From NCBI GenBank assembly GCA_963921825.1, contig OY997594.1, forward strand, positions 41,162,557-41,226,556: DNA of 64,000 bases. The letters run 5' to 3'. Position numbers and translations under genes: made by a program. Under the pieces are notes generated by a model. That model was not told the DNA's origin. It worked only from the letters and a program-made list of their open reading frames with translations, and searched no databases. Numbering within the stretch: the stretch's first letter is position 1; each line of letters starts with the position of its first letter. Source of the DNA: Erodium maritimum (lineage: Eukaryota; Streptophyta; Magnoliopsida; Geraniales; Geraniaceae). Positions 1-64,000 of this stretch are shown in pieces.

Positions 1-41
1 AGCTTCCGGCAAGTGTTCCGAATACAGGTTACAAAAATGCA

Positions 42-490
42 GTGCTCTCACAGGTTAACTCGGCCTCCCCGTCACTGGTTTTTAGCTTGAAGGGCAAAAA
101 TTTTGTGAAGTTCTCGACTCCGGTGAGAACTGTTCCGGAATCGCCAATCACGAGCCCAGATCCATCCTTGCGTGTGCCTCAAGTCTCTCGGGCCAGGGTT
201 TCTAATAGTGTTCTTCTCCAACCAAGCAAACCTAATGTAGTATTTCGATCCTATGCTACATATCGTATCTCAGTAGACAAGGAGAATGCGGATCGAGAGA
301 GGAAGTGGAAACTCATTAAGGCTAGTCAGAACTTTTAAAGGGTCACCCAGAAGCGGCAGATCAAATTGAAGCGCTTGATTTTGAGCTGGGTGATTCAGTT
401 GATCCTGAATTTCAGGACGATTCTGACGACTTGTGTTCGAGTGACGGAACAAAAGTGGGGGACTCCCTCCCTGCTTCCCTACCTTTTTAA
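42..490 (+). pseudogene. LINE-A ORF1, C-terminal end
   Basis: This is the tail of the nucleic-acid-binding ORF1 protein of LINE-A. Positions 42-338 read openly in one frame; the reading then moves to another frame at about 338 and runs to TAA at 488-490. The final stretch is acidic, rich in D, E and S (including EFQDDSDDL). LINE-C and LINE-D have the same kind of acidic tail just before their ORF1 stops, and that is the main ground for the call. The DUF4283 and zinc-knuckle parts would be upstream, outside the window. ORF2 begins 10 nt after this stop. Confidence 0.6.
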
Positions 491-499
491 TAGGGTAAT

Positions 500-2258
500 A
501 TGGTGAAATTCATCTCCTGGAATGTGAGGGGGATGAATGACGTCCAGAAGAGACGGAGCATCAGGGTAGCCCTGTCTAGGCAACACCCTGATATGGTTTT
601 ATTTCAAGAAACAAAAAGAGAAGAAATACCTCCCTTTATCTTACGAAGCTGTGGTTTTTCGAATGGTTTGGAATCAACTTTCATTTCTTCTGTTGGTGCG
701 GCGTGAGGCGTTCTACTGGTTTGGAGGTCTGGTATTTTTTCAGTGACTCATTCTTATAATATTGATAATGTGTTGGTTTGGAAAGGTTTGATACGAGCAG
801 ATTCTATTCCCTTAACTATGTTGAATGTGTACGCACCGTGTGAGAGCTGTGATCGGGTGGAATTATGGAATAAGTTGTCTGTTGCTAGTCCCTCTTTTGA
901 TGACTGTTTATTGGTGGGTGGGGACTTTAATTCGGTTTGCATGAGAGAGGAACGGGCCAATTCTGATTTTTCAGAGGCTGACAGTGAGGCCTTTAGGGAT
1001 ATTATTTTTGATTTAGCGGTATGTGATTTACCGTTGATGGGTAGCTGTTTCACTTGGTATGGAACCGCTTCGAAGGCCGCCCGTTTGGACAGATTCCTTG
1101 TCTCGGCTGATTTGTTGGTCGTATTCCCTAGCTTGGTTCAAAAAACGTTGCACAGGGAACTTTCGGACCATAAGCCGGTGGTACTAGAGACCCAGTCGAT
1201 CAACTAGGGACCAAAGCTCGTGCGGTTTCTTAATGTATGTTCATCACACCCGGAGTTTTATGAGTTTGTTAAGACTCAATGGGACGGTTTTGTGGTTCAA
1301 GGAGCCCCCAGCTATAGGTTGTGGAAGAAGCTTAATTGTTTGCGAAAAGCCCTGCAGGTGTGGAATAATGATGTTTTTGGCAGGGTAGATAAAGAAGTAG
1401 CTGATTTAAACACTGAGATTGACAGACTGGTTAAGATTATCGATGCTCGGCCTTTGAATGGGGATGAGTGTACTCGGAGATCTCTTCCTAAAGTTTCGCT
1501 GATTTCGAAGCACAAATTATTAGCCAAGATTTGGTCACAGAAAGCCAGATTCAAATGGTTTACGGAAGGGGAGCAGTGTTCAAAATTCTATCATCGTTTT
1601 GCAAATTTCAATGCCTCTCTGAACAGGATAACAATTATACGGGTAGGGGAGACTCTGTTTACTGACCCGGCGCAGATAAAAGTTCAAGCGGTCATCCATT
1701 TTCGTGAGCGGTTTGCTAGGCCGCAGGAGGCTTCGTTTCAGATACCTGCACTTCAGTTCAAGCAGCTTTCTGAGATTCAATCCTCTAATTTAGAGGCAAA
1801 TTTTTCTGCTGAAGAGATCTTTAATTCACTGTCGGATTGTGGAAACAATAAGGCACCCGGGCCAGATGGTTTTTTGATGTTGTTCTTTAAGTTCTGTTGG
1901 GAAGTGATACAGGTTGATATGTTACATTTCGCTCAGGAGTTCCATGTTTCAGGTGTTTTCGGAAAGGGGTTAAGTTCGGCATTCATGGTACTTATTCCCA
2001 AGATTCCAAGCCCGAAAACTTTTGATGATTTTAGGCCGATTAGCCTGATTTAGGGTCCTTACAAAATTATGGCGAAATTACTGGCTAATAGGCTTAAAAG
2101 GGTCCAGCCGGATTTAATCAGTGATACTCAGAGCGGATTTATAGCAGGTAGACAGCTAGTGGACGGGGTGCTTATAGCACCAGAAGTAATTCATGAAGTG
2201 AAAAAGTCTAAGAAAGAAGCAGTGATTTTGAAGCTCGATTTCGAAAAGGCGTATGATA
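500..2258 (+). pseudogene. LINE-A ORF2, first part: APE endonuclease and start of RT
   Basis: ORF2 nicks target DNA and reverse transcribes the element RNA. The ATG at 500 opens the typical endonuclease start (FISWNVRGMND), followed by the catalytic glutamate in LFQETKRE, the NVYAPC strand, GGDFNSVC near 920-950 and the SDHKPV motif near 1170. A linker follows with SKFYHRFANF near 1580. RT then begins with NNKAPGPDGF near 1845, FMVLIPK, RPISLI, GFIAGRQLVDG and FEKAYD at the Gy-1 junction. One frame is kept throughout, but it is broken by stops at 704-706, 1205-1207 and 2051-2053. This is a LINE relic and cannot make a full protein as read. Confidence 0.92.
2254..2258. repeat. Gy-1 target site duplication, left
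   Basis: TGATA precedes the 5' LTR and is repeated at 13584-13588, right after the 3' LTR. A 5 bp duplication is standard for Ty3/gypsy integrases. Confidence 0.93.
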
Positions 2259-4907
2259 TGTAAGACCCGCCCCCGGTCGATCCCGGTAAAACCGGTGAAT
2301 CCTCACTCAGTTTGACTTTCGGCCGGAAAAGTCAACCGATGACTCGGGAAGTCACTCGGGACCTTTCCGGGGCCCAAAAAGCTTAGCCAACTTCACGGTT
2401 AGCTTAGTTGGGCCGTTTCCTTCAGTTTGACTGTATTATTGTTAAACTCAACCGTCGGTCAAACTTGGGCTTTATATCGGTTGTTTTCCGATAAAATCTT
2501 GGAAAGCTGGAAATTAATTAAGTGGGAGTGACCACACATGACACTTGTCATGCTTGGCTTGGAGCATGAAAATGGGGCTTCAAATGACCCTCATACCCTC
2601 CTAACTTACCTTTAAAGGGATAAGACCTTAAGGGCTTTTGAGTAAATTGACATTTTAGGTCATTTAAAGGAAAGGGAGCAACAATTTAGCTCATTCCTTG
2701 TTGGTGCAGCCGAAATTCACTAGGAGAGAGGAGGAGGAGAGCTCATTTCTTGAGGAAGAAGATAGAGAAGAAAGCTTGGATTTTGGAGCTTGTTCTTGGT
2801 CCTTTTGCCTCCATTTTCACTTCATCTTCTTCATCTCATCTCCCTAGAGGTAAGGATACTCTTAACTCTCCATTTCATCCACTTCCAATCTATGGGTTTT
2901 GTGGGTTTTGGCTTAAAAGTTGAAGAATTTGCTTTGTGGGTGTTGCTTGGAGAATAAGTAGTGAAGTAGGATGTTTGGATTGTATTTTGGTTGAAGTTTT
3001 GATGAACCCATTGAGGGTGTTGATGTGGGGTAACTTTGGATGAACATTTTGGAGTTGAGAGGACTTGGAAATGGGTTTTTTATGGTGATGTTCGTGAAAC
3101 TCGAGTTGGGGAAGAAAGGGGAAGAAACTGGTCAAGTTTGATACGGAACGTGGTATGGAGAGTGTCACATTCCGGCCCTCTGAGTGGAACGGAACGTGCC
3201 ACATTCCGGCCCTCTGAGTGGCACGGAACGTTCCACATTCCGGCCCTCTGAGTGGCACGGAACGTGCCACATTCCGGCCCTCTGAGTGGCATGGAATGGG
3301 TCACATTCCGTATCAGACCCCCAGAGCCCAAAACCCTTCCTTTTAGCCCAATTTGATTCCCACATCACCTCTTCAAACCTTTGGTCCATTTCTGAGTCTT
3401 GTTGCGTATTTCAGGGAGAAGAGCCCTTCGTTGGGGGGACTAATTTATGGTCTTTTGTGGTCCAAGACCGTGGGACCGAGCTAGGAAAGAAGGAAGAACT
3501 TGGACTTGAGCTTGAAGAACGAAGAGTCACGCCGGAACCCGTGTGAAGGACGGAGTTGTGATCACCGAGTTGTCAACAGAGTTTGGAGGTTTACCAAGAG
3601 GTAGGGAAAGTCTTAACTTCTCGTTTAAATGCTTAGTATGCATGTTAGGATAATAAAATCGGAAAGGTCCTAGAAATGCCTATAGGATGCGAATAACTAG
3701 AATAATTGTCTTTCAATTACTAATAACCGGAAATGTCTAGTGATGTATGCTTAGGATGCCAATCACTAGTGTAACTCGCTTTCAATACTTGGGAATTGTT
3801 TTACTGGTAGAGTGGCCTTGGCAAAGCCCTCGGATTAGTTGTGTGTTAGGATCACATGCTTGGTCGTTTGGTTGCTTAGTGGATAGGCTAAAGAGTCTAA
3901 CGGAACTAGTTGAATTGCATGCTTGAATGTTTGATTGAAGATTTATATGATTGGTTGCTTGAACTCGTGCTTGACTGTTGAATGTATTTGAATGATTGCT
4001 TGATTTCCTCAAATGGTTGATTGGGGAATCGAGTATGACTGGTTGTACCATTCGGTGCAATCAGGTGATCGATGGACCGATGGGTCAAGCCGGGTGAGTA
4101 AATGGTAAGTTGTGGTTATGTGATTCGTGTTCTGTGGTTATGTGATTCGTGTGTTGTGTATTGTGGTGAAACGGTGATTCGTGAGCTATGTGTGGTAGTG
4201 GATTGGTGTTCATTGGGAATGGATTGCTTCGTATTTCGCTTGAGTGTGTTACTCAATTATATCTGATTATTATTGAATTGCCCAAGTGTATGCTTCCTAT
4301 GGGAGTAATACCTTGGTTCCCGAGGACATATAGTCCTTTGGAGACGTTTATGAGAATCCCGATGATAAGCGCCCTTAGGGGGTTGTTTCTGGTAGCCTCA
4401 ATGATATGCGTCTCCTCTGGACTTGAGGGAAAATCCGAGAGGACACATCATATGTGGATCGGAGGGTGGTGACTCCATGTGCCACGGCATTGATTAGATT
4501 ACCTATTGCCCGTAATTGTTAAGAGTTATCTTGTTGACTTTGCTGATGAAATTATTGAGTTTAAAGTCCACCTTGTTATGTATTTTCCCTACTGAGCGCA
4601 AGCTCACCCCTATGAGTTTATTGTTGTGATTACAGGCTTGATTGAGGAGTAGAGGCTCGGGAGTTTCTTGGTGTGGGTGTCTTATTAGAGACTTCGTTTA
4701 TGTTTTTACTTTAGTTTTTGAACAAACCATGTTGGTGGATTATTATTACACCCCTGGAGGGTTTTATTCATGTTTTGAACCGAGTTATTCTGTTTTGAGA
4801 CTTAATTGAAGGATTTATGAAATTGTTGTTGGATGAATAGCGTTGAAAACCGTTTTTACTCAAGTCACGTCTCGAGTCCGGGCAAGAACTGGATTTGAGG
4901 CGTGAAA
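2259..4907 (+). repeat. Gy-1 5' LTR
   Basis: A 2649 bp LTR starting TGTAAGACCCGCCCC. It is nearly identical to 11003-13583 along its length. It carries four copies of a 34 bp repeat near 3166-3301, where the 3' LTR has two. Confidence 0.95.
3166..3301. repeat. 34 bp tandem repeat in Gy-1 5' LTR, four copies
   Basis: The units share the core CACATTCCGGCCCTCTGAGT and are followed by a variable GGCACGGAACGTGC-like end. The same array has two units in the 3' LTR (about 11910-11977). The two-unit difference equals the whole 68 bp length difference between the LTRs. Confidence 0.9.
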
Positions 4908-4910
4908 ATT

Positions 4911-4922
4911 TGGTATCAGAGC
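4911..4922 (+). promoter_or_regulatory. Gy-1 primer binding site (initiator tRNA-Met)
   Basis: TGGTATCAGAGC lies 3 bp after the 5' LTR. It is the usual plant initiator tRNA-Met primer site for minus-strand synthesis. Confidence 0.9.
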
Positions 4923-5327
4923 CTGGTTTCATTTGAAATAGGTGTTTTCAAACCTCGGACCGAAGTCAATTAGGTGGGTAGAGTTAGGGAGTCTGAGTCG
5001 TGATACTCAATGACGCGATTTGGAAACATTGACGCAGAGAGTTTGAACGACATGAGTCGTGAGTCGCTTTAATGTTTGTCCTAAATGAAATCTTTATACT
5101 ACAATGTTTGCATTACTTTATTGGTATCCTCTCCCTAGTGATCGGTGAAGCCGAATGGTTCAGATCGGAATTGGATTAACGGGCAGTGATCGACCCGCTA
5201 TGCATTCGTTGTAGAGTGAGCCAATTGTTGGTGGTGTTGCCATTTTGGTGGATCATTTCTAAAACTTTCGAGTTGTAGTTTGGTCTTATTCAGTTGTTGA
5301 CTTGTTTGATTGACCACTATTCGGGAG

Positions 5328-5752
5328 CATGAGTACTCCATGTATGCTTGTATTGAGTGTTTTGGGTGGGGCGCGAGAACCCCGTATTCCGTTGTATGAG
5401 AACTTTGAGTGGGGCACGAGAACCCCGTGTATCGTTTGTGTTGGGGATGTTGGTGGGGCACGAGAACCCCGTGTGCCCAGTGAGTGGCGAGTTTGGGGCA
5501 CGAGAACCCCGTGTGCCCGTGTGTGGCGATTTTGGGGCACGAGTACCCCGTAGTATTTGGGAGCACGAGCACTTTGCATATCGAGTATAGTGACTTGGTG
5601 AGGAGCACGAGAACTCCGTTTATTGACTGTGTGGTACAATTTGGGGAGCACTAGAACTCCGTTTATTGATCGTGTTATGTACTTGAAGAGCATGAGAACT
5701 CTCTGTTTTGTTGGTGTAGTGTGATTGGCCGAGCATGAGAACTTCGCGTATT
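5328..5752. repeat. Dispersed 18-20 bp repeats in Gy-1 leader, about 11 copies
   Basis: The motif GGGGCACGAGAACCCCGT and relatives such as GAGCACGAGAACTCCGT recur about every 40 bp between the primer site and the gag-like piece. Many copies are near-palindromic (GGGG...CCCC), so the transcribed leader could form a row of small hairpins. Confidence 0.75.
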
Positions 5753-6820
5753 TATTGTATTGTGGAATTGTATTAGTAATTGTCCCGCTTAAGCGGAGGG
5801 TTAAGGGAAAATACGAATGGGTCATGCCGAATTTTCGGTAGAACTAAAATAATTGTACTATCACGGGCTGACTCAAGGGCACCACTGTAGTCGAGCGTGA
5901 TGGTTTGATGTCAAGTTATTACAATGAGGTTCTGGGATGCCTGAATCGGGTTGTAACGACATGAGATCAACATGAAAGGGTTGGGTAAAAGTTAAGAAGT
6001 GGGAATCTGTGGAAAGGAAGGAAAGGCTAAGTGATGATTAAATGGATTAGTTTGTGTTTCGTTGCTAAACCCCTCTTTGTCAAAGGATACCCGAGCAAGG
6101 GGTATGCATGTTGATTTTTGTGCCTTGTGTGGTGTGCTTGAGATTGAATCCTCCAGTGGGAGTGGATTTCTTTGACTTGATTGAACCCTCCTGTGGGAGT
6201 TGGTTGTGTGTTTGATTGAATCGCTGATTGTTGTTGTGAGACGCATTGAGATGCGAACTTGTGTGACTTTATATGAGTATATATATATATACCTACTAAG
6301 CTTAAGAGCTGTAAAATTTGGGTGACTTGTGAGATGCGCGTGAACGTCCTTGTACTTGATCGAACCGTTGATTTCTGTGTGAGACACACGAGGTGCGGGT
6401 CTCTTGTCTATACAAGTGTTACTTTTGACTTTACGACTTACTTTTGATCCAAGTGGGATCTGGTGGAGACACACGAGAACGTCGTGTTTTGGTAAGTCGA
6501 ATCGATTGGGTTAAACCGAGTTATGAACCTATAGGTTCTAAATGCAGTGAGCTTACGAGATGTCGCGTGTTTTTATCCTGGAGAGTACCAAGAGCCGTCC
6601 AGTTGTGGGGCAAAGCCAGACACCAGCTGTTGTTCTGGCAGGGGCAGTGAGCGCCCAGGGTGCGGCTTCCACAGAGCCCAGAGTTTTGAGGTTAGACCAG
6701 TAGGGTCACCACCTAGAGTTTCCCCAGTCGTAGAGCCGACTCAAGCGGCCATATCAATGAGGTGGTTCGCGCAGTGTTAGTTGCGCTCAACATGAGACTA
6801 CAGTACCGGCACAAGAGTCT

Positions 6821-7090
6821 TTGCCTACTACCGACACAGTCACTACCGAGATGCCAGGTCAGGTGGACAGTTACACGGCCCAGGCACTCCGGGATTTTCA
6901 TAAGTTGAATACACCAATCTATTCCGGAAATTCAGACCCCGAGGCAGTTGTAGGATGGTTGGAGCAGATTACCCACAACCCTAATACTTTTAGAGTATTC
7001 CGATTTTGTTGGAGAATATTTTCCGCGAACTCCCAGCTGAGGGAGAAGCACGATACTGGTGGCAATTGTGCAGACCACAGTCAGAATTGA
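6821..7090 (+). pseudogene. Gy-1 gag-like remnant
   Basis: The piece includes a stretch (PIYSGNSDPEAVVGWLEQI) that fits the conserved capsid-domain start of plant Ty3/gypsy Gag, where a hydrophobic F/Y-G-x-DP-A-x-WL pattern is usual. Its place between the primer site and the distant integrase end also fits. It is a fossil fragment with no readable full-length Gag around it. Confidence 0.7.
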
Positions 7091-10000
7091 CTTTCAGCCG
7101 TTCAGCGGACTGTCTTGGGGACAGTATTTTCCCTCGATCTGTTCGAAGATAACCGACACCAGCAGTTTGGGATCTGCAGTAGAAAGGGGTGACCGTCTAT
7201 GAGTGTTAGGCGAGGTTCATGTCCCTGTGTCGCTTCGCACCCGAGATGGTGCCGACCGAGGAGAGCGCCGCAGGCGTCTTGAGAAGAGAATCAGCTCGTC
7301 TTTCACGGGTGGGTCATTACTTTCATGTTTGTGGACTATTCAGTACTAGTGGAGCAAACACTAGCATTAGAGAGACATGTTGGGAGACCGCCAAGGCGCG
7401 GAAGACCAGGCCAAGGCCGAGGGGCTTCTTGAGGCCGTTAGAGAGTCGCAATCCGAGGAGGCAGTGGACCCCAGGATTCTTTCAGTCACAGAACCAGTCC
7501 CGTGAGACACGACGGGTTGGAGAAGTAGTGTCCAATGGACCTGCCCCGGTGGCATAGTTTGCCCTCGAGCGAACAGTTGGAACGTCTAGGCCGAGAAGGC
7601 CAGTTGAGTGATGGATCTACGAACCGTCCCACAGGTCGATCTACGAGAGTCGATAAGAGAACCTCCCGCTATAGCATCAAATTCTTCCAACCCCATCGAG
7701 AGGAGGACCTCCGATGCGGCACGACCGAGCGTACGTGATTATCAGGCCCCGAGTTGAGAACTAAATACCGGCCTTGAGATCGCATAGGGTACTTGTTACC
7801 ATCTACATTTTTGAATTCGTGTCAGCCGACACTTGAGCTTTACACTGGGTTGTATTGGCTCGTGCTTACTTTTGTTCGAACGAGGTTAAAACTGTTCGGC
7901 CCTCAGGTACTTAAAACACATCGACTAGAGGTATGGTAGTACCGACCAGCGTCAGTGGGAGTTGGAAAGTGGAGTAACAGACTTGGACATACTGAAGGTT
8001 CTTTTCCTTCTCCGATAGTGCGGATCGAATTTTAAGAACCGATGGCTGAAACAGCAAGCGTTCATCAAGTACCATTAGCAGGGAATGCCGAGCAGAGAAA
8101 GGCTACAGCCTTGACCAGTAAACCGGTCCGGCCGGTCGCAAGAGATGACCGAGCTACGATAAGATCAGAGTAGCGCAGCGGAAGCCTGGTGGGCCCATAC
8201 CCACCGGATTTGTAATCTACAGATTCTTCGAACCCCACTACGAGATTTGAGTTATAAAATTCGAACCGTTGAGACGCTGTTGGTTCAAAATCCTTGTTGG
8301 CAAGCGAAGGTTGCACGAGTACGGGCCGTACGTGAGAAACTAAAATTAAGGTATGTTTCTTACGTTATCCTCAGAAGGACTAAGCTTAACTATGGGGTTA
8401 CGTCCTAGAAGCGAGAGCACCTCACGTTGAAATACCAGCTACAGATAGTTGAGGGCGACTACCACAGACTTTCAGGCCAGTAACAAGATGGCACCAAGCG
8501 AGGAATTGTATGGTAGATCGGAATTTTGTGCGATGCATGGGCACAGGAAAGGTTAAGAGCTAACCGTTGTTGGTTTTATTCTATCAAGAAGCTAATAAAG
8601 GAACCGCACGGGTTTCCGAACCGTTCAATTTATCGAGATCTCGGTACGGGTTGATTACTCCTTAAAGGGCGACTTAGGTGGACTTGATTATAAGTTGTTT
8701 TGATTGGTAACTCGTGAGCGGGTGTCAACGGTGTAAGGAATACCGTCGGTTGGGGTAACCTTGGGCAATCGACCTTGGATCGTGGTTCGCAGTCGAGTGT
8801 AATTTCGTGCGTTTAATTTTGGTGTCTTGAAGGACGTCTACTTTTGACCAAGTGCCAGTGAGGGGTTCTATTGGTCCGTGTTTTTGTACGTCGTTCGTCC
8901 AACTAAATGTTGGTAGAGTTCATGGTGGTACTGAACCATGCACCGGTTTTGAGAACCATTTTCTCGTGTTGTGATGATTCAGGTGAGATGACTTGTGAAG
9001 TGGTTGATCAGATGTTGAGAACTAGTATTGACGTCAAGAGAAATATCACGAGTTGGATAACCTTCTCGATTGATCACAGTGAGATGTGGTTGGCTTACCG
9101 CGAGTTGAGTTTGTGGTACGTGATGTGTAACTGACCCGTACCAGGTTGAGAACCGTGTTAAGGTTTAACCGTTGTGACAGATGTGCGTGATGTTGGCTGT
9201 GTGCGAGACACGTTTGTGCTTTATCGTTTACCCTGGGTGTGTGTTGACCTGTTAATTGATGTGGTTGCAGTTGGTGTGGGTTCGTTCGACTATGCTTTGT
9301 GAGTGTGGTGGGGTCTTGAGTTGAGGAGTGTGGTTACGAGTTCCGTGGGGGTTAGTTGTGTGACGCACCCGTATGCCAGACTTAGCATGACGGGAGGTGT
9401 TGAGTAAGTTATGTTTGAGGCATGCCGCTTTTCGACTATATGACGGTACGCGGTACCCGTTGCTTGACGGAGGTATACCTACCTTTTCATGAGATGTGAT
9501 GAAACGAGCGATTGTTCCAAACCCCGCAGTGGTTATGAGGACCTTTGTTTGGATGATTACTGTTGTGTGTTGCTTGCTCGTCTGAGTGTGTTAGGTCGTG
9601 ACAAGACTTGTTTGGCGTTCTAGTGTAAACTATTCGGGAGACGGTTACTAAAGAGAGTTGAGGAGTTACACCTTCGGATGGCTCCGTCCTTGTCCGATTT
9701 TCGGAGTTTTCCGATAAGACACCCATACCGAAGGAAGATCCCGATATGGCATGTTAGAACCGAAGTCGTTCTATCCGGTGTGATACCGGTACAGTTGAGG
9801 ATCATGATAAGAAGTGTCTACATCGAAGTTATTGATTACGGTCCACCGTCTACACTAAAATTGGAGTCTGTTAGGGGTTGCCAAGAACGTTTCTGGCATT
9901 CCTCAGTATCTGAGGTGGGTACGATATACCCTTTGAGTTGCGCGTTATTGGCCCACCAGATGTGGTAAACCGAATGAGTGTTCCGAATCGTGCAATGATC

Positions 10001-10557
10001 ATGAGATCCTTTGTCTTGAGGTAGTGGTTGTTACGTTTTACTTGATCGGGTAATCGTTTGTGGTTGGTCTTAGCAGGGCGAATATTGGATTTCTGGGTAA
10101 GTTTTCCCTGTAAAAAGTTACTAAGAAGGAAATTGAGCGGTTATTGCGAGGTGTTTCGACACGATATCTATGACCGACGGGAGATTCCGGTACAGAATAT
10201 CTAGACCGATATAGAGTATTTCAGTACGACGTCTATACCGAGGTAGGATTCCAGTATAGGATGTTTTATACGGTCATCCGGTATTCCTTAACGATTTGAG
10301 TGTTCTTTGACGTGTTGGGTACATTAGTGGTTCTTGAGTTATGGTTGCATGTCAAAACTGCGAACTGTGGAGAAATGCTGTTGTTCACCGCCAAGTATGG
10401 CTTTTTGAGTAACTAGCGTGAACTAGTGAAGCACGAGTTGGTAAAGGTCGAGTAAATGCGGAAAACGGTTTAAGACCGAGTAGAGCTTTCAGAAGAGTTA
10501 CACAGACGAAAGGCGCGGGCCTACTGAGTTTCATCGCGGGATCAGATATCTCTGAGA

Positions 10558-10953
10558 GTGAGCCTAAGAGAGGCCTTAGCGGATCGACAACGACGGAGGC
10601 AAGTTGTCCCCGCAGTTTATCGAACATTTGAGATCTTGGATCGGATTGGAGTCGTAGCTTATCGGTTAGTGTTGCCACCGCAGCTCGGGAACGTGCTTAA
10701 CGTTTTCCACATGTCCCAATTGCGCAAGTGCACGGCAGATCCTTCCCACATTATTAAGTGGTCAGACATCGAGGTAGCGGATGATGTCACATATGAGGAG
10801 CAGCCCGCCGAGATCTTGGGTACAAAGGAGAAGGTCCTGAGGAACAAGACGATTCCGCTGGTACTAGTACCGTGGAGACACCGAGGAGCTGGGTCCACTT
10901 GGGAGCGCGAGGATGAGATCCGCGTGAAGTATCCCCACCTGTTTGATCATTGA
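10558..10953 (+). pseudogene. Gy-1 integrase C-terminus with chromodomain-like end
   Basis: The reading contains the integrase C-terminal pattern (YRLVLPPQLGNVLNVFHMSQL, in part) followed by a chromodomain-like end with ILGTKEKVLRNKTIPLVLV, WRHRGAGSTWERED and YPHLF. This is the usual end of pol in plant chromoviruses of the Tekay/Del type, where it is thought to steer integration to heterochromatin. It stops about 40 bp before the polypurine tract. It is a remnant of a broken pol. Confidence 0.9.
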
Positions 10954-10989
10954 GTTACTTGTTTTTAATTTCGAGCACGAAATTCTTTT

Positions 10990-11002
10990 AAGGGGGGTAG
11001 AT
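10990..11002 (+). promoter_or_regulatory. Gy-1 polypurine tract
   Basis: AAGGGGGGTAGAT immediately precedes the 3' LTR and would prime plus-strand DNA. Gy-2 has the same tract in reverse at 33799-33811. Confidence 0.92.
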
Positions 11003-13583
11003 TGTAAGACCCGCCCCCGGTCGATCCTGGTAGAACCGGTGAATCCTCACTCAGTTTGACTTTCGGCCGGAAAAGTCAACCGATGACTCGGGAAGTCACT
11101 CGGGACCTTTCTGGGCCCCAAAAAGCTTAGCCAACTTCACGGTTAGCTTAGTTGGGCCGTTTCCTTCAGTTTGACTGTATTATTGTTAAAGTCAACCGTC
11201 GGTCAAACTTGGGCTTTATATCAGTTGTTTTCCGATAAAATCTTGGAAAGCTGGAAATTAATTAAGTGGGAGTGACCACACATGACACTTGTCATGCTTG
11301 GCTTGGAGCATGAAAATGGGGCTTCAAATGACCCTCATACCCTCCTAACTTACCTTTAAAGGGATAAGACCTTAAGGGCTTTTGAGTAAATTGACATTTT
11401 AAGTCATTTAAAGGAAAGGGAGCAACAATTCAGCTCATTCCTTGTTGGTGCAGCCGAAATTCACTAGGAGAGAGGAGGAGGAGAGCCCATTTCTTGAGGA
11501 AGAAGATAGAGAAGAAAACTTGGATTTTGGAGCTTGTTCTTGGTCCTTTTGCCTCCATTTTCACTTCATCTTCTTCATCTCATCTCCCTAGAGGTAAGGA
11601 TACTCTTAACTCTCCATTTCATCCACTTCCAATCTATGGGTTTTGTGGGTTTTGGCTTAAAAGTTGAAGAACTTGCTTTGTGGGTGTTGCTTGGAGAATA
11701 AGTAGTGAAGTAGGATGTTTGGATTGTATTTTGGTTGAAGTTTTGATGAACCCATTGAGGGTGTTGATGTGGGGTAACTTTGGATGAACATTTTGGAGTT
11801 GAGAGGACTTGGAAATGGGGTTTTTATGGTGATGTTCGTGAAACTCGAGTTGGGGAAGAAAGGGGAAGAAACTGGTCAGGTTTGATACGGAACGTGGTAT
11901 GGAGAGTGTCACATTCCGGCCCTCTGAGTGGAACGGAACGTGCCACATTCCGGCCCTCTGAGTGGCATGGAGTGGGTCACATTCCGTATCAGACCCCTAG
12001 AGCCCCAAACCCTTCCTTTTAGCCCAATTTGATTCCCACATCACCTCTTCAAACCTTTGGTCCATTTCTGAGTATTGTTGCGTATTTTGGGGAGAAGAGC
12101 CCTTCGTTGGGGGGACTAATTTATGGTCTTTTGTGGTCCAAGACCGTGGGACCGAGCTAGGAAAGAAGGAAGAACTTTGACTTGAGCTTGAAGAACGAAG
12201 AGTCACGCCGGAACCCGTGTGAAGGACGGAGTTGTGATCACCGAGTTGTCAACAGAGTTTGGAGGTTTACCAAGAGGTAGGGAAAGTCTTAACTTCTCGT
12301 TTAAATGCTTAGTATGCATGTTAGGATAATAAAATCGGAAAGGTCCTAGAAATGCCTATAAGATGCGAATAACTAGAATAATTGTCTTTCAATTACTAAT
12401 AACCGGAAATGTCTAGTGATGTATGCTTAGGATGCCAATCACTAGTGTAACTCGCTTTCAATACTTGGGAATTGTTTTACTGGTAGAGTGGCCTTGGCAA
12501 AGCCCTCGGATTAGTTGTGTGTTAGGATCACATGCTTGGTCGTTTGGTTGCTTAGTGGATGGGCTAAAGAGTCTAACGGAACTAGTTGAATTGCATGCTT
12601 GAATGTTTGATTGAAGATTTATATGATTGGTTGCTTGAACTCGTGCTTGACTGTTGAATGTATTTGAATGATTGCTTGATTTCCTCAAATGGTTGATTGG
12701 GGAATCGAGTATGACTGGTTGTACCATTCGGTGCAATCAGGTGATCGATGGACCGATGGGTCAAGCCTGGTGACTAAATGGTAAGTTGTGGTTATGTGAT
12801 TCGTGTGCTGTGGTTATGTGATTCGTGTGCTATGTATTGTGGTGAAACGGTGATTCGTGAGCTATGTGTGGTAGTGGATTGGTGTTCGTTGGGAATGGAT
12901 TGCTTCGTGTTTCGCTTGAATGTGTTACTCAATTATATCTGATTATTATTGAATTGCCCAAGTGTTTGCTTCCTATGGGAGTAATACCTTGGTTCCCGAG
13001 GACATATAGTCCTTTGGAGATGTTTCTGAGAATCCCGATGATAAGCGCCCTTAGGGGGTTGTTTCCGGTAGCCTCAATGATATGCGTCTCCTCTGGACTT
13101 GAGGGAAAATCCGAGAGGACACATCATATGTGGATCGGAGGGTGGTGACTCCATGTGCCACGGCATTGATTAGATTACCTATTGCCCGTAATTGTTAAGA
13201 GTTATCTTGTTGACTTTGCTGATGAAATTATTGAGTTTAAAGTCCACCTTGTTATGTATTTTCCCTACTGAGCGCAAGCTCACCCCTATGAGTTTATTGT
13301 TGTGATTACAGGCTTGATTGAGGAGTAGAGGCTCGGGAGTTTCTTGGTGTGGGTGTCTTATTAGAGACTTCGTTTATGTTTTTGCATTAGTTTTTGAACA
13401 AACCATGTTGGTGGATTATTATTACACCCCTGGAGGGTTTTATTCATGTTTTGAACCGAGTTATTCTGTTTTGAGACTTAATTGAAGGATTTATGAAATT
13501 GTTGTTGGATGAATAGCGTTGAAAACTGTTTTTACTCAAGTCACGTCTCGAGTCCGGGCAAGAACCGGATTTGGGGCGTGACA
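11003..13583 (+). repeat. Gy-1 3' LTR
   Basis: A 2581 bp LTR running from TGTAAGACCC to GGGGCGTGACA. Its 34 bp repeat array has two units. The TGATA duplication follows at once. Confidence 0.95.
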
Positions 13584-13588
13584 TGATA
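13584..13588. repeat. Gy-1 target site duplication, right
   Basis: The second TGATA; the LINE-A coding sequence resumes through it. Confidence 0.93.
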
Positions 13589-15525
13589 AGTTCAGTTGGT
13601 CTTACTTATTAGACGTTATGAGCATTATGGGTTTTTCTGAGAAATGGAGACTGTGGATGACGAGCTGTTTCAGAGCTAATCTGCCAGTGTTAATTAACGG
13701 GGCACCTAGTGCTGATTTTGAAACAGAAAATGGTATCCGTCAGGGGTGCCCCCTTTCCCCCTTTTTATTTCTGTTGGCGGCTGAGGGTTTGAACCAAATG
13801 TTGTTGGACGTTATACAGGGTACTGATTTTAATGGAGTTGAGGTGGGACGTAATAGCCTGCTGGTGTCTCACTTGCAGTTTGCAGATGATACTATTCTTT
13901 TTATCAGAGGTGAGGAGGCGAGTTTGAGGAATGTGAAGTATGTGTTGGATTTATTCCAAGTAATCTCGGGTCTGAAAATAAACTATGCAAAGTCCAAAGC
14001 AGTATTACTGAATGGGGAATCTTTGTCTGAGGAGCTGATATCGTCCATTATGGGATGCGAGGTGTGCGATCTGCCCTTACCCTATTTAGGATTTCAGTTG
14101 GGTCTTTCCCCTAAACTTCTAAGGTTTTGGGAACCGGTTTTCATTCAGGTGAGAGAATACCTAAATGGGTGGAAAGCAAAGACCCTAAAAATTGCAGGCC
14201 GAGTTGTATTGTTGAAATCGACTTTGGCAGCTCTCCCGGTGTTTTACATGAGCTTGTTTAAGGCCCCTAGATCGGTGATACCTAAGCTGGAAAGGCTGCA
14301 ACGCCGTTTCCTGTGGTCGCATAGTGTGGCAAGAAGTGTTATTCATAGAGTAAAATGGGACAAGGTCTGCCGACCGAGATCGGAGGGCGGTTTGGGGATT
14401 AGAAGGCTGGAAGAGGTTAATTTAAGTCTGTTGGCGAAGTGGTTTTGGAGATTTGCTGAAGATGACACCACTCTCTAGAAGAAGCTAATTTGTGACAAAT
14501 TTAGATGGGATCCGAGACAGTGGGATTTGCTGAAATTGGAACGGCCGAATACATCATTTCTTTTTGGGCACATTATGAGTTTGGCCAGTGATCCGAGATT
14601 TCAAAGTCTTTTTGGAGGTCAAGGAATTCATTGGAAAGTGGGCAATAGAATGAGGGTGAGATTTTGGGATGACGTTTGGCTTGGAAATGAAGCTTTCAGG
14701 TTTAAATTTCCACAGTTTTTTATTGCTGCTCGTGACCAAGAAGCTTTGGTCAAGGATTACTGGAGAGATGGGCAGTGGGTGTTAGTCTACAGAAGTGCCT
14801 ATTTGTTCGTGAATTGGGTGAGGAACGTATGTTAAAGGAGCTCCTGAACTCTTTTGGTCTGTCTGATTCTCAAGACAAGTTGGTATGGGTCAAAGGGCCA
14901 CGTTTTACAGTGGGGGCGGTTTACAGGCTGATTACGCCTTCCTCTGATGCGGTAAGTTGGGCCTCCATTTTATGGGTAAAGCCCCCCCCCCCCCCCCCCC
15001 GAAATTCAGCATGTTTATGTGGCTGGCATTACATTCGGCTATCGCTACTATGTCCTTTCATGAGGCTAGAGGCTGCAGAATATCACTGAATGCTATGAGG
15101 TGTTATTTCCGTAAGTCTTGTTTTGAGGATTTGGATCACCTTTTTTTCTTCATTGTGTATTTATTTGGAGACTATAGGGTTTGTTGCACGAGTGGTGGTC
15201 TGTTCCCTGGGTGATGCCATCTTCCTTTATGGAGGCTTTTGAGAGTTGGACAATGGAGTCGGGGCGTTTGGGTGGTTCGGCATGGTTGAAAGTGTGCTAC
15301 TTGACTTGCTGGCATATTTGGTTACTGCGTAACGATATAGTCTTCCGTAGCAGGTCGTTGTCGGAAACAGAAGTTTTTTCCAGTTTAAGGACCCATGCTT
15401 ACAGTTTATTGCGGATGGCAGGAGATCTTTTACATGACGTTTCTTTTGATTTTTGGACTTTAGCCCCGAGATCTTGTTTCAGGGGAAGGCACATGCGCAG
15501 GGGAGTTGCTATAGGGGGGTTATAA
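13584..15525 (+). pseudogene. LINE-A ORF2, second part: RT palm, thumb and zinc finger
   Basis: This continues LINE-A after the Gy-1 insertion. The RT signature GIRQGCPLSPFLFLLAAEGL lies near 13735-13795 and the catalytic LQFADDTILF near 13875-13905. The LINE thumb follows (SGLKINYAKSKAV, PYLGFQLG, RRFLWSH, EGGLGIRRLEEVN). The zf-RVT region is recognisable near 15000-15330 (FSMFMWLALHSAI and later CWHIWLLRNDIVF). Breaks seen are a TAG at 14476-14478, a frame change near 14770, and another at a run of 19 C at 14982-15000. The reading ends at TAA 15523-15525 with no RNase H domain after it. Confidence 0.9.
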
Positions 15526-15648
15526 TTTGTCGGTTCTTTATGTTTCCTGTTTGTTTCGGTTTTAGTTTGTAGCCTTTTAAAGAGGCCTTCGTTGCAGGTT
15601 TCCATTTTGGTTGCCTGTTCTAATAATATAATCGCCTATCAAAAAAAA
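15526..15648 (+). other. LINE-A 3' UTR and poly-A tail
   Basis: A T/G-rich stretch follows the ORF2 stop and ends in A8 at 15641-15648, as expected for target-primed insertion. The next bases match the Co-1 LTR interior. Confidence 0.75.
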
Positions 15649-17193
15649 CTAACAAATATGGATTCACAAGAGGAAAATTCAGCACAGTTTCTTACCAAAA
15701 CAAGAACACCGGGTAACGAATGATTGGCTTGAGTCTCCCAGACGCCTACATATCCACATGGGAATCAAAACCAAGTAGTTCTTCTCTTTGAGGACTCAAG
15801 AACACAAAAATGGAGATGAAAGCTTGCCTTGGCCGAAATTGGGGAGGGTAGGGAGAGAAAATTGTGTTTCGTATTCTTGTATTGTGTTTGTTATGTTGAA
15901 AAAAGATGACTTAAACATAACAAACACAATACTTGTCGAACTAAAAGCATGGGACAAGTATGGTGACAAGGAAGGTGTAAATAGGACAAAGTATGGCTAG
16001 ACAAGATGGGGTTAGGTGGTGAATCACCAACACCTTAATCCTTGTCTTGCTTACTTAGTACTAATTAATCAAGACTTGATTAATTAGTTCCATGGGCCTT
16101 GGTTGCATGTGCCTTTCATGGGCCTATTCGAACAACGAGGTCCCGTGATCCAACATTATCCGACGCGATTAATCCAAAGACTCCAAGCCTTGTCCTGATC
16201 TGTAAAGTCCTATTCACTTGCGGGCACATGACGTAAAACCCAGTTTTGGTCATGTCCCGAGACAACTCCCTTTTGGCCATTCTCCATAAATGTGTCAATG
16301 AGTTTCACCCTCTGGTGTGACCCTTAAGTTTATGTATGTCAATAGGTCAACGTAAAATCCCATTTTACTTGATCCTATTTAAGTGGCAACTAACGAGACT
16401 TTACTATTGCCTGACACTGCATAACGAATCGACCCTGACGATTCTAACCATTCCGTCGTCCCTGTCATTATCCTTTTATATCCGATATCCTGATTGAGAT
16501 AAGGAAAAGAACCGTCATCCTTATTATTCTGAATCACTGTTCCTTGATATGTGAGATGACTGAATATATGATACCCAGTATCATGTGCATGGTCATGCTA
16601 TTCTTTCATTCACTCTCGATCAAGCGGTCGAGAACCGATATCTTTCCCATACCGTAGTATGAGGGATAAATCCTTTAGTCGTCTTTCGTGTCACTCATGC
16701 AGTCCGTCCAAAAGAAAATCAAGGCCGTTATGGAAGCCCTGTTACGGACAACGTTAGGCTTAGGTCAAACTCAGTTGTTTACTGCATAGTGATCACAAAG
16801 ACTCCTTGGTCTAAGGATACATGACAAGCTACGACAATGAATATGTTCATGACTTGATCTGTGGCACACATTCATGTCGGGTCATCCAATATCATGTCCC
16901 ACATGATATCTATGATCAGACTCTAGAATCTCATTCCAATGACTAATAAAACGTAACCCATAAAGATCCATCTTTCATACTAGTCGCTTCTAGTGAAGCT
17001 TTTTTGACTAAGGGACCCATCTAGTGTGATCTATTTCGATCTATGGTTCTATCCGCATGGTGGGAATAAATCAGAGCACACGTCGATATATTACTCCAAA
17101 ACATGAGTAATATAAAGCCGCTTTAATTTTATTGCTAACGATGATATATACTTTTGGACATTAATGATTGAAATACGGGCACTAAGACTAACA
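15649..17193 (-). repeat. Co-1 left (3') LTR, part
   Basis: It matches the Co-2 LTR from about 85 bp inside its start to the end TAAGACTAACA. LINE-A's poly-A abuts the left edge. Confidence 0.88.
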
Positions 17194-17259
17194 AATCCCA
17201 CTTGCCCTAGTTCCAATCTAAACTCCAATATGTCTCCATCGACTTCATATATCTAATAT

Positions 17260-18780
17260 GTTTAGGCAACGACACTGCCTTAGTCAAAGGGTTGGCTATG
17301 TTATCATCTGTTGCAATATAGGTTATCTTCACTTCACCTCGATTCACTATTTCTCTGATGAGGTGGATACGTCGCAGTACATGTTTGGATTTGTTATGCG
17401 ATATGGGCTTTTAGGTTGCGCAATAGCCCTTGTGTTGTCGCAAAATGGATTCCCGGGCTAGATGGGTTTTTAATTACACTCAACCCTGCCGTGAATTTCC
17501 AAATCCACATAGCCTCCTTAGCTGCCGCTACAACATCCATGTACTTGGCCTCTGTTGTAGATTCGGAAATGGTATCTTGCTTTACGCTCTACCAGCTAAA
17601 GCTCCTCCATTCAGCGTAAACACATATCCTGACTGACTTCTAAAGTCATCTGGATTTGTCTTGGAAAACTAGCGTCTACTCATCTTTCGACGACTAGTTC
17701 AACATAATCTTTCCCTTGGGTTAGACTGATTTCTACTGGTACAACATAAGGCTTACGAGACGTCCGTTCTCTTACAAGTCATGGCATATATGATCGATCC
17801 TGCCTCAGGCGCATGGGATTCGCATCATCCTTTTCAGCTCATCAGGTGTCTTACGACATTGAGTCTTGCTGAGATGAATGCCATGACTAGTGGGTAAGAG
17901 TCCTTTCTTTGAATTGAGCATTGAGAACCTACTCAATACCTTGTTCACATAGATTCCCTGAATTAAATCGAAGACCCTAATGGTGCGATCTCTACATATC
18001 TTAATCCCTAAGATCTAAGAAGCATCGCCTAAGTCCTTTATTGAAAAGCACTTCCTCAACCAAGCTTTAGTCTCGTGCAAGGTTGTGATGTCGTTTTCAA
18101 TGAGAACTAGAAAGGTAATCTTTCTCCCGCTAGCCTTCTTATAAACGCAAGATTCATCCTTATTCTTGATTAAGCCAAATCCAATTACAGCTTCATCAAG
18201 ACGAAGGATCCAACTCCGAGAAGTTCGTTTCAATCAATAAATGGATTTCAACAATTTCTAAATATTTCCCTTATTCTTCGTATCGTCAAAACCTTTGGGC
18301 CGAGAGATACAGACAGACTCAGTCAAATTTGCATTTAGGAAAGTAATTTTGACATCCACTTGCCATATCTCCTAATTATGATACGCAGTTATGTCAAGTA
18401 GAATTTGGATCGATTTTGACCATAGTCAATGGGGAGAAGGTTTCCTCATAGTCAATCCATTGGATCTGCCTATAACCTTTCGCCACCAGTCGAGCTTTGT
18501 AGGTCAGAGGGTTGTCGTCTATTTCCATCTTCACCTTGAAGATCCATTTCCATTCGATGGTCCTCACACCATTGATGAGATCAACCAGTTCCTAGACTCG
18601 GTTGTCCGATATGGATTGCATTTCCTCCCTCATGGCTCCCAGCCATAACTCAAAGTCAGGCCCATCCACGACTTCCTTAAAGGTGGCTGGATCATTGTGA
18701 TCCACCATGACTTCATTGTCACCTCTGGATACCATATCTTGGAGGTGGACGACTGATCATTTCAGATCGCCTTGGACCTT
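17260..18780 (-). pseudogene. Co-1 pol remnant: RT and RNase H region
   Basis: Minus-strand readings at 18015-18233 include RTSRSWILRLDEAVIGFGLI, a copia RT motif, and the stretch to about 18780 matches the start of the RT seen more clearly in Co-2 at 41870-42199. The 17400-17600 stretch matches the Co-2 RNase H end. The region is a fossil read only in short pieces. Confidence 0.8.
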
Positions 18781-19255
18781 CTAGAACTGTAACAGGAATT
18801 GGTTCTTACTCTACGACCATCTCTGGCTCCTTTCTACTAAGTTGGCAATTGATTTAGACGAATCTGTGCCATCCTGAATTTCTTCGAGATGCACAGTCCT
18901 TCCAATGATGTCTTTGGAAACAAAACTCCTTTTTCATAAAGACCCCCCCCCCCCCCCAAGCGACGAACATCATGTTCTCACTGGGTTTGTAGAAGTAGTA
19001 TCCCCTTGTTGTTTTGGGATACCACACGAAGGTGCATGTCTCAGATCTTGGTTCGAGATTAGTCGAAACCAAATGTTTCCCATAAGCCTTGCAGCCACAA
19101 ATCTTTAGGAAGGACAAAGCGGGCATCTTCCCATGCCATTTCTAAAATGGTGTCCCTTCCACAACCTTCGTCGGAGGCCGATTCACTATGAGTGTGATTG
19201 TCTCTAGAGCATAACCCCAGAAACAGATTGGGAGATCAGTCCAACTGATCATGGA

Positions 19256-20113
19256 TCAGACCATATCCAATAAAGTTCGATTTCTCCGCTCGTACACAAC
19301 ATTCAACTGCGGTGTTCCAGGAGGAGTCCATTCTGAAAAGATCCCGCTCTCCACGAGATGATCTAAAAACTTTGTGGTTAAGTATTTTCCACCTCGATTC
19401 AATCGAAGTGTATTAATACTTTTCCCTAGTCGGTTTTCTACTTCAGTCTTGAACTCTTTGAATTTATCAAAAGCTTCAGACTTATGTCTTATTGAACAAA
19501 CATAACCATATCTACTATAATCGTTAGTAAATGTGATGAAGTAGCTAAAACCCCTCTTGGCCAGCGAACCTATTGGTCCATACACATATGAGTGTATCAG
19601 TCCCAACAATTCACCCGCCCTTTCACCGCGACCGATAAAGGGCGCTTTAGTAATTTTTCCCATCAAACAAGTCTCGCACCTATCGATCGAATGGAATTCA
19701 AATGGACCTGAAAGCCCAGACTTCTAAAGTATTGATAGGCACTTCTTGTTTTTGCGACCCAAATGACAGTGCCATAACAGAGTTAGGTTTAAATCGTTGG
19801 ATTTAGACCTCTTGGTATTAACATAATATATAGAACTTGAGGCATTGTTACCCATATGTAATATGTACAATTTTCCAACCAAGTTAGTACTAGCATAAAA
19901 CATATCATTGCATAGAACATTGAAAACTCTATTTCCAATATTAACATTATATCCTTCCTTGTCAAACAAGGATACAGATTTAATATTGCTACTAAAAGTA
20001 GGTATGCAATATACATTATACAATACTAAGACAAGGCCACTTGGCAAAGCAAGGCTCATGGATCCTATAGCAGTTGCCACAACTCTGAGGTCCACGTCGT
20101 GCTTTCCAAACAT
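19256..20113 (-). pseudogene. Co-1 GAG-pre-integrase and integrase remnant
   Basis: The part near 19724-20113 holds the pre-integrase zinc-binding motif start (LTLLWHCHLGRKNKK). The part at 19256-19666 holds GLIHSYVYGPIGSLAKRGF, YFITFTNDYSRYGYV and the following QLNVVYERRN, all typical of the copia integrase core. The order gag, integrase, RT on the minus strand identifies Ty1/copia rather than Ty3/gypsy. Confidence 0.9.
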
Positions 20114-20225
20114 CTCCTACTTTCAACCACTACACGTTAATGCATGTGTGAGATTCATTCCTGATATCTAATAACCATGAATCTTTGGAAGTAGAGAGAT
20201 GTAGCTCTATATATTTAATATCGGA

Positions 20226-20352
20226 TGAAGGCACGGTCCCACTGCCCTTCCTTAGATCATCCAGGTTTCCTGATGAAGGCGTAGTCCTACTGCCCTTCTT
20301 CAGATCATGCATGCTATCTGATGAAGGCACAGTCCCACTGCCTTTCTTCGGA
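20226..20352 (-). repeat. 57 bp coding repeat in Co-1 gag, about 2.2 copies
   Basis: The unit contains GATGAAGGC, a variable T/G-rich part and CCCTTCTTCAGATCAT. On the minus strand it codes a 19-residue repeat around DLRKGSGTVPSSD. The same array is in Co-2 at about 43652-43780. Confidence 0.75.
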
Positions 20353-20490
20353 TCAGCCGTGAACTTCCTATAATCCCGGTTCCAATGACCAGGCTATTGG
20401 CAGTAGAAGCAGACATTCTCATGTGTCTCATATTTCTCGCCAAGTGCGCATGGGCCCCGCCCTTGCCACTTCCAATTCCCTTGTTGACCA

Positions 20491-20724
20491 TCAGAATATC
20501 CTTGGATCCCAGATCCCTGATATATTCTTCTTAGTAGTTAATGACACTTCATGTAACTCTGATATGGTCTTAGAGACAGCCTTGTCAAGGACATATTCTT
20601 TGCATTCAGACTTGAGGACTATCCTTAAATTTTTGTATAAGTCCAAATAGTTTGTCCCATTTAGCTTGACACTTTCAAGAATGGTTTTTAATGAAAAACT
20701 ATTAATGTTCGCTGAATTTGCCAT
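20491..20724 (-). pseudogene. Co-1 gag start
   Basis: The minus-strand reading begins MANSANINSFSLKTI and contains KLNGTNYLDLYKNLRIVL. This matches the start of plant copia Gag, where K-L-x-G-x-N-Y-x-x-W is conserved; it is a remnant of a broken gag-pol. The Co-2 counterpart is at 43919-44152. Confidence 0.85.
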
Positions 20725-22220
20725 TTAATCTACAACAGATAAAATTCAATCAGTAAACTGAATAAATTTTATGAAGATCATGTTTAAACACCAACAATAG
20801 ATTCTAAACCTTTAGAATATAAAACCAAGATCCTTGATTCCCTCGATTAAAATGAACTAATGCTCACCACTTAATCGAGCTATGTAATTAGGACTCCATC
20901 CAATGTGACTCTTTGCTAGTGTATGTACTTATGTACACGACTTGCCGTATCTGTTAACCTAGCTGAACCTCAGGCTGAGAATCGTAGTCGGGTCCACCAA
21001 TTCTCAACTATGGCCCGTCACTATGTAGGTGCTCCACTAATGCGCACGACACCCACATATGTCGTCCAAACCTACTACCTCGCTTTCCCATGGATGCTCC
21101 GCTAATGCGCACGACACCCATAGGACTGGGAGGTAGTAAGGTGTTGATAGTTGGGAGGTATCGGACATGACCCGTTTTTACTTGTCCGGTTGTGTTTAAA
21201 ACTTTGGCACATCCTAGATGCGATGAGCACATCAACTACATTCCAAATGCAATGATGCCTCAAATTACATCCAATGTAATTCTTCCTGCAAACCCGTCAA
21301 CTACATCCAATGTAATGACGATCCTAAGGGCTCACATACAATGATCAAAAACCAATTTTATCTTTGCATGTGAGGTGATATGCTCGGTAAATAAAGTTAA
21401 AACATGCAATTCTAAAATACATAGAATTAATCATGTATAAACTAAAACAAGAATAAAGCATTAAATGTACATATAATAGCCCCCAAACTAACTCCTTGAG
21501 CTCCATCGACTCCAAGTCGATGCCAACACCCGAAAAGCCACCAAATGACCTTTTTTCCCTTTCTTCGTGTTAAGAAAAATATTACAATTTAATACACAAC
21601 TCGCAGGTCGGAAATAAATAAATATTACAAATAAGTGGTTCGACGACCACACCTTGAAAGAATAATTACACGCTAACTCTAACGGCTCGTAGGCCGTGAA
21701 AAGCGATAAATAATTAAAACGAGCTCCGGGCTATTGTGTACACCATGCCAACATCATCACACATTGTGTTATCAAACAATCACGTTATCAAATACCATGT
21801 GATTTTCCGGTTTTAATTAATAGCCAAGTTTCGAAAAAATTTGGTGATCGGTTTATCGAAACCGTTCAGAATTGAAACTTTTGAACATTTGACTTTCGAG
21901 TTCATCATGACGGTTCCAAACTCGTCATAACTAAAAAAAACGGTTTAGCCTTGGCATATCAACCATCCAATGGTCATGCTCGGCCTAGCTTTGTCCAACG
22001 GAGCCCCGTTCGGTCCGGATTTAGGCTCCCCGAGAGTCCCGCTCCCGAAATCCGAAAATCAAACTTTTTTCAAAAACTTTCAGACTTTTCAAAAAATCAT
22101 TTTTCTTGCTTTAAACCCATAAACGAGAAATTAAAACATGTTATCAAACAATTTGGCAAATTAACATGTCAAAACCGAAACTTTCAACACCGTCTTGTGA
22201 ATCCCGAAGGTAGCACGACT
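20725..22220 (-). other. Co-1 leader between primer site and gag
   Basis: Non-coding leader of about 1.5 kb. It contains a 28 bp direct repeat around GCTAATGCGCACGACACCCA (near 21031 and 21094) and repeated ACATCCAATGTAAT motifs. The same layout appears in Co-2 at 44153-45697. Confidence 0.65.
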
Positions 22221-22230
22221 CTGATACCAT
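22220..22230 (-). promoter_or_regulatory. Co-1 primer binding site
   Basis: TCTGATACCA next to the LTR is the reverse complement of TGGTATCAGA, the plant initiator tRNA-Met primer site. Confidence 0.85.
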
Positions 22231-22379
22231 TGTTGGGTCTCGAGGTAGGGTTGGAGATCAACCAACTCGCAGCAGAAAATCAATGAAAACCAAGAGACGA
22301 TTAAAACCATGAAACAACTAACAAAGAATGGATTCACAAGAGAAAAATTCAGCACTAGTTCTTACCAAAACAAGAACAC

Positions 22380-22850
22380 CGGGTAACGAATGATTGGCTT
22401 GAGTCTCCAAGACGCCTACGTATCCACATGGGAATCAAAGCCACGTAGTTCTTCTCTTTGAGGACTCAAGAACACAAAAATGGAGGTGGGAACTAGCCAA
22501 ACCCGAAATTACCATGGAGAGGAGGGAGAAGTTGTGTTTCCTATTCTTGTCTTGTGTTTGTTATGTTGAAAAAAGATGACTTAAACATAACAAAACCCAT
22601 ACTTGTCCACCGGGTAACGAATGATTGGGTTGAGTCTCCAAGACACCTACGTATCCACATGGGAATCAAATCCACGTAGTTCTTCTCTTTGAGGACTCAA
22701 GAACACAAAAATGGAGATGAAAGCTTGCCTTGGCCGAAATTGGGGAGGGGAGGGAGAGAAAATTGTGTTTCGTATTCTTGTATTTTGTTTGTTATGTTGA
22801 AAAAAGATGACTTAAACATAACAAACACAATACTTGTCAAACTAAAAGCA
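22380..22850. repeat. 235 bp tandem duplication inside Co-1 right LTR
   Basis: Both units begin CGGGTAACGAATGATTGG and run to the CATACTTGTC / AATACTTGTC region. The second unit resembles the left LTR of Co-1 more closely than the first does (GCTTGCCTTGGCCGAAATTG in the second unit and the left LTR). Confidence 0.85.
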
Positions 22851-22858
22851 TGGGACAG
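22848..22858. repeat. LINE-B target site duplication, left
   Basis: GCATGGGACAG is repeated at 27260-27270 after the poly-A tail. Confidence 0.92.
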
Positions 22859-23380
22859 ATACGTGCCGGCTATGGAGAATCGCGATTGACGAAGGTGGGG
22901 GCGCGTGCCAGCGAGGGAGCCTTCTCCTTGACTGCGTCTGGTGGTTGCAGGTAATTTCTAGTGCTCTGAATCTGTAACTCGTAGTTTAGTGTGGTTTTGT
23001 CTCGGTGGAGCAAAGTCACGTTGTTTGGACGTGCTCCTTGTTGTTGCCCCACGACCGACGGTCTCCCGGCGGTGTGGTTGGTGGTGTTCCCGGACCGACG
23101 GAGAGGGTTCAGGGAGGGGCTCAGGAACGAGAGTGGGGCTCACCTGGGAGCTGTGGTGGACGAGACTAGTGAGTCGGGGAAGTGCCGTCGGGATCGACAG
23201 ACCTTGTCGAGACCGGTACGGGGGGATCTGGTGGAGTACCGCGCAGTGCTGCCGGAGGTGTGTAGCATAGGTACGGCTTGGTCAGATCTGGGGTGGAGAG
23301 TAGCGCTTGGCCGCTTCTGTTTGGAGTTCGGAGTTGTACGGTACGGGCGGCTCCTGGTCGGTCTACTAGCGGCGTTGGAG
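22859..23380 (+). other. LINE-B 5' region
   Basis: GC-rich leader of 522 bp between the target duplication and the ORF2 start. It is open in two frames (for example from 22991, in frame with ORF2), but the predicted peptide has no DUF4283 or zinc-knuckle pattern. I treat it as 5' UTR, possibly with a remnant of ORF1. Confidence 0.55.
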
Positions 23381-23920
23381 ATGAAGTTCCTATCCTGGAA
23401 CTGTAGGGGGTTGGGAAAGTTAGCAACCGTGGAGTATCTGAAAGGGGGGATACGTCGCAGAAAACCGCAGGTGATCTTCCTTAGTGAGACTGTGGCTCGA
23501 AAGGGGGAAGTAGATATCCTGAAGCTGAAAAAGGGATTCCCGGGTGGGTGTGAAGTTCTGGCGGTGGGACAAAAAGGGGGACTGATACTGCTATGGACAG
23601 CGGAGATGAAGGTTACGCCGTACCCTAGTGAGGAGCGATTCATTGATGTGGAGATTGTAGGGCCGACCGGAGAGGTTTTCCGGTTTACGGGCGTGTATGG
23701 GGAGGCGAACAGAGAACTACGGTGGCAGACGTGGGATATGATTCGGTCCCTTGGTGCGAGGACAGGGGCCTCGAGGAAATGGCTCCTGATGGGAGATTTC
23801 AATGGCATTCTGCGGAATAAGGAGAAACGGGGTGGACGGCGCTATCCGGAGCGCCTGATTTCGGGTTTCCGGACTGCAATGAGGGACGTAGGGGTCTATG
23901 ATGTTCTGATCCAAGGGTAA
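23381..23920 (+). pseudogene. LINE-B ORF2: APE endonuclease, N-terminal part
   Basis: The ATG at 23381 is chosen because it starts the canonical FLSWNCRGLG motif. The catalytic asparagine is in SWNCRGLG, the glutamate in LSETVARK, and the aspartate and asparagine in MGDFNGIL near 23788-23812. The reading stops at 23918-23920, and the expected C-terminal third with its S-D-H motif is absent. The sequence goes almost at once to the post-endonuclease linker (QFENI-like, about 23950). The endonuclease is therefore truncated by a deletion of a few hundred bases and could not nick DNA in the normal way. Confidence 0.9.
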
Positions 23921-23949
23921 ACGAGTGGATCATGTGGGGTCGCGTCAGT

Positions 23950-24626
23950 TCCAGTTTGAGAATATCTAGGCGGAGGACCCGGAGTGTGGTTTGTTGATTC
24001 AGTCTAGTTGGGGTGCACCGGGAGACCGTGTGGTCGGGTGCAAGATTCAGGAGACAGGCTCGGCACTGGATACCTGGGGTAAGGAGGTGTATAATGCACT
24101 TGCCCGAAAAATTGCACGTTATGAGAAGGACATGTTATGGCTGAATGGTAAGGAGGATCTATCGAGTATTCGGCGTCGGAGAGCTTTGCATAAATTATAT
24201 GTCAAAGCCCTGGAGCAGAAGGGGGAGTTTTGGAGGCAGCGGGCTAAGCAACACTGGCTCACGGATAGTGATCAGAACACCAAGTTCTTCCAAGCCTCGG
24301 CGTCACAACGGAAAAACATAAACAGGGTTTCTCAGCTGCGGGATGGGGATGGTAACGTCCTTACCTGGGATTCCGGATTGGGGGACTATATCCTGGATTT
24401 CTATAAGGTCTTATCTAGGAGGACGAGGGGGGACGGAGTAAACTTCCCGAGATTCCGTCAGCAGGTGACGGAGGAGCAGAACAGGGCACTAATGGGGGAG
24501 GTGACGTCGGAAGAGGTTTGGGACGCGACTTTCTCCATGGGCCCGAATAAATCGCCAGGGCCGGACGGTCTCAACCCTTTCTTTTACCAAAAGTACTATG
24601 GAGGACATCCCACGGGAGTTGAATAA
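23950..24626 (+). pseudogene. LINE-B ORF2: linker and start of RT
   Basis: The frame at 23991-24626 carries the LINE linker with EFWRQRAKQHWLTDSDQNTK (near 24226-24285) and FFQASASQRKNIN, then the RT entry motif NKSPGPDGLNPFFYQKYY near 24547-24597. The next conserved part starts at 24598 in a different frame (IPRELNKTTLVLIPK). A short segment of RT is missing here and the frame changes. Confidence 0.88.
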
Positions 24627-26712
24627 GACTACGCTGGTTCTGATTCCGAAAGTGGAGTGTCCAATGTCGCTCAAAGATCTCCGACCTATAACATTGTGTA
24701 ATGTGGTGTTCAAGGTGGTGTCCAAAGTGGCTGCAAATAGACTTAAGGGTTTGTTGGGTGGACTTATTTCCGACACCCAGGGAGCGTTCGTCCTGGGCAG
24801 ATCTATACAGGACAATATAATTCTGTCATACGAGACACTGCACCATCTACGGAACAAGAGACAGGGTAAAGAAGGTTGGGTGGCGCTGAAGCTGGATATG
24901 AGCAAAGCCTATGACAGGGTAGAGTAGGGCTTTTTATGGGACATTATGAGAGGTTTTGGTTTGAGCGAGGAGTGGATATCTCTGGTCCGTCGGTGCACGT
25001 ATTCAGTTACGTACAACATTGTGGCGGGTGGTCAGCAGGCGGGGTTTGTTCAGCCTGAAAGGGGGATAAGGCAGGGAGACCCGCTTTCCCCTTATTTGCT
25101 CCTTTTCTGTATGGAGGGTTTTTCTCGCTTGCTACAGGGAGCAGAGGGTACAGGGGATATCCACGGCGTCAGGATAGCTAATGGAGCTCCGGCGTTGACC
25201 CATCTGTTCTTTGCGGACGACTACTATGTGTATTGTAAGGCGGTTCCGGAAGAGATGACAAAAGTGCGAACCTACTTGGGAATGTTTAAGGAGGCTTCAG
25301 GGCAGGTGGTGAATCAAGCTAAGTCGTCTCTTTTTTTCAGCCATAACACTCCGGAACAACGACGTCTGAGCGGTGTGCAGATATTGGGGATTCCTAAGGT
25401 AGATACCCCGTCCACCTACTTGGGTAAACTGAACATGATGGGACGGAGCCGGAAGCAGAGTCTGCAGTTTGTTATGGATAAGGTCCTTCGGAGAATCAGG
25501 AGGTGGGATGGTAAATTGCTCAATGGGGCAGGTAAAGAAGTGCTCGCAAAATCGGTGCTGCAAGCGATCCCCACTTATACGATGAGTGTAATGCGGATTC
25601 CTAAGGGGATGCTAGAGAAGATGAATGTGGCTCTTGCTAAGTTCTGGTGGAAATCAGCGGGCCCGAACGGAAAAGGAGTGATCTGGCAGTCCTGGGCAAA
25701 TATGTCACGGCCGAAGGAGGAAGGGGGTATGGGTTTTAAGAATCTATACGACTTCAACTCGGCCCTATTAGGGAAGCAGTTGTGGAAACTAGTCACTGAG
25801 GAATCGAGTTTAGTGGCTAAAGTCCTCAAGGCTAAGTATTACCCGGGGACTTCGGTTTTGGAGGCAGCTCGTAAAAAAAATCAAAGCTATATCTGGCAGA
25901 GCTTATTATCGGTACAGGAGCTGATTCGAAGCGAGGCGCGAAGGTCTATAGGGCTAGGTACGGAAACTTCAATACTGGGACATCCCTGGCTGACAGGAGT
26001 GGAAGCAAGGGTGCAGTCGGTAGGACTTGGGCTTGAAGGAAAGTTAGTGTCGGAATTGATGACGCCACACGAGAGGTCTTGGGATGAGGAGAAGATCCGC
26101 TCCCTAGTTGGAGGGGAGGATCAGCAGGCGATATTGGCGGTCCCGATTAGTCGGATGGCGGGACGAGACTCCTGGTACTGGGCGGGGGACTATTTGGGCC
26201 AATACACGGTGAAATCGGCGTACGTCATGAGCCAACAGGACCAGGTCTCTGTCCAGGCACATCCGGAAATCTGGCCGGCAATATGGAAGCTAGAAGTGAT
26301 GCCAAAGATCAAATCGTTTCTATGGCGTACGTGCTCGGGCTGTCTGCCGGTGGCGGAGAACCTAAGACGCAGACGTGTGGACATGGCGGCGACATGCCCG
26401 GTATGTTTGGGAGGAGATGAGTCGACTTTTCATCTGCTGGTCAACTGCCCAGTGGCAGCTGAATGTTGGGCGAAATCGGGGCTGCAACTACCTCAGGGGA
26501 CCCAGACGATAACGGAGTGGTTGCTACGAATGCTTAGTATCAACTCTTCGACGAAGGGAGGTCTGATTGGATGTCTATTATGGGAGGTGTGGAAGGCACG
26601 GAACAAGGTAGTCTGGGAGAGTATAGCACAACCAGCGGCCGGTATTTTCCATACATCTTTCCACCTTCAATTAGGATGGCTGGAAGCACGGAGAAGGAAG
26701 CTACAGGCCTAG
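24598..26712 (+). pseudogene. LINE-B ORF2: reverse transcriptase, thumb and zinc finger
   Basis: The frame reads RPITLCNVVFKVVSKV, ISDTQGAFVLGRSIQDN, LDMSKAYDRVE, then RGIRQGDPLSPYLLLFCMEG near 25056-25120 and the catalytic FFADDYYVYCK near 25210. The LINE thumb (YLGKLNMMGRSRKQSLQ, EGGMGFKNLYDFN, ILGHPWL) and the zf-RVT zinc finger (IKSFLWRTCSGCLPV, CPVCLGGDESTFHLLVNCP) follow. There is one internal stop, TAG at 24925-24927, where relatives have tryptophan (VEW). Otherwise the frame is open for more than 1.7 kb, long for a dead LINE. It ends at TAG 26710-26712, and the same frame resumes with RNase H. Confidence 0.95.
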
Positions 26713-27230
26713 GCTAGCCCGCGACAAACTCAGGCTCGAGGAGCGGAGGTTTAGGAACTCCCTAGTCGGGGTTCTTGGGCACTCAACACCGACGGGGCTC
26801 TATTCGCAGCAGTAGACAAAGTGGGAACATGTTCGATATGTAGAGACGACAGGGGGCATCTCAGGGGAGCTCGATCTACTTCATTCCACGGGGCCCAGAA
26901 CCCGGGGCTAGTTGAAGCGTTTGCGATTCGGGAAGCGCTGATGTGGCTCCAACAATACCCGCTCCAAAGAACGGTGGTTCGAAGTGATTGTAAGGTCATA
27001 GTGGATATGATCAAAAGAGGTGGGGGGCTGCCTTCACCTCTGGGGACGATCGTTACAGATTGTTTTTCCCTTTTATCTAAACTCGAGTGCGTGTAGCTCG
27101 ATTTGTAAAGCGGACAGCGAACAAAGCAGCTCACTGGCTTGCCAAGGCGGCTTGTTCTAACCCTGTCTGGGATTGGCAAGGGGGTCATGTCCCCGAGCCT
27201 CTTCAACATATCATTGTTGCCGAAAATTAA
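26713..27230 (+). pseudogene. LINE-B ORF2: RNase H domain
   Basis: This plant-type RNase H (RVT_3) would remove template RNA from the cDNA hybrid. In the same frame as the RT, the sequence gives NTDGALF (first catalytic aspartate), GLVEAFAIREALMW (glutamate), VVRSDCKVIVDMI (second aspartate) and, after a stop and frame change near 27094, FVKRTANKAAHWLAKAA. A further in-frame TAG lies at 26752-26754. It ends at TAA 27228-27230, close to the poly-A tail. Confidence 0.9.
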
Positions 27231-27259
27231 TACAATAGCATTTCTTTCAAAAAAAAAAT

Positions 27260-27270
27260 GCATGGGACAG
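27260..27270. repeat. LINE-B target site duplication, right
   Basis: The second GCATGGGACAG; Co-1 LTR sequence resumes after it. Confidence 0.92.
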
Positions 27271-28694
27271 GTATGATGACAAGTAAGGTGTAAATAGGAC
27301 AAAGTATGGCTAGACAAGATGGGGTTAGGTGGTGAATCACCAACACCTTAATCCTTGTCTTGATTAATTAGTTCCATGGGCCTTGGTTGCATGGGCCTTT
27401 CATGGGCCTCTTGGAACATGGCCTGCGACTATTTACAATGAGGTCCCGTGATTCGCTCATCGCCTACAAGCCTTCCATACCAAAAATGTCAAACACTATC
27501 CGACGCGAACAATCCCAAGAATCCAAGCCTTATCTTGATCCGTAAAGTTCTATTCACTTACGGGCACATGACCCAAAACCCAATTTTGGTCATGTCCTTA
27601 GACAACTCCCTTTTGGCCATTATTCATAAATGTGTCAATGAGTTTCACCCTCCGGTGTGACCCTTAGGTTTATGCATGTCAATAGATCAATGTAAAATCC
27701 CATTTTACTTGATCCTATTTAAGTGGCAACTAACGAGACTTTAGTATTGCCTGACACTGCATAACGAATCGACCCTGTCGATTCTAATCTTTCCGTCGTC
27801 ACTGTCATTATCCTTTTATCTCCGATATCCTGATTGAGATAAGGCCTAGAGCCGTCATCATTATTATTCTCAATCAGTGTTCCTTGATATGTGAGATAAC
27901 TGAATATATGATACCTAATATCATGTGTATGGCCATGCTATTCTTTCAGTCACTCTCGATCAAGCGGTCGAGAACCGAAATCTTACCAATACCGTAGTAT
28001 GAGGGAGAAATCCCTTAGTCTTCTTTCGTGTCACGCATACAGTCCATCCCCAAGCCAATCATGACCGTTATGGAAGCCATGTTACGGAAAATGTTAGGCT
28101 CAGGTCAAACTCAGTTGTTTACTACATAGCGATCACAAAGACTCCTTGGTCTAAAGATACATGACATGCTACGACAATGAATATGTTCATGACTTGATCT
28201 ATGGCACATATTCATGTCGGGTCGTCCAATATCATGTCCTACATAATATCTATGATCAGACTCGAGAATCTCATTCCAATGACTAACAGAACGTAAGCCA
28301 TAAGGAGCCATCTTTCATACTAGTCACTTCTAGTGAAGCTTTGTTGACTAGGGACCCATTGAATGTGATCTATCTCGATCTATGGTTCTATTCGCATTGT
28401 GGGCATAGATCAGAGCACACATCGATATATACTCCAACACACAAGTAATATAAAGCCGCTTTATTTTTATTGCTAACGATGATATATACATTTGGACATT
28501 TATGATTTAAATACGGGCACTAAGACTAACAGTTTTCCTTCATTAGATTTCAAGACGAGGCATGTTTGTGTACAACAATACACATATTCAATGGGTGGTG
28601 GCTTTGTGGAAATAAGGTGTTAGTTGAAAAAGCTTGGAGAAAGAGAAGAAAGGAGACAATCTCAGCTCTTGGAAGGGTGGAATAGAGAGAGAAG

Positions 28695-30365
28695 ATGATT
28701 GCTGAACACCTTAGCTTTGAACAAGAACATATGAAAATTTCTAGAGGTTCAGTTGTCACAAAACTGATACAAGAGCTGAGAAGATCACATGTTGCAGTCT
28801 CTTACATGAATCTTAGTGCTAATGCAATTTTAAGAGAGATGGCTTCGGAATGAGTAAATTTGATTGAGGTTAAAGATTTAGGAAACAGATGTGTAGTGTT
28901 CACTTGTCTGGATGATCAAATTGATAAGCTTATGCTAAATGAGAATAGAAAGTGGATGGAGAATTGGTTTGTGATCATCCAAAAAAAAACAAGCATTGTT
29001 CATGGAAAGAGGAACTTTTTAATGGGTTTCCATCAAAGGTATCCCCTTACATGGCTGGTGTGAAGAAATCATGGCTGCAGCAGTGGAGGAGGTTGGGGAG
29101 CACATCTACACACATCCTTCTTCCCTCTCGGGTAACAATAGCGAACATGCCTTTGTTCTGATACATAATCAGTCTATTAAACCTTTGAGTAGAAATACCA
29201 CTTTCTTGTAGGGTGATGTTAGTTTTGAAGCCTGGGTGAACACAACTAATCTTAACACTCTTCCTCAATGGGAGCCAGCCTTGGAGAGTAATTCTCTACA
29301 TATTTCAGATAACCTTTCTTCCTCCAAGTTATGCACATCTTCAACACATTCTTCTACTCCTCCTACTCAACAAGTTACAGGTAAATATCCCCCCTCCCCC
29401 CTCAACTTGTGATGGAGCCACTTCCAGTTATTCTTGAAGAAGAAGAACCTTTTTTAGTTCAGATTGTGGAAACATGCTTGGAAAAAGAACAGGAATGTTC
29501 TCCTTTAGAAATTGGTGTTGGTGTTATAAATTCAGAAGAGGAGGCAAAGAGAATGTGCAATTCAATGTCTGAAGGCAGTCCTTATCAACAACCTATTTCT
29601 TCTAAGATTTCATTAACTCCAACTGTCTTTGAAGATTTTGCAGTGATCAAAGATACCTATGATGTCTCTAAATCCTTGTCACCAGTGGAGGAGAACATCA
29701 ATACCCTGGTTGTTCTTTCATCTGCCACACCCATGTCTCTCCTTCCTCAGCCAAGTTTGGAAGCTTCAGCAAATTTTTCTCACTTTGGTTCTGAACCAAT
29801 GGATAAAGGAATAAACTCAATAGTGTAAGATTTTGAAAACTCAACCCCTTTGGAAGCTGGAGTGGTAGGTAACATTAATGAGATGGTAAGGGTTGCAAGC
29901 TTGGCTAATTCTAAGGGTCCACCTCCTAATTTTCAAATAGAAAATGAGACTCATTTGGAGGGAAACAATACTTCATACTTCAATTTTTTCAAAAGTTAGA
30001 GGCTCAAAGTTCAAAACATTTTTTTCTTCCACTCCCAAGGCTCTGTCTAAAAGAAAGAAAGAAAACCCCAAGTTTCATATGTCTGTGATACAAGATCAAA
30101 GAAGGGAAGACAAGTACCACTTATTGCATTATCTGATAGTAGAATTGAAGAACCAAAGAGCCATTGGGACTACTGCAAATCTATTGGGATCAAAGCTTTA
30201 GTAGTTGATCATTTGGTGATAGATCAATTTGATAACTTAGAGGCTGAAATCAATAAGAGAGTCAATCTTGATGCTGATTCCAGTGATGATTTCCTGGAAC
30301 TTGAAGATGAGGAGGGAACTTGTCTGGATGAGATAGAATCTCAATCCAGAGCTCCATTACCTTAA
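28695..30365 (+). pseudogene. LINE-C ORF1 (DUF4283-like, acidic tail)
   Basis: ORF1 binds element RNA. Pieces in several frames give SRGSVVTKLIQELRR, WMENWFVIIQ and, in another frame, KGIPLHGWCEEIMAAAVEE, which is the G-x-PLH-W pattern after the DUF4283 fold. A long low-complexity S/T/P/E-rich middle is open at 29409-29828. The last part (about 30180-30365) has DSSDDFLELEDEEG, the acidic tail shared with LINE-A and LINE-D, and a TAA at 30363-30365. No zinc knuckle is visible. At least three frame changes or stops break it. Confidence 0.75.
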
Positions 30366-30370
30366 AATCT

Positions 30371-32115
30371 ATGAAGGTCCACTCATGTAATATGAGAGAA
30401 TCCTACTCTATACATAAGCAGAGAGTTCTTATGGACATAATTGTGAAGTTCTCTCCTGGTTTTATATTGTTACAAGAAACAAAGCTGCAGAAATTTCCTT
30501 CTTTTTTCTTGAGGTCTGTGGGTTTAAATCTGGATTGGGAGGAAGTCCATTTAGATTCAGTGGGAAGCTTAGGAGGTAATTGTTCTTTGTGGAACAATCA
30601 TCTTTTTCAGGTTCAAATTACCAAACCCATTGAGCATGCTATTATCTGGTCTGGTTTGTCAATTGAGTGGAATACTCATATCTCTATCATCAATGTTTAT
30701 GCCCCTTGTGGAGGGAGGGCTAGGAGAGATTTATGTCTTTCATTATTGTAGGAAATCCAGTCACTTGGGTATTCTATATAGTTGATGGGGATTTCAATAC
30801 AATTATGTGCCCTTCTGAAAAACAGGTTCTTCCCATGTAACTTCAACAACTAGAAACTTCTCTTTATTATTAGAACAAGCTCCTCTATTTGGCTTCCCTC
30901 TCAGTGGTGAAAAGTACACTTGGTTTGGCCCTTCCTCTAGAGCTTCTAGACTGGATAGATTTTTGCTTGGGCCTCAAGTAATTGCTGAATTCAAAAACAT
31001 CACTCAAACAGGTCTCTGTAGAGTCATTTCTGATCATAGGCCTATTCTCATGTCAGATCCTTTTGTGGATTGGGGCCCAAGACCCTTTAAGTTTCTCAAT
31101 GCTTGGATTGATCATCCAATTTTCTATTCAGAAATGAAGAAGTTTTGGTTGGATTAGTTGTAGTGAACCCCATTATATTATTTGGCAGGAATTGAAATTG
31201 CTCAAGACTTTTCTAAAGGAGTGGAATAACAGTGTATGTGGTTGGCTAGAGAAAGATATTGATACAAATAAATGAGTTGGATAATTTATTAGATTGCAGG
31301 AACTTAACTGACCTTGAAAGGTCCAGGAGGGCACTTCTTGGGGCATTATTAATTCAAAAAATCAAATCCCTCTCAAAGTCTGGAGACAGAAAGCTAGGCA
31401 CAAATGGTTGAGAGAGGGGGATAGATGTTCCAAATTCTATCATACGGTGGCCAACTTTGCTGGTCAGAGGAAGAAAATATCATAATTTTGGGTTGTGGTC
31501 AATTTGCTCACTTCCCCGTCCCAGATAAAAGAAGATGCTAAGATACATTTTGCTTCCAGATTTGAGAAGTTATCTTCAGTTATTCTTGATCTTTCCCTGC
31601 TACCTTTCAACTCATTATCTACAGTTAAGGCCAATTTTCTGGAAAGGCCTTTCAGTGAAGCAGAAATCTATAGTGCTGTTCATGGATTGTAATGGGGATA
31701 AGGCTACTGTACATCATGGTTATACTCTAAAGTTCTTCCAATCTTGTTGGGATTTTCTTCAGGCTGATGTATCACTCTTTTGTCATCATTTCTTTGAGAC
31801 AAGTCTTTTGGGGAAAGGGATCAATTCTTCATTCTTTACACTGATTCCTAAAGTGCAGATGTCCTTAACCTTTGAAGGAGTTTAGGCCAATCAGCTTGGT
31901 TGGATCAGTGTATAAATTATCTCAATTCTACTTGCTGCAAGATTGAAGACAGTAATGGATCATCTAGTTAATGATGTTCAATCAGGTTTCATAGCAGGGA
32001 GACAAATCCTTGATGGGGTATTAATTGATACAGACTTGATCCATTCCATTAAACCTACAAAAGAAGAGGTTACTATTCTAAAGGTTGATTTTGAGAAAGC
32101 CTATGATTCTCTTGA
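30371..32115 (+). pseudogene. LINE-C ORF2: APE, linker and start of RT
   Basis: ATG 30371 lies 5 nt after the ORF1 stop, in a different frame. The endonuclease is represented by SCNMRES, LLQETKLQKF, INVYAPCGG and, after frame changes, ISDHRPILM near 31025-31050. RT pieces follow: TLIPKVQMSLTFEGV near 31840, DVQSGFIAGRQILDGVL near 31975 and VDFEKAYDSLDW, where Gy-2 enters. There are many stops and frame changes (at least eight). The similarity to LINE-A is obvious (GFIAGRQ, FEKAYD). Confidence 0.88.
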
Positions 32116-32120
32116 CTGGG
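32116..32120. repeat. Gy-2 target site duplication, left
   Basis: CTGGG is repeated at 48253-48257. Confidence 0.92.
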
Positions 32121-32689
32121 TGTCACGCCCCAATTTCAGAAAACCGAACTCGGGACGCGAACGTTTAAAAACAATAAAACATTTTGGAACCTTTTACATT
32201 AAATCACTTTAAAATCACCATTTGTTCATCAAAAATAGTCATTTACAACTTAAAGGTACGTCCCAACAAATGGACAAAAGCATGGTATACGTCGCTAGAC
32301 TCAACAAAAAACCCAGAATCCCGCTCCTACCTCTTCAAGCTTCGGAAGCTCACCTAGTCCAACCTGCGACCGGTACCTGTAGGAAAAGAAGGTAGGGGTG
32401 AGCGTTCGCTCACCACCACGGATAACATACTGACTACGGCATACTTAGCAGACAATGCCGGTAACACCAACAACCAACTCAACACCGGGGATCACTATCC
32501 CCAAACTCAAGTAACCCGACTGACACACACACACTGATACTTTCCTCAACTGACTCAGCACTCGGACACGTAAAGTGGACACGACTCAACGATTGACGAC
32601 CTCCTCCAAAGACACGACAGACAACCACGCAACACCCAAGATCACAAAGGATCGCACACCAAACAAGATCACAAAGGATCGCACGCCAG

Positions 32690-33075
32690 TTGCTCGGTAA
32701 CCTCTCTCACTCACGCGCTTTTTCAGTCCCGGTCAGGCCAGGCGGTCGACCTGTCTCAGTAACCTCTCTCACTCACGCGCTTTTCCAGTCCCAGTCAGGC
32801 CAGGCGGTCAACCTGTCTCAGTAACCTCTCTCACTCACGCGCTTCCCCGACACAAAGTCGAGCCAGGCGGTCGACTTGTCTTAGTAACCTCTCTCACTCA
32901 CGCGCTTTGCCAGTCCCGATCAGGCGAGGCGGTCGACCTGTCTCAGTAACCTCTCTCACTCACGTGCTTTACCAGTCCCGGTCAGGCCAGGCGGTCGACC
33001 TGTCTCAGTAACCTCTCTCATTCACGCGCTTTGCCAGTCCCGGTCAGGCCAGGCGGTCGACCTGTCTCAGTAACC
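32690..33075. repeat. 62 bp minisatellite in Gy-2 left LTR, six units
   Basis: The unit contains CAGTAACCTCTCTCACTCAC, GCGCTTT and GGCCAGGCGGTCGACCTGTC. The right LTR has five units at about 37466-37787. Confidence 0.9.
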
Positions 33076-33117
33076 ACAATCACAATCACAAGCAAGTTCA
33101 ACAAACAGCAACAACAC

Positions 33118-33490
33118 AGGTTCAACACTCCACGGGCACTCATGGCCACCCAAGACACACCGACAATAACTCACAGGCTCAACAACCCCACGGGCACTCA
33201 CGGCCACCCAAGACACACCAACAGTAACTCACGGGCTCAACGACCCCACGGGCACTCACGGCCACCCAAGACACACCGACAATAACTCACAGGCTCAACA
33301 ACCCCACGGGCACTCACGGCCACCCAAGACACCGACAATAACTCACGGGCTCAACAACCCCACGGGCACTCACGGTCACCCAAGACACACCCACAGTAAA
33401 GACACGGGTTCAACAACCCCACGGGCACTCACGGCCACCAAAGACACACCCACAGTAAAGACATGGGTTCAACAACGCCACGGGCACTCA
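33118..33490. repeat. 58 bp minisatellite in Gy-2 left LTR, about seven units
   Basis: The unit contains CCCACGGGCACTCACGGCCA and CCAAGACACACC. It is also found in the right LTR at about 37840-38200. Confidence 0.88.
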
Positions 33491-33798
33491 TGGGCTACAA
33501 GGAAAAGGCTCAACTAAGACCGCTGCAACGACGGCTAAGCTTTTTGGAACCAAAACGGACCTCGAATGGACCAAAACGTCGCTCGGTTGACTATTCCAGC
33601 AAAAAGTCAACATTTCCCAAATTGGTCAGAAAGTTGCACTGAGTCCCCCGAAACTCACTTTGGTCGATATCGGGGTCAACTTAAGTCCGGTATGACCCTC
33701 GGCGTCAAATTTGGGTTCATTTAAGTGTCTGTCCAAAAATTTTAAATTTTCCTGTTTTTCGCAGATTTGACTAGCGTTGACCGGGAGTGGTTCTTACA

Positions 33799-33811
33799 AT
33801 CTACCCCCCTT
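33799..33811 (-). promoter_or_regulatory. Gy-2 polypurine tract
   Basis: ATCTACCCCCCTT is the reverse complement of AAGGGGGGTAGAT, identical to the Gy-1 tract. Confidence 0.9.
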
Positions 33812-33829
33812 AAAGGAATTTCGTCCACG

Positions 33830-34330
33830 AAATTTAAAACAGACATACCTCTGAAGTCGAACAGATCAGGGTACTTCGCGCGAACCTCGTCCTCGCGTTC
33901 CCAAGTCGACTCAGCCTCGTGGTGCCGCCACTGCACCCATTCTAAGCGGATAACCTTTCCGCGTAGGACCTGCTCCCGCGGATCCATTTCCCAAACCAGT
34001 TTCTCCTTATACGAGACGTCATTCGTTACCTCGATATCTGCCCACTCAATGACGTGCGAGGGGTCCGCATATACTTCTGCAACTGGGAAACGTGGATCTT
34101 CTCATGCTGCGGCGGCGGTGCAAGTCAGTATGCAACTGCTCCCCTTCTACTCAAGAACTCGAAAGGCCCGATACACCGCGGGGCTAACCCGCCTCCTCCG
34201 TGGTTGAAACGCACCAGTCTACCTTTCGGACTCACCTCCAGGGATACATGGTCACCGACTGCAGACTCGAGAGGTCGGCGCCGTCTGTCAGCATAGCTAC
34301 TGCCGACTCTGCGCGGTCTTCAACCGCTCA
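33830..34330 (-). pseudogene. Gy-2 integrase C-terminus with chromodomain-like end
   Basis: The minus-strand reading at 33830-33987 gives MDPREQVLRGKVIRLEWVQW, then WEREDEVRAKYPDLFDF, close to the end of Gy-1 pol. Upstream (to about 34330) the remnants of the integrase C-terminal region (HVSQL-like) can be made out. It is a fossil piece next to the polypurine tract. Confidence 0.87.
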
Positions 34331-34804
34331 CGCTTCGGCATGACCGATTCAGCTGTCTCTCGGTCCAGTTCTAGACCCAGTGAACCCTCATTCCTCACTT
34401 CCGCCCCGCACACGGGCGACCGACACGGCCTACCATACAACGCTCCGAACAGTGCCATCATGATACTGGCCTGAAAGTTGTTGTTCTAGGAGAACTCGGC
34501 TAACCGCTCACGAAACCCATCGTGACGTGCCCCCATTTCCACTGTGCAACCCGCAGTGGCTGCAATAATCCAGCGGGACGCTGTTGTTCGGCTCTCACCT
34601 GCCGACGAGTGAGGCATCGCGATACTAACTCCGCGACCGCTCTCCGCATCCCGCTCTACTAGACATGCCACCTGATGTCGCGCTCCTCTTAGTGCTACCC
34701 ACGTGCACTGTCAGACGCGCATGCTGCGACTCTCGCAGCTCGTCGCCAGTAACAGTCGGTATTGGCTCGGCACTTCGCCAGCCAATCCATTCCCAAGATT
34801 ACAT

Positions 34805-35188
34805 TTAAAGGTTGTCATTTCGTATGTATCCTTCCCACGGATACACGCACAAGCTCAGTCGCTGCCGATCCTCACGGATCCTCGCAGTCTCTCTAAGACC
34901 TCGCTCCACTACCGTCGTCGTGCCTACCAACTCCGAACATACCCGATCCTCGGGGTAAGGACTCGATCCAGCATTAGGGCTCTTGAGCCCTCTCTCGAAC
35001 CTCATGTATCGGTTCGCTTCTCCAACTCTACAGGAATGACAGACCCTAGTCAACACCACCCTACCACCAACCGGCGTGTCCAGACGCAGGGGTGGACTCA
35101 ACGGCTCTAAACTCAGCCCCAACCTCTCCGCACAACTCGACGAACAAACGATTGTGACATCCCGGTATCCAATAAAACTGACGCCCAA
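34805..35188 (-). pseudogene. Gy-2 aspartic protease-like remnant
   Basis: The minus-strand reading contains CAERLGLSLEPLSPPLRLDT and PVGGRVVLTRVC. These fit the region just after the active-site flap of plant Ty3/gypsy pepsin-like protease. The canonical D-S/T-G triad is not clearly visible. It lies only about 0.5 kb from the integrase end, so RT, RNase H and most of integrase are not represented between them. Confidence 0.6.
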
Positions 35189-36009
35189 ATCGGAGACCGA
35201 ACACCCACTCCATTAGTCACTCCGGTAAGGTCTAGTGCAACCCTCACACGGTCCTCTATGCATTTACTTATAACTTTCCGCAACCAAACCAGTGTTCGCT
35301 ACTCGTCCCTTGCGGGAAAGTAGTAAAGAGGATGAGCGTTATGCTCACCTCCACGGACACCCGTTCGATTATGGCATACTAGTAAAGCACTAAAGACTTA
35401 CCGATCTAACCAGGGCAAACCACTACCTCAAAACCTGATGCCAAACGTCACACTGCTCACGCTATCAACACCTCAAGTACTCGCTCAAGTAAGATAAACC
35501 TCGACACGGGAAACACGTCCTCAATTCAGTGAATCACTATTGCTCACAACCCCAACACCCCAATACCCCAATTACCCGATCACGTAGGGAAACCTCAAGA
35601 CGGGGATCACGCTCTCAACTAAGCAAATACTATTGGTCACACTATCAATACCCCAATAATCCGAACACATAAGGAAACCTCAATTAACCCACTCACGTGA
35701 AGGAAACCTCAACCCACCCGTTCACGCGAGGGAAACCTCGAACACCCGTTTACATAGGGGAAACCTAGTTCGTATGGCGCCGCAGTGCACCAACCCTAAC
35801 CCCTCTCCATGGTGAGATTCTCACACCGAGGCGCTGTATCATTACCGTAGGTTATTGATGAGTCTCGAACCCAAAACCTCATCCTTTAACACTGAACTTA
35901 CGCTCTCTACAACCAACCCTACCGTGAACACAACCTCTCAAACCAACACTCAACCGTGCAAACGTGAACCCAGTCACGCAACAACAACACTAACAACACG
36001 ACGAAACCA

Positions 36010-36240
36010 AATTTTTTTGAAAGCAGCTGGCTGGACCAGGCCGGTAAGTGGGTCGGACCGTGCAGCATTCCGGGCCGGTGAGTGGCCTAGACCGCTCCAC
36101 CTTCCGGACCGAGCTTCCATCCAGGCCGGTAAGCCACCCAGACCGTGCGTCCCTCCGGGCCGGCAAGCCACCCGGACCATGCGTTCTTCCGGGCCAAACC
36201 AGTGGCCCCGACAACGTCTCCTACCGGGCCGGTCCACGGC
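36010..36240. repeat. GC-rich imperfect repeats in Gy-2 leader, about five copies
   Basis: The recurring pattern is GGGCCGGTAAGCCACCCGGACC with variants such as AGGCCGGTAAGTGGGTCGGACC, spaced about 45-50 bp, between the primer site and the coding remnants. Confidence 0.7.
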
Positions 36241-36879
36241 CTGCCCCGTAGGTGTGACGATGTCGCACTCAACACAACCGCTATGTCTACCCTAGGGCAC
36301 TCGTATCTTACCCTATTCATAGCGACCCGCACATTAGTGTGTCGCAGACATTCGACCACCAACCTAACGGCACACGTACAATAATTCAAGACCAAACACA
36401 ACTCACTCAACCTCAATCCCAAGCCAACACGGCCAAACAACAACACAACAACACTCGCCCACCGGGCCAACCAACTTAAACACACGCCCACAGGGCCAAC
36501 CAATTTTAAAACACGCCCACCGGGCCACAAACTTTAAAGCTTCCTCCTTCTCATTACAAAACCTCATTTTTGACATCACGTAGTTACAACTCGGTCCAGG
36601 CATCCACGAACCACATTGTACCCACTGATGTCAACACCGTCACGTTCGACTACAGGAGCGCTCATGAGTCGAGTCGCGACAGCTTAAAAATGTTTCACTA
36701 AGGAACACACAAACAGTATGCCAGTAACCCCGTACTGCACATACACACAAACACAAACAGGACTCACAACACAACGGGTCTACACACGGTTCCGACCTGC
36801 GTACCCAACGCACGACGGGACTTTACTAACTCGACTCTCCCCACCTAATTGACGTACAGTCCGAGGTGTGAAACCTCGA

Positions 36880-36893
36880 GCTCTGATACCAAG
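36880..36893 (-). promoter_or_regulatory. Gy-2 primer binding site
   Basis: GCTCTGATACCAAG contains the reverse complement of TGGTATCAGAGC, the initiator tRNA-Met site, beside the right LTR. Confidence 0.88.
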
Positions 36894-39219
36894 CTATCAC
36901 GCCCCAATTTCAGAAAACCGAACTCGGGACGCGAACGTTTAAAAACAATAAAACATTTTGGAACCTTTTACATTAAATCACTTTAAAATCACCATTTGTT
37001 CATCAAAAATAATCATTTACAACTTAAAGGTACGTCCCAACAAATGGACAAAAGCATGGTATACGTCACTAGACTCAACAAAAAACCCAGAATCCCGCCC
37101 CTACCTCTTCAAGCTTCGGAAGCTCACCTAGTCCAACCTGCGACCGGTACCTGTAGGAAAAGCAGCTAGGGGTGAGCGTTCGCTCACCACCACGGATAAC
37201 ATACTGACTACGGCATACTTAGCAGACAATGTCGGTAACACCAACAACCAACTCAATACCGGGGATCACTATCCCCAAACTCAAGTAACCCGACTGACAC
37301 ACACACACTGATACTTTCCTCAACCGACTCAACACTCGGACACATAAAGTGGACCCGACTCAACGATTGACGACCTCCTCCAAAGACACGACAGACAACC
37401 ACTCAACACCCAAGATCACAAAGGATCGCACACCAAACAAGATCACAAAGGATCGCACGCTAGCTGCTCAGTAACCTCTCTCACTCACGCGCTTTGCCAG
37501 TCCCGGTCAGGCCAGGCGGTCGACCTGTCTCAGTAACCTCTCTCACTCACGCGCTTCGCCGACACAAAGTCGGGCCAGTCGGTCGACCTGTCTCAGTAAC
37601 CTCTCTCACTCACACGCTTTGCGAGTCTCGGTCAGGCCAGGCGGTCGACCTGTCTCAGTAACCTCTCTCACTCACGCGCTTTGCCAGTCCCGGTCAGGCC
37701 AGGCGGTCGACCTGTCTCAGTAACCTCTCTCACTCACGCGCTTTACCAGTCCCGGTCAGGCCAGGCGGTCGACCTGTCTCAGTAACCACAATCACAATCA
37801 CAAGCAAGTTCAACAAACAACAACAACACAGATTCAACACTCCATGGGCACTCACGGCCACCCAAGACACACCAACAGTAACTCACGGGCTCAACGACCC
37901 CACGGGCACTCACGGCCACCCAAGACACACCGACAATAACTCACGGGCTCAACAACCCCACGGGCACTCACGGCCACCCAAGACTCCGACAATAACTCAC
38001 AGGCTCAACAACCCCACGGGCACTCACGGCCACCCAAGACACACCAACAGTAAAGACACGGGTTCAACAACCCCACGGGCACTCACGGCCACCCAAGACA
38101 CACCCACAGTAAAGACACGGGTTCAACAACCCCACGGGCACTGATGGCCACCCAAGACACACCCACAGTAAAGACACGGGTTCAACAACCCCTCGGGCAC
38201 TCATGGCCACCTAAGACACCAACAGTAAAACACGGGCTCTCATGGCCACCCAAGACACAACAGTAAAGTACGGGCTCTCATGGCCACCCAACACACAAAT
38301 TACACAAACAACCTCCGGGCATAACCATTGCCTCCAGTAGTCCTAATATCAACAATTTCACAATCAACCTCCGGGCATGGTCACATGCCTCCAGTACTCC
38401 TAATATCGATAAGTTCACAATCAACCTTCGGGCATGGTCATATGCCTCCAGTAATTCTAACATCGATAAGTTCTCTGCTCCTACGACACTACTAAGTGTC
38501 ACGTGCATTTCCAATCTTCGATAACCTACTTAACCCATGACACCCCAAGTGTCACATGCATTTCTAATATTCGATAACCTACTTAACCCACGACACCCAA
38601 GTGTCACATGCAATTCTACTGTTAACTTTCCCTAGTCAAGGCCGAGATCCGGCTACTTTTCCCTACCTCGTAATGCGTTCCCACAAGTTCACAACCAAGC
38701 TCCGGCGTGCGCACGATCACTCGCCTAGCTTTCCCTTTACGCGGTCCTCAGCACGATCTAACAAGATCACAATTAAAACACTTTTTAAGTTTGCAGACAA
38801 AGCTGAATTTTAATGAATTTGACGCCCAAACTCAACCCCGACAATGTTGATCACTCCCAAACTTCCCAATTACTCGACATTTTCAATAATGGGCCCGGAA
38901 AGGCCCGTTTCGCCCGACCCGGCGAATCTGCCCGGGATTGGAAAACGTCCTTCCGGGGCTCCGAAAATTCCCGTTTTCGTTTCTACGGTCTTAGAATAAT
39001 TCAAGGGTTCCAACGCAATCGACGGAATCAATTTCCGACTCCCGAGCAATTTAATTCGCGTTTAAAGTTTCTAAAACCGTCAATTACAACTTTTACAATT
39101 TAATTCCATAATTCGTCCCGGGTGTGAATTATCGACCCGGGGATCATCCAAGACCACCCGAACACGAAAAACCCGAGGCCCGACCATGTGGGCCCCACAC
39201 GGCCACAACGAAAAATGTT

Positions 39220-39224
39220 CCTTT
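39220..39224. repeat. Co-2 target site duplication, left
   Basis: CCTTT is repeated at 47397-47401. Confidence 0.9.
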
Positions 39225-40631
39225 TGTTGGGTCTCGAGGTAGGGTTGGAGATGAACCAACTCGCAGCGGAAAATCAAGGAAAACCAAGAGACGATTAAAA
39301 CCATGAAACAACTTAATCGTCTCATGGTTTTAATCGTCTCTTGGTTTTCATTGATTTTCCGCTGCGAGTTGGTTCATCTCCAACCCTACCTCGAGACCCA
39401 ACAGAATCTCCAACACCTTAATCTTTGTCTTGCTTACTTAGTACTAATTAATCAAGAGTTGATTAATTAGTTCCATGGGCCTTGGTTGCATGGGCCTTTC
39501 ATGGGCCTCTTGGAACATGGCCCGTGGCCATTTCTAACGAGGTCCCGTGATTCGCTCATCGCCTCCAAGCCTTCCATACCGGAAATGTCCAACATTATCC
39601 GACGCGATCAATCCCAAGACTCCAAGACTTGTCTCGATCCGTAAAGTCCTATTCACGTACGAGCACATGACCCAAAACCCAGTTTTGGTCATGTCCCGAG
39701 ACAACTCCCTTTTGGCCATTCTCCATAAATGTGTCAATGAGTTTCATCCTCCGGTGTGACCCTTAGGTTTATGCATGTCAATAGATCAACGTAAAATCCC
39801 ATTTTACTTGATCCTATTTAAGTGGCAACTAACGAGACTTTAGTATTGCCTGACACTGCATAACGAATCGACCCTGTCGATTCTAACCTTTCCGTCATCC
39901 CTGTCATTATCCTTTTATCTCCGATATCCTGATTGAGATAAGGCATAGAGTCGTCATCCTTATTATTCTCAATCACCGTTCCTTGATATGTGAGATGACT
40001 GAAGATATGATACCCAGTATCATGTGCATGGCCATGCTATTCTTTCAGTCACTCTCGATCAAGCGGCCAAGAACCGATATCTTTCGCATACCTCAGTATG
40101 AGGGATAAATCCCTTAGCCGCCTTTCGTGTCACTCATGTAGCCCGTCCCCAAGCCAATCCTGGCCGTTATGGAAGCCCTGTTACGGACAACGTTAGGCTC
40201 AGGTCAAACTCAGTTGTTGACTACATAGCGATCACAAAGACTCCTTGGTCTAAGGATACATGACAAGCTACAACACTGAATATGTTCATGACTTAATCTA
40301 TGGCACATATTCAGGGCGGGTCGTCCAATATCATGTCCCACATGATATCTATGATCAGACTCCGGAATCTCATTCCAATGACTAACAGAACGTAAGCCAT
40401 AAAGAGCCATCTTTCATACTAGTCGCTTCTAGTGAAGCTTTGTTGACTAGGGACCCATCGAGTGTGATCTATCTCGATCTATGGTTCTATTCGCATGGTG
40501 GGCATAAATCAGAGCACACGTCGATATATTACTCCAACACATAAGTAATATAAAGCCGCTTTAATTTTATTGCTAACGATGATATGTACATTTGGACATT
40601 TAGGATTGAACTACGGGCACTAAGACTAACA
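39225..40631 (-). repeat. Co-2 left (3') LTR with inverted repeat at its edge
   Basis: It ends TAAGACTAACA at 40631. Its outer edge is a near-perfect palindrome: 82 bp (39225-39306), a 15 bp spacer, then the reverse complement (39322-39403). Confidence 0.92.
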
Positions 40632-40782
40632 ATCTCCCACTTGCCCTAGTTCCAATCTAAACTCCAATATGTCCCCATCGACTTTACATGTCTAACATGT
40701 TCAGGCAGTGACACTGCCTTAGTCAAAGGGTTGGCTATGTTATCATCTGTTGCAATATCGGTTATCTTCACTTCACCTCAGT

Positions 40783-40980
40783 TCAGTATTTATCTGATGA
40801 GGTGGATACGCCGCAGTACATGTTTGGATTTGTTATACGATCTAGGCTTTTAGCTTGAGCAATGGCCCTTGTGTTGTCGCAAGATGGATTCACCAGGCTG
40901 GATGGGTTTTTAATTACACCCAGCCCTGCCATGAATTTCCAAATCCACATAGCCTCCTTAGCTGCCTCTGCAGCATCCAT
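40783..40980 (-). pseudogene. Co-2 RNase H remnant
   Basis: The minus-strand reading contains MDAAEAAKEAMWIWKFM and SCDNTRAIAQAK. These are the copia RNase H motifs around the catalytic glutamate and second aspartate (E-A-x-x-E-A, CDNxxAI). It lies just inside the 3' LTR as expected. Confidence 0.88.
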
Positions 40981-41482
40981 GTACTTGGCCTCTATCGTAG
41001 ATTCGGCAATGATATCTTCCTTTACGCTCTCCCAGCTAAAGCTCTACCATTCAGCGTAAACACATATCCTGATTGACTTCTAAAGTCATCTGGATTTGTC
41101 TTGGAAAACTAGCGTCTACTCATCCTTCGACGACTAGTTCAACATCATCTTTCCCCCGGGTTAGAATGATGTCTACTGGTACAACATAAGGCTTACGAGA
41201 CGTCTGGTCTCATACATGTCATGGCATATATGATCGATCCTACCCCCAGGCGCATAAGATTCTCATCATCCTTTTCAGCTCATCAGGTGTCTTAGGACAC
41301 TAAGTCTTGCTGAGATGAATGCCATGACTAGTGGGTAAGAGTCCTTTCTTTGAATCGAGCATTAAGAACCTACTCAATGCCTTGTTCACATGGGTTCCCT
41401 GACTTAAATCCAAGACCCTCTTGGTGCGATCTCTACATATCTTAATCCTTAAGATATAAGAAGCATCGCCTAAGTCCTTTAT

Positions 41483-42199
41483 TTAAAAACACTTCCTCAA
41501 CCAAGCTTTAGTCTCGTGCAAGGTTGCGATGTCGTTTTCAATGAGAACCAGAAAGGTAATCTTGCTCCCACTAGCCTTCTTATAAACGCAAGATTCATCC
41601 TCGTTTTTGATTAAGCCAAATCCAATTACAGCTTCATCAAAACGAAAGATCCAACTCCGAGAAGTTCGTTTCAATCCATAAATGGATTTCAACAACTTAT
41701 AAATTTTTCCTTTATTCTTCGGATCGTCAAAACCTTTGGGCCGAGACATACAAACGTACTCAGTCAAATTTCCATTTAGGAAAGCGGTTTTGACATCCAC
41801 TTGCCATATCTCGTAATTATAATACGCAGTTATGTCAAGAAGAATTTGGATCGATTTTGACCATAGCCACTAGGGAGAAGGTTTCCTCATAGTCAATCCA
41901 TGCCTATAACCTTTCGCCACCAGTTGAGCTTTGTAGGTCAGAGGGTTGCCATCCATGTCCATCTTTACCTTGAAGATCCATTTGCATCCGATGGTCTTCA
42001 CACCATTGATGGGATCAACCGGTTCCCACACTCGGTTGTCCGACATGGATTGCATTTCCTCCCTCATGGCTCCCAGCCATAACTCGGAGTCGGGCCCATC
42101 CACGACTTCTTGAAAGGTGGCTGGATCATCGTGATCCACCATGACTTCATTGTCACCTCCGGATACCATATATTGGAGGTGGAAGGTTGATCCTTTCAA
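41483..42199 (-). pseudogene. Co-2 reverse transcriptase remnant
   Basis: The upstream piece (41870-42199) has ELWLGAMREEMQSMSDNRVW and GCKWIFKVKMD, the start of copia RT. The next piece (41483-41800) has MDVKTAFLNGNLTEYVCMSR and GLKRTSRSWIFRFDE. It is a fossil; the same region in Co-1 is at 18015-18780. Confidence 0.92.
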
Positions 42200-42820
42200 A
42201 TCGCCTTGGACCTTCCGGAATTGTAACAGGAATTGGTTCTTACTCTACGACAATCTCTGGCTCCTTTCTACTGGGTTGCCAATTGGTTTAGACAGATCTG
42301 TACCATCCTGAATTTCTTCGAGATGCACAGTCCTCCCAATGACGTCTTTGGAAACAAAACTCCTTTTCCATAAAGACCCCACCCCAAGCGACGAACACCA
42401 TGTTCTCACTGGGATTGTAGAAGTAGTATCCCCTTGTTGCTTTGGGATACCACACGAAGGTGCATATCTCATATCTTGGTTCGAGCTTAGTCGAAACCAA
42501 ATGTTTCACATAAGCCTCGCAACCACAAATCTTTAGGAAGGACAAAGCGGGCATCATCCCGTACCATTTAAAATGGTGTCCCTTCCACACCCTTCGTCGA
42601 AGCCCGATTCATTATGAATGCGGTCGTCTCTAGAGCATAACCCCTGAAAGAGATTGGGAGATCAGTCCAACTAATCTTGGAACGGACCATTGTCTAACAA
42701 TGTCCGACTTCTCCGTTTGGCTACACCTTTCAACTACAGTGTCCCAGGAGGAGTCCATTCCAAAAGGATCTCATTCTCTTTTATATGATCTAATAACTCT
42801 GTGGTCAAGTATTTTCCACC

Positions 42821-43444
42821 TCAATCCAATCGAAGTGCCTTAATACCTTTGTCGAGCTGGTTTTCTACTTTAGTCTTAAACTCTTTGAATTTATCAAAAG
42901 CTTCAGACTTATGTCTCAGCGAATAGACATAACCATATTTACTGTAATCATCAGTAAATGTGATAAAGTAACTAAAACCCCTCCTGGCAAGTGAACTTAT
43001 TGGTCTACACACATTCGAGTGTATCAGCCCCAATAATTCACCCGCCCTTTCATCGCGATCGATAAAGGGCACTTTAGTCATTTTGCTCATCAAACAAACC
43101 TTGCACCTATCGATCGAATGGAATTCGAATGAACCTGAAAGCCCGCACTTCTGAAGTGCTGATAGGCGCTTCTTGTTTATGCGACCCAAATGACAGTACC
43201 ATAACAGAGTTAGGTTTAAATCGTTGGATTTAGACCTCTTGGTATTAACGGAATATATAGAACTTGAGGCATTGTTACCCATATCTATATATGTACAATC
43301 CTCCAACCATGTCAGTACTGGTATAAAACATATCATTGCATAAAACATTGAAATCTCCATTTCCAATATTAACATTATATCCTTCCTTGTCAAACACGGA
43401 TACAGATATAATATTCCTACTAAAAGTAGGTATGCAATATACAT
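42821..43444 (-). pseudogene. Co-2 GAG-pre-integrase and integrase remnant
   Basis: The minus-strand reading contains LTLLWYCHLGRINKKRLSAL and CKVCLMSKMTKVPF (HHCC-type zinc-binding region), followed by GELLGLIHSNVCRPISSLA and YFITFTDDYSKYGYVYSL (integrase core). Confidence 0.92.
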
Positions 43445-43651
43445 TATACAATACTAAGACAAGGACTCTTGGCAAAGCAAGACTCATGGATCCTACAGTA
43501 GTTGCCACAACTCTGAGGTCCATTTCGTGCTTTCCAAATCTCTCCTACTTTCAGCCACCATATATTAGTGCATGTGTGAGATTCAGTCATGGTATCTAAT
43601 ATCCATAAATCTTTGGAAGTAGAGAGATGTAGCTCTATAGAGTTAATACCG

Positions 43652-43780
43652 AATGAAGGCACGGTCCCACCGCCCTTCCTTAGATCATCCAGGTTTCCTG
43701 ATGAAGGCGCAGTCCTACTGCCCTTCTTCAGATCATCCAGGCTATTTGATGAAGGCGTAGTCCCACTGCCCTTCTTCAGA
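43652..43780 (-). repeat. 57 bp coding repeat in Co-2 gag
   Basis: Tandem GATGAAGGC...CCCTTCTTCAGATCA units match the array in Co-1 at 20226-20352. Confidence 0.75.
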
Positions 43781-43918
43781 TCAGCCGTGAACTTCCTGTA
43801 ATCCCGGTTCCAATGACCAGGCTGTTGGTAGTAGAAGCAGACATTCTCAGGTGTCTCATCTTTCCTGCCAAGTGCGCATGGGCCCAGCCCTTGCCACTTC
43901 CAATTCCCTTGTTGACCA

Positions 43919-44152
43919 TCAGAATATCCTTGGATCCCAGATCCCTGAGATATTCTTCTCAGCAGTTAATGACACTTCATGTAACTCTGATATGGTCTTA
44001 GAGACAGCCTTGTCAAGGACATATTCTTTGCGTTCAGACTTGAGGACTATCCTCAAAATTCTGTACCAGTCCAAATAGTTTGTCCCATTTAGCTTGACCC
44101 TGTCAAGAATGGTTTTTAATGACAAACTATTAATGTTCGCTGAATTTGCCAT
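43919..44152 (-). pseudogene. Co-2 gag start
   Basis: The minus-strand reading starts MANSANINSLSLKTI and contains KLNGTNYLDWYRILRIVL, the conserved start of copia Gag. Confidence 0.88.
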
Positions 44153-45708
44153 TTGATCTACAACAGATAAAATTCAATCAGTAAACTGAATAAATTTTAT
44201 GAAGATCAAGCTTAAACACCAACAATCGATTCTAAACCTTTAGAATCTGAAACCAAGATCCTTGATTCACTCGATTAAGCTGAACTAATGCTCACCACTT
44301 AATCGAGCTATGTAGGTAGGACTCCATCCAATCACATCCAATGTGACTCTTGGCTAGGGTATGTACTTATGTACACGACTTACCCTATCTGTTACCCTAG
44401 CTCAACCTCAGGCTGAGAATCGTAGTCGGGTCCACCAATTTTCAACTATGGCCCGTCACTATGTAGGTGCTCCGCTAATGCGCACGGCACCCACATATGT
44501 CGTCCAAACATACTACCCCGCTTCCCCATGGATGCTCCGCTAATGCGCACGACACCCATAGGACGGGGAGGTAGTAAGGTGTTGATTATTGGGAGGTATC
44601 GGACATGACCCGCTTTTACTTGTCCAGTTGTGTTCAAAACTTTGGCACATCCTAGATGCGATGAGCACATCAACTACATTCCAAATGCAATGATGCCTCA
44701 AATTACATCCAATGTAATTCTTCCTTTGAACCCTTCAACTACATCCAATGCAATGATGGTTCTAAGGGTTCACACACAAGGATTAAAATTCCAATTTTAT
44801 CTTTGCATGTGAGGTGATATGCTCGGTAAATAAAGTTAAGCATGCAATTCTAAAACACATAGAATTAATAATGCATAAACTAAACCAAGCATAAAGCGAT
44901 AAATGTGCACATAATAGCCCCCTAAACTAACTCCCACTAGCTTCTTGAGCTCCACCGACTCCAAGCCGATGCCAACACCCGAAAAGCCACCAAATGACCT
45001 TTTCGCCCTTTCTTCGTCTTAAGTAAAAAATTACAATTTAATACACGACTCGCAGGTCGGGAATAAATAAATATTACAAACAAGTGGTTCGACGACCACA
45101 CCTTGAAAGAATAATTACACGCTAACTCTAACGGCTCGCAGGCCGTGAAAAGCGATAAATAATTAAATCGAGCTCGGGGCTATTATGTACACCATGCCAA
45201 CATCACATCACACATCATGTTATCAAACAAGCATGTTATCAAACATCATGTGATTTTCCGTTTTTAATTAATAGCCAAGTTTCGAAAATTTTTGATGCTC
45301 GGTTTATCGAAACCGTTCAAAAATGAAACTTTTGAACATTTGATCTTCGAGTTCGTCATGACGGTTCCAAACTCGTCATAACTAACAAAACGGTTTAGCC
45401 TTGGCATATCAACCATCCAATGGTCATGCTTGGCCTAGCTCCGTCCAACGGAGCCCCGTTCGGTCCCGGTTTCGGCTCCCCGAGAGTCCCGCTCCCGAGA
45501 CCCGAAAAATCAAATTTTTTTCAAAATTTCCAGATTTGAAATAATTTTCAAAAATTCATTTTACATGCATTAAATCCATGAATAAGAATTTAAAACATGT
45601 TATCAAACAATTTAGCAAAACAACATGCCAAAAACGAAACTTTCAAGCAAAACCGAAACTTTGAACACCGTCTTGTGAATCCCGAAGGTAGCACGGCTCT
45701 GATTCCAC

Positions 45709-47396
45709 TGTTCGGTCTCGAGGTAGGGTTGGAGATGAACCAACTCGCAGCGGAAAATCAAGGAAAACCAAGAGACGATTAAAACCATGAAACAACTAAC
45801 AAAGAATGGATTCACAAGAGAAAAATTCAGCACTAGTTCTTACCAAAACAAGAACACCGGGTAACGAATGATTGGCTTGAGTCTCCAAGACGCCTACGTA
45901 TCCACATGGGAATCAAAGCCACGTAGTTCTTCTCTTTGAGGACTCAAGAACACAAAAATGGAGGAGGAAACTAGCCAAACCCGAAATGGCCATGGAAGAG
46001 GGAGAGAAAAATGTGTTTCCTATTCTTGTCTTGTGTTTGTTATGTTGAAAAAGGATAACTTAAACATAACAAAACCCATACTTGTCCAACTAAAGGCATG
46101 GGACAAGTATGGTGTCAAGTAAGGTGTAAATAGGACAAGTATGGCAAGACAAGATTGGGTTAGGTGGTGAATCACCAACACCTTAATCTTTGTCTTGCTT
46201 ACTGAGTACTAATTAATCAAGACTTGATTAATTAGTTCCATGGGCCTTGGTTGCATGGGCCTTTCATGGGCCTCTTGGAACATGGCCCGTGGCCATTTCT
46301 AACGAGGTCCCGTGATTCGCTCATCGCCTCCAAGCCTTCCATACCGGAAATGTCCAACATTATCCGACGCGATCAATCCCAAGACTCCAAGCCTTGTCTC
46401 GATCCGTAAAGTCCTATTCACGTACGAGCACATGACCCAAAACCCAGTTTTGGTCATGTCCCGAGACAACTCCCTTTTGGCCATTCTCCATAAATGTGTC
46501 AATGAGTTTCATCCTCCGGTGTGACCCTTAGGTTTATGCATGTCAATAGATCAACGTAAAATCCCATTTTACTTGATCCTATTTAAGTGGCAACTAACGA
46601 GACTTTAGTATTGCCTGACACTGCATAACGAATCGACCCTGTCGATTCTAACCTTTCCGTCATCCCTGTCATTATCCTTTTATCTCCGATATCCTGATTG
46701 AGATAAGGCATAGAGCCGTCATCCTTATTATTCTCAATCACCGTTCCTTGATATGTGAGATGACTGAAGATATGATACCCAGTATCATGTGCATGGCCAT
46801 GCTATTCTTTCAGTCACTCTCGATCAAGCGGCCGAGAACCGATATCTTTCCCATACCTCAGTATGAGGGATAAATCCCTTAGCCGCCTTTCGTGTCACTC
46901 ATGTAGCCCGTCCCCAAGCCAATCCTGGCCGTTATGGAAGCCCTGTTATGGACAACGTTAGGCTCAGGTCAAACTCAGTTGTTGACTACATAGCGATCAC
47001 AAAGACTCCTTGGTCTAAGGATACATGACAAGCTACAACACTGAATATGTTCATGACTTAATCTATGGCACATATTCAGGGCGGGTCGTCCAATATCATG
47101 TCCCACATGATATCTATGATCAGACTCCGGAATCCCATTCCAATGACTAACAGAACGTAAGCCATAAAGAGCCATCTTTCATACTAGTCGCTTCTAGTGA
47201 AGCTTTGTTGACTAGGGACCCATCGAGTGTGATCTATCTCGATCTATGGTTCTATTCGCATGGTGGGCATAGATCAGAGCACACGTCGATATATTACTCC
47301 AACACATAAGTAATATAAAGCCGCTTTAATTTTATTGCTAATGATGATATGTACATTTGGACATTTAGGATTGAACTACGGGCACTAAGACTAACA
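45709..47396 (-). repeat. Co-2 right (5') LTR
   Basis: A 1688 bp LTR from TGTTCGGTCTCG to TAAGACTAACA. The primer site CTCTGATTCCA lies just before it. Confidence 0.93.
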
Positions 47397-47401
47397 CCTT
47401 T
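47397..47401. repeat. Co-2 target site duplication, right
   Basis: The second CCTTT; Gy-2 LTR sequence resumes. Confidence 0.9.
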
Positions 47402-48252
47402 TCGCCCCAAAACGTTCCTAACGAACCCCACACCTTAACTCAACAATAATCAAACCATTTAAACTAAAACCCTAAAATTCAAACGTACCAAAAAGAAAAT
47501 CGGTTAGGTGCTCACCGTAGAGAATGTCGATGTGAGTTTGATTCTTTTATCGTTGAGACGATCCACCGGACGGATGATCGAGAAATGGCAAAACCTTAAC
47601 AAACTCCTTCACTTTTCTCTCCTTCTTCCCTTGCCTTTTCTCTCTCTAAAAACCTCTCCTATTTTCACAAAGTGGCCGAACACACCTCCATCTCTCATCT
47701 TTGTATTTTTTCAAAACTAACACATAGCAAAAAGACCAAAATACCCCTCCTTTTCATTTTGTCTTTTCTTTAAAGTCAAGGGTAAAGTTGTCCTCCATTT
47801 ATCCTTCCACCACATTTATGACATGTGTCATGTGGGTCCATGCCTTTTTTGAAAATATCTCCTAGATATTTTCAGTCAGATTCGCGAAATTCGGCCGTCT
47901 CGGGCCCCGAACGGGCACTTTTTCCAAGAAATCACGAAACTTCATGGGCTACAAGGAAACGGCTCAACTAAGACCGCTGCGAAGACGGCTAAGCTTTTTG
48001 GATCCAAAACGGACCTCGAATGGACCAAAACGTCGCTCGGTTGACTTTTCCAGCAAAAAGTCGCCCTTTCCCAAATTGGTCAGAAAGTTGCCCTGAGTCC
48101 CCCGGAACTCACTTTGGTCGATATCGGGGTAAACTTAAGTCCGGTATGACCCTCGGGGTCAAATTTGGGTTCATTTATGTATATGTCCAAAAAATTTAAA
48201 TTTTCCTGTTTTTCGTAGATTTGACTGGCGTTGACCGGGAGTGGTTCTTACA

Positions 48253-48257
48253 CTGGG
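48253..48257. repeat. Gy-2 target site duplication, right
   Basis: The second CTGGG; LINE-C coding sequence resumes. Confidence 0.92.
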
Positions 48258-48917
48258 GGTATTTGGAACAGTTTTTATCTATAATTGGGTTTGGCGCAAA
48301 ATGGAAAAGCTGGATGTCTTCTTGTTTTCAGGCTTGGTCATCAGTTTTGATCAATGGCTCTCCTTCCTCTGATTTTTAGCTCTCAAGAGGTTTGAGGCAA
48401 GGTTGCTCTCTCTCACCCTTAATATTTTCCCTTGCAGTTTAATGTCTACATCAGATTCTTGAACAAGGCATATTAGCTGATAATTTTGAAGGTATTTCTT
48501 GTGGAGCACAAGGTCCTGTCATATCTCACCTTCAATTTGCTGATGACACTATGATTGTCATTAAAGCAAAGTCCCCTCACCTACACAATCTCAAATCCTC
48601 ACTCAAAGCATTCCAGTTAGCCTCTGGCCTAAAAATCAATTATCATAAATCAAAGGTAGTCATACTCAATTCAAACACTTTTACAGTTGAAGAGGTCTCT
48701 AAAACTTTGGGCTGTGAACCATCTGTCCTACATTTATATTACTTGGGTTTCAAGTTAGGGGAAAATCCTAGAAGGTATAATACTTGACTACCAATCATTG
48801 CTAAATTCAAGAAGAAGTTAAGTATTTGGCAGACTATAATGCTCAATTTTGGGGGTATGATAACACTTATTAAATCCTCCTTCTCCTCTCTCCCCCTCTT
48901 ATATATGTCTATGTTCG
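48258..48917 (+). pseudogene. LINE-C ORF2: RT palm and thumb after Gy-2
   Basis: The sequence resumes with LEQFLSIIGFGAKWKSWMSS, then RGLRQGCSLSPL, SHLQFADDTMIVIKA near 48525-48560, SGLKINYHKSKVVILNS and YYLGFKLGENPRR. The final recognisable part, ITLIKSSFSSLPLLYMSMF near 48860-48917, corresponds to LINE-A VVLLKSTLAALPVFYMSLF. Sequence after that no longer matches, so the element is broken off in the thumb. There are internal stops near 48378 and 48786. Confidence 0.88.
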
Positions 48918-49329
48918 TGTGCAAATCTTAAATGACGGATGCCAATGAGATTGGACAGATTTACAGGTTTCCCTCTCTCTCAAGTCATATGCTATATATT
49001 TACCTGTTTTCGTCTTTTTCACACATTTCAAAAAAGAAAAAAACAATGAATCACGACCAAAATCACCTTCAGATAAAAGGATAAGTAATTTAAAAAAAGG
49101 AAAACCTTTGTCGACATCCATTTGCATACCTACAACCAAATTTAATAGTTTGTTAGGATCTGTCAACTTGTTGACTTAGACAAATGCAGGTCTATCTTCA
49201 ATCTCAGCACAACTCTGGTCATATACATGTTGCATCAGAGCTTACAAAAAACATGACCAATTGGTAAATATCAAAGTCCCTTGATTCTTCGAGTTTTTGA
49301 CAGATTCCACATAAGTCCATTGGAAATTA
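48918..49329. other. Unassigned spacer
   Basis: AT-rich sequence between the broken LINE-C and LINE-D. A minus-strand open stretch at 48909-49166 has no motif I recognise. I see nothing else here. Confidence 0.4.
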
Positions 49330-50658
49330 GCAATACGCTAAGGTGCATCTTGAATCTCAATCAAGGGATTCTCTAGGTTTGGATTTCTTAAACAGTGGAG
49401 CTTCTACAGTTCAGCCACAAAGCTCTTTTCTTCTGCTTGATCTGGAGCAGATACAAATCAATGAAGTTGTTGATTTTTTAGGTTTGTCTACAAAAGTTTC
49501 TAAACAAAATCAAAAGTTCATCACAAAGAAGAAGAAATCTATTAAAGGCCTTACAGGCCCTTCACCCCACTCTTACAGCACCAGATCAAAAGTCAAAGAG
49601 GCTGCTCCATCTGATCTTTCTGCTACAGGTTCGTTCAAAAACACTCTTTTCTTGAAGAAAAATCCATAGATAAAAATTCCTGGGCCTTTGGAAAGCTATT
49701 GGATTAAAGGCTAGAGTTTCCGATCAAGAGATCTATAACCAATTAAATGCCTTAGAAGATCTCAAAAACCACTCGGTAGACTTTGAGGGAGGCTTTGATG
49801 ATGATTTTGTTGATCTAGATAGAGATTCTGACTCTGAACATATGTTGGATAAGAGTTCCAACTTCATCTCTTCAGACTAAACCCTTTGAAGGTGGAGGTC
49901 TTATTGACTCCTTTGAGTTTTTGTTGAGTTGTGGGCAGTTTCTAGTGTATTCGGTTGGTTGGGGGTTTTTATGCGTTGGTTTTTTGTTGTTGGTTGCTTG
50001 GCTGTGGGCTTCTGTTTATTGCTTGTAGAGAGTGGATAATTTCCTTCTTAGACCTTTTGAGGTTGTTTAGCATTGCGTGGAAGATATGTTATTTTTTTTG
50101 CTTCTTCAACAGCTCTTGGTTGATTTGGGTGTTTTAAGAGGTTTTAGATATTCAGTTTAGAAGGTCTCTTTTTGGTTTGGTTTTAATTGAATCGTAGTTC
50201 TTCCGAGTGTGCTCAGGGTGTTGTAGCGGTTTCTTTCTGGTTCAGTCCTATTTGGTTCTCTACTTCGGAGTGGTTGGAGGTTGTCCCGAGGCTTTGGGGT
50301 GAGTTTGTTTTGGGCTTATTGGTTGTGGATTTCAGGTTGCAGACCTTTTTTGTTCATCTGTTAGTGTTTGGTTGTTCAGCAGTTGTTAGTTGTATTGTTT
50401 TCTTGAAGGTTGTTTTATTCTTTGTTTCTTGAAGTGTTTTTTTTTGGTTTGGTTCTTTTTAGGTAGTCCTCCGGGTTTCTTGCTGTGTTGTTTGGGTTTG
50501 GCTGATTCTTCGGCCCTGTGTTGTTGGTTTTCTTGGTTAGTTGTGCCCGTTATTGAAGGCTTCGTCCTTCTAGGGTTTTTGAGGTCTGTAGCCAGACTTA
50601 TTGTAACTTCTCTTCTTCGCCGTGAGAGGTTTCATTTAAATTTGTTTTGCTGATAAAA
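49330..50658 (+). mobile_element. LINE-D: ORF1 end joined to LINE 3' tail, no ORF2
   Basis: An ORF1-like reading (49343-49669, lysine-rich with KFITKKKKSIKGL) continues in another frame to a TAA-terminated acidic tail (about 49690-49880; GKAIGLKARV, then FDDDFVDLDRDSDSEH). This matches the ORF1 ends of LINE-A and LINE-C. ORF2 should follow, but instead a T/G-rich 3' UTR-like stretch runs to TTGCTGATAAAAAA at 50645-50658, a common plant LINE end. The whole ORF2 is therefore absent. It may be a deletion copy or an ORF1-only LINE, like mammalian HAL1. Confidence 0.7.
49343..49880 (+). pseudogene. LINE-D ORF1, C-terminal part
   Basis: Two overlapping-frame pieces: 49343-49669 with a basic patch (KKKKSIKGL, TRSKVKEA) and a following acidic end with a TAA near 49878-49880. 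The basic-then-acidic order is the same as in LINE-C. There is one frame change near 49670-49690. No DUF4283 or zinc knuckle lies in the preserved part. Confidence 0.65.
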
Positions 50659-51152
50659 AACTTGAATAACTTCAAATAAACCTAGGCAGGTATATGAGTA
50701 AAGGATAAAATTTGTTTAAACTATAACTAGGATAATTGATTTTCTACTTAAAAATCATTGAATTTGTTGACAACCCTTTCCTCTATACACTCAAATCTCA
50801 TCCACTCATGTTCAAGACTTGAATTGGTTCCTTTAATTTGCAAATACCAAAAATGCAACACTTGAGCAAGTCAGTTTATTCTGATTGTCGAAAATTTTGA
50901 ACCTTTTAAGAAATTAGTTCTCTGTATTTATTTTGTTCAAGAAATAAGATGTTCTTCTCCATTCCATTTCATCCATGTTCTAACTAGTGAAGACCAAAGT
51001 GAATGTATTGCATGTTTTTATTCAATCTGAAATTTGGATGAGTTTTCCCTATACTATATAGGAAAGTAAATGATTACAAATAAGTTAGCTATCTCTATTA
51101 ACTCATTCAACAGTTTATTATTAGCTTTTATCTACCTTTATTTAACTAATTC
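50659..51152. other. Unassigned AT-rich spacer
   Basis: No coding region or known repeat is recognised. Near the right end two similar stretches lie about 50 bp apart: TTCAACAGTTTATTATTAGC (51099-51118) and TTCAACAATCTATTATT (51150-51166). The second is the target of the composite element. Confidence 0.45.
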
Positions 51153-51166
51153 AACAATCTATTATT
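51153..51166. repeat. Composite element target duplication, left
   Basis: AACAATCTATTATT is repeated exactly at 53797-53810. Confidence 0.88.
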
Positions 51167-51189
51167 TATTTTTTGATCAGCAAAGCATA

Positions 51190-51328
51190 GTTATTTGGGG
51201 TTTTTTCCTTTTCCTTGAGGGTTCTAAATTGTATTAGTTTGGTGACTTGAGAGTTTGTACTAACTCTTGGCCTTTTCTTTATTTCAAAGAATTGGACCAT
51301 CAATAAAACTTTTGCTGATAAAAAAAAA
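51190..51328 (+). mobile_element. LINE 3' tail fragment
   Basis: A T-rich stretch ends CAATAAAACTTTTGCTGATA plus A9, like the end of LINE-D. It is in plus orientation inside the minus-strand composite element. Confidence 0.65.
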
Positions 51329-51442
51329 TATTTAAATTAAACATCTCTCAAGGAGGAAGAGGAGTACATGAAGAGAGTCTAGCTACAGACTCTCCAACAA
51401 AAAAGGACCACAACAACGGCTACCCCTCTGGTAGCTATGAAT

Positions 51443-51740
51443 GGGTACGCAGACCCTGAAGATGAATGAGTACGCAGACCCTGAAGTGATGAAAGGGTAC
51501 GCAGACCCTAAAACCCCACACCGGGGAAACCTCTGAAGTGAAGTGAATGGGTACGCAGACCCTGAAGTGAATGAGTACGCAGACCCGGAAGTGAAGTGAA
51601 TGGGTACGCAGACCCTGAAGAGAAGGGGTACGCCGACCCAGAAGTGAATGGGTACGCAGACCCTGAAAAGAATGGGTACGCAGACCCTAAAGTGAATGAG
51701 TACGTAGACCCTGAAATGAGAAGGGGTACGCAGACCCGAG
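51443..51740. repeat. 24 bp VNTR, about 11 units
   Basis: The core GGGTACGCAGACCCTGAA is followed by GTGAAT or similar. The period is 24 bp over much of the array, with a few longer gaps. Because 24 is a multiple of three, it codes an 8-residue repeat on both strands (around NGYADPEV on plus, SGSAYPFT on minus). Confidence 0.9.
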
Positions 51741-53796
51741 AATGAAAAAAGACGGCTAAAAAAGGAGACTCACACCCGAATATAGCCACCATGAAGCACA
51801 AAAAAAGGCCTCAAACCCAGATTTGTCAACAATAAATCACTGAAAAACTAGTCGTCTTCCAAAGTAATCACCAAAGACTTTACCCTAACTTGATAAGAAA
51901 ATTGTATCTCATCGGCACCCAAACTCAGCGAGTTAAAAGATATCGACACGCCAACGACCAACATCGCATAATGGCAGAGATAAATCGGTGTACACCGAAA
52001 ATTAAAACCCGTAAGAAGGACTTCTCGATTTCCAAGGCCTAAAGACCCAGTACAGCCCGTCAAAGGCCAATACCTAAAAATGACAGGCCCTACAAGCAAG
52101 GCAGAAGTACAGAGGAAATCAAAACGAGCCTACTTGTAAGGCTGAGCAGAAATCCTATAAGTTATAGATAACATCCGCGACGAGTGACAGGCCAAAATCA
52201 CGACGAATCCGAGCTCGGAAGCGCCTCCCACGATGAAACTGGACGAAGACACCCGAGAGCCACCACGATCAGGTCCGGAAAACAGCCAACAACACGTAGT
52301 ATCAGAACCTGGTCGAACCGCTAGATCTATGACGATCAACACCCAGGAGGATGTAGAAATGCGTCCCACGACCGGATCTAAGGCAAAAAAACAGGTCAGC
52401 AGATGAGCCATCAGAAGTAGACGAGCAGCTCTGCAATGATCCACTCCCTGAAGGAAGAAGAAGCGCGTCCCACGACCAGAGCTAGATCTAGACACATATC
52501 CAAAAACCCGAAAGACGATCCGTTGTCAATACCGTGGGGACGAAGTAGACAAAGATACTCGTACTCGGTCCTCCGAATCCTGACACGGTCAACACCGAGA
52601 AGGGCCAAAGGGGGGGACCGGTATTTCTACCTAGTACGAACTCATCCTTCCAAGCAAGCAACAGCAAATCAAACCTCTCGGAGAAGCAAAACTGCAACTC
52701 GAGCTGAGCATTCCTAAACCGTGAAAGGTTACTCCCTATTGATGAAAACCAGCGAGGACCCGAAGGGGAAGGCATGTAATGATACCGAGTCGAGCCAATC
52801 CGAACCCGAAGAAAGTTGACACCAAAGCTAGCAGCGAAGAGCATTGCCTTACAAAGGCCGAACCACCAAAAAGGCGGACTTCCCGAACAACAGCACGACA
52901 TCGACCCGCAAAACAAAACTCCAACCAAACCCAACCTCCAGCTAAGCCAGTCGACCAAGGAATCCGGAAGCAGCACCGAAAAAACCCGAGCGACGCAACA
53001 AGGAACGAACTAGGTCTTTGGGGAGTAACCAACCTGGCCCAAGGCTTAGTCATACCCGGCCCAGGCCTGCCTGAACAGATCCAGGATTAGCCCAGCCAAG
53101 GCAGACCAGGACTGGCCCAAACCGGCCCAGACCCAGCCAGCCCACAAACCCGGGCGCAGACCAAACCCATAACCCGGCCCAGATTCGGTTCCAAACAAGT
53201 GCGACGAAACCATACCTGCCGTTATTGTACGGACGGCTGCCCACCAGACCAGCGACGAGCAACATGACCAAGTCGGGAATCCACCACACCAGTCGGCGAC
53301 GAGGTCCGGCGATGAGATTCGGCCAAGAACTCCCCAGACTAGACGGAAGGTCGTCCAAAAATGAAGCAGTACGAGCTCCGGCGACGAGGCCTGGCGAGGC
53401 ACGTATCCACCACACCAGTCGGCGAAGAGGTCCGGCAAGCCACGAGCATCACACCAACCTGAGCAAACACGACTAGTAGAGATCCGAAGCAGGTCGGGGC
53501 GACGAGCTTCACAACAGCACCGACCCAAGGAGCACGCGCAGGCCGAGCCTTCACCAGTGAGCTACGAACTCCAGCAGGCAGGACAGGACGGGAGCAAAAG
53601 TGACGTGAAGAAGAGGGGGGAGCAATAGAAGGAAGACAGGTAAAGAGGGAAGAGGAAAGGGGGGAAGGAGAAGCCTCGCCGACAAGACTCATGGCCAGAG
53701 CCATGGTCTTCACCGACGGGGGTCGGGAGGGGTAACGGCGCCGAAAGCAAAGTAGGGTTTTTGAGGGGAAGCTTTTAGAGAAAAAATAAGACTCCT

Positions 53797-53810
53797 AACA
53801 ATCTATTATT
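53797..53810. repeat. Composite element target duplication, right
   Basis: The second AACAATCTATTATT, followed after one base by the MITE duplication. Confidence 0.88.
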
Positions 53811-53811
53811 A

Positions 53812-53821
53812 GCTCTCAGGA
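53812..53821. repeat. MITE target duplication, left
   Basis: GCTCTCAGGA is repeated at 54899-54908. The length fits Mutator-like elements (9-10 bp). Confidence 0.85.
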
Positions 53822-54898
53822 GAGGTGAAATCGGCTACAAACCACTCTTAACCTAAAAACTAGAGAACCAATCCTAGCCACACACACCTAACATCCAACA
53901 TTCACCATGATGCCACATCATCACCCCAATTTCACCCAAACTCTCGCAACTTTCATCTTTTCTCACACAAGCAAGGGCATAATTGTAAAAGCATGGTGCC
54001 ATGTGGACAAGTGTCCATTTTTTTCTTCACCAATTCACTAATTTAATATTTCCTGATTCGTTTGAACTCCGATTAGCTTCAAACTTGCGCCAATATTTTT
54101 ATTTTTTCAAGGGCTTTTAATCAAGATCAATCATGAATATATTTTGAAGCACGAAAATAAAAGGTATATCGGAGTGATAAAAATAATGTTGAGTGTTGAT
54201 AAATCTTCACTAATAAATGTTTATATCGGAGGTATCAAACTAGTGCTAAATGTTGATAAAAACATGTACTGAGGTGATAAAAATCATGTTCAATTTTGAT
54301 AATAAGTGTGATAAACTAGAGTTTAGGATTGATAAAAAAACATGTGATGGGGTGATAAAAACACATGTAATTTAATGATAAACATATTGTTTAGTGTTGA
54401 TAAAACTGGTGTTCATAAAAAGCACGTGATGAGATGATAAAAATCATGATCAATTTTGGAGAATAGGGTGATAAAATCAATGTAGAGTGTTGATAAAACC
54501 AGTGTAAAAGTGTTGATAAATCCAGAGCAAAGTGTTTATAAAAATTACCCAGATTTTTTTATAAAAAAAATCAACATCGAAATAAATATTTTTTTTCGTG
54601 CTTCAAAATATATTCATGACTGATCTTGATTTAAAGCCCTTAAAAAGCAAAACTAATGGCGCAAGTTTGAAGCCAATCGGAGTTCAAACGAAGCGGGAAA
54701 ATTTAAATTAGTGAATTGATTAAAAAAAATATGATAGTTTTACTAAAAAGCCCTTACCACTTACTATAAAGTGATGTTTTTTTGCAGTCAACAAGTCAAC
54801 TATTCAATTGCATCTCATCCATCCATTCTTAAAATAGATGGCTTAGATTGGTTCTCTAGTTTTTAGGTTAAGACATGGTTTGTATTTTATTTCTCCTC
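53822..54898. mobile_element. Mutator-like MITE with long terminal inverted repeats
   Basis: A 1077 bp element with ends GAGGTGAAAT and ATTTCTCCTC and a 10 bp duplication. The arms pair over roughly 300 bp: for example TAACCTAAAAACTAGAGAACC near 53850 against its complement near 54850, and GAATATATTTTGAAGCACGA near 54133 against its complement near 54600. No transposase is present. The core (about 54170-54525) is AT-rich with many GATAAA motifs. Long arms, a G start and a 9-10 bp duplication point to a non-autonomous MULE that would need a transposase in trans. Confidence 0.85.
54170..54525. repeat. GATAAA-rich degenerate array in MITE core
   Basis: About 13 copies of GATAAA, mostly as TGTTGATAAA or GGTGATAAAAA followed by CATG-like bases, are spaced about 20-40 bp apart and all in the same orientation. 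Confidence 0.8.
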
Positions 54899-54908
54899 GC
54901 TCTCAGGA
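54899..54908. repeat. MITE target duplication, right
   Basis: The second GCTCTCAGGA. Confidence 0.85.
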
Positions 54909-55109
54909 TTACAATAGTTAAGGAGGTTCAAATTCCAATGTAATTATAATTTAGTCTTGTGCAAGATAATGATACCCAGCCACTGTCATCTTCTTATTGT
55001 TAACAACATTTTATCTTTTGTTTTAACAAACACTGCATATTTTTTCGTCAATAATGTTTGATGAAAGCTGTTTGTTAATCATGTCCATTATCTAAGTTTA
55101 GGACTTATT
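54909..55109. other. Short AT-rich spacer
   Basis: Flank between the MITE and the inverted-arm unit; nothing recognised. Confidence 0.4.
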
Positions 55110-55310
55110 CATCTCCCCCGGTATGTCAGCGTGCGTCGTCCTCCCTTGATTGATAGTGGTAGGGCTCCTGAACGCGGGATTGCTGACACCGGACTGGCAG
55201 GGGAGATAAAGATCAACTGAAGATGGTGCCGTCTCCATCCATCCGCCAGGAAGTGGCCAAAGTTGACCCACCCCTCCCCGGGCCACCTCGGACTAATTCC
55301 TTCAGGCGGG
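55110..55310. repeat. Inverted arm, left
   Basis: Begins CATCTCCCCCGGTATGTCAG and ends TTCCTTCAGGCGGG; reverse complement of 56906-57106. Confidence 0.93.
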
Positions 55311-55502
55311 ACCAGGGGGTCGGGGGAGGTGGTCCGCGGAGGAGAGAATCGGAATGGAGCGGCGTTGGGGTCGATAAGGAGTCCGGCACGGGGGCTGCAG
55401 AGTAGGGCTCGCTGGGGTTCGCACTTCCGGCCGGCGGGGGTTCTGCATGCTGAGGGATTTGGGTGCAGACCGTCGGAGCGGGATCTGGTGGACTCGGAGA
55501 AG

Positions 55503-56922
55503 ATGTACAGGGAGTCGCTGGAGGCGCTGGAGCGACGGCGGCGGAAAGGAAAAGCGGTGGTCGAGGTAGGGGCTAACCCTAGCGAGTCTGGGCCGGGAGA
55601 GGGACAACGGACTGGGCTGGGCCGCGGGGGGACATTCATGGGGGATGCGCGTCGTCCAGGCTTGGGCCAGGACAACTGGGTCCCTAGAGTGGGCCGGGGA
55701 GGTAGGACTGGTTCGTCTGGACCGGGAGATGTGGCCAGGTGGGCGGCCCGATATGGTGTGGGTCGTGCCGATATAGGAGGGGCAGGGCTGGCATCACGAG
55801 GCCAAGCTCGTCGGCCGGTGACCAGGACGACCATGGGTGACCGGGAGGACTGTCTCGAGGAGGAGACGGGAGAGGAGGGGGGGATGCCGGAGTTGGATGC
55901 ACGCCTCTCCTCTCTCTGCATTAGGGAGGTTGTCGTCCCGACAGGGGATATTGCCAAGGAAGGAGGGCACTTCCAATTTGCTCTCGCCGCTAAAGTTCTG
56001 ACATCGAAGCGGTTCTTCTGGAAATCTCTGGTGGAACGCATGGAGGATCTTTGGGGCCTGAAGGTGGAGGCTCGCCCTCTGGAGGGGGGTTTGGTTGGTT
56101 TTTTCTTCCGCACGGCACGGGAGCGTGCGCGAGTCTTGGCTGGGGAACCATGGGCGTTCTGGGAGTCCCTGGTCCTATTTACGGACCTGCGAGCTCATAT
56201 GCAGGTGAGCGAACTGAGCTTCCATCAGTTCTCGGTTTGGGCCAGAGTCTCCAACTTACCAGTGGGAGCCTGGAACAGAGAGGTGGGATTTCGGATCGGC
56301 AGTGCTCTGGGCATCTATCAGGCTGTGGATGTGGACGGGGCAGGGAGGTGCTGGGGTGATTTCATGCGGATTAGAATCCAGGCAGATATCCGCCAGCCGA
56401 TGCAGAGTCAGCTTTGGTTCCGGTTATCGGAATCGCAGGTACGAACATTACAACATATTTCCAATGAGTACTTACCGGACCATTGGTATGGATGTAGCTG
56501 CGCGGGTCACCTGTTTCCGTCGTGTCCGGTGACGGGTGGGACCAGGGGCCACTCGTTGCGTGCCCCGGGGACCCGAGGTCGGCCTTGGAGAAGGCCAAGC
56601 ATGGGAAGGTGATCCCGGGTACGAACTGGAACTACGGGGAGGCAAGGAATAAGGGGGGTCGGGGGGGGGGGGGGGGGGGGGGGGGGTGCGGACGCCATCT
56701 CCGCGATATAGGCCCGGAAGGGAGCAGGAGAAGACCTATGAGACGGAACCCGAGGCGGTACCGTCTAACGGGGCACAGAAGGAGCTGAGTCCGACACTTT
56801 CTGGGAAGTAACGCCTAGCGAGGGAGGAAGATCAGATCGAGTCAGAGGACTCGACAACGTCTGATTGGGAGTCACAGGCAGCAGCGGCGGGGGGCGCCAA
56901 GCACCCCCGCCTGAAGGAATGA
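55503..56922 (+). pseudogene. LINE ORF1 protein, DUF4283 with degenerate CCHC knuckle
   Basis: ORF1 binds element RNA and supports LINE reverse transcription. The frame is open from 55263 to 56612, but the first codons lie in the inverted arm. I prefer ATG 55503 (MYRESLEALERRRRKGKAVV), after the arm. A DUF4283 domain spans about 55917-56320: FQFALAAKVLTSKRFFWKSL, GLVGFFFRTARERARVLAGE, FHQFSVWARVSNLPV. A knuckle-like GCSCAGHLFPSC near 56490-56525 is two residues shorter than the usual CX2CX4HX4C. The frame then changes between 56612 and 56827, a region that holds a run of 26 G (56661-56686). The end (IESEDSTTSDWES, then KHPRLKE) stops at 56920-56922. No ORF2 follows in this unit. Confidence 0.82.
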
Positions 56923-57106
56923 GTCCAAGGTGGCCCGGGGAGGGGTGGGTCAACTTTGGCCCCTTCCCGGCGGATGGATGGAGACGGCACCATCTTCAGT
57001 TGATCTTTATCTCCCCTGCCAGTCTGGTGTCAGCAATCCCGCGTTCAGGAGCCCTACCACTATCAATCAAGGGAGGAGGACGCACGCTGACATACCGGGG
57101 GAGATG
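56906..57106. repeat. Inverted arm, right
   Basis: Covers the last codons of ORF1 and its 3' flank; complement of the left arm with about six mismatches. Confidence 0.93.
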
Positions 57107-57590
57107 TAGGTCCACCAGTGTTCCCCTAAACATGGCTGGCTTCGCCTCGTCCCAGTTGGAAGAAGCATGCTGTATCGGTGTCACCAGACGCTACCGCAGT
57201 TATTCCCTTCGTCCGCAACCTTTCACTAGAGCCGATTTTATTGCTTTCGTGTCATTTCAGTTTACTAGTTGGTTTGGTTTATGTAGGTGGAGTATGGTTA
57301 GATGCCCACCAAAGTTGGTTTTTGCTTATGTAGGTGGTGTACGGTTAAGTACCCACCAAACTATCTTATTATGATCTAATACAATTGCAATGGTTATTCT
57401 CAAGACAAAAAACTGAATTATTTTTTCCTGTTTATATTAACAATTCATATTAATTTATTTAATTGTATTGGTTAACACTATCCACCTAATTTCTGTATAA
57501 ATTGCTCTTCAAAATTTATGTTGTTCGTCAAAAATATATATATAATAAAGATAATGAAAATTTGAAAGAACAGTTTTCAATATAAAATAT
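57107..57590. other. AT-rich spacer with a 48 bp imperfect direct repeat
   Basis: TATGTAGGTGGAGTATGGTT (57280-57299) recurs as TATGTAGGTGGTGTACGGTT (57328-57347), each followed by a CCCACCAAA motif. It may be 3' UTR of the ORF1-bearing LINE. After 57370 I see only AT-rich DNA. Confidence 0.45.
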
Positions 57591-57605
57591 AACTCCTAAT
57601 AGCTA
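57591..57605. repeat. LINE-E target site duplication, left
   Basis: AACTCCTAATAGCTA matches AACTCATAATAGCTA at 62208-62222 with one mismatch. Confidence 0.88.
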
Positions 57606-58068
57606 CGTAAATTTCATTTTTTTTCCACTCAAGCTCTCCGATAACCCTAGGGTTCACCCGTAACCCTTGAGGGTCCATCCTCACCGTCACCGATCATCCT
57701 GATCGGAGTCGGTTTCTCTTCCTCAGTTCACTGGTCTTCGTCGTCTCCCTGCGCATCCGTTCGTGTTGTTTGGTTCGTCGAGCGTCGGGATTCAGAGGTT
57801 CCTGTGGCGGCGTCGATACCGTGTATCCAGAGTGCCTCGACCTCTTTGGTCCGCGTGTCGGTTTCAAGCTGTGTGGGGTAGTCGCGAGTCGTCGGGCAAG
57901 GACACCACTGTGTGTTGCCAGCGGCGGGACGGTCATATCAGCACTCGTACGATCTAACTTGAATTGATCGCCCCTGGTCTTTATCATTCAGGTACCTTGA
58001 TTCCTCGATTACCTTGATGTCGTACTGAATCGTGTTAGGGTTTGGTTTCTGTGCTATATTGTTATCGT
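57606..58068 (+). other. LINE-E 5' region
   Basis: It begins with a T run, then CTCTCCGATAACCCTAGGG and a CG-rich stretch. It is open in short frames only, with no ORF1 motif. It is taken as 5' UTR. Confidence 0.6.
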
Positions 58069-58800
58069 ATGCCGATTTTTCTGTCATGGAATTGTCGTGG
58101 CTTGGGCACAGATCACAATCGGCGTCAGCTCAAGGATCTGGTTAGCCGGTTTAAACCGGACCTAGTGTTTCTCACAGAGACCCGTCATGTAGACTCTCAG
58201 AACTCGCGGTCAAGGTTGGCTATTTTAAGGCGGACGTTGGGATTTCATGGGGGTACAGGGATTCCTAGAGTTACCCCTCCGGCAGTCCCGGGTTCGGGAA
58301 CAAAGGAGGGGTTATCCTTCTCTGGTCGGAGAAGTGTGTGGTGGATGTGCTCTCGGCCCAGCAATCCCATATAGATGTTGTTGTACGGATTGGCCAAGAA
58401 TTGCCTTTACAGTTTACAGGAATCTACGGGGAACTGTTATGGGAGAACAGGCACAAGACGTGGGACAACTTGCAGCATCTGGTTACTATCCCAGTGCCGT
58501 TAGACTGGGTGCTAACGGGAGACTTTAATGGTATCATTCGGCCTTCAGAAAAAAAAAAGGAGGTAATGCGTATCCTGTAGGTCTCATGCAGGGATTCCAA
58601 CAGGCTATTTCTGCCATCGGGGTGGAGGAACTCCCATTACAGGGGTACCAGTTTACGTGGACTCGAGGACATGATCCAGAGACTAAGGTAGAGAGTCAAC
58701 AGGATAGGGCCTTCATATCTCCTTAGGCTAGAGTCCGCTTTAGAGACACGTCTCTGCAAAATTTGGGTGTCTCGACCTCGGATCATATGCCCATTCTTTT
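58069..58800 (+). pseudogene. LINE-E ORF2: APE endonuclease
   Basis: ATG 58069 starts IFLSWNCRGLG. The catalytic glutamate lies in LTETRHVD, and TGDFNGIIRPSEKKK appears in another frame near 58515-58560. ELPLQGYQFTWTRG follows near 58630 and TSDHMPILL (S-D-H motif) near 58775-58800. Frame changes occur near 58240-58340 and at an A-run at 58549-58558, and a TAG interrupts near 58724. All main endonuclease motifs can still be found, unlike in LINE-B. Confidence 0.9.
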
Positions 58801-59820
58801 GCAGATACAAAAGGAGCCCTTAGAACGATGGCCAATGCAGTTCCGGTTCAAGAATGCGTGGCTGAAGCACCATGAGTGCGGTACCCAGGTCCAAGCTGAG
58901 TGGGGAAGACCGGGAGATCGCCACATAAAGCATCATATCAAAGACATTGGGCAGTCTCTCGATGAGTGGGGTCAGACAGTCTTCAAAGATAATATCAACC
59001 AAATCCTCTCTCTTCAGAGGAAATTGGCTGAACTAAATGGTCGTACTGACAGACAAGGTATTAAACTCCGGTTGGCTTTACAGAAATAGTATAATCGAGC
59101 TTTGGCCAAACAGGAAGAGTTCTGGCGTCAACGAGCGAAACATCTCTGGTTGGGAGAAGGAGACAGTAATACGAAGTTCTTCCAACGGTCGACCACGAAA
59201 AGACAGGCAAGAAACATACTGAAATCGTTGATTGATGATGAGGGGGTGGAGATGCAGTGGCACACAGGGATGAAGGAGCTGATCCATTCCTATTTTGCCA
59301 ACATTTTTACTGCGGAAGATATTGATGACTACAATCTCCACATGCTGGTTCCTCATATGATAACCCCTACCCAGAATGTATAGTTGACAAAACGGGTATA
59401 GGACGTGGAAGTGCGCAAGGCAGTGTTTCAGATGGGACCATCAAAGTCTCTGGGTCCAGATGGTCTCAATCCAAAATTGTTCCAACACTACTAGGATACC
59501 TTGTCTCCGAAAGTTATCGAGTTTGTCCGGTCTGCAGTGGCAACAGGCACCATCGACCATGATATCAACAAGACTACTTTGGTTCTGATTCCGAAGAAAC
59601 CTAGGGCAAGGAAGATACAGAGTTACGACCCATAGCCCTCTTTAACATCATTTTTAGAATTTAGTCCAAAGTCTTGGCCAATCGTCTAAAATCGGTCCTG
59701 GATCTTATTATATCCACCAATCAGGGAGCATTTGTACCGGGGCGGCATATCCAGGATGACGTACTCATATCGTACAAAATTATCCACACACTCAGGCGTC
59801 GTACTCAAGGGTAGAGGGGA
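58800..59820 (+). pseudogene. LINE-E ORF2: linker and start of RT
   Basis: The linker includes FRFKNAWLKHHECG, then EEFWRQRAKHLWLGEGDSNT and KFFQRSTTKRQARN near 59115-59210. The RT entry is visible as GPSKSLGPDGLNPKLFQHY near 59437-59492 and DINKTTLVLIPKKP near 59562-59600. The next part (GAFVPGRHIQDDV-like, about 59725) has shifted frame. Several stops, for example near 59087, 59381 and 59493, break it. Confidence 0.87.
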
Positions 59821-61480
59821 TTCATGGCCTTAAAGATGGATATGAGCAAGGCCTATGATAGAATGGAATGGTCTTTCCTCTTATCCATGATGGGTGCTTT
59901 TGGTTTTGACGTGGGGTGGAGGTCTTTGGTCCTCGCCTGCATGCGGTCTATCCAGTACATGGTGAGTTCGGATGGCAAGCATATTGCCCCCTTCACAGCT
60001 GGGCGGGGGATTCGCCAAGGTGATCCGTTGTCCCCATATCTATTTCTGTTCTGTATGGAAGGCCTATCGCGTATGATCAACTAAGCTAAAAGGGATGAGA
60101 CTCTTCACGGGGTTTCAGTGGCCAGAGGAGCCCCGATAATATCTCACATCTTTTTTGCAGATGATTGCTATATCTTCTGTAGGGACGACCCGGATGAGGC
60201 TGCACAACTTAATCAAATCCTACAATCTTTCGGACAATTGTCGGGTCAGGTAATCAACAAGGGCAAGTCATCCATTTTCTTCAGTACCAATACCCCACCA
60301 GCAAACCGGGCGGCCTACTGTGGCATTCTAGGGATCCAGGAGATTTCAGGCCCGTCTAAGTATCTTGGGGTTTCGAACATGCTGGGACGGCGCAAAGGTC
60401 AGAGCCTCCAATTTCTGTGTGATCGGATTGTGGCTAAAATAGGAACTTTGGATGGCCAAATGCTTTCTGCAGGGGGTAAAGAGGTGATGATTCGGTCAGT
60501 ACTTCAAGCCATGCCGATTTATGCCATGAGTGTGTTCCTTCTACCAGGGACTCCATCAACAAGATCCACGTTGCTTTAGCTCGATACTGGTGGACGGGGA
60601 CCCTTAGAGGTAACAACCCGATTATCTGGCAGGACTGGAAGAAGCTTTGTATACCAAAGGATGATGGGGGAATGGGTTTCCGGGACATGAGAGACATGAA
60701 CATAGTTATGTTGGCCTAAATGGGATGGAAGTTCTGGACCCAGCCATATAGTTTGATCGCTCGCATTTTCAAGGCTAGGTATTACCCAAAGGGTGATTTT
60801 CTAACTGTAGACGGAGGTAATAATCCCAGTCAAATTTGGACGGGCCTTCGCGCTACACAGGATCTGCTTAGGTAGGGGTTGATTCGGACTATTGGGGATG
60901 GTTGTTCGACTATGGTGGAGGGGTCTCCCTGGCTCCTAGGGAATAACCCGGTCATCCCACTTCGTACTTGCCTCATCCCGGACATGAGGGTGTCAGAGCT
61001 GGCTTCGGAGGCCTATTGTGGGACATCCCGAAACTCCAACAGAACTTTTCTCCAGCCATTGTGGAGGACATACTACAGGTGACCCCTCCTCTTCCACAAC
61101 ATTTAGACAAATGGTCATGGAAGTACAATATTCGGGGAGTGTACTCGGTCAAGGAAGTGTATAGGGCGTTATCCCGGGAGAATGGAAGATGGCATGTATC
61201 GGCTGCCACGACGGTTTGGACGGGTATTTGGGACCTGGACATCCAACCGCGCATAAAGGTTTTCCACTGGCGGGATTTATCTGTTACTTTACAAGTTGCG
61301 GTCAATCTTCGAACAAAATTCGTCCCGATTTCGGATACTTGCCCAATATGTCAGGGTGATCAGGAGACTACCGACCACCTCCTCCTCCACTGTCCGTTCG
61401 CTCGATCAGTCTGGGCTTTATCAGGTTCGCAGGTCCCTATCCCCCCCCCCCCCCCCCGGGTACTTTACATGATTGGATAT
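59821..61480 (+). pseudogene. LINE-E ORF2: RT palm, thumb and zinc finger
   Basis: The piece at 59824-60084 reads LKMDMSKAYDRMEWSFLLSM and RGIRQGDPLSPYLFLFCMEG. The next (60118-60579) reads SHIFFADDCYIFCRDDPDEA with the catalytic FADD, then SGQVINKGKSSIFFS and KYLGVSNMLGRRKGQSLQFL. The thumb continues in another frame past 60600. The zf-RVT finger (CPICQGDQETTDHLLLHCPF) is at about 61340-61400. A run of 17 C at 61441-61457 follows. Stops lie at 60082-60084 and near 60577, 60718 and 60873. Confidence 0.92.
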
Positions 61481-61499
61481 CTTAAGTGGTGCAACTTCC

Positions 61500-62155
61500 G
61501 GACATGCAGATGAAGAGTAAAATGTGCCTGTTTCTCTGGGAGATTTTGAAAGCGAGAAATAGAAAGGTCTGGGATAATAGTACCTCTACTCCACAGGGTA
61601 TCCTAGCTACATTTCTTAGTAACCAGTGCAGTTGGTCAGAGGCCCAGAATGGTCGACCCAAACCCATTGTTGTCCTTTATTGCAGGCAGACGAGTTGGAC
61701 TCCACCGCCTCAGAATTGGTCTACTATCAATGTGGATGGCGCAACTTTTGCGGATTCAGGGCAATTTGGATGGGGGTGACTTTGTCGAACGGAGACGGGA
61801 GCGATTCTGGATGGGATGAGCGATAGTGGGCTTGGCATGTTGGGCCCCGAATATTCTGAAGCTATGGCTATTTGGCAAGCTTTGAAGTGGATTTAAGATT
61901 CACATCTATCCAGAGTAATTATTCGTAGCGATGCCCAGTACCTGGTGCACTTGATTCAAGGGTCCCACCAGGTGTTATCCCCTTTGGGCCGATTGGTTGA
62001 CGATTGTCGGGCCCTCCTTGTTGTTCTCGAGGATGTTAAACTCGAGTATATTTCTAGGTCAGCGAACGGAGCAGCCCACTGGCTAGCTTGAGAAGGCCGT
62101 TTCTATGCATGTCCTCTCGTGGTCCGGATTCATTATTCTGGATGCACTTAAATGT
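61500..62155 (+). pseudogene. LINE-E ORF2: RNase H domain
   Basis: It begins after a linker with LFLWEILKARNRKVWDNSTS. Motifs are NVDGATFADSGQFGWG near 61730-61778 (first aspartate), EYSEAMAIWQALKWI near 61848-61890 (glutamate), VIIRSDAQYLVHLIQGS near 61918-61965 (second aspartate) and SANGAAHWLA near 62060-62090. Stops at about 61779 and 61896 and frame changes break it. The 3' UTR and poly-A tail follow. Confidence 0.9.
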
Positions 62156-62207
62156 ATTCTGTAACAGTTCAAGTAATAAATCTTTTTTCTCCCATTTCAA
62201 AAAAAAA

Positions 62208-62222
62208 AACTCATAATAGCTA
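62208..62222. repeat. LINE-E target site duplication, right
   Basis: AACTCATAATAGCTA follows (and overlaps the last As of) the poly-A tail. Confidence 0.88.
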
Positions 62223-62600
62223 ATACTGTATTGGCTTTGAATACATTGCCAAAAAAAAGAATGAAGTGATTTGATGTGTATTTGGACTCTTATGGATTGC
62301 TAGACTAAACGGCTATCAACAGTCCATTATATCAGCGAATATTTTGTATTATAAGTCTATTGTAATCATTAACCTATGCCGATTGAAGTTCAAAAATATA
62401 CTTTTTTTTATACTAAAACTACGATCCATTGTCATTAAATAACTTTGTCAAGTACAAATTGCAACTAGTACCACACAATAACGTGGTGCAAAAACCTAGT
62501 TTGATGATAAGTGACGGATATCTTCGACACTGTATATTATTTGGATGGGAAATTAATAACGTTAGATTAAAGTGAAAAAAAATTAAGATGATGAAAACGA
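62223..62600. other. AT-rich spacer between LINE-E and LINE-F
   Basis: No gene or known repeat is recognised; short minus-strand open stretches at 62419-62655 look like chance. Confidence 0.4.
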
Positions 62601-64000
62601 TTTTTTTTTGAAACAAGATACGAATTTTATTAATGAACTGTTGTAAGATAGACATAAACGCATCCGGGATGGTGAATCCGGACCACGAAAGGACAGGAAA
62701 AGAACGGGCTTCCCGGGCTAGCTAGTGGGCTGCGTCGTTCACTGACCTAGATATATACTCGAGTTTGACATCCGCGAGAGTAGCTAACAGGGACCTGCAG
62801 TCGTCTACCAACCGGCCCAAAGGGGAGAAGACCTGGTGTGTTCCTTGAATCAGATGTACCAGGTACTAGGCGTCGCTCTGTATGATGACCCTAGAAGATT
62901 GCGATGCTTGTATCCATTCCAGGGCCTGCCAGATCGCCATTGCCTTCGAATATTGGGGTTGAGGGCCCCACTTCCACAGCCATTCCGTGCTTCCCGGACC
63001 CCTCCCGTGTCCGTGTGACATATCCAGCCCCATCCAAATTGTCCTGAGTCCGCAAAAGTCGCTCCATCAACGTTGATCAAGGACCAAGTTGGGGGAGGGG
63101 GTTTCCATCTAGTCTGCCTGTGTTGGGAATAGTAATGGGCTTCGGACGACCAGACTGTGCTTCTGACCAGCTATGCTGGTTACTGAGGACCGTGGCAACC
63201 AGCTCCTGTGGGGTGGAGGTAGCCTGGTCCCAGACCATAGCGTTTCTCGCTTTCCATATCTCCCATAACACGAGACAAGCTTTTCTCCGGGTCAGAGGAT
63301 CCGACATCAGGAAGAGGGCCGAAAGCCAATCAGGCAGAGAAGACGGTAAAGGAACAGGGATTGGTAACCCTGCTCTGTCCCAGACCGACCTTGCAAATGG
63401 GCAGGAAAGTAGAAGATGATCCGTGGATTCCGGGGCGGATTGACACATTTGGAAAGTGTCCGGAATTGGGACGAACTTAGTGCGGAGATTCGGTGCGACC
63501 TGTAGTGTACCAGAAATAGCTCACCAGAGGAATACCTTGATGCGTGACTGAATGTCCTGGTCCCAAATACCTGTCCATACCGTTGTCCCAGTCGAAGCAT
63601 GTCAGTGATTGTTCTCTCTGGATAGCGCCCTATAGCCCTCTTTGACTGAATACTCCCCTCGGATATTGAACTTCCAAGACCATTTATCTGTATGCCGGGG
63701 AAGAGGCGGGGGCACCTGAAGGATATCCTCTACAATGGACGGAGGAAGGTTTAACTGTAGCTTCTGTACGTCTCATTCATGATCAGCAGTGGCTAGATCC
63801 GATACCATAAGAGCCGGGGTGATACAAGTGTGCAGTGGAATGACCGGGTTATTCCCCAGAAGCCATGGGGAACCCTCAACCATAGTAGAGCGGCCGTCCC
63901 CAATAGTTCGGATCAAACCCCCTCGGAGCAGTTCCTGGGTACCACGAAGGCCCGACCAGATTTGACTGGGTCCATTCCCTCCTCCCGCCGAAAGGAAGTC
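62601..64000 (-). mobile_element. LINE-F: L1-type LINE, 3' part, runs off the window
   Basis: A minus-strand LINE. A T9 run at 62601-62609 is its poly-A tail. RNase H comes first from the 3' end (about 62640-63080), then the zinc finger (about 63380-63450) and part of the thumb linker to the window edge. The RT is outside. Its nearest relative here is LINE-E, to which it lies tail to tail. Confidence 0.9.
62640..63700 (-). pseudogene. LINE-F ORF2: zinc finger and RNase H
   Basis: On the minus strand, 63448-63077 gives the finger remnant STDHLLLSCPFARSVW and then LVLWEIWKARNAMVWDQATS. The reading from 63080 down gives INVDGATFADSGQFGWGWIC, the RNase H start with its first aspartate. Later RNase H motifs (near 62940-62700) are present but in changed frames; the SARSVNDAAH-like end is near 62740. 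Upstream of 63450 the frame changes again (WTGIWDQDIQSRIKVF-like near 63550). It is broken in several places. Confidence 0.85.

Follow-up and report, generated by a model that had tools for sequence, protein, structure and literature searches.

A non-coding VNTR-composite retroposon family of Erodium maritimum with an L1-like 3' terminus, probably mobilised in trans

The element in the window

The window, the whole stretch of 64,000 nucleotides of Erodium maritimum DNA that was analysed, carries on its minus strand an element framed by an exact 14-bp repeat, both copies of which (AACAATCTATTATT) abut it directly (table 1). Read on its own strand, the element starts with AGGAGTCTTATTTTTTCTCTAAAAGCTTCCCC, and its terminus reads ...CTATGCTTTGCTGATCAAAAAATA at 51189–51167. 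The GC content lies between 0.50 and 0.60 across the first 1.8 kb counted from the 5' end, and a 24-bp VNTR follows in the 3' part. The framing duplication, the poly-A-like and LINE-like end on the minus strand, the GC-rich non-coding body and the VNTR had all been proposed in a preliminary description of this DNA, and all four were borne out.

We found no sign of a protein or of a known RNA gene in the analyses made of this region. The 10 ORFs examined matched no Pfam family above the cut-off, the two weak matches having E values of 0.045 and 0.055, and reverse transcriptase or endonuclease coding was detected in the element neither by Pfam on these ORFs nor by tblastn with the LINE ORFs of the window. 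Rfam at E 0.1 over 50500–54000 gave no match, an Alu-like region included, and ARAGORN returned 0 tRNA genes in 50900–54000. The B-box-like motif GGTTCGANNCC occurred 0 times in the window, against 0.5 expected by chance. Apart from the VNTR and the 14-bp duplication, neither Tandem Repeats Finder nor the search for duplications showed any repeat, LTRs included.

The antisense LINE end described earlier is a real L1 fragment, but it does not belong to the family plan. This 139-bp stretch on the plus strand matches 40 other scored places (best 92%) and is 81–84% identical, over 101–148 bp, to the 3' ends of three L1s bearing a reverse transcriptase (RT), L080–L082. Among the 3' ends listed, 18 others that reach the terminus continue straight through, and because they run on without the fragment we place it outside the plan. 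It is the 5'-truncated 3' end of an L1 that was inserted later in the window copy; no clean target-site duplication of its own was seen.

Table 1. Features of the retroposon copy and its surroundings, in window coordinates.
Feature	Position	Strand	Description
Target-site duplication, 3'-end copy	51153–51166	.	exact 14-bp repeat AACAATCTATTATT
Whole retroposon copy	51167–53796	minus	2630 bp including the 139-bp nested insertion; 5' end at 53796, 3' end at 51167; duplication-bounded, relatives with duplications of their own
3' terminus TATGCTTTGCTGAT and short A-rich tail CAAAAAATA	51167–51189	minus	340 similar termini genome-wide; 3' ends of other copies
Nested 5'-truncated L1 LINE 3' end	51190–51328	plus	later insertion in the window copy; 40 other scored places
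3' module with VNTR	51329–52298	minus	about 970 bp; common to VNTR-family copies; main match stops at 52289–52312 in 22 of the 29 other loci fetched
Terminal hairpin 2	51343–51362	minus	CCUCUU...GAGAGG in most copies; single-sequence folds, 33 tails of other copies
Hairpin 1	51372–51395	minus	GGAGAGUCUG-UAGC-UAGACUCUCU; 8–10 of 10 standard pairs in 34 family tails
24-bp VNTR	about 51438–51746	minus	sense unit GGGTCTGCGTACCCATTCACTTCA; 11 units in the window copy; far end placed at 51739 or 51746
Middle module	52298–53000	minus	78–95% per 100-bp bin to L002, L005 and L036
5' terminal module	53544–53796	minus	start TCTCTAAAAGCTTCCCC; 70–89% to L014, L046 and L057
Target-site duplication, 5'-end copy	53797–53810	.	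exact 14-bp repeat AACAATCTATTATT

Copies, termini and target-site duplications in the genome

A search of this single genome (763 Mb, 40 contigs) returned at least 64 matches to the element, the window itself included, with 40 of 3366 candidates scored. Copies extending to the 3' end have a common stopping point, GAGAGAGGTTTAATTTAAATATGCTTTGCTGAT followed by A's with small variations, after which the flanks diverge (18 loci listed). Allowing up to 3 mismatches, we found the 3' terminus at 340 places and the reversed-pattern control at 0; these 340 include truncated copies and probably also related families with the same tail, and are not a copy count for the family. Fourteen loci drawn from 23 further exact-match termini were fetched, and 12 of them contained the VNTR module. 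The remaining two, L054 and L049, hold only the last 90–105 bp of the element. We rejected L054 as a second VNTR joined to the tail: its repeat is, by eye, the 58-bp unit of the arrays at window 33115–38236, and the locus is more simply a short 5'-truncated copy within a 58-bp-unit element. L049 is likewise 5'-truncated. Among the 32 copies counted, the number of VNTR units ranged from 6 to 26.

The search for target-site duplications covered the 36 of 47 loci whose terminus could be recognised. Exact duplications of at least 11 bp (12–21 bp observed) were present in 20 of the 36, window included, and 11 of 720 trials passed the same rule when 3' flanks were exchanged between loci. The bounded elements span 431–2621 bp, with 18 of the 20 at 1.5–2.6 kb and two short, 5'-truncated copies of 751 bp (L026) and 431 bp (L058). 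In 17 of the 20 the duplication has A as its first base, which is also the pattern of L1 endonuclease sites, although the A's of the element tail blur this signal. Under the rule, no duplication was found in 16 of the 36 loci (L002, L006, L007, L013, L016, L018, L019, L024, L047 and L049–L055), which counts against our main reading; there, the fetched flank may stop short of the 5' end, or the two repeats may no longer be alike. An A-rich 13-bp duplication candidate at L051 was excluded by the rule.

The 5' end TCTCTAAAAGCTTCCCC of the window copy is also found in L046 and L057. Common ends, differing flanks, duplications particular to each copy and differing VNTR counts, which had been named beforehand as marks of a mobile family, were all seen. 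A single copy, or copies whose ends do not coincide, had been named as marks against it; the element has at least 64 matches, its 3' end is common to many copies and its 5' end recurs at two loci.

The 5' pattern, present at 51 places, was dropped as a measure of how many copies are full-length. Two of these places that were read, L078 and L079, carry the variant AAAACTCCCCC and are an unrelated repeat; they are 87% alike, and L078 contains 58-bp tandem units resembling the window arrays mentioned above.

The tail, a candidate L1 partner and the search for LINE proteins

Hairpin 1 varies little among the family tails, and its covariation was weak: 158 of 170 pairs were standard, the shuffle mean was 154.3 and 124 of 5000 shuffles scored at least as high, in a set of 17 distinct sequences that includes one from an ORF1-bearing fragment adjoining the element. 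L036, which belongs to a different family, keeps 10 of 10 hairpin 1 pairs with 11 of 24 positions changed. Most predicted folds (33 tails) place a second hairpin before the A/U-rich end. Related tails were found on other elements. L074/L076 contain an ORF1 (RRM_1, E 2.4e-4), gave no ORF2 match and have in common with the VNTR copies only the tail (z 17.7). The ORF1-bearing fragment adjoining the element, at 49331–50655, also ends in a related tail. Scored against shuffles, L074/L076 and this fragment reached z 16–18, and L036–L038 reached z 5–16.

The RT lineage of window 48443–48784 recurs in at least 149 further places, with open frames of up to 1260 aa, and is our candidate partner. The L1s L080, L081 and L082 end in two predicted hairpins (GAGAGUU...AACUCUU-type and UUCUUU...AAAGAA), a spacer, TTTGCTGAT and A(8–9). 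L080 and L081, with open frames of 1202 and 1192 aa, were read blind at the expected distance, 2.3 kb downstream of the RT; L082 was picked for an already known tail match (chance expectation 0.012). In all three the tail is assigned to the RT from separate stretches about 2 kb apart. Similarity of these tails to the retroposons scored z 3.8 (L080), 5.6 (L081) and 3.1 (L082), with 0–1 of 300 shuffles as high. Two of ten scored tails from another lineage, whose L1s end in TATC, reached z 3.4 and 3.5, level with L080 and L082, and the other 8 scored −0.5 to 2.9. The tail score separates L1 lineages poorly, and it is the exact TTTGCTGAT end that sets L080 and L082 apart.

The TATC lineage, that of the RT at window 13582–14475, is not favoured as a partner: in the 12 3' ends read, L060–L070 and LINE A of the window end in TATC (TATCC in L068) followed by A's. 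The LINEs at about 22.9–27.25 kb and 55.2–62.2 kb were rejected because they end in TTTCAAAA.

A terminus plan of two hairpins, TTTGCTGAT and poly-A is common to the retroposon and an RT-bearing L1 lineage of the same genome. None of the VNTR-family termini compared (74 of 340) lay 1–4 kb downstream of the 149 partner-lineage RT places, a result that counts against our main reading. Because of it, we take the L1 and the retroposon to have the plan and the last nine bases in common, and not the full tail.

Recognition could alternatively be relaxed, with L1 enzymes accepting a poly-A end as they do for mammalian SVA and Alu, and the hairpin tail a passive relic. We regard this as possible, if doubtful. 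The copies do end in A-runs, hairpin 1 covaries weakly, and relaxed recognition has been proposed for the plant lineages ME2/ME3 by Ohshima's 2013 review (PMC3747384). The tail is, however, the most widely shared part of these elements: it recurs in the VNTR family, L036, L037/L038 and two ORF1-bearing elements (z 5–18), all with otherwise different bodies. This counts against relaxed recognition.

We used the six LINE ORFs of the window as tblastn queries against L001–L030 and then against 14 further loci. Within duplication-bounded copies of the loci examined there was no LINE enzyme match; matches occurred outside them only. In L001–L030 they lay in flanks: L019 has an endonuclease past its 3' end, L006 the end of an RT far upstream, and L001 the neighbouring ORF1. 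In the further loci they lay outside the elements at L045, L049 and L058. L037 and L038 gave no tblastn match to the window LINE ORFs, and the RT matches of L036 are located in its 3' flank. In L005, a locus whose terminus is not recognisable, the middle module extends to window 52172; 30 bp beyond it begins ORF1-like sequence, entering at mid-ORF1, that is 36% and 33% identical to ORF1 from L074 (E 4e-14 and 1e-4). This stretch may be a nested truncated insertion, a template-switch fusion or the trace of an L1 with the body as its 5' UTR. A longer stretch of the L002 locus, fetched as L031, also shows similarity to ORF1, on the strand of the element match and about 2.5 kb upstream of it. A full-length LINE accounting for the body had been considered in the preliminary description; no locus examined explains the body in that way, with the ORF1-like neighbour in L005 as a caveat.

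These results bear on the idea that the family is an internal-deletion derivative of an autonomous L1, in which the body was the 5' UTR and the VNTR module the 3' UTR, with ORF1 and ORF2 lost. Plant L1s have GC-rich 5' ends, which would fit the body, and an ORF1-bearing, ORF2-less L1 derivative with the same tail exists in this genome (L074/L076). The ORF1-like stretches at L005 and L031 point in the same direction. We nonetheless consider such an origin unlikely. An ORF1 match adjoins the module in L005 only, 1 of 47 loci, and since it starts mid-ORF1 a nested 5'-truncated insertion or a fusion fits it equally well. The one ORF1-bearing element read upstream showed no similarity to the body there, and none of the 149 partner-lineage RT places listed lay downstream of any of 39 body-module places at a distance of up to 8 kb. 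Sense-strand similarity between L080–L082 and the retroposons is confined to the tail region. Finally, the body is itself a mosaic.

Module composition, mechanism and relation to known systems

The body (52290–53796), searched alone, matched 39 other loci, most of them over query 933–1499 and stopping near the start of the VNTR module. Its middle module is 78–95% identical per 100-bp bin to L002, L005 and L036. With L037 and L038 the identity is 89–92% across three bins, and with about 35 further loci 74–81%, mostly over 500–570 bp. L037 is a complete retroposon of 2086 bp with a 13-bp duplication and L038 spans 2206 bp with a 16-bp duplication; both join the middle module to another 3' end, TTTTGCCGAT. 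A further member found among the body matches, L077, has a short VNTR of the same kind, the end TTTGTCGAT and no LINE protein match.

We mapped these relations in 100-bp bins with the window copy as reference. Bins 1–3 were best matched by L014, L046 and L057 (70–89%), bins 9–15 by L002 and L005 (82–95%) and by L036 (78–88%), and bins 10–12 by L037/L038 (89–92%, falling to 59–68% in adjacent bins). Bins 16–24 or 25 were matched by most VNTR copies, L046, L050, L051, L053 and L057 matching well there only from about bin 20 or 21. Identity broke near sense positions 800–900, 1513 and 1945–2065. In 19 copies (18 duplication-bounded ones and L051), the 3' 500 bp fell into two clusters at both thresholds; the 5' 700 bp fell into six at 50% coverage and into three when the threshold was 30%. 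The element is composed of unlike parts, as had been described, with one correction: the body is itself a mosaic, built of exchangeable modules of three kinds (5', middle and VNTR-3') that are found elsewhere in different combinations.

Unequal divergence of one old family, its 3' half conserved and its 5' half drifted, would dispense with module exchange, and we judge it improbable. With the looser threshold, 16 of the 19 copies join one cluster by their 5' 700 bp, L046 and L057 retain 66–73% identity in bins 14–16, and some 5' parts do appear to be diverged homologues. Drift of this kind would hardly account, however, for L036 and L037/L038, which share the middle of the window copy at the high identities given above and have other 3' ends, or for L046 and L057, which match the 5' end (70–89%) and the VNTR-tail (76–93%) but not bins 4–13. 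The jumps in identity at about sense 1513 and 1945–2065 are also sharp. Such opposed match patterns would be hard to explain without module exchange. Non-mobile copying by segmental or satellite-like duplication, or rolling-circle (Helitron) copying, would suit a tandem VNTR and modules resembling captured fragments, but it is almost certainly not the source of these loci, because their 12–21 bp duplications, which already contradict it, their A-rich tails, fixed 3' end and unrelated flanks favour a mobile family.

We conclude that the element is one minus-strand copy of a non-autonomous, non-coding VNTR-composite retroposon family, most likely moved in trans by an L1 lineage. Its RNA would be transcribed from the GC-rich 5' end, starting near TCTCTCTCTAAAAGC, through the VNTR to the short A-rich tail, and would end in UUUGCUGAU-A(n). 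The last ~100 nt would mimic an autonomous L1-clade element at its 3' end, with two hairpins, an A/U-rich spacer, UUUGCUGAU and A(n). L1 proteins would nick the target DNA, use the 3' end so exposed as primer and copy the retroposon RNA in trans; this target-primed reverse transcription would create the 12–21 bp duplication and, in some copies, truncate the 5' end. Modules of the three kinds (5', middle and 3') would be exchanged, probably by template switching between co-packaged RNAs, and slippage in the VNTR would generate the diversity in unit number.

The likeness to SVA that had been suggested stands for the plan and the probable mechanism, but not for membership. SVA elements have an A-rich end and target-site duplications. 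The Erodium family, too, is a non-coding composite around a VNTR of variable length, with an A-rich end and target-site duplications on both sides, and attaches different end domains to a shared VNTR. Mobilisation by L1 in trans, which we infer for the plant family, has been shown for all four families of VNTR composites described as hominoid-specific, SVA, LAVA, PVA and FVA (PMC4432496). In contrast to that group, the plant family has no Alu-like region, its unit is 24 bp rather than 30–50 bp, its VNTR lies near the 3' end, that end mimics a hairpin-bearing L1 tail, and the host is a plant.

Sadhu of Arabidopsis is the nearest plant relative in kind known to us. Its length is about 900 bp, its 5' motif is CAATCGTTSC, and A. 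thaliana has 39 sequences related to it (accessible text of PMC2848041); it is likewise a non-coding plant element with poly-A, target-site duplications, strongly diverged subfamilies and presumed LINE mobilisation. Sadhu is shorter than the 1.5–2.6 kb of 18 of the 20 bounded loci here, and in the same text its description mentions neither a VNTR nor a shared LINE tail. At up to 1 mismatch, CAATCGTTSC occurs at 4 places in the window, none of them within the element. The best reading is a plant family that works like SVA, yet is neither SVA nor Sadhu.

For the tail, the nearest precedent is the hairpin tails of monocot SINEs and L1s. Maize ZmSINE2/3 share a short hairpin-bearing 3' end with the L1-clade LINE1-1_ZM, and for flowering plants the 2013 review counted no more than three pairs of SINE and LINE with a common tail (accessible part of PMC3747384). 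The Erodium family resembles the maize pair as a non-autonomous element with a hairpin-bearing 3' end in common with an L1-clade LINE. The pairs described in the accessible part of that source are tRNA-promoter SINEs of monocots with a CGAG/UCU hairpin, whereas the Erodium element is 2–2.6 kb long, has no detected tRNA part, and has another hairpin and a UGCUGAU end. A further parallel comes from mammals. HAL1 elements are ORF1-only, non-autonomous L1 derivatives that use the L1 3' end. The Erodium family shares with them the probable use of an L1 3' end by a non-autonomous element, and the fragment at 49331–50655 is of the HAL1 kind; unlike HAL1, the VNTR retroposon family has no ORF1 that we found. 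In the titles and opening lines of abstracts listed, a scope that leaves most subscription papers and repeat databases aside, we found no plant VNTR composite, SVA-like or chimeric LINE-derived element.

More broadly, we lean slightly towards the view that plant VNTR composites evolved independently of hominoid SVA/LAVA and form a large superfamily of non-coding elements with one L1-recognised tail, stringently read, and modules freely exchanged via template switching. A plant family with the SVA plan makes it testable whether VNTR composites arise repeatedly, and a terminus shared with L1 does the same for specific recognition of a 3' hairpin tail by plant L1 enzymes. Repeat annotation would gain a family that protein-based pipelines would probably miss. 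If the wider view is true, the L1 tail would be a docking site, and unrelated sequences attached there would become mobile.

Termini of two L1 lineages

Where the 3′ end was read, members of the L1 RT lineage represented in the window at 48254-48916 carried a TTTGCTGAT-A(n) terminus. A second RT lineage (L060-L070 elsewhere in the genome, and window ~15640) has a different terminus, TATC followed by A's, or TATCC in L068. This lineage is predicted to form its own hairpins at the 3′ end, and a UUCAUUGUACU/AGUAUAAUGAA stem was found in several of its members.

Disrupted elements and repeats in the window

Features of the window, with positions in nucleotides
Position	Strand	Feature	Details
1208-2053 and 13582-14475	+	Single L1 ORF2	apparently in two pieces
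14982-15000		C run	19 C
32693-33490 and 37467-38236		Paired tandem arrays, two copies	units 62-bp and 58-59-bp
48254-48916	+	L1 RT lineage fragment	members end TTTGCTGAT-A(n) where read
49331-50655	+	5′-truncated L1 derivative	ORF1-like C-terminus, T-rich 3′ UTR, TTTGCTGAT tail
56653-56686		G-rich run	34-bp
61441-61457		C run	17 C

An element of ~11.5 kb apparently inserted into the split ORF2; it bears two tandem arrays of 34-bp units, one at 3162-3310 and the other at 11906-11986, that match each other. The two copies of the paired arrays, spaced ~4.7 kb apart, perhaps lie within the LTRs of an LTR element, and their 58-bp unit was found again in locus L078 and, by eye, in L054. Both C runs fall within apparent L1 ORF2 remains; all three homopolymer runs may reflect either expansion or assembly artefact.

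Retroposons sharing the middle module

The middle module of the VNTR-composite family is common to additional non-coding retroposon families (L036, L037, L038 and L077), among which 3′ ends differ from that of the VNTR family (CCTTGCTGAT, TTTTGCCGAT, TTTGTCGAT). By eye, a CCATGG...CCGG motif recurs in their 5′ regions. At another locus (L005, 2288-2704), an ORF1-like sequence beginning mid-ORF1 lies 30 bp beyond the end of the module. This junction could be a nested insertion, a fusion or a trace of a parent L1.

An L1 derivative without ORF2

In the truncated derivative, ORF2 is absent between the ORF1-like C-terminus and the T-rich 3′ UTR with its tail. We named the C-terminus ORF1-like because a relative, the ORF1-bearing element L074/L076, contains an RRM. 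The ORF1 piece matched at least 149 further places. Together with L074/L076, this derivative is a possible plant counterpart of mammalian HAL1.
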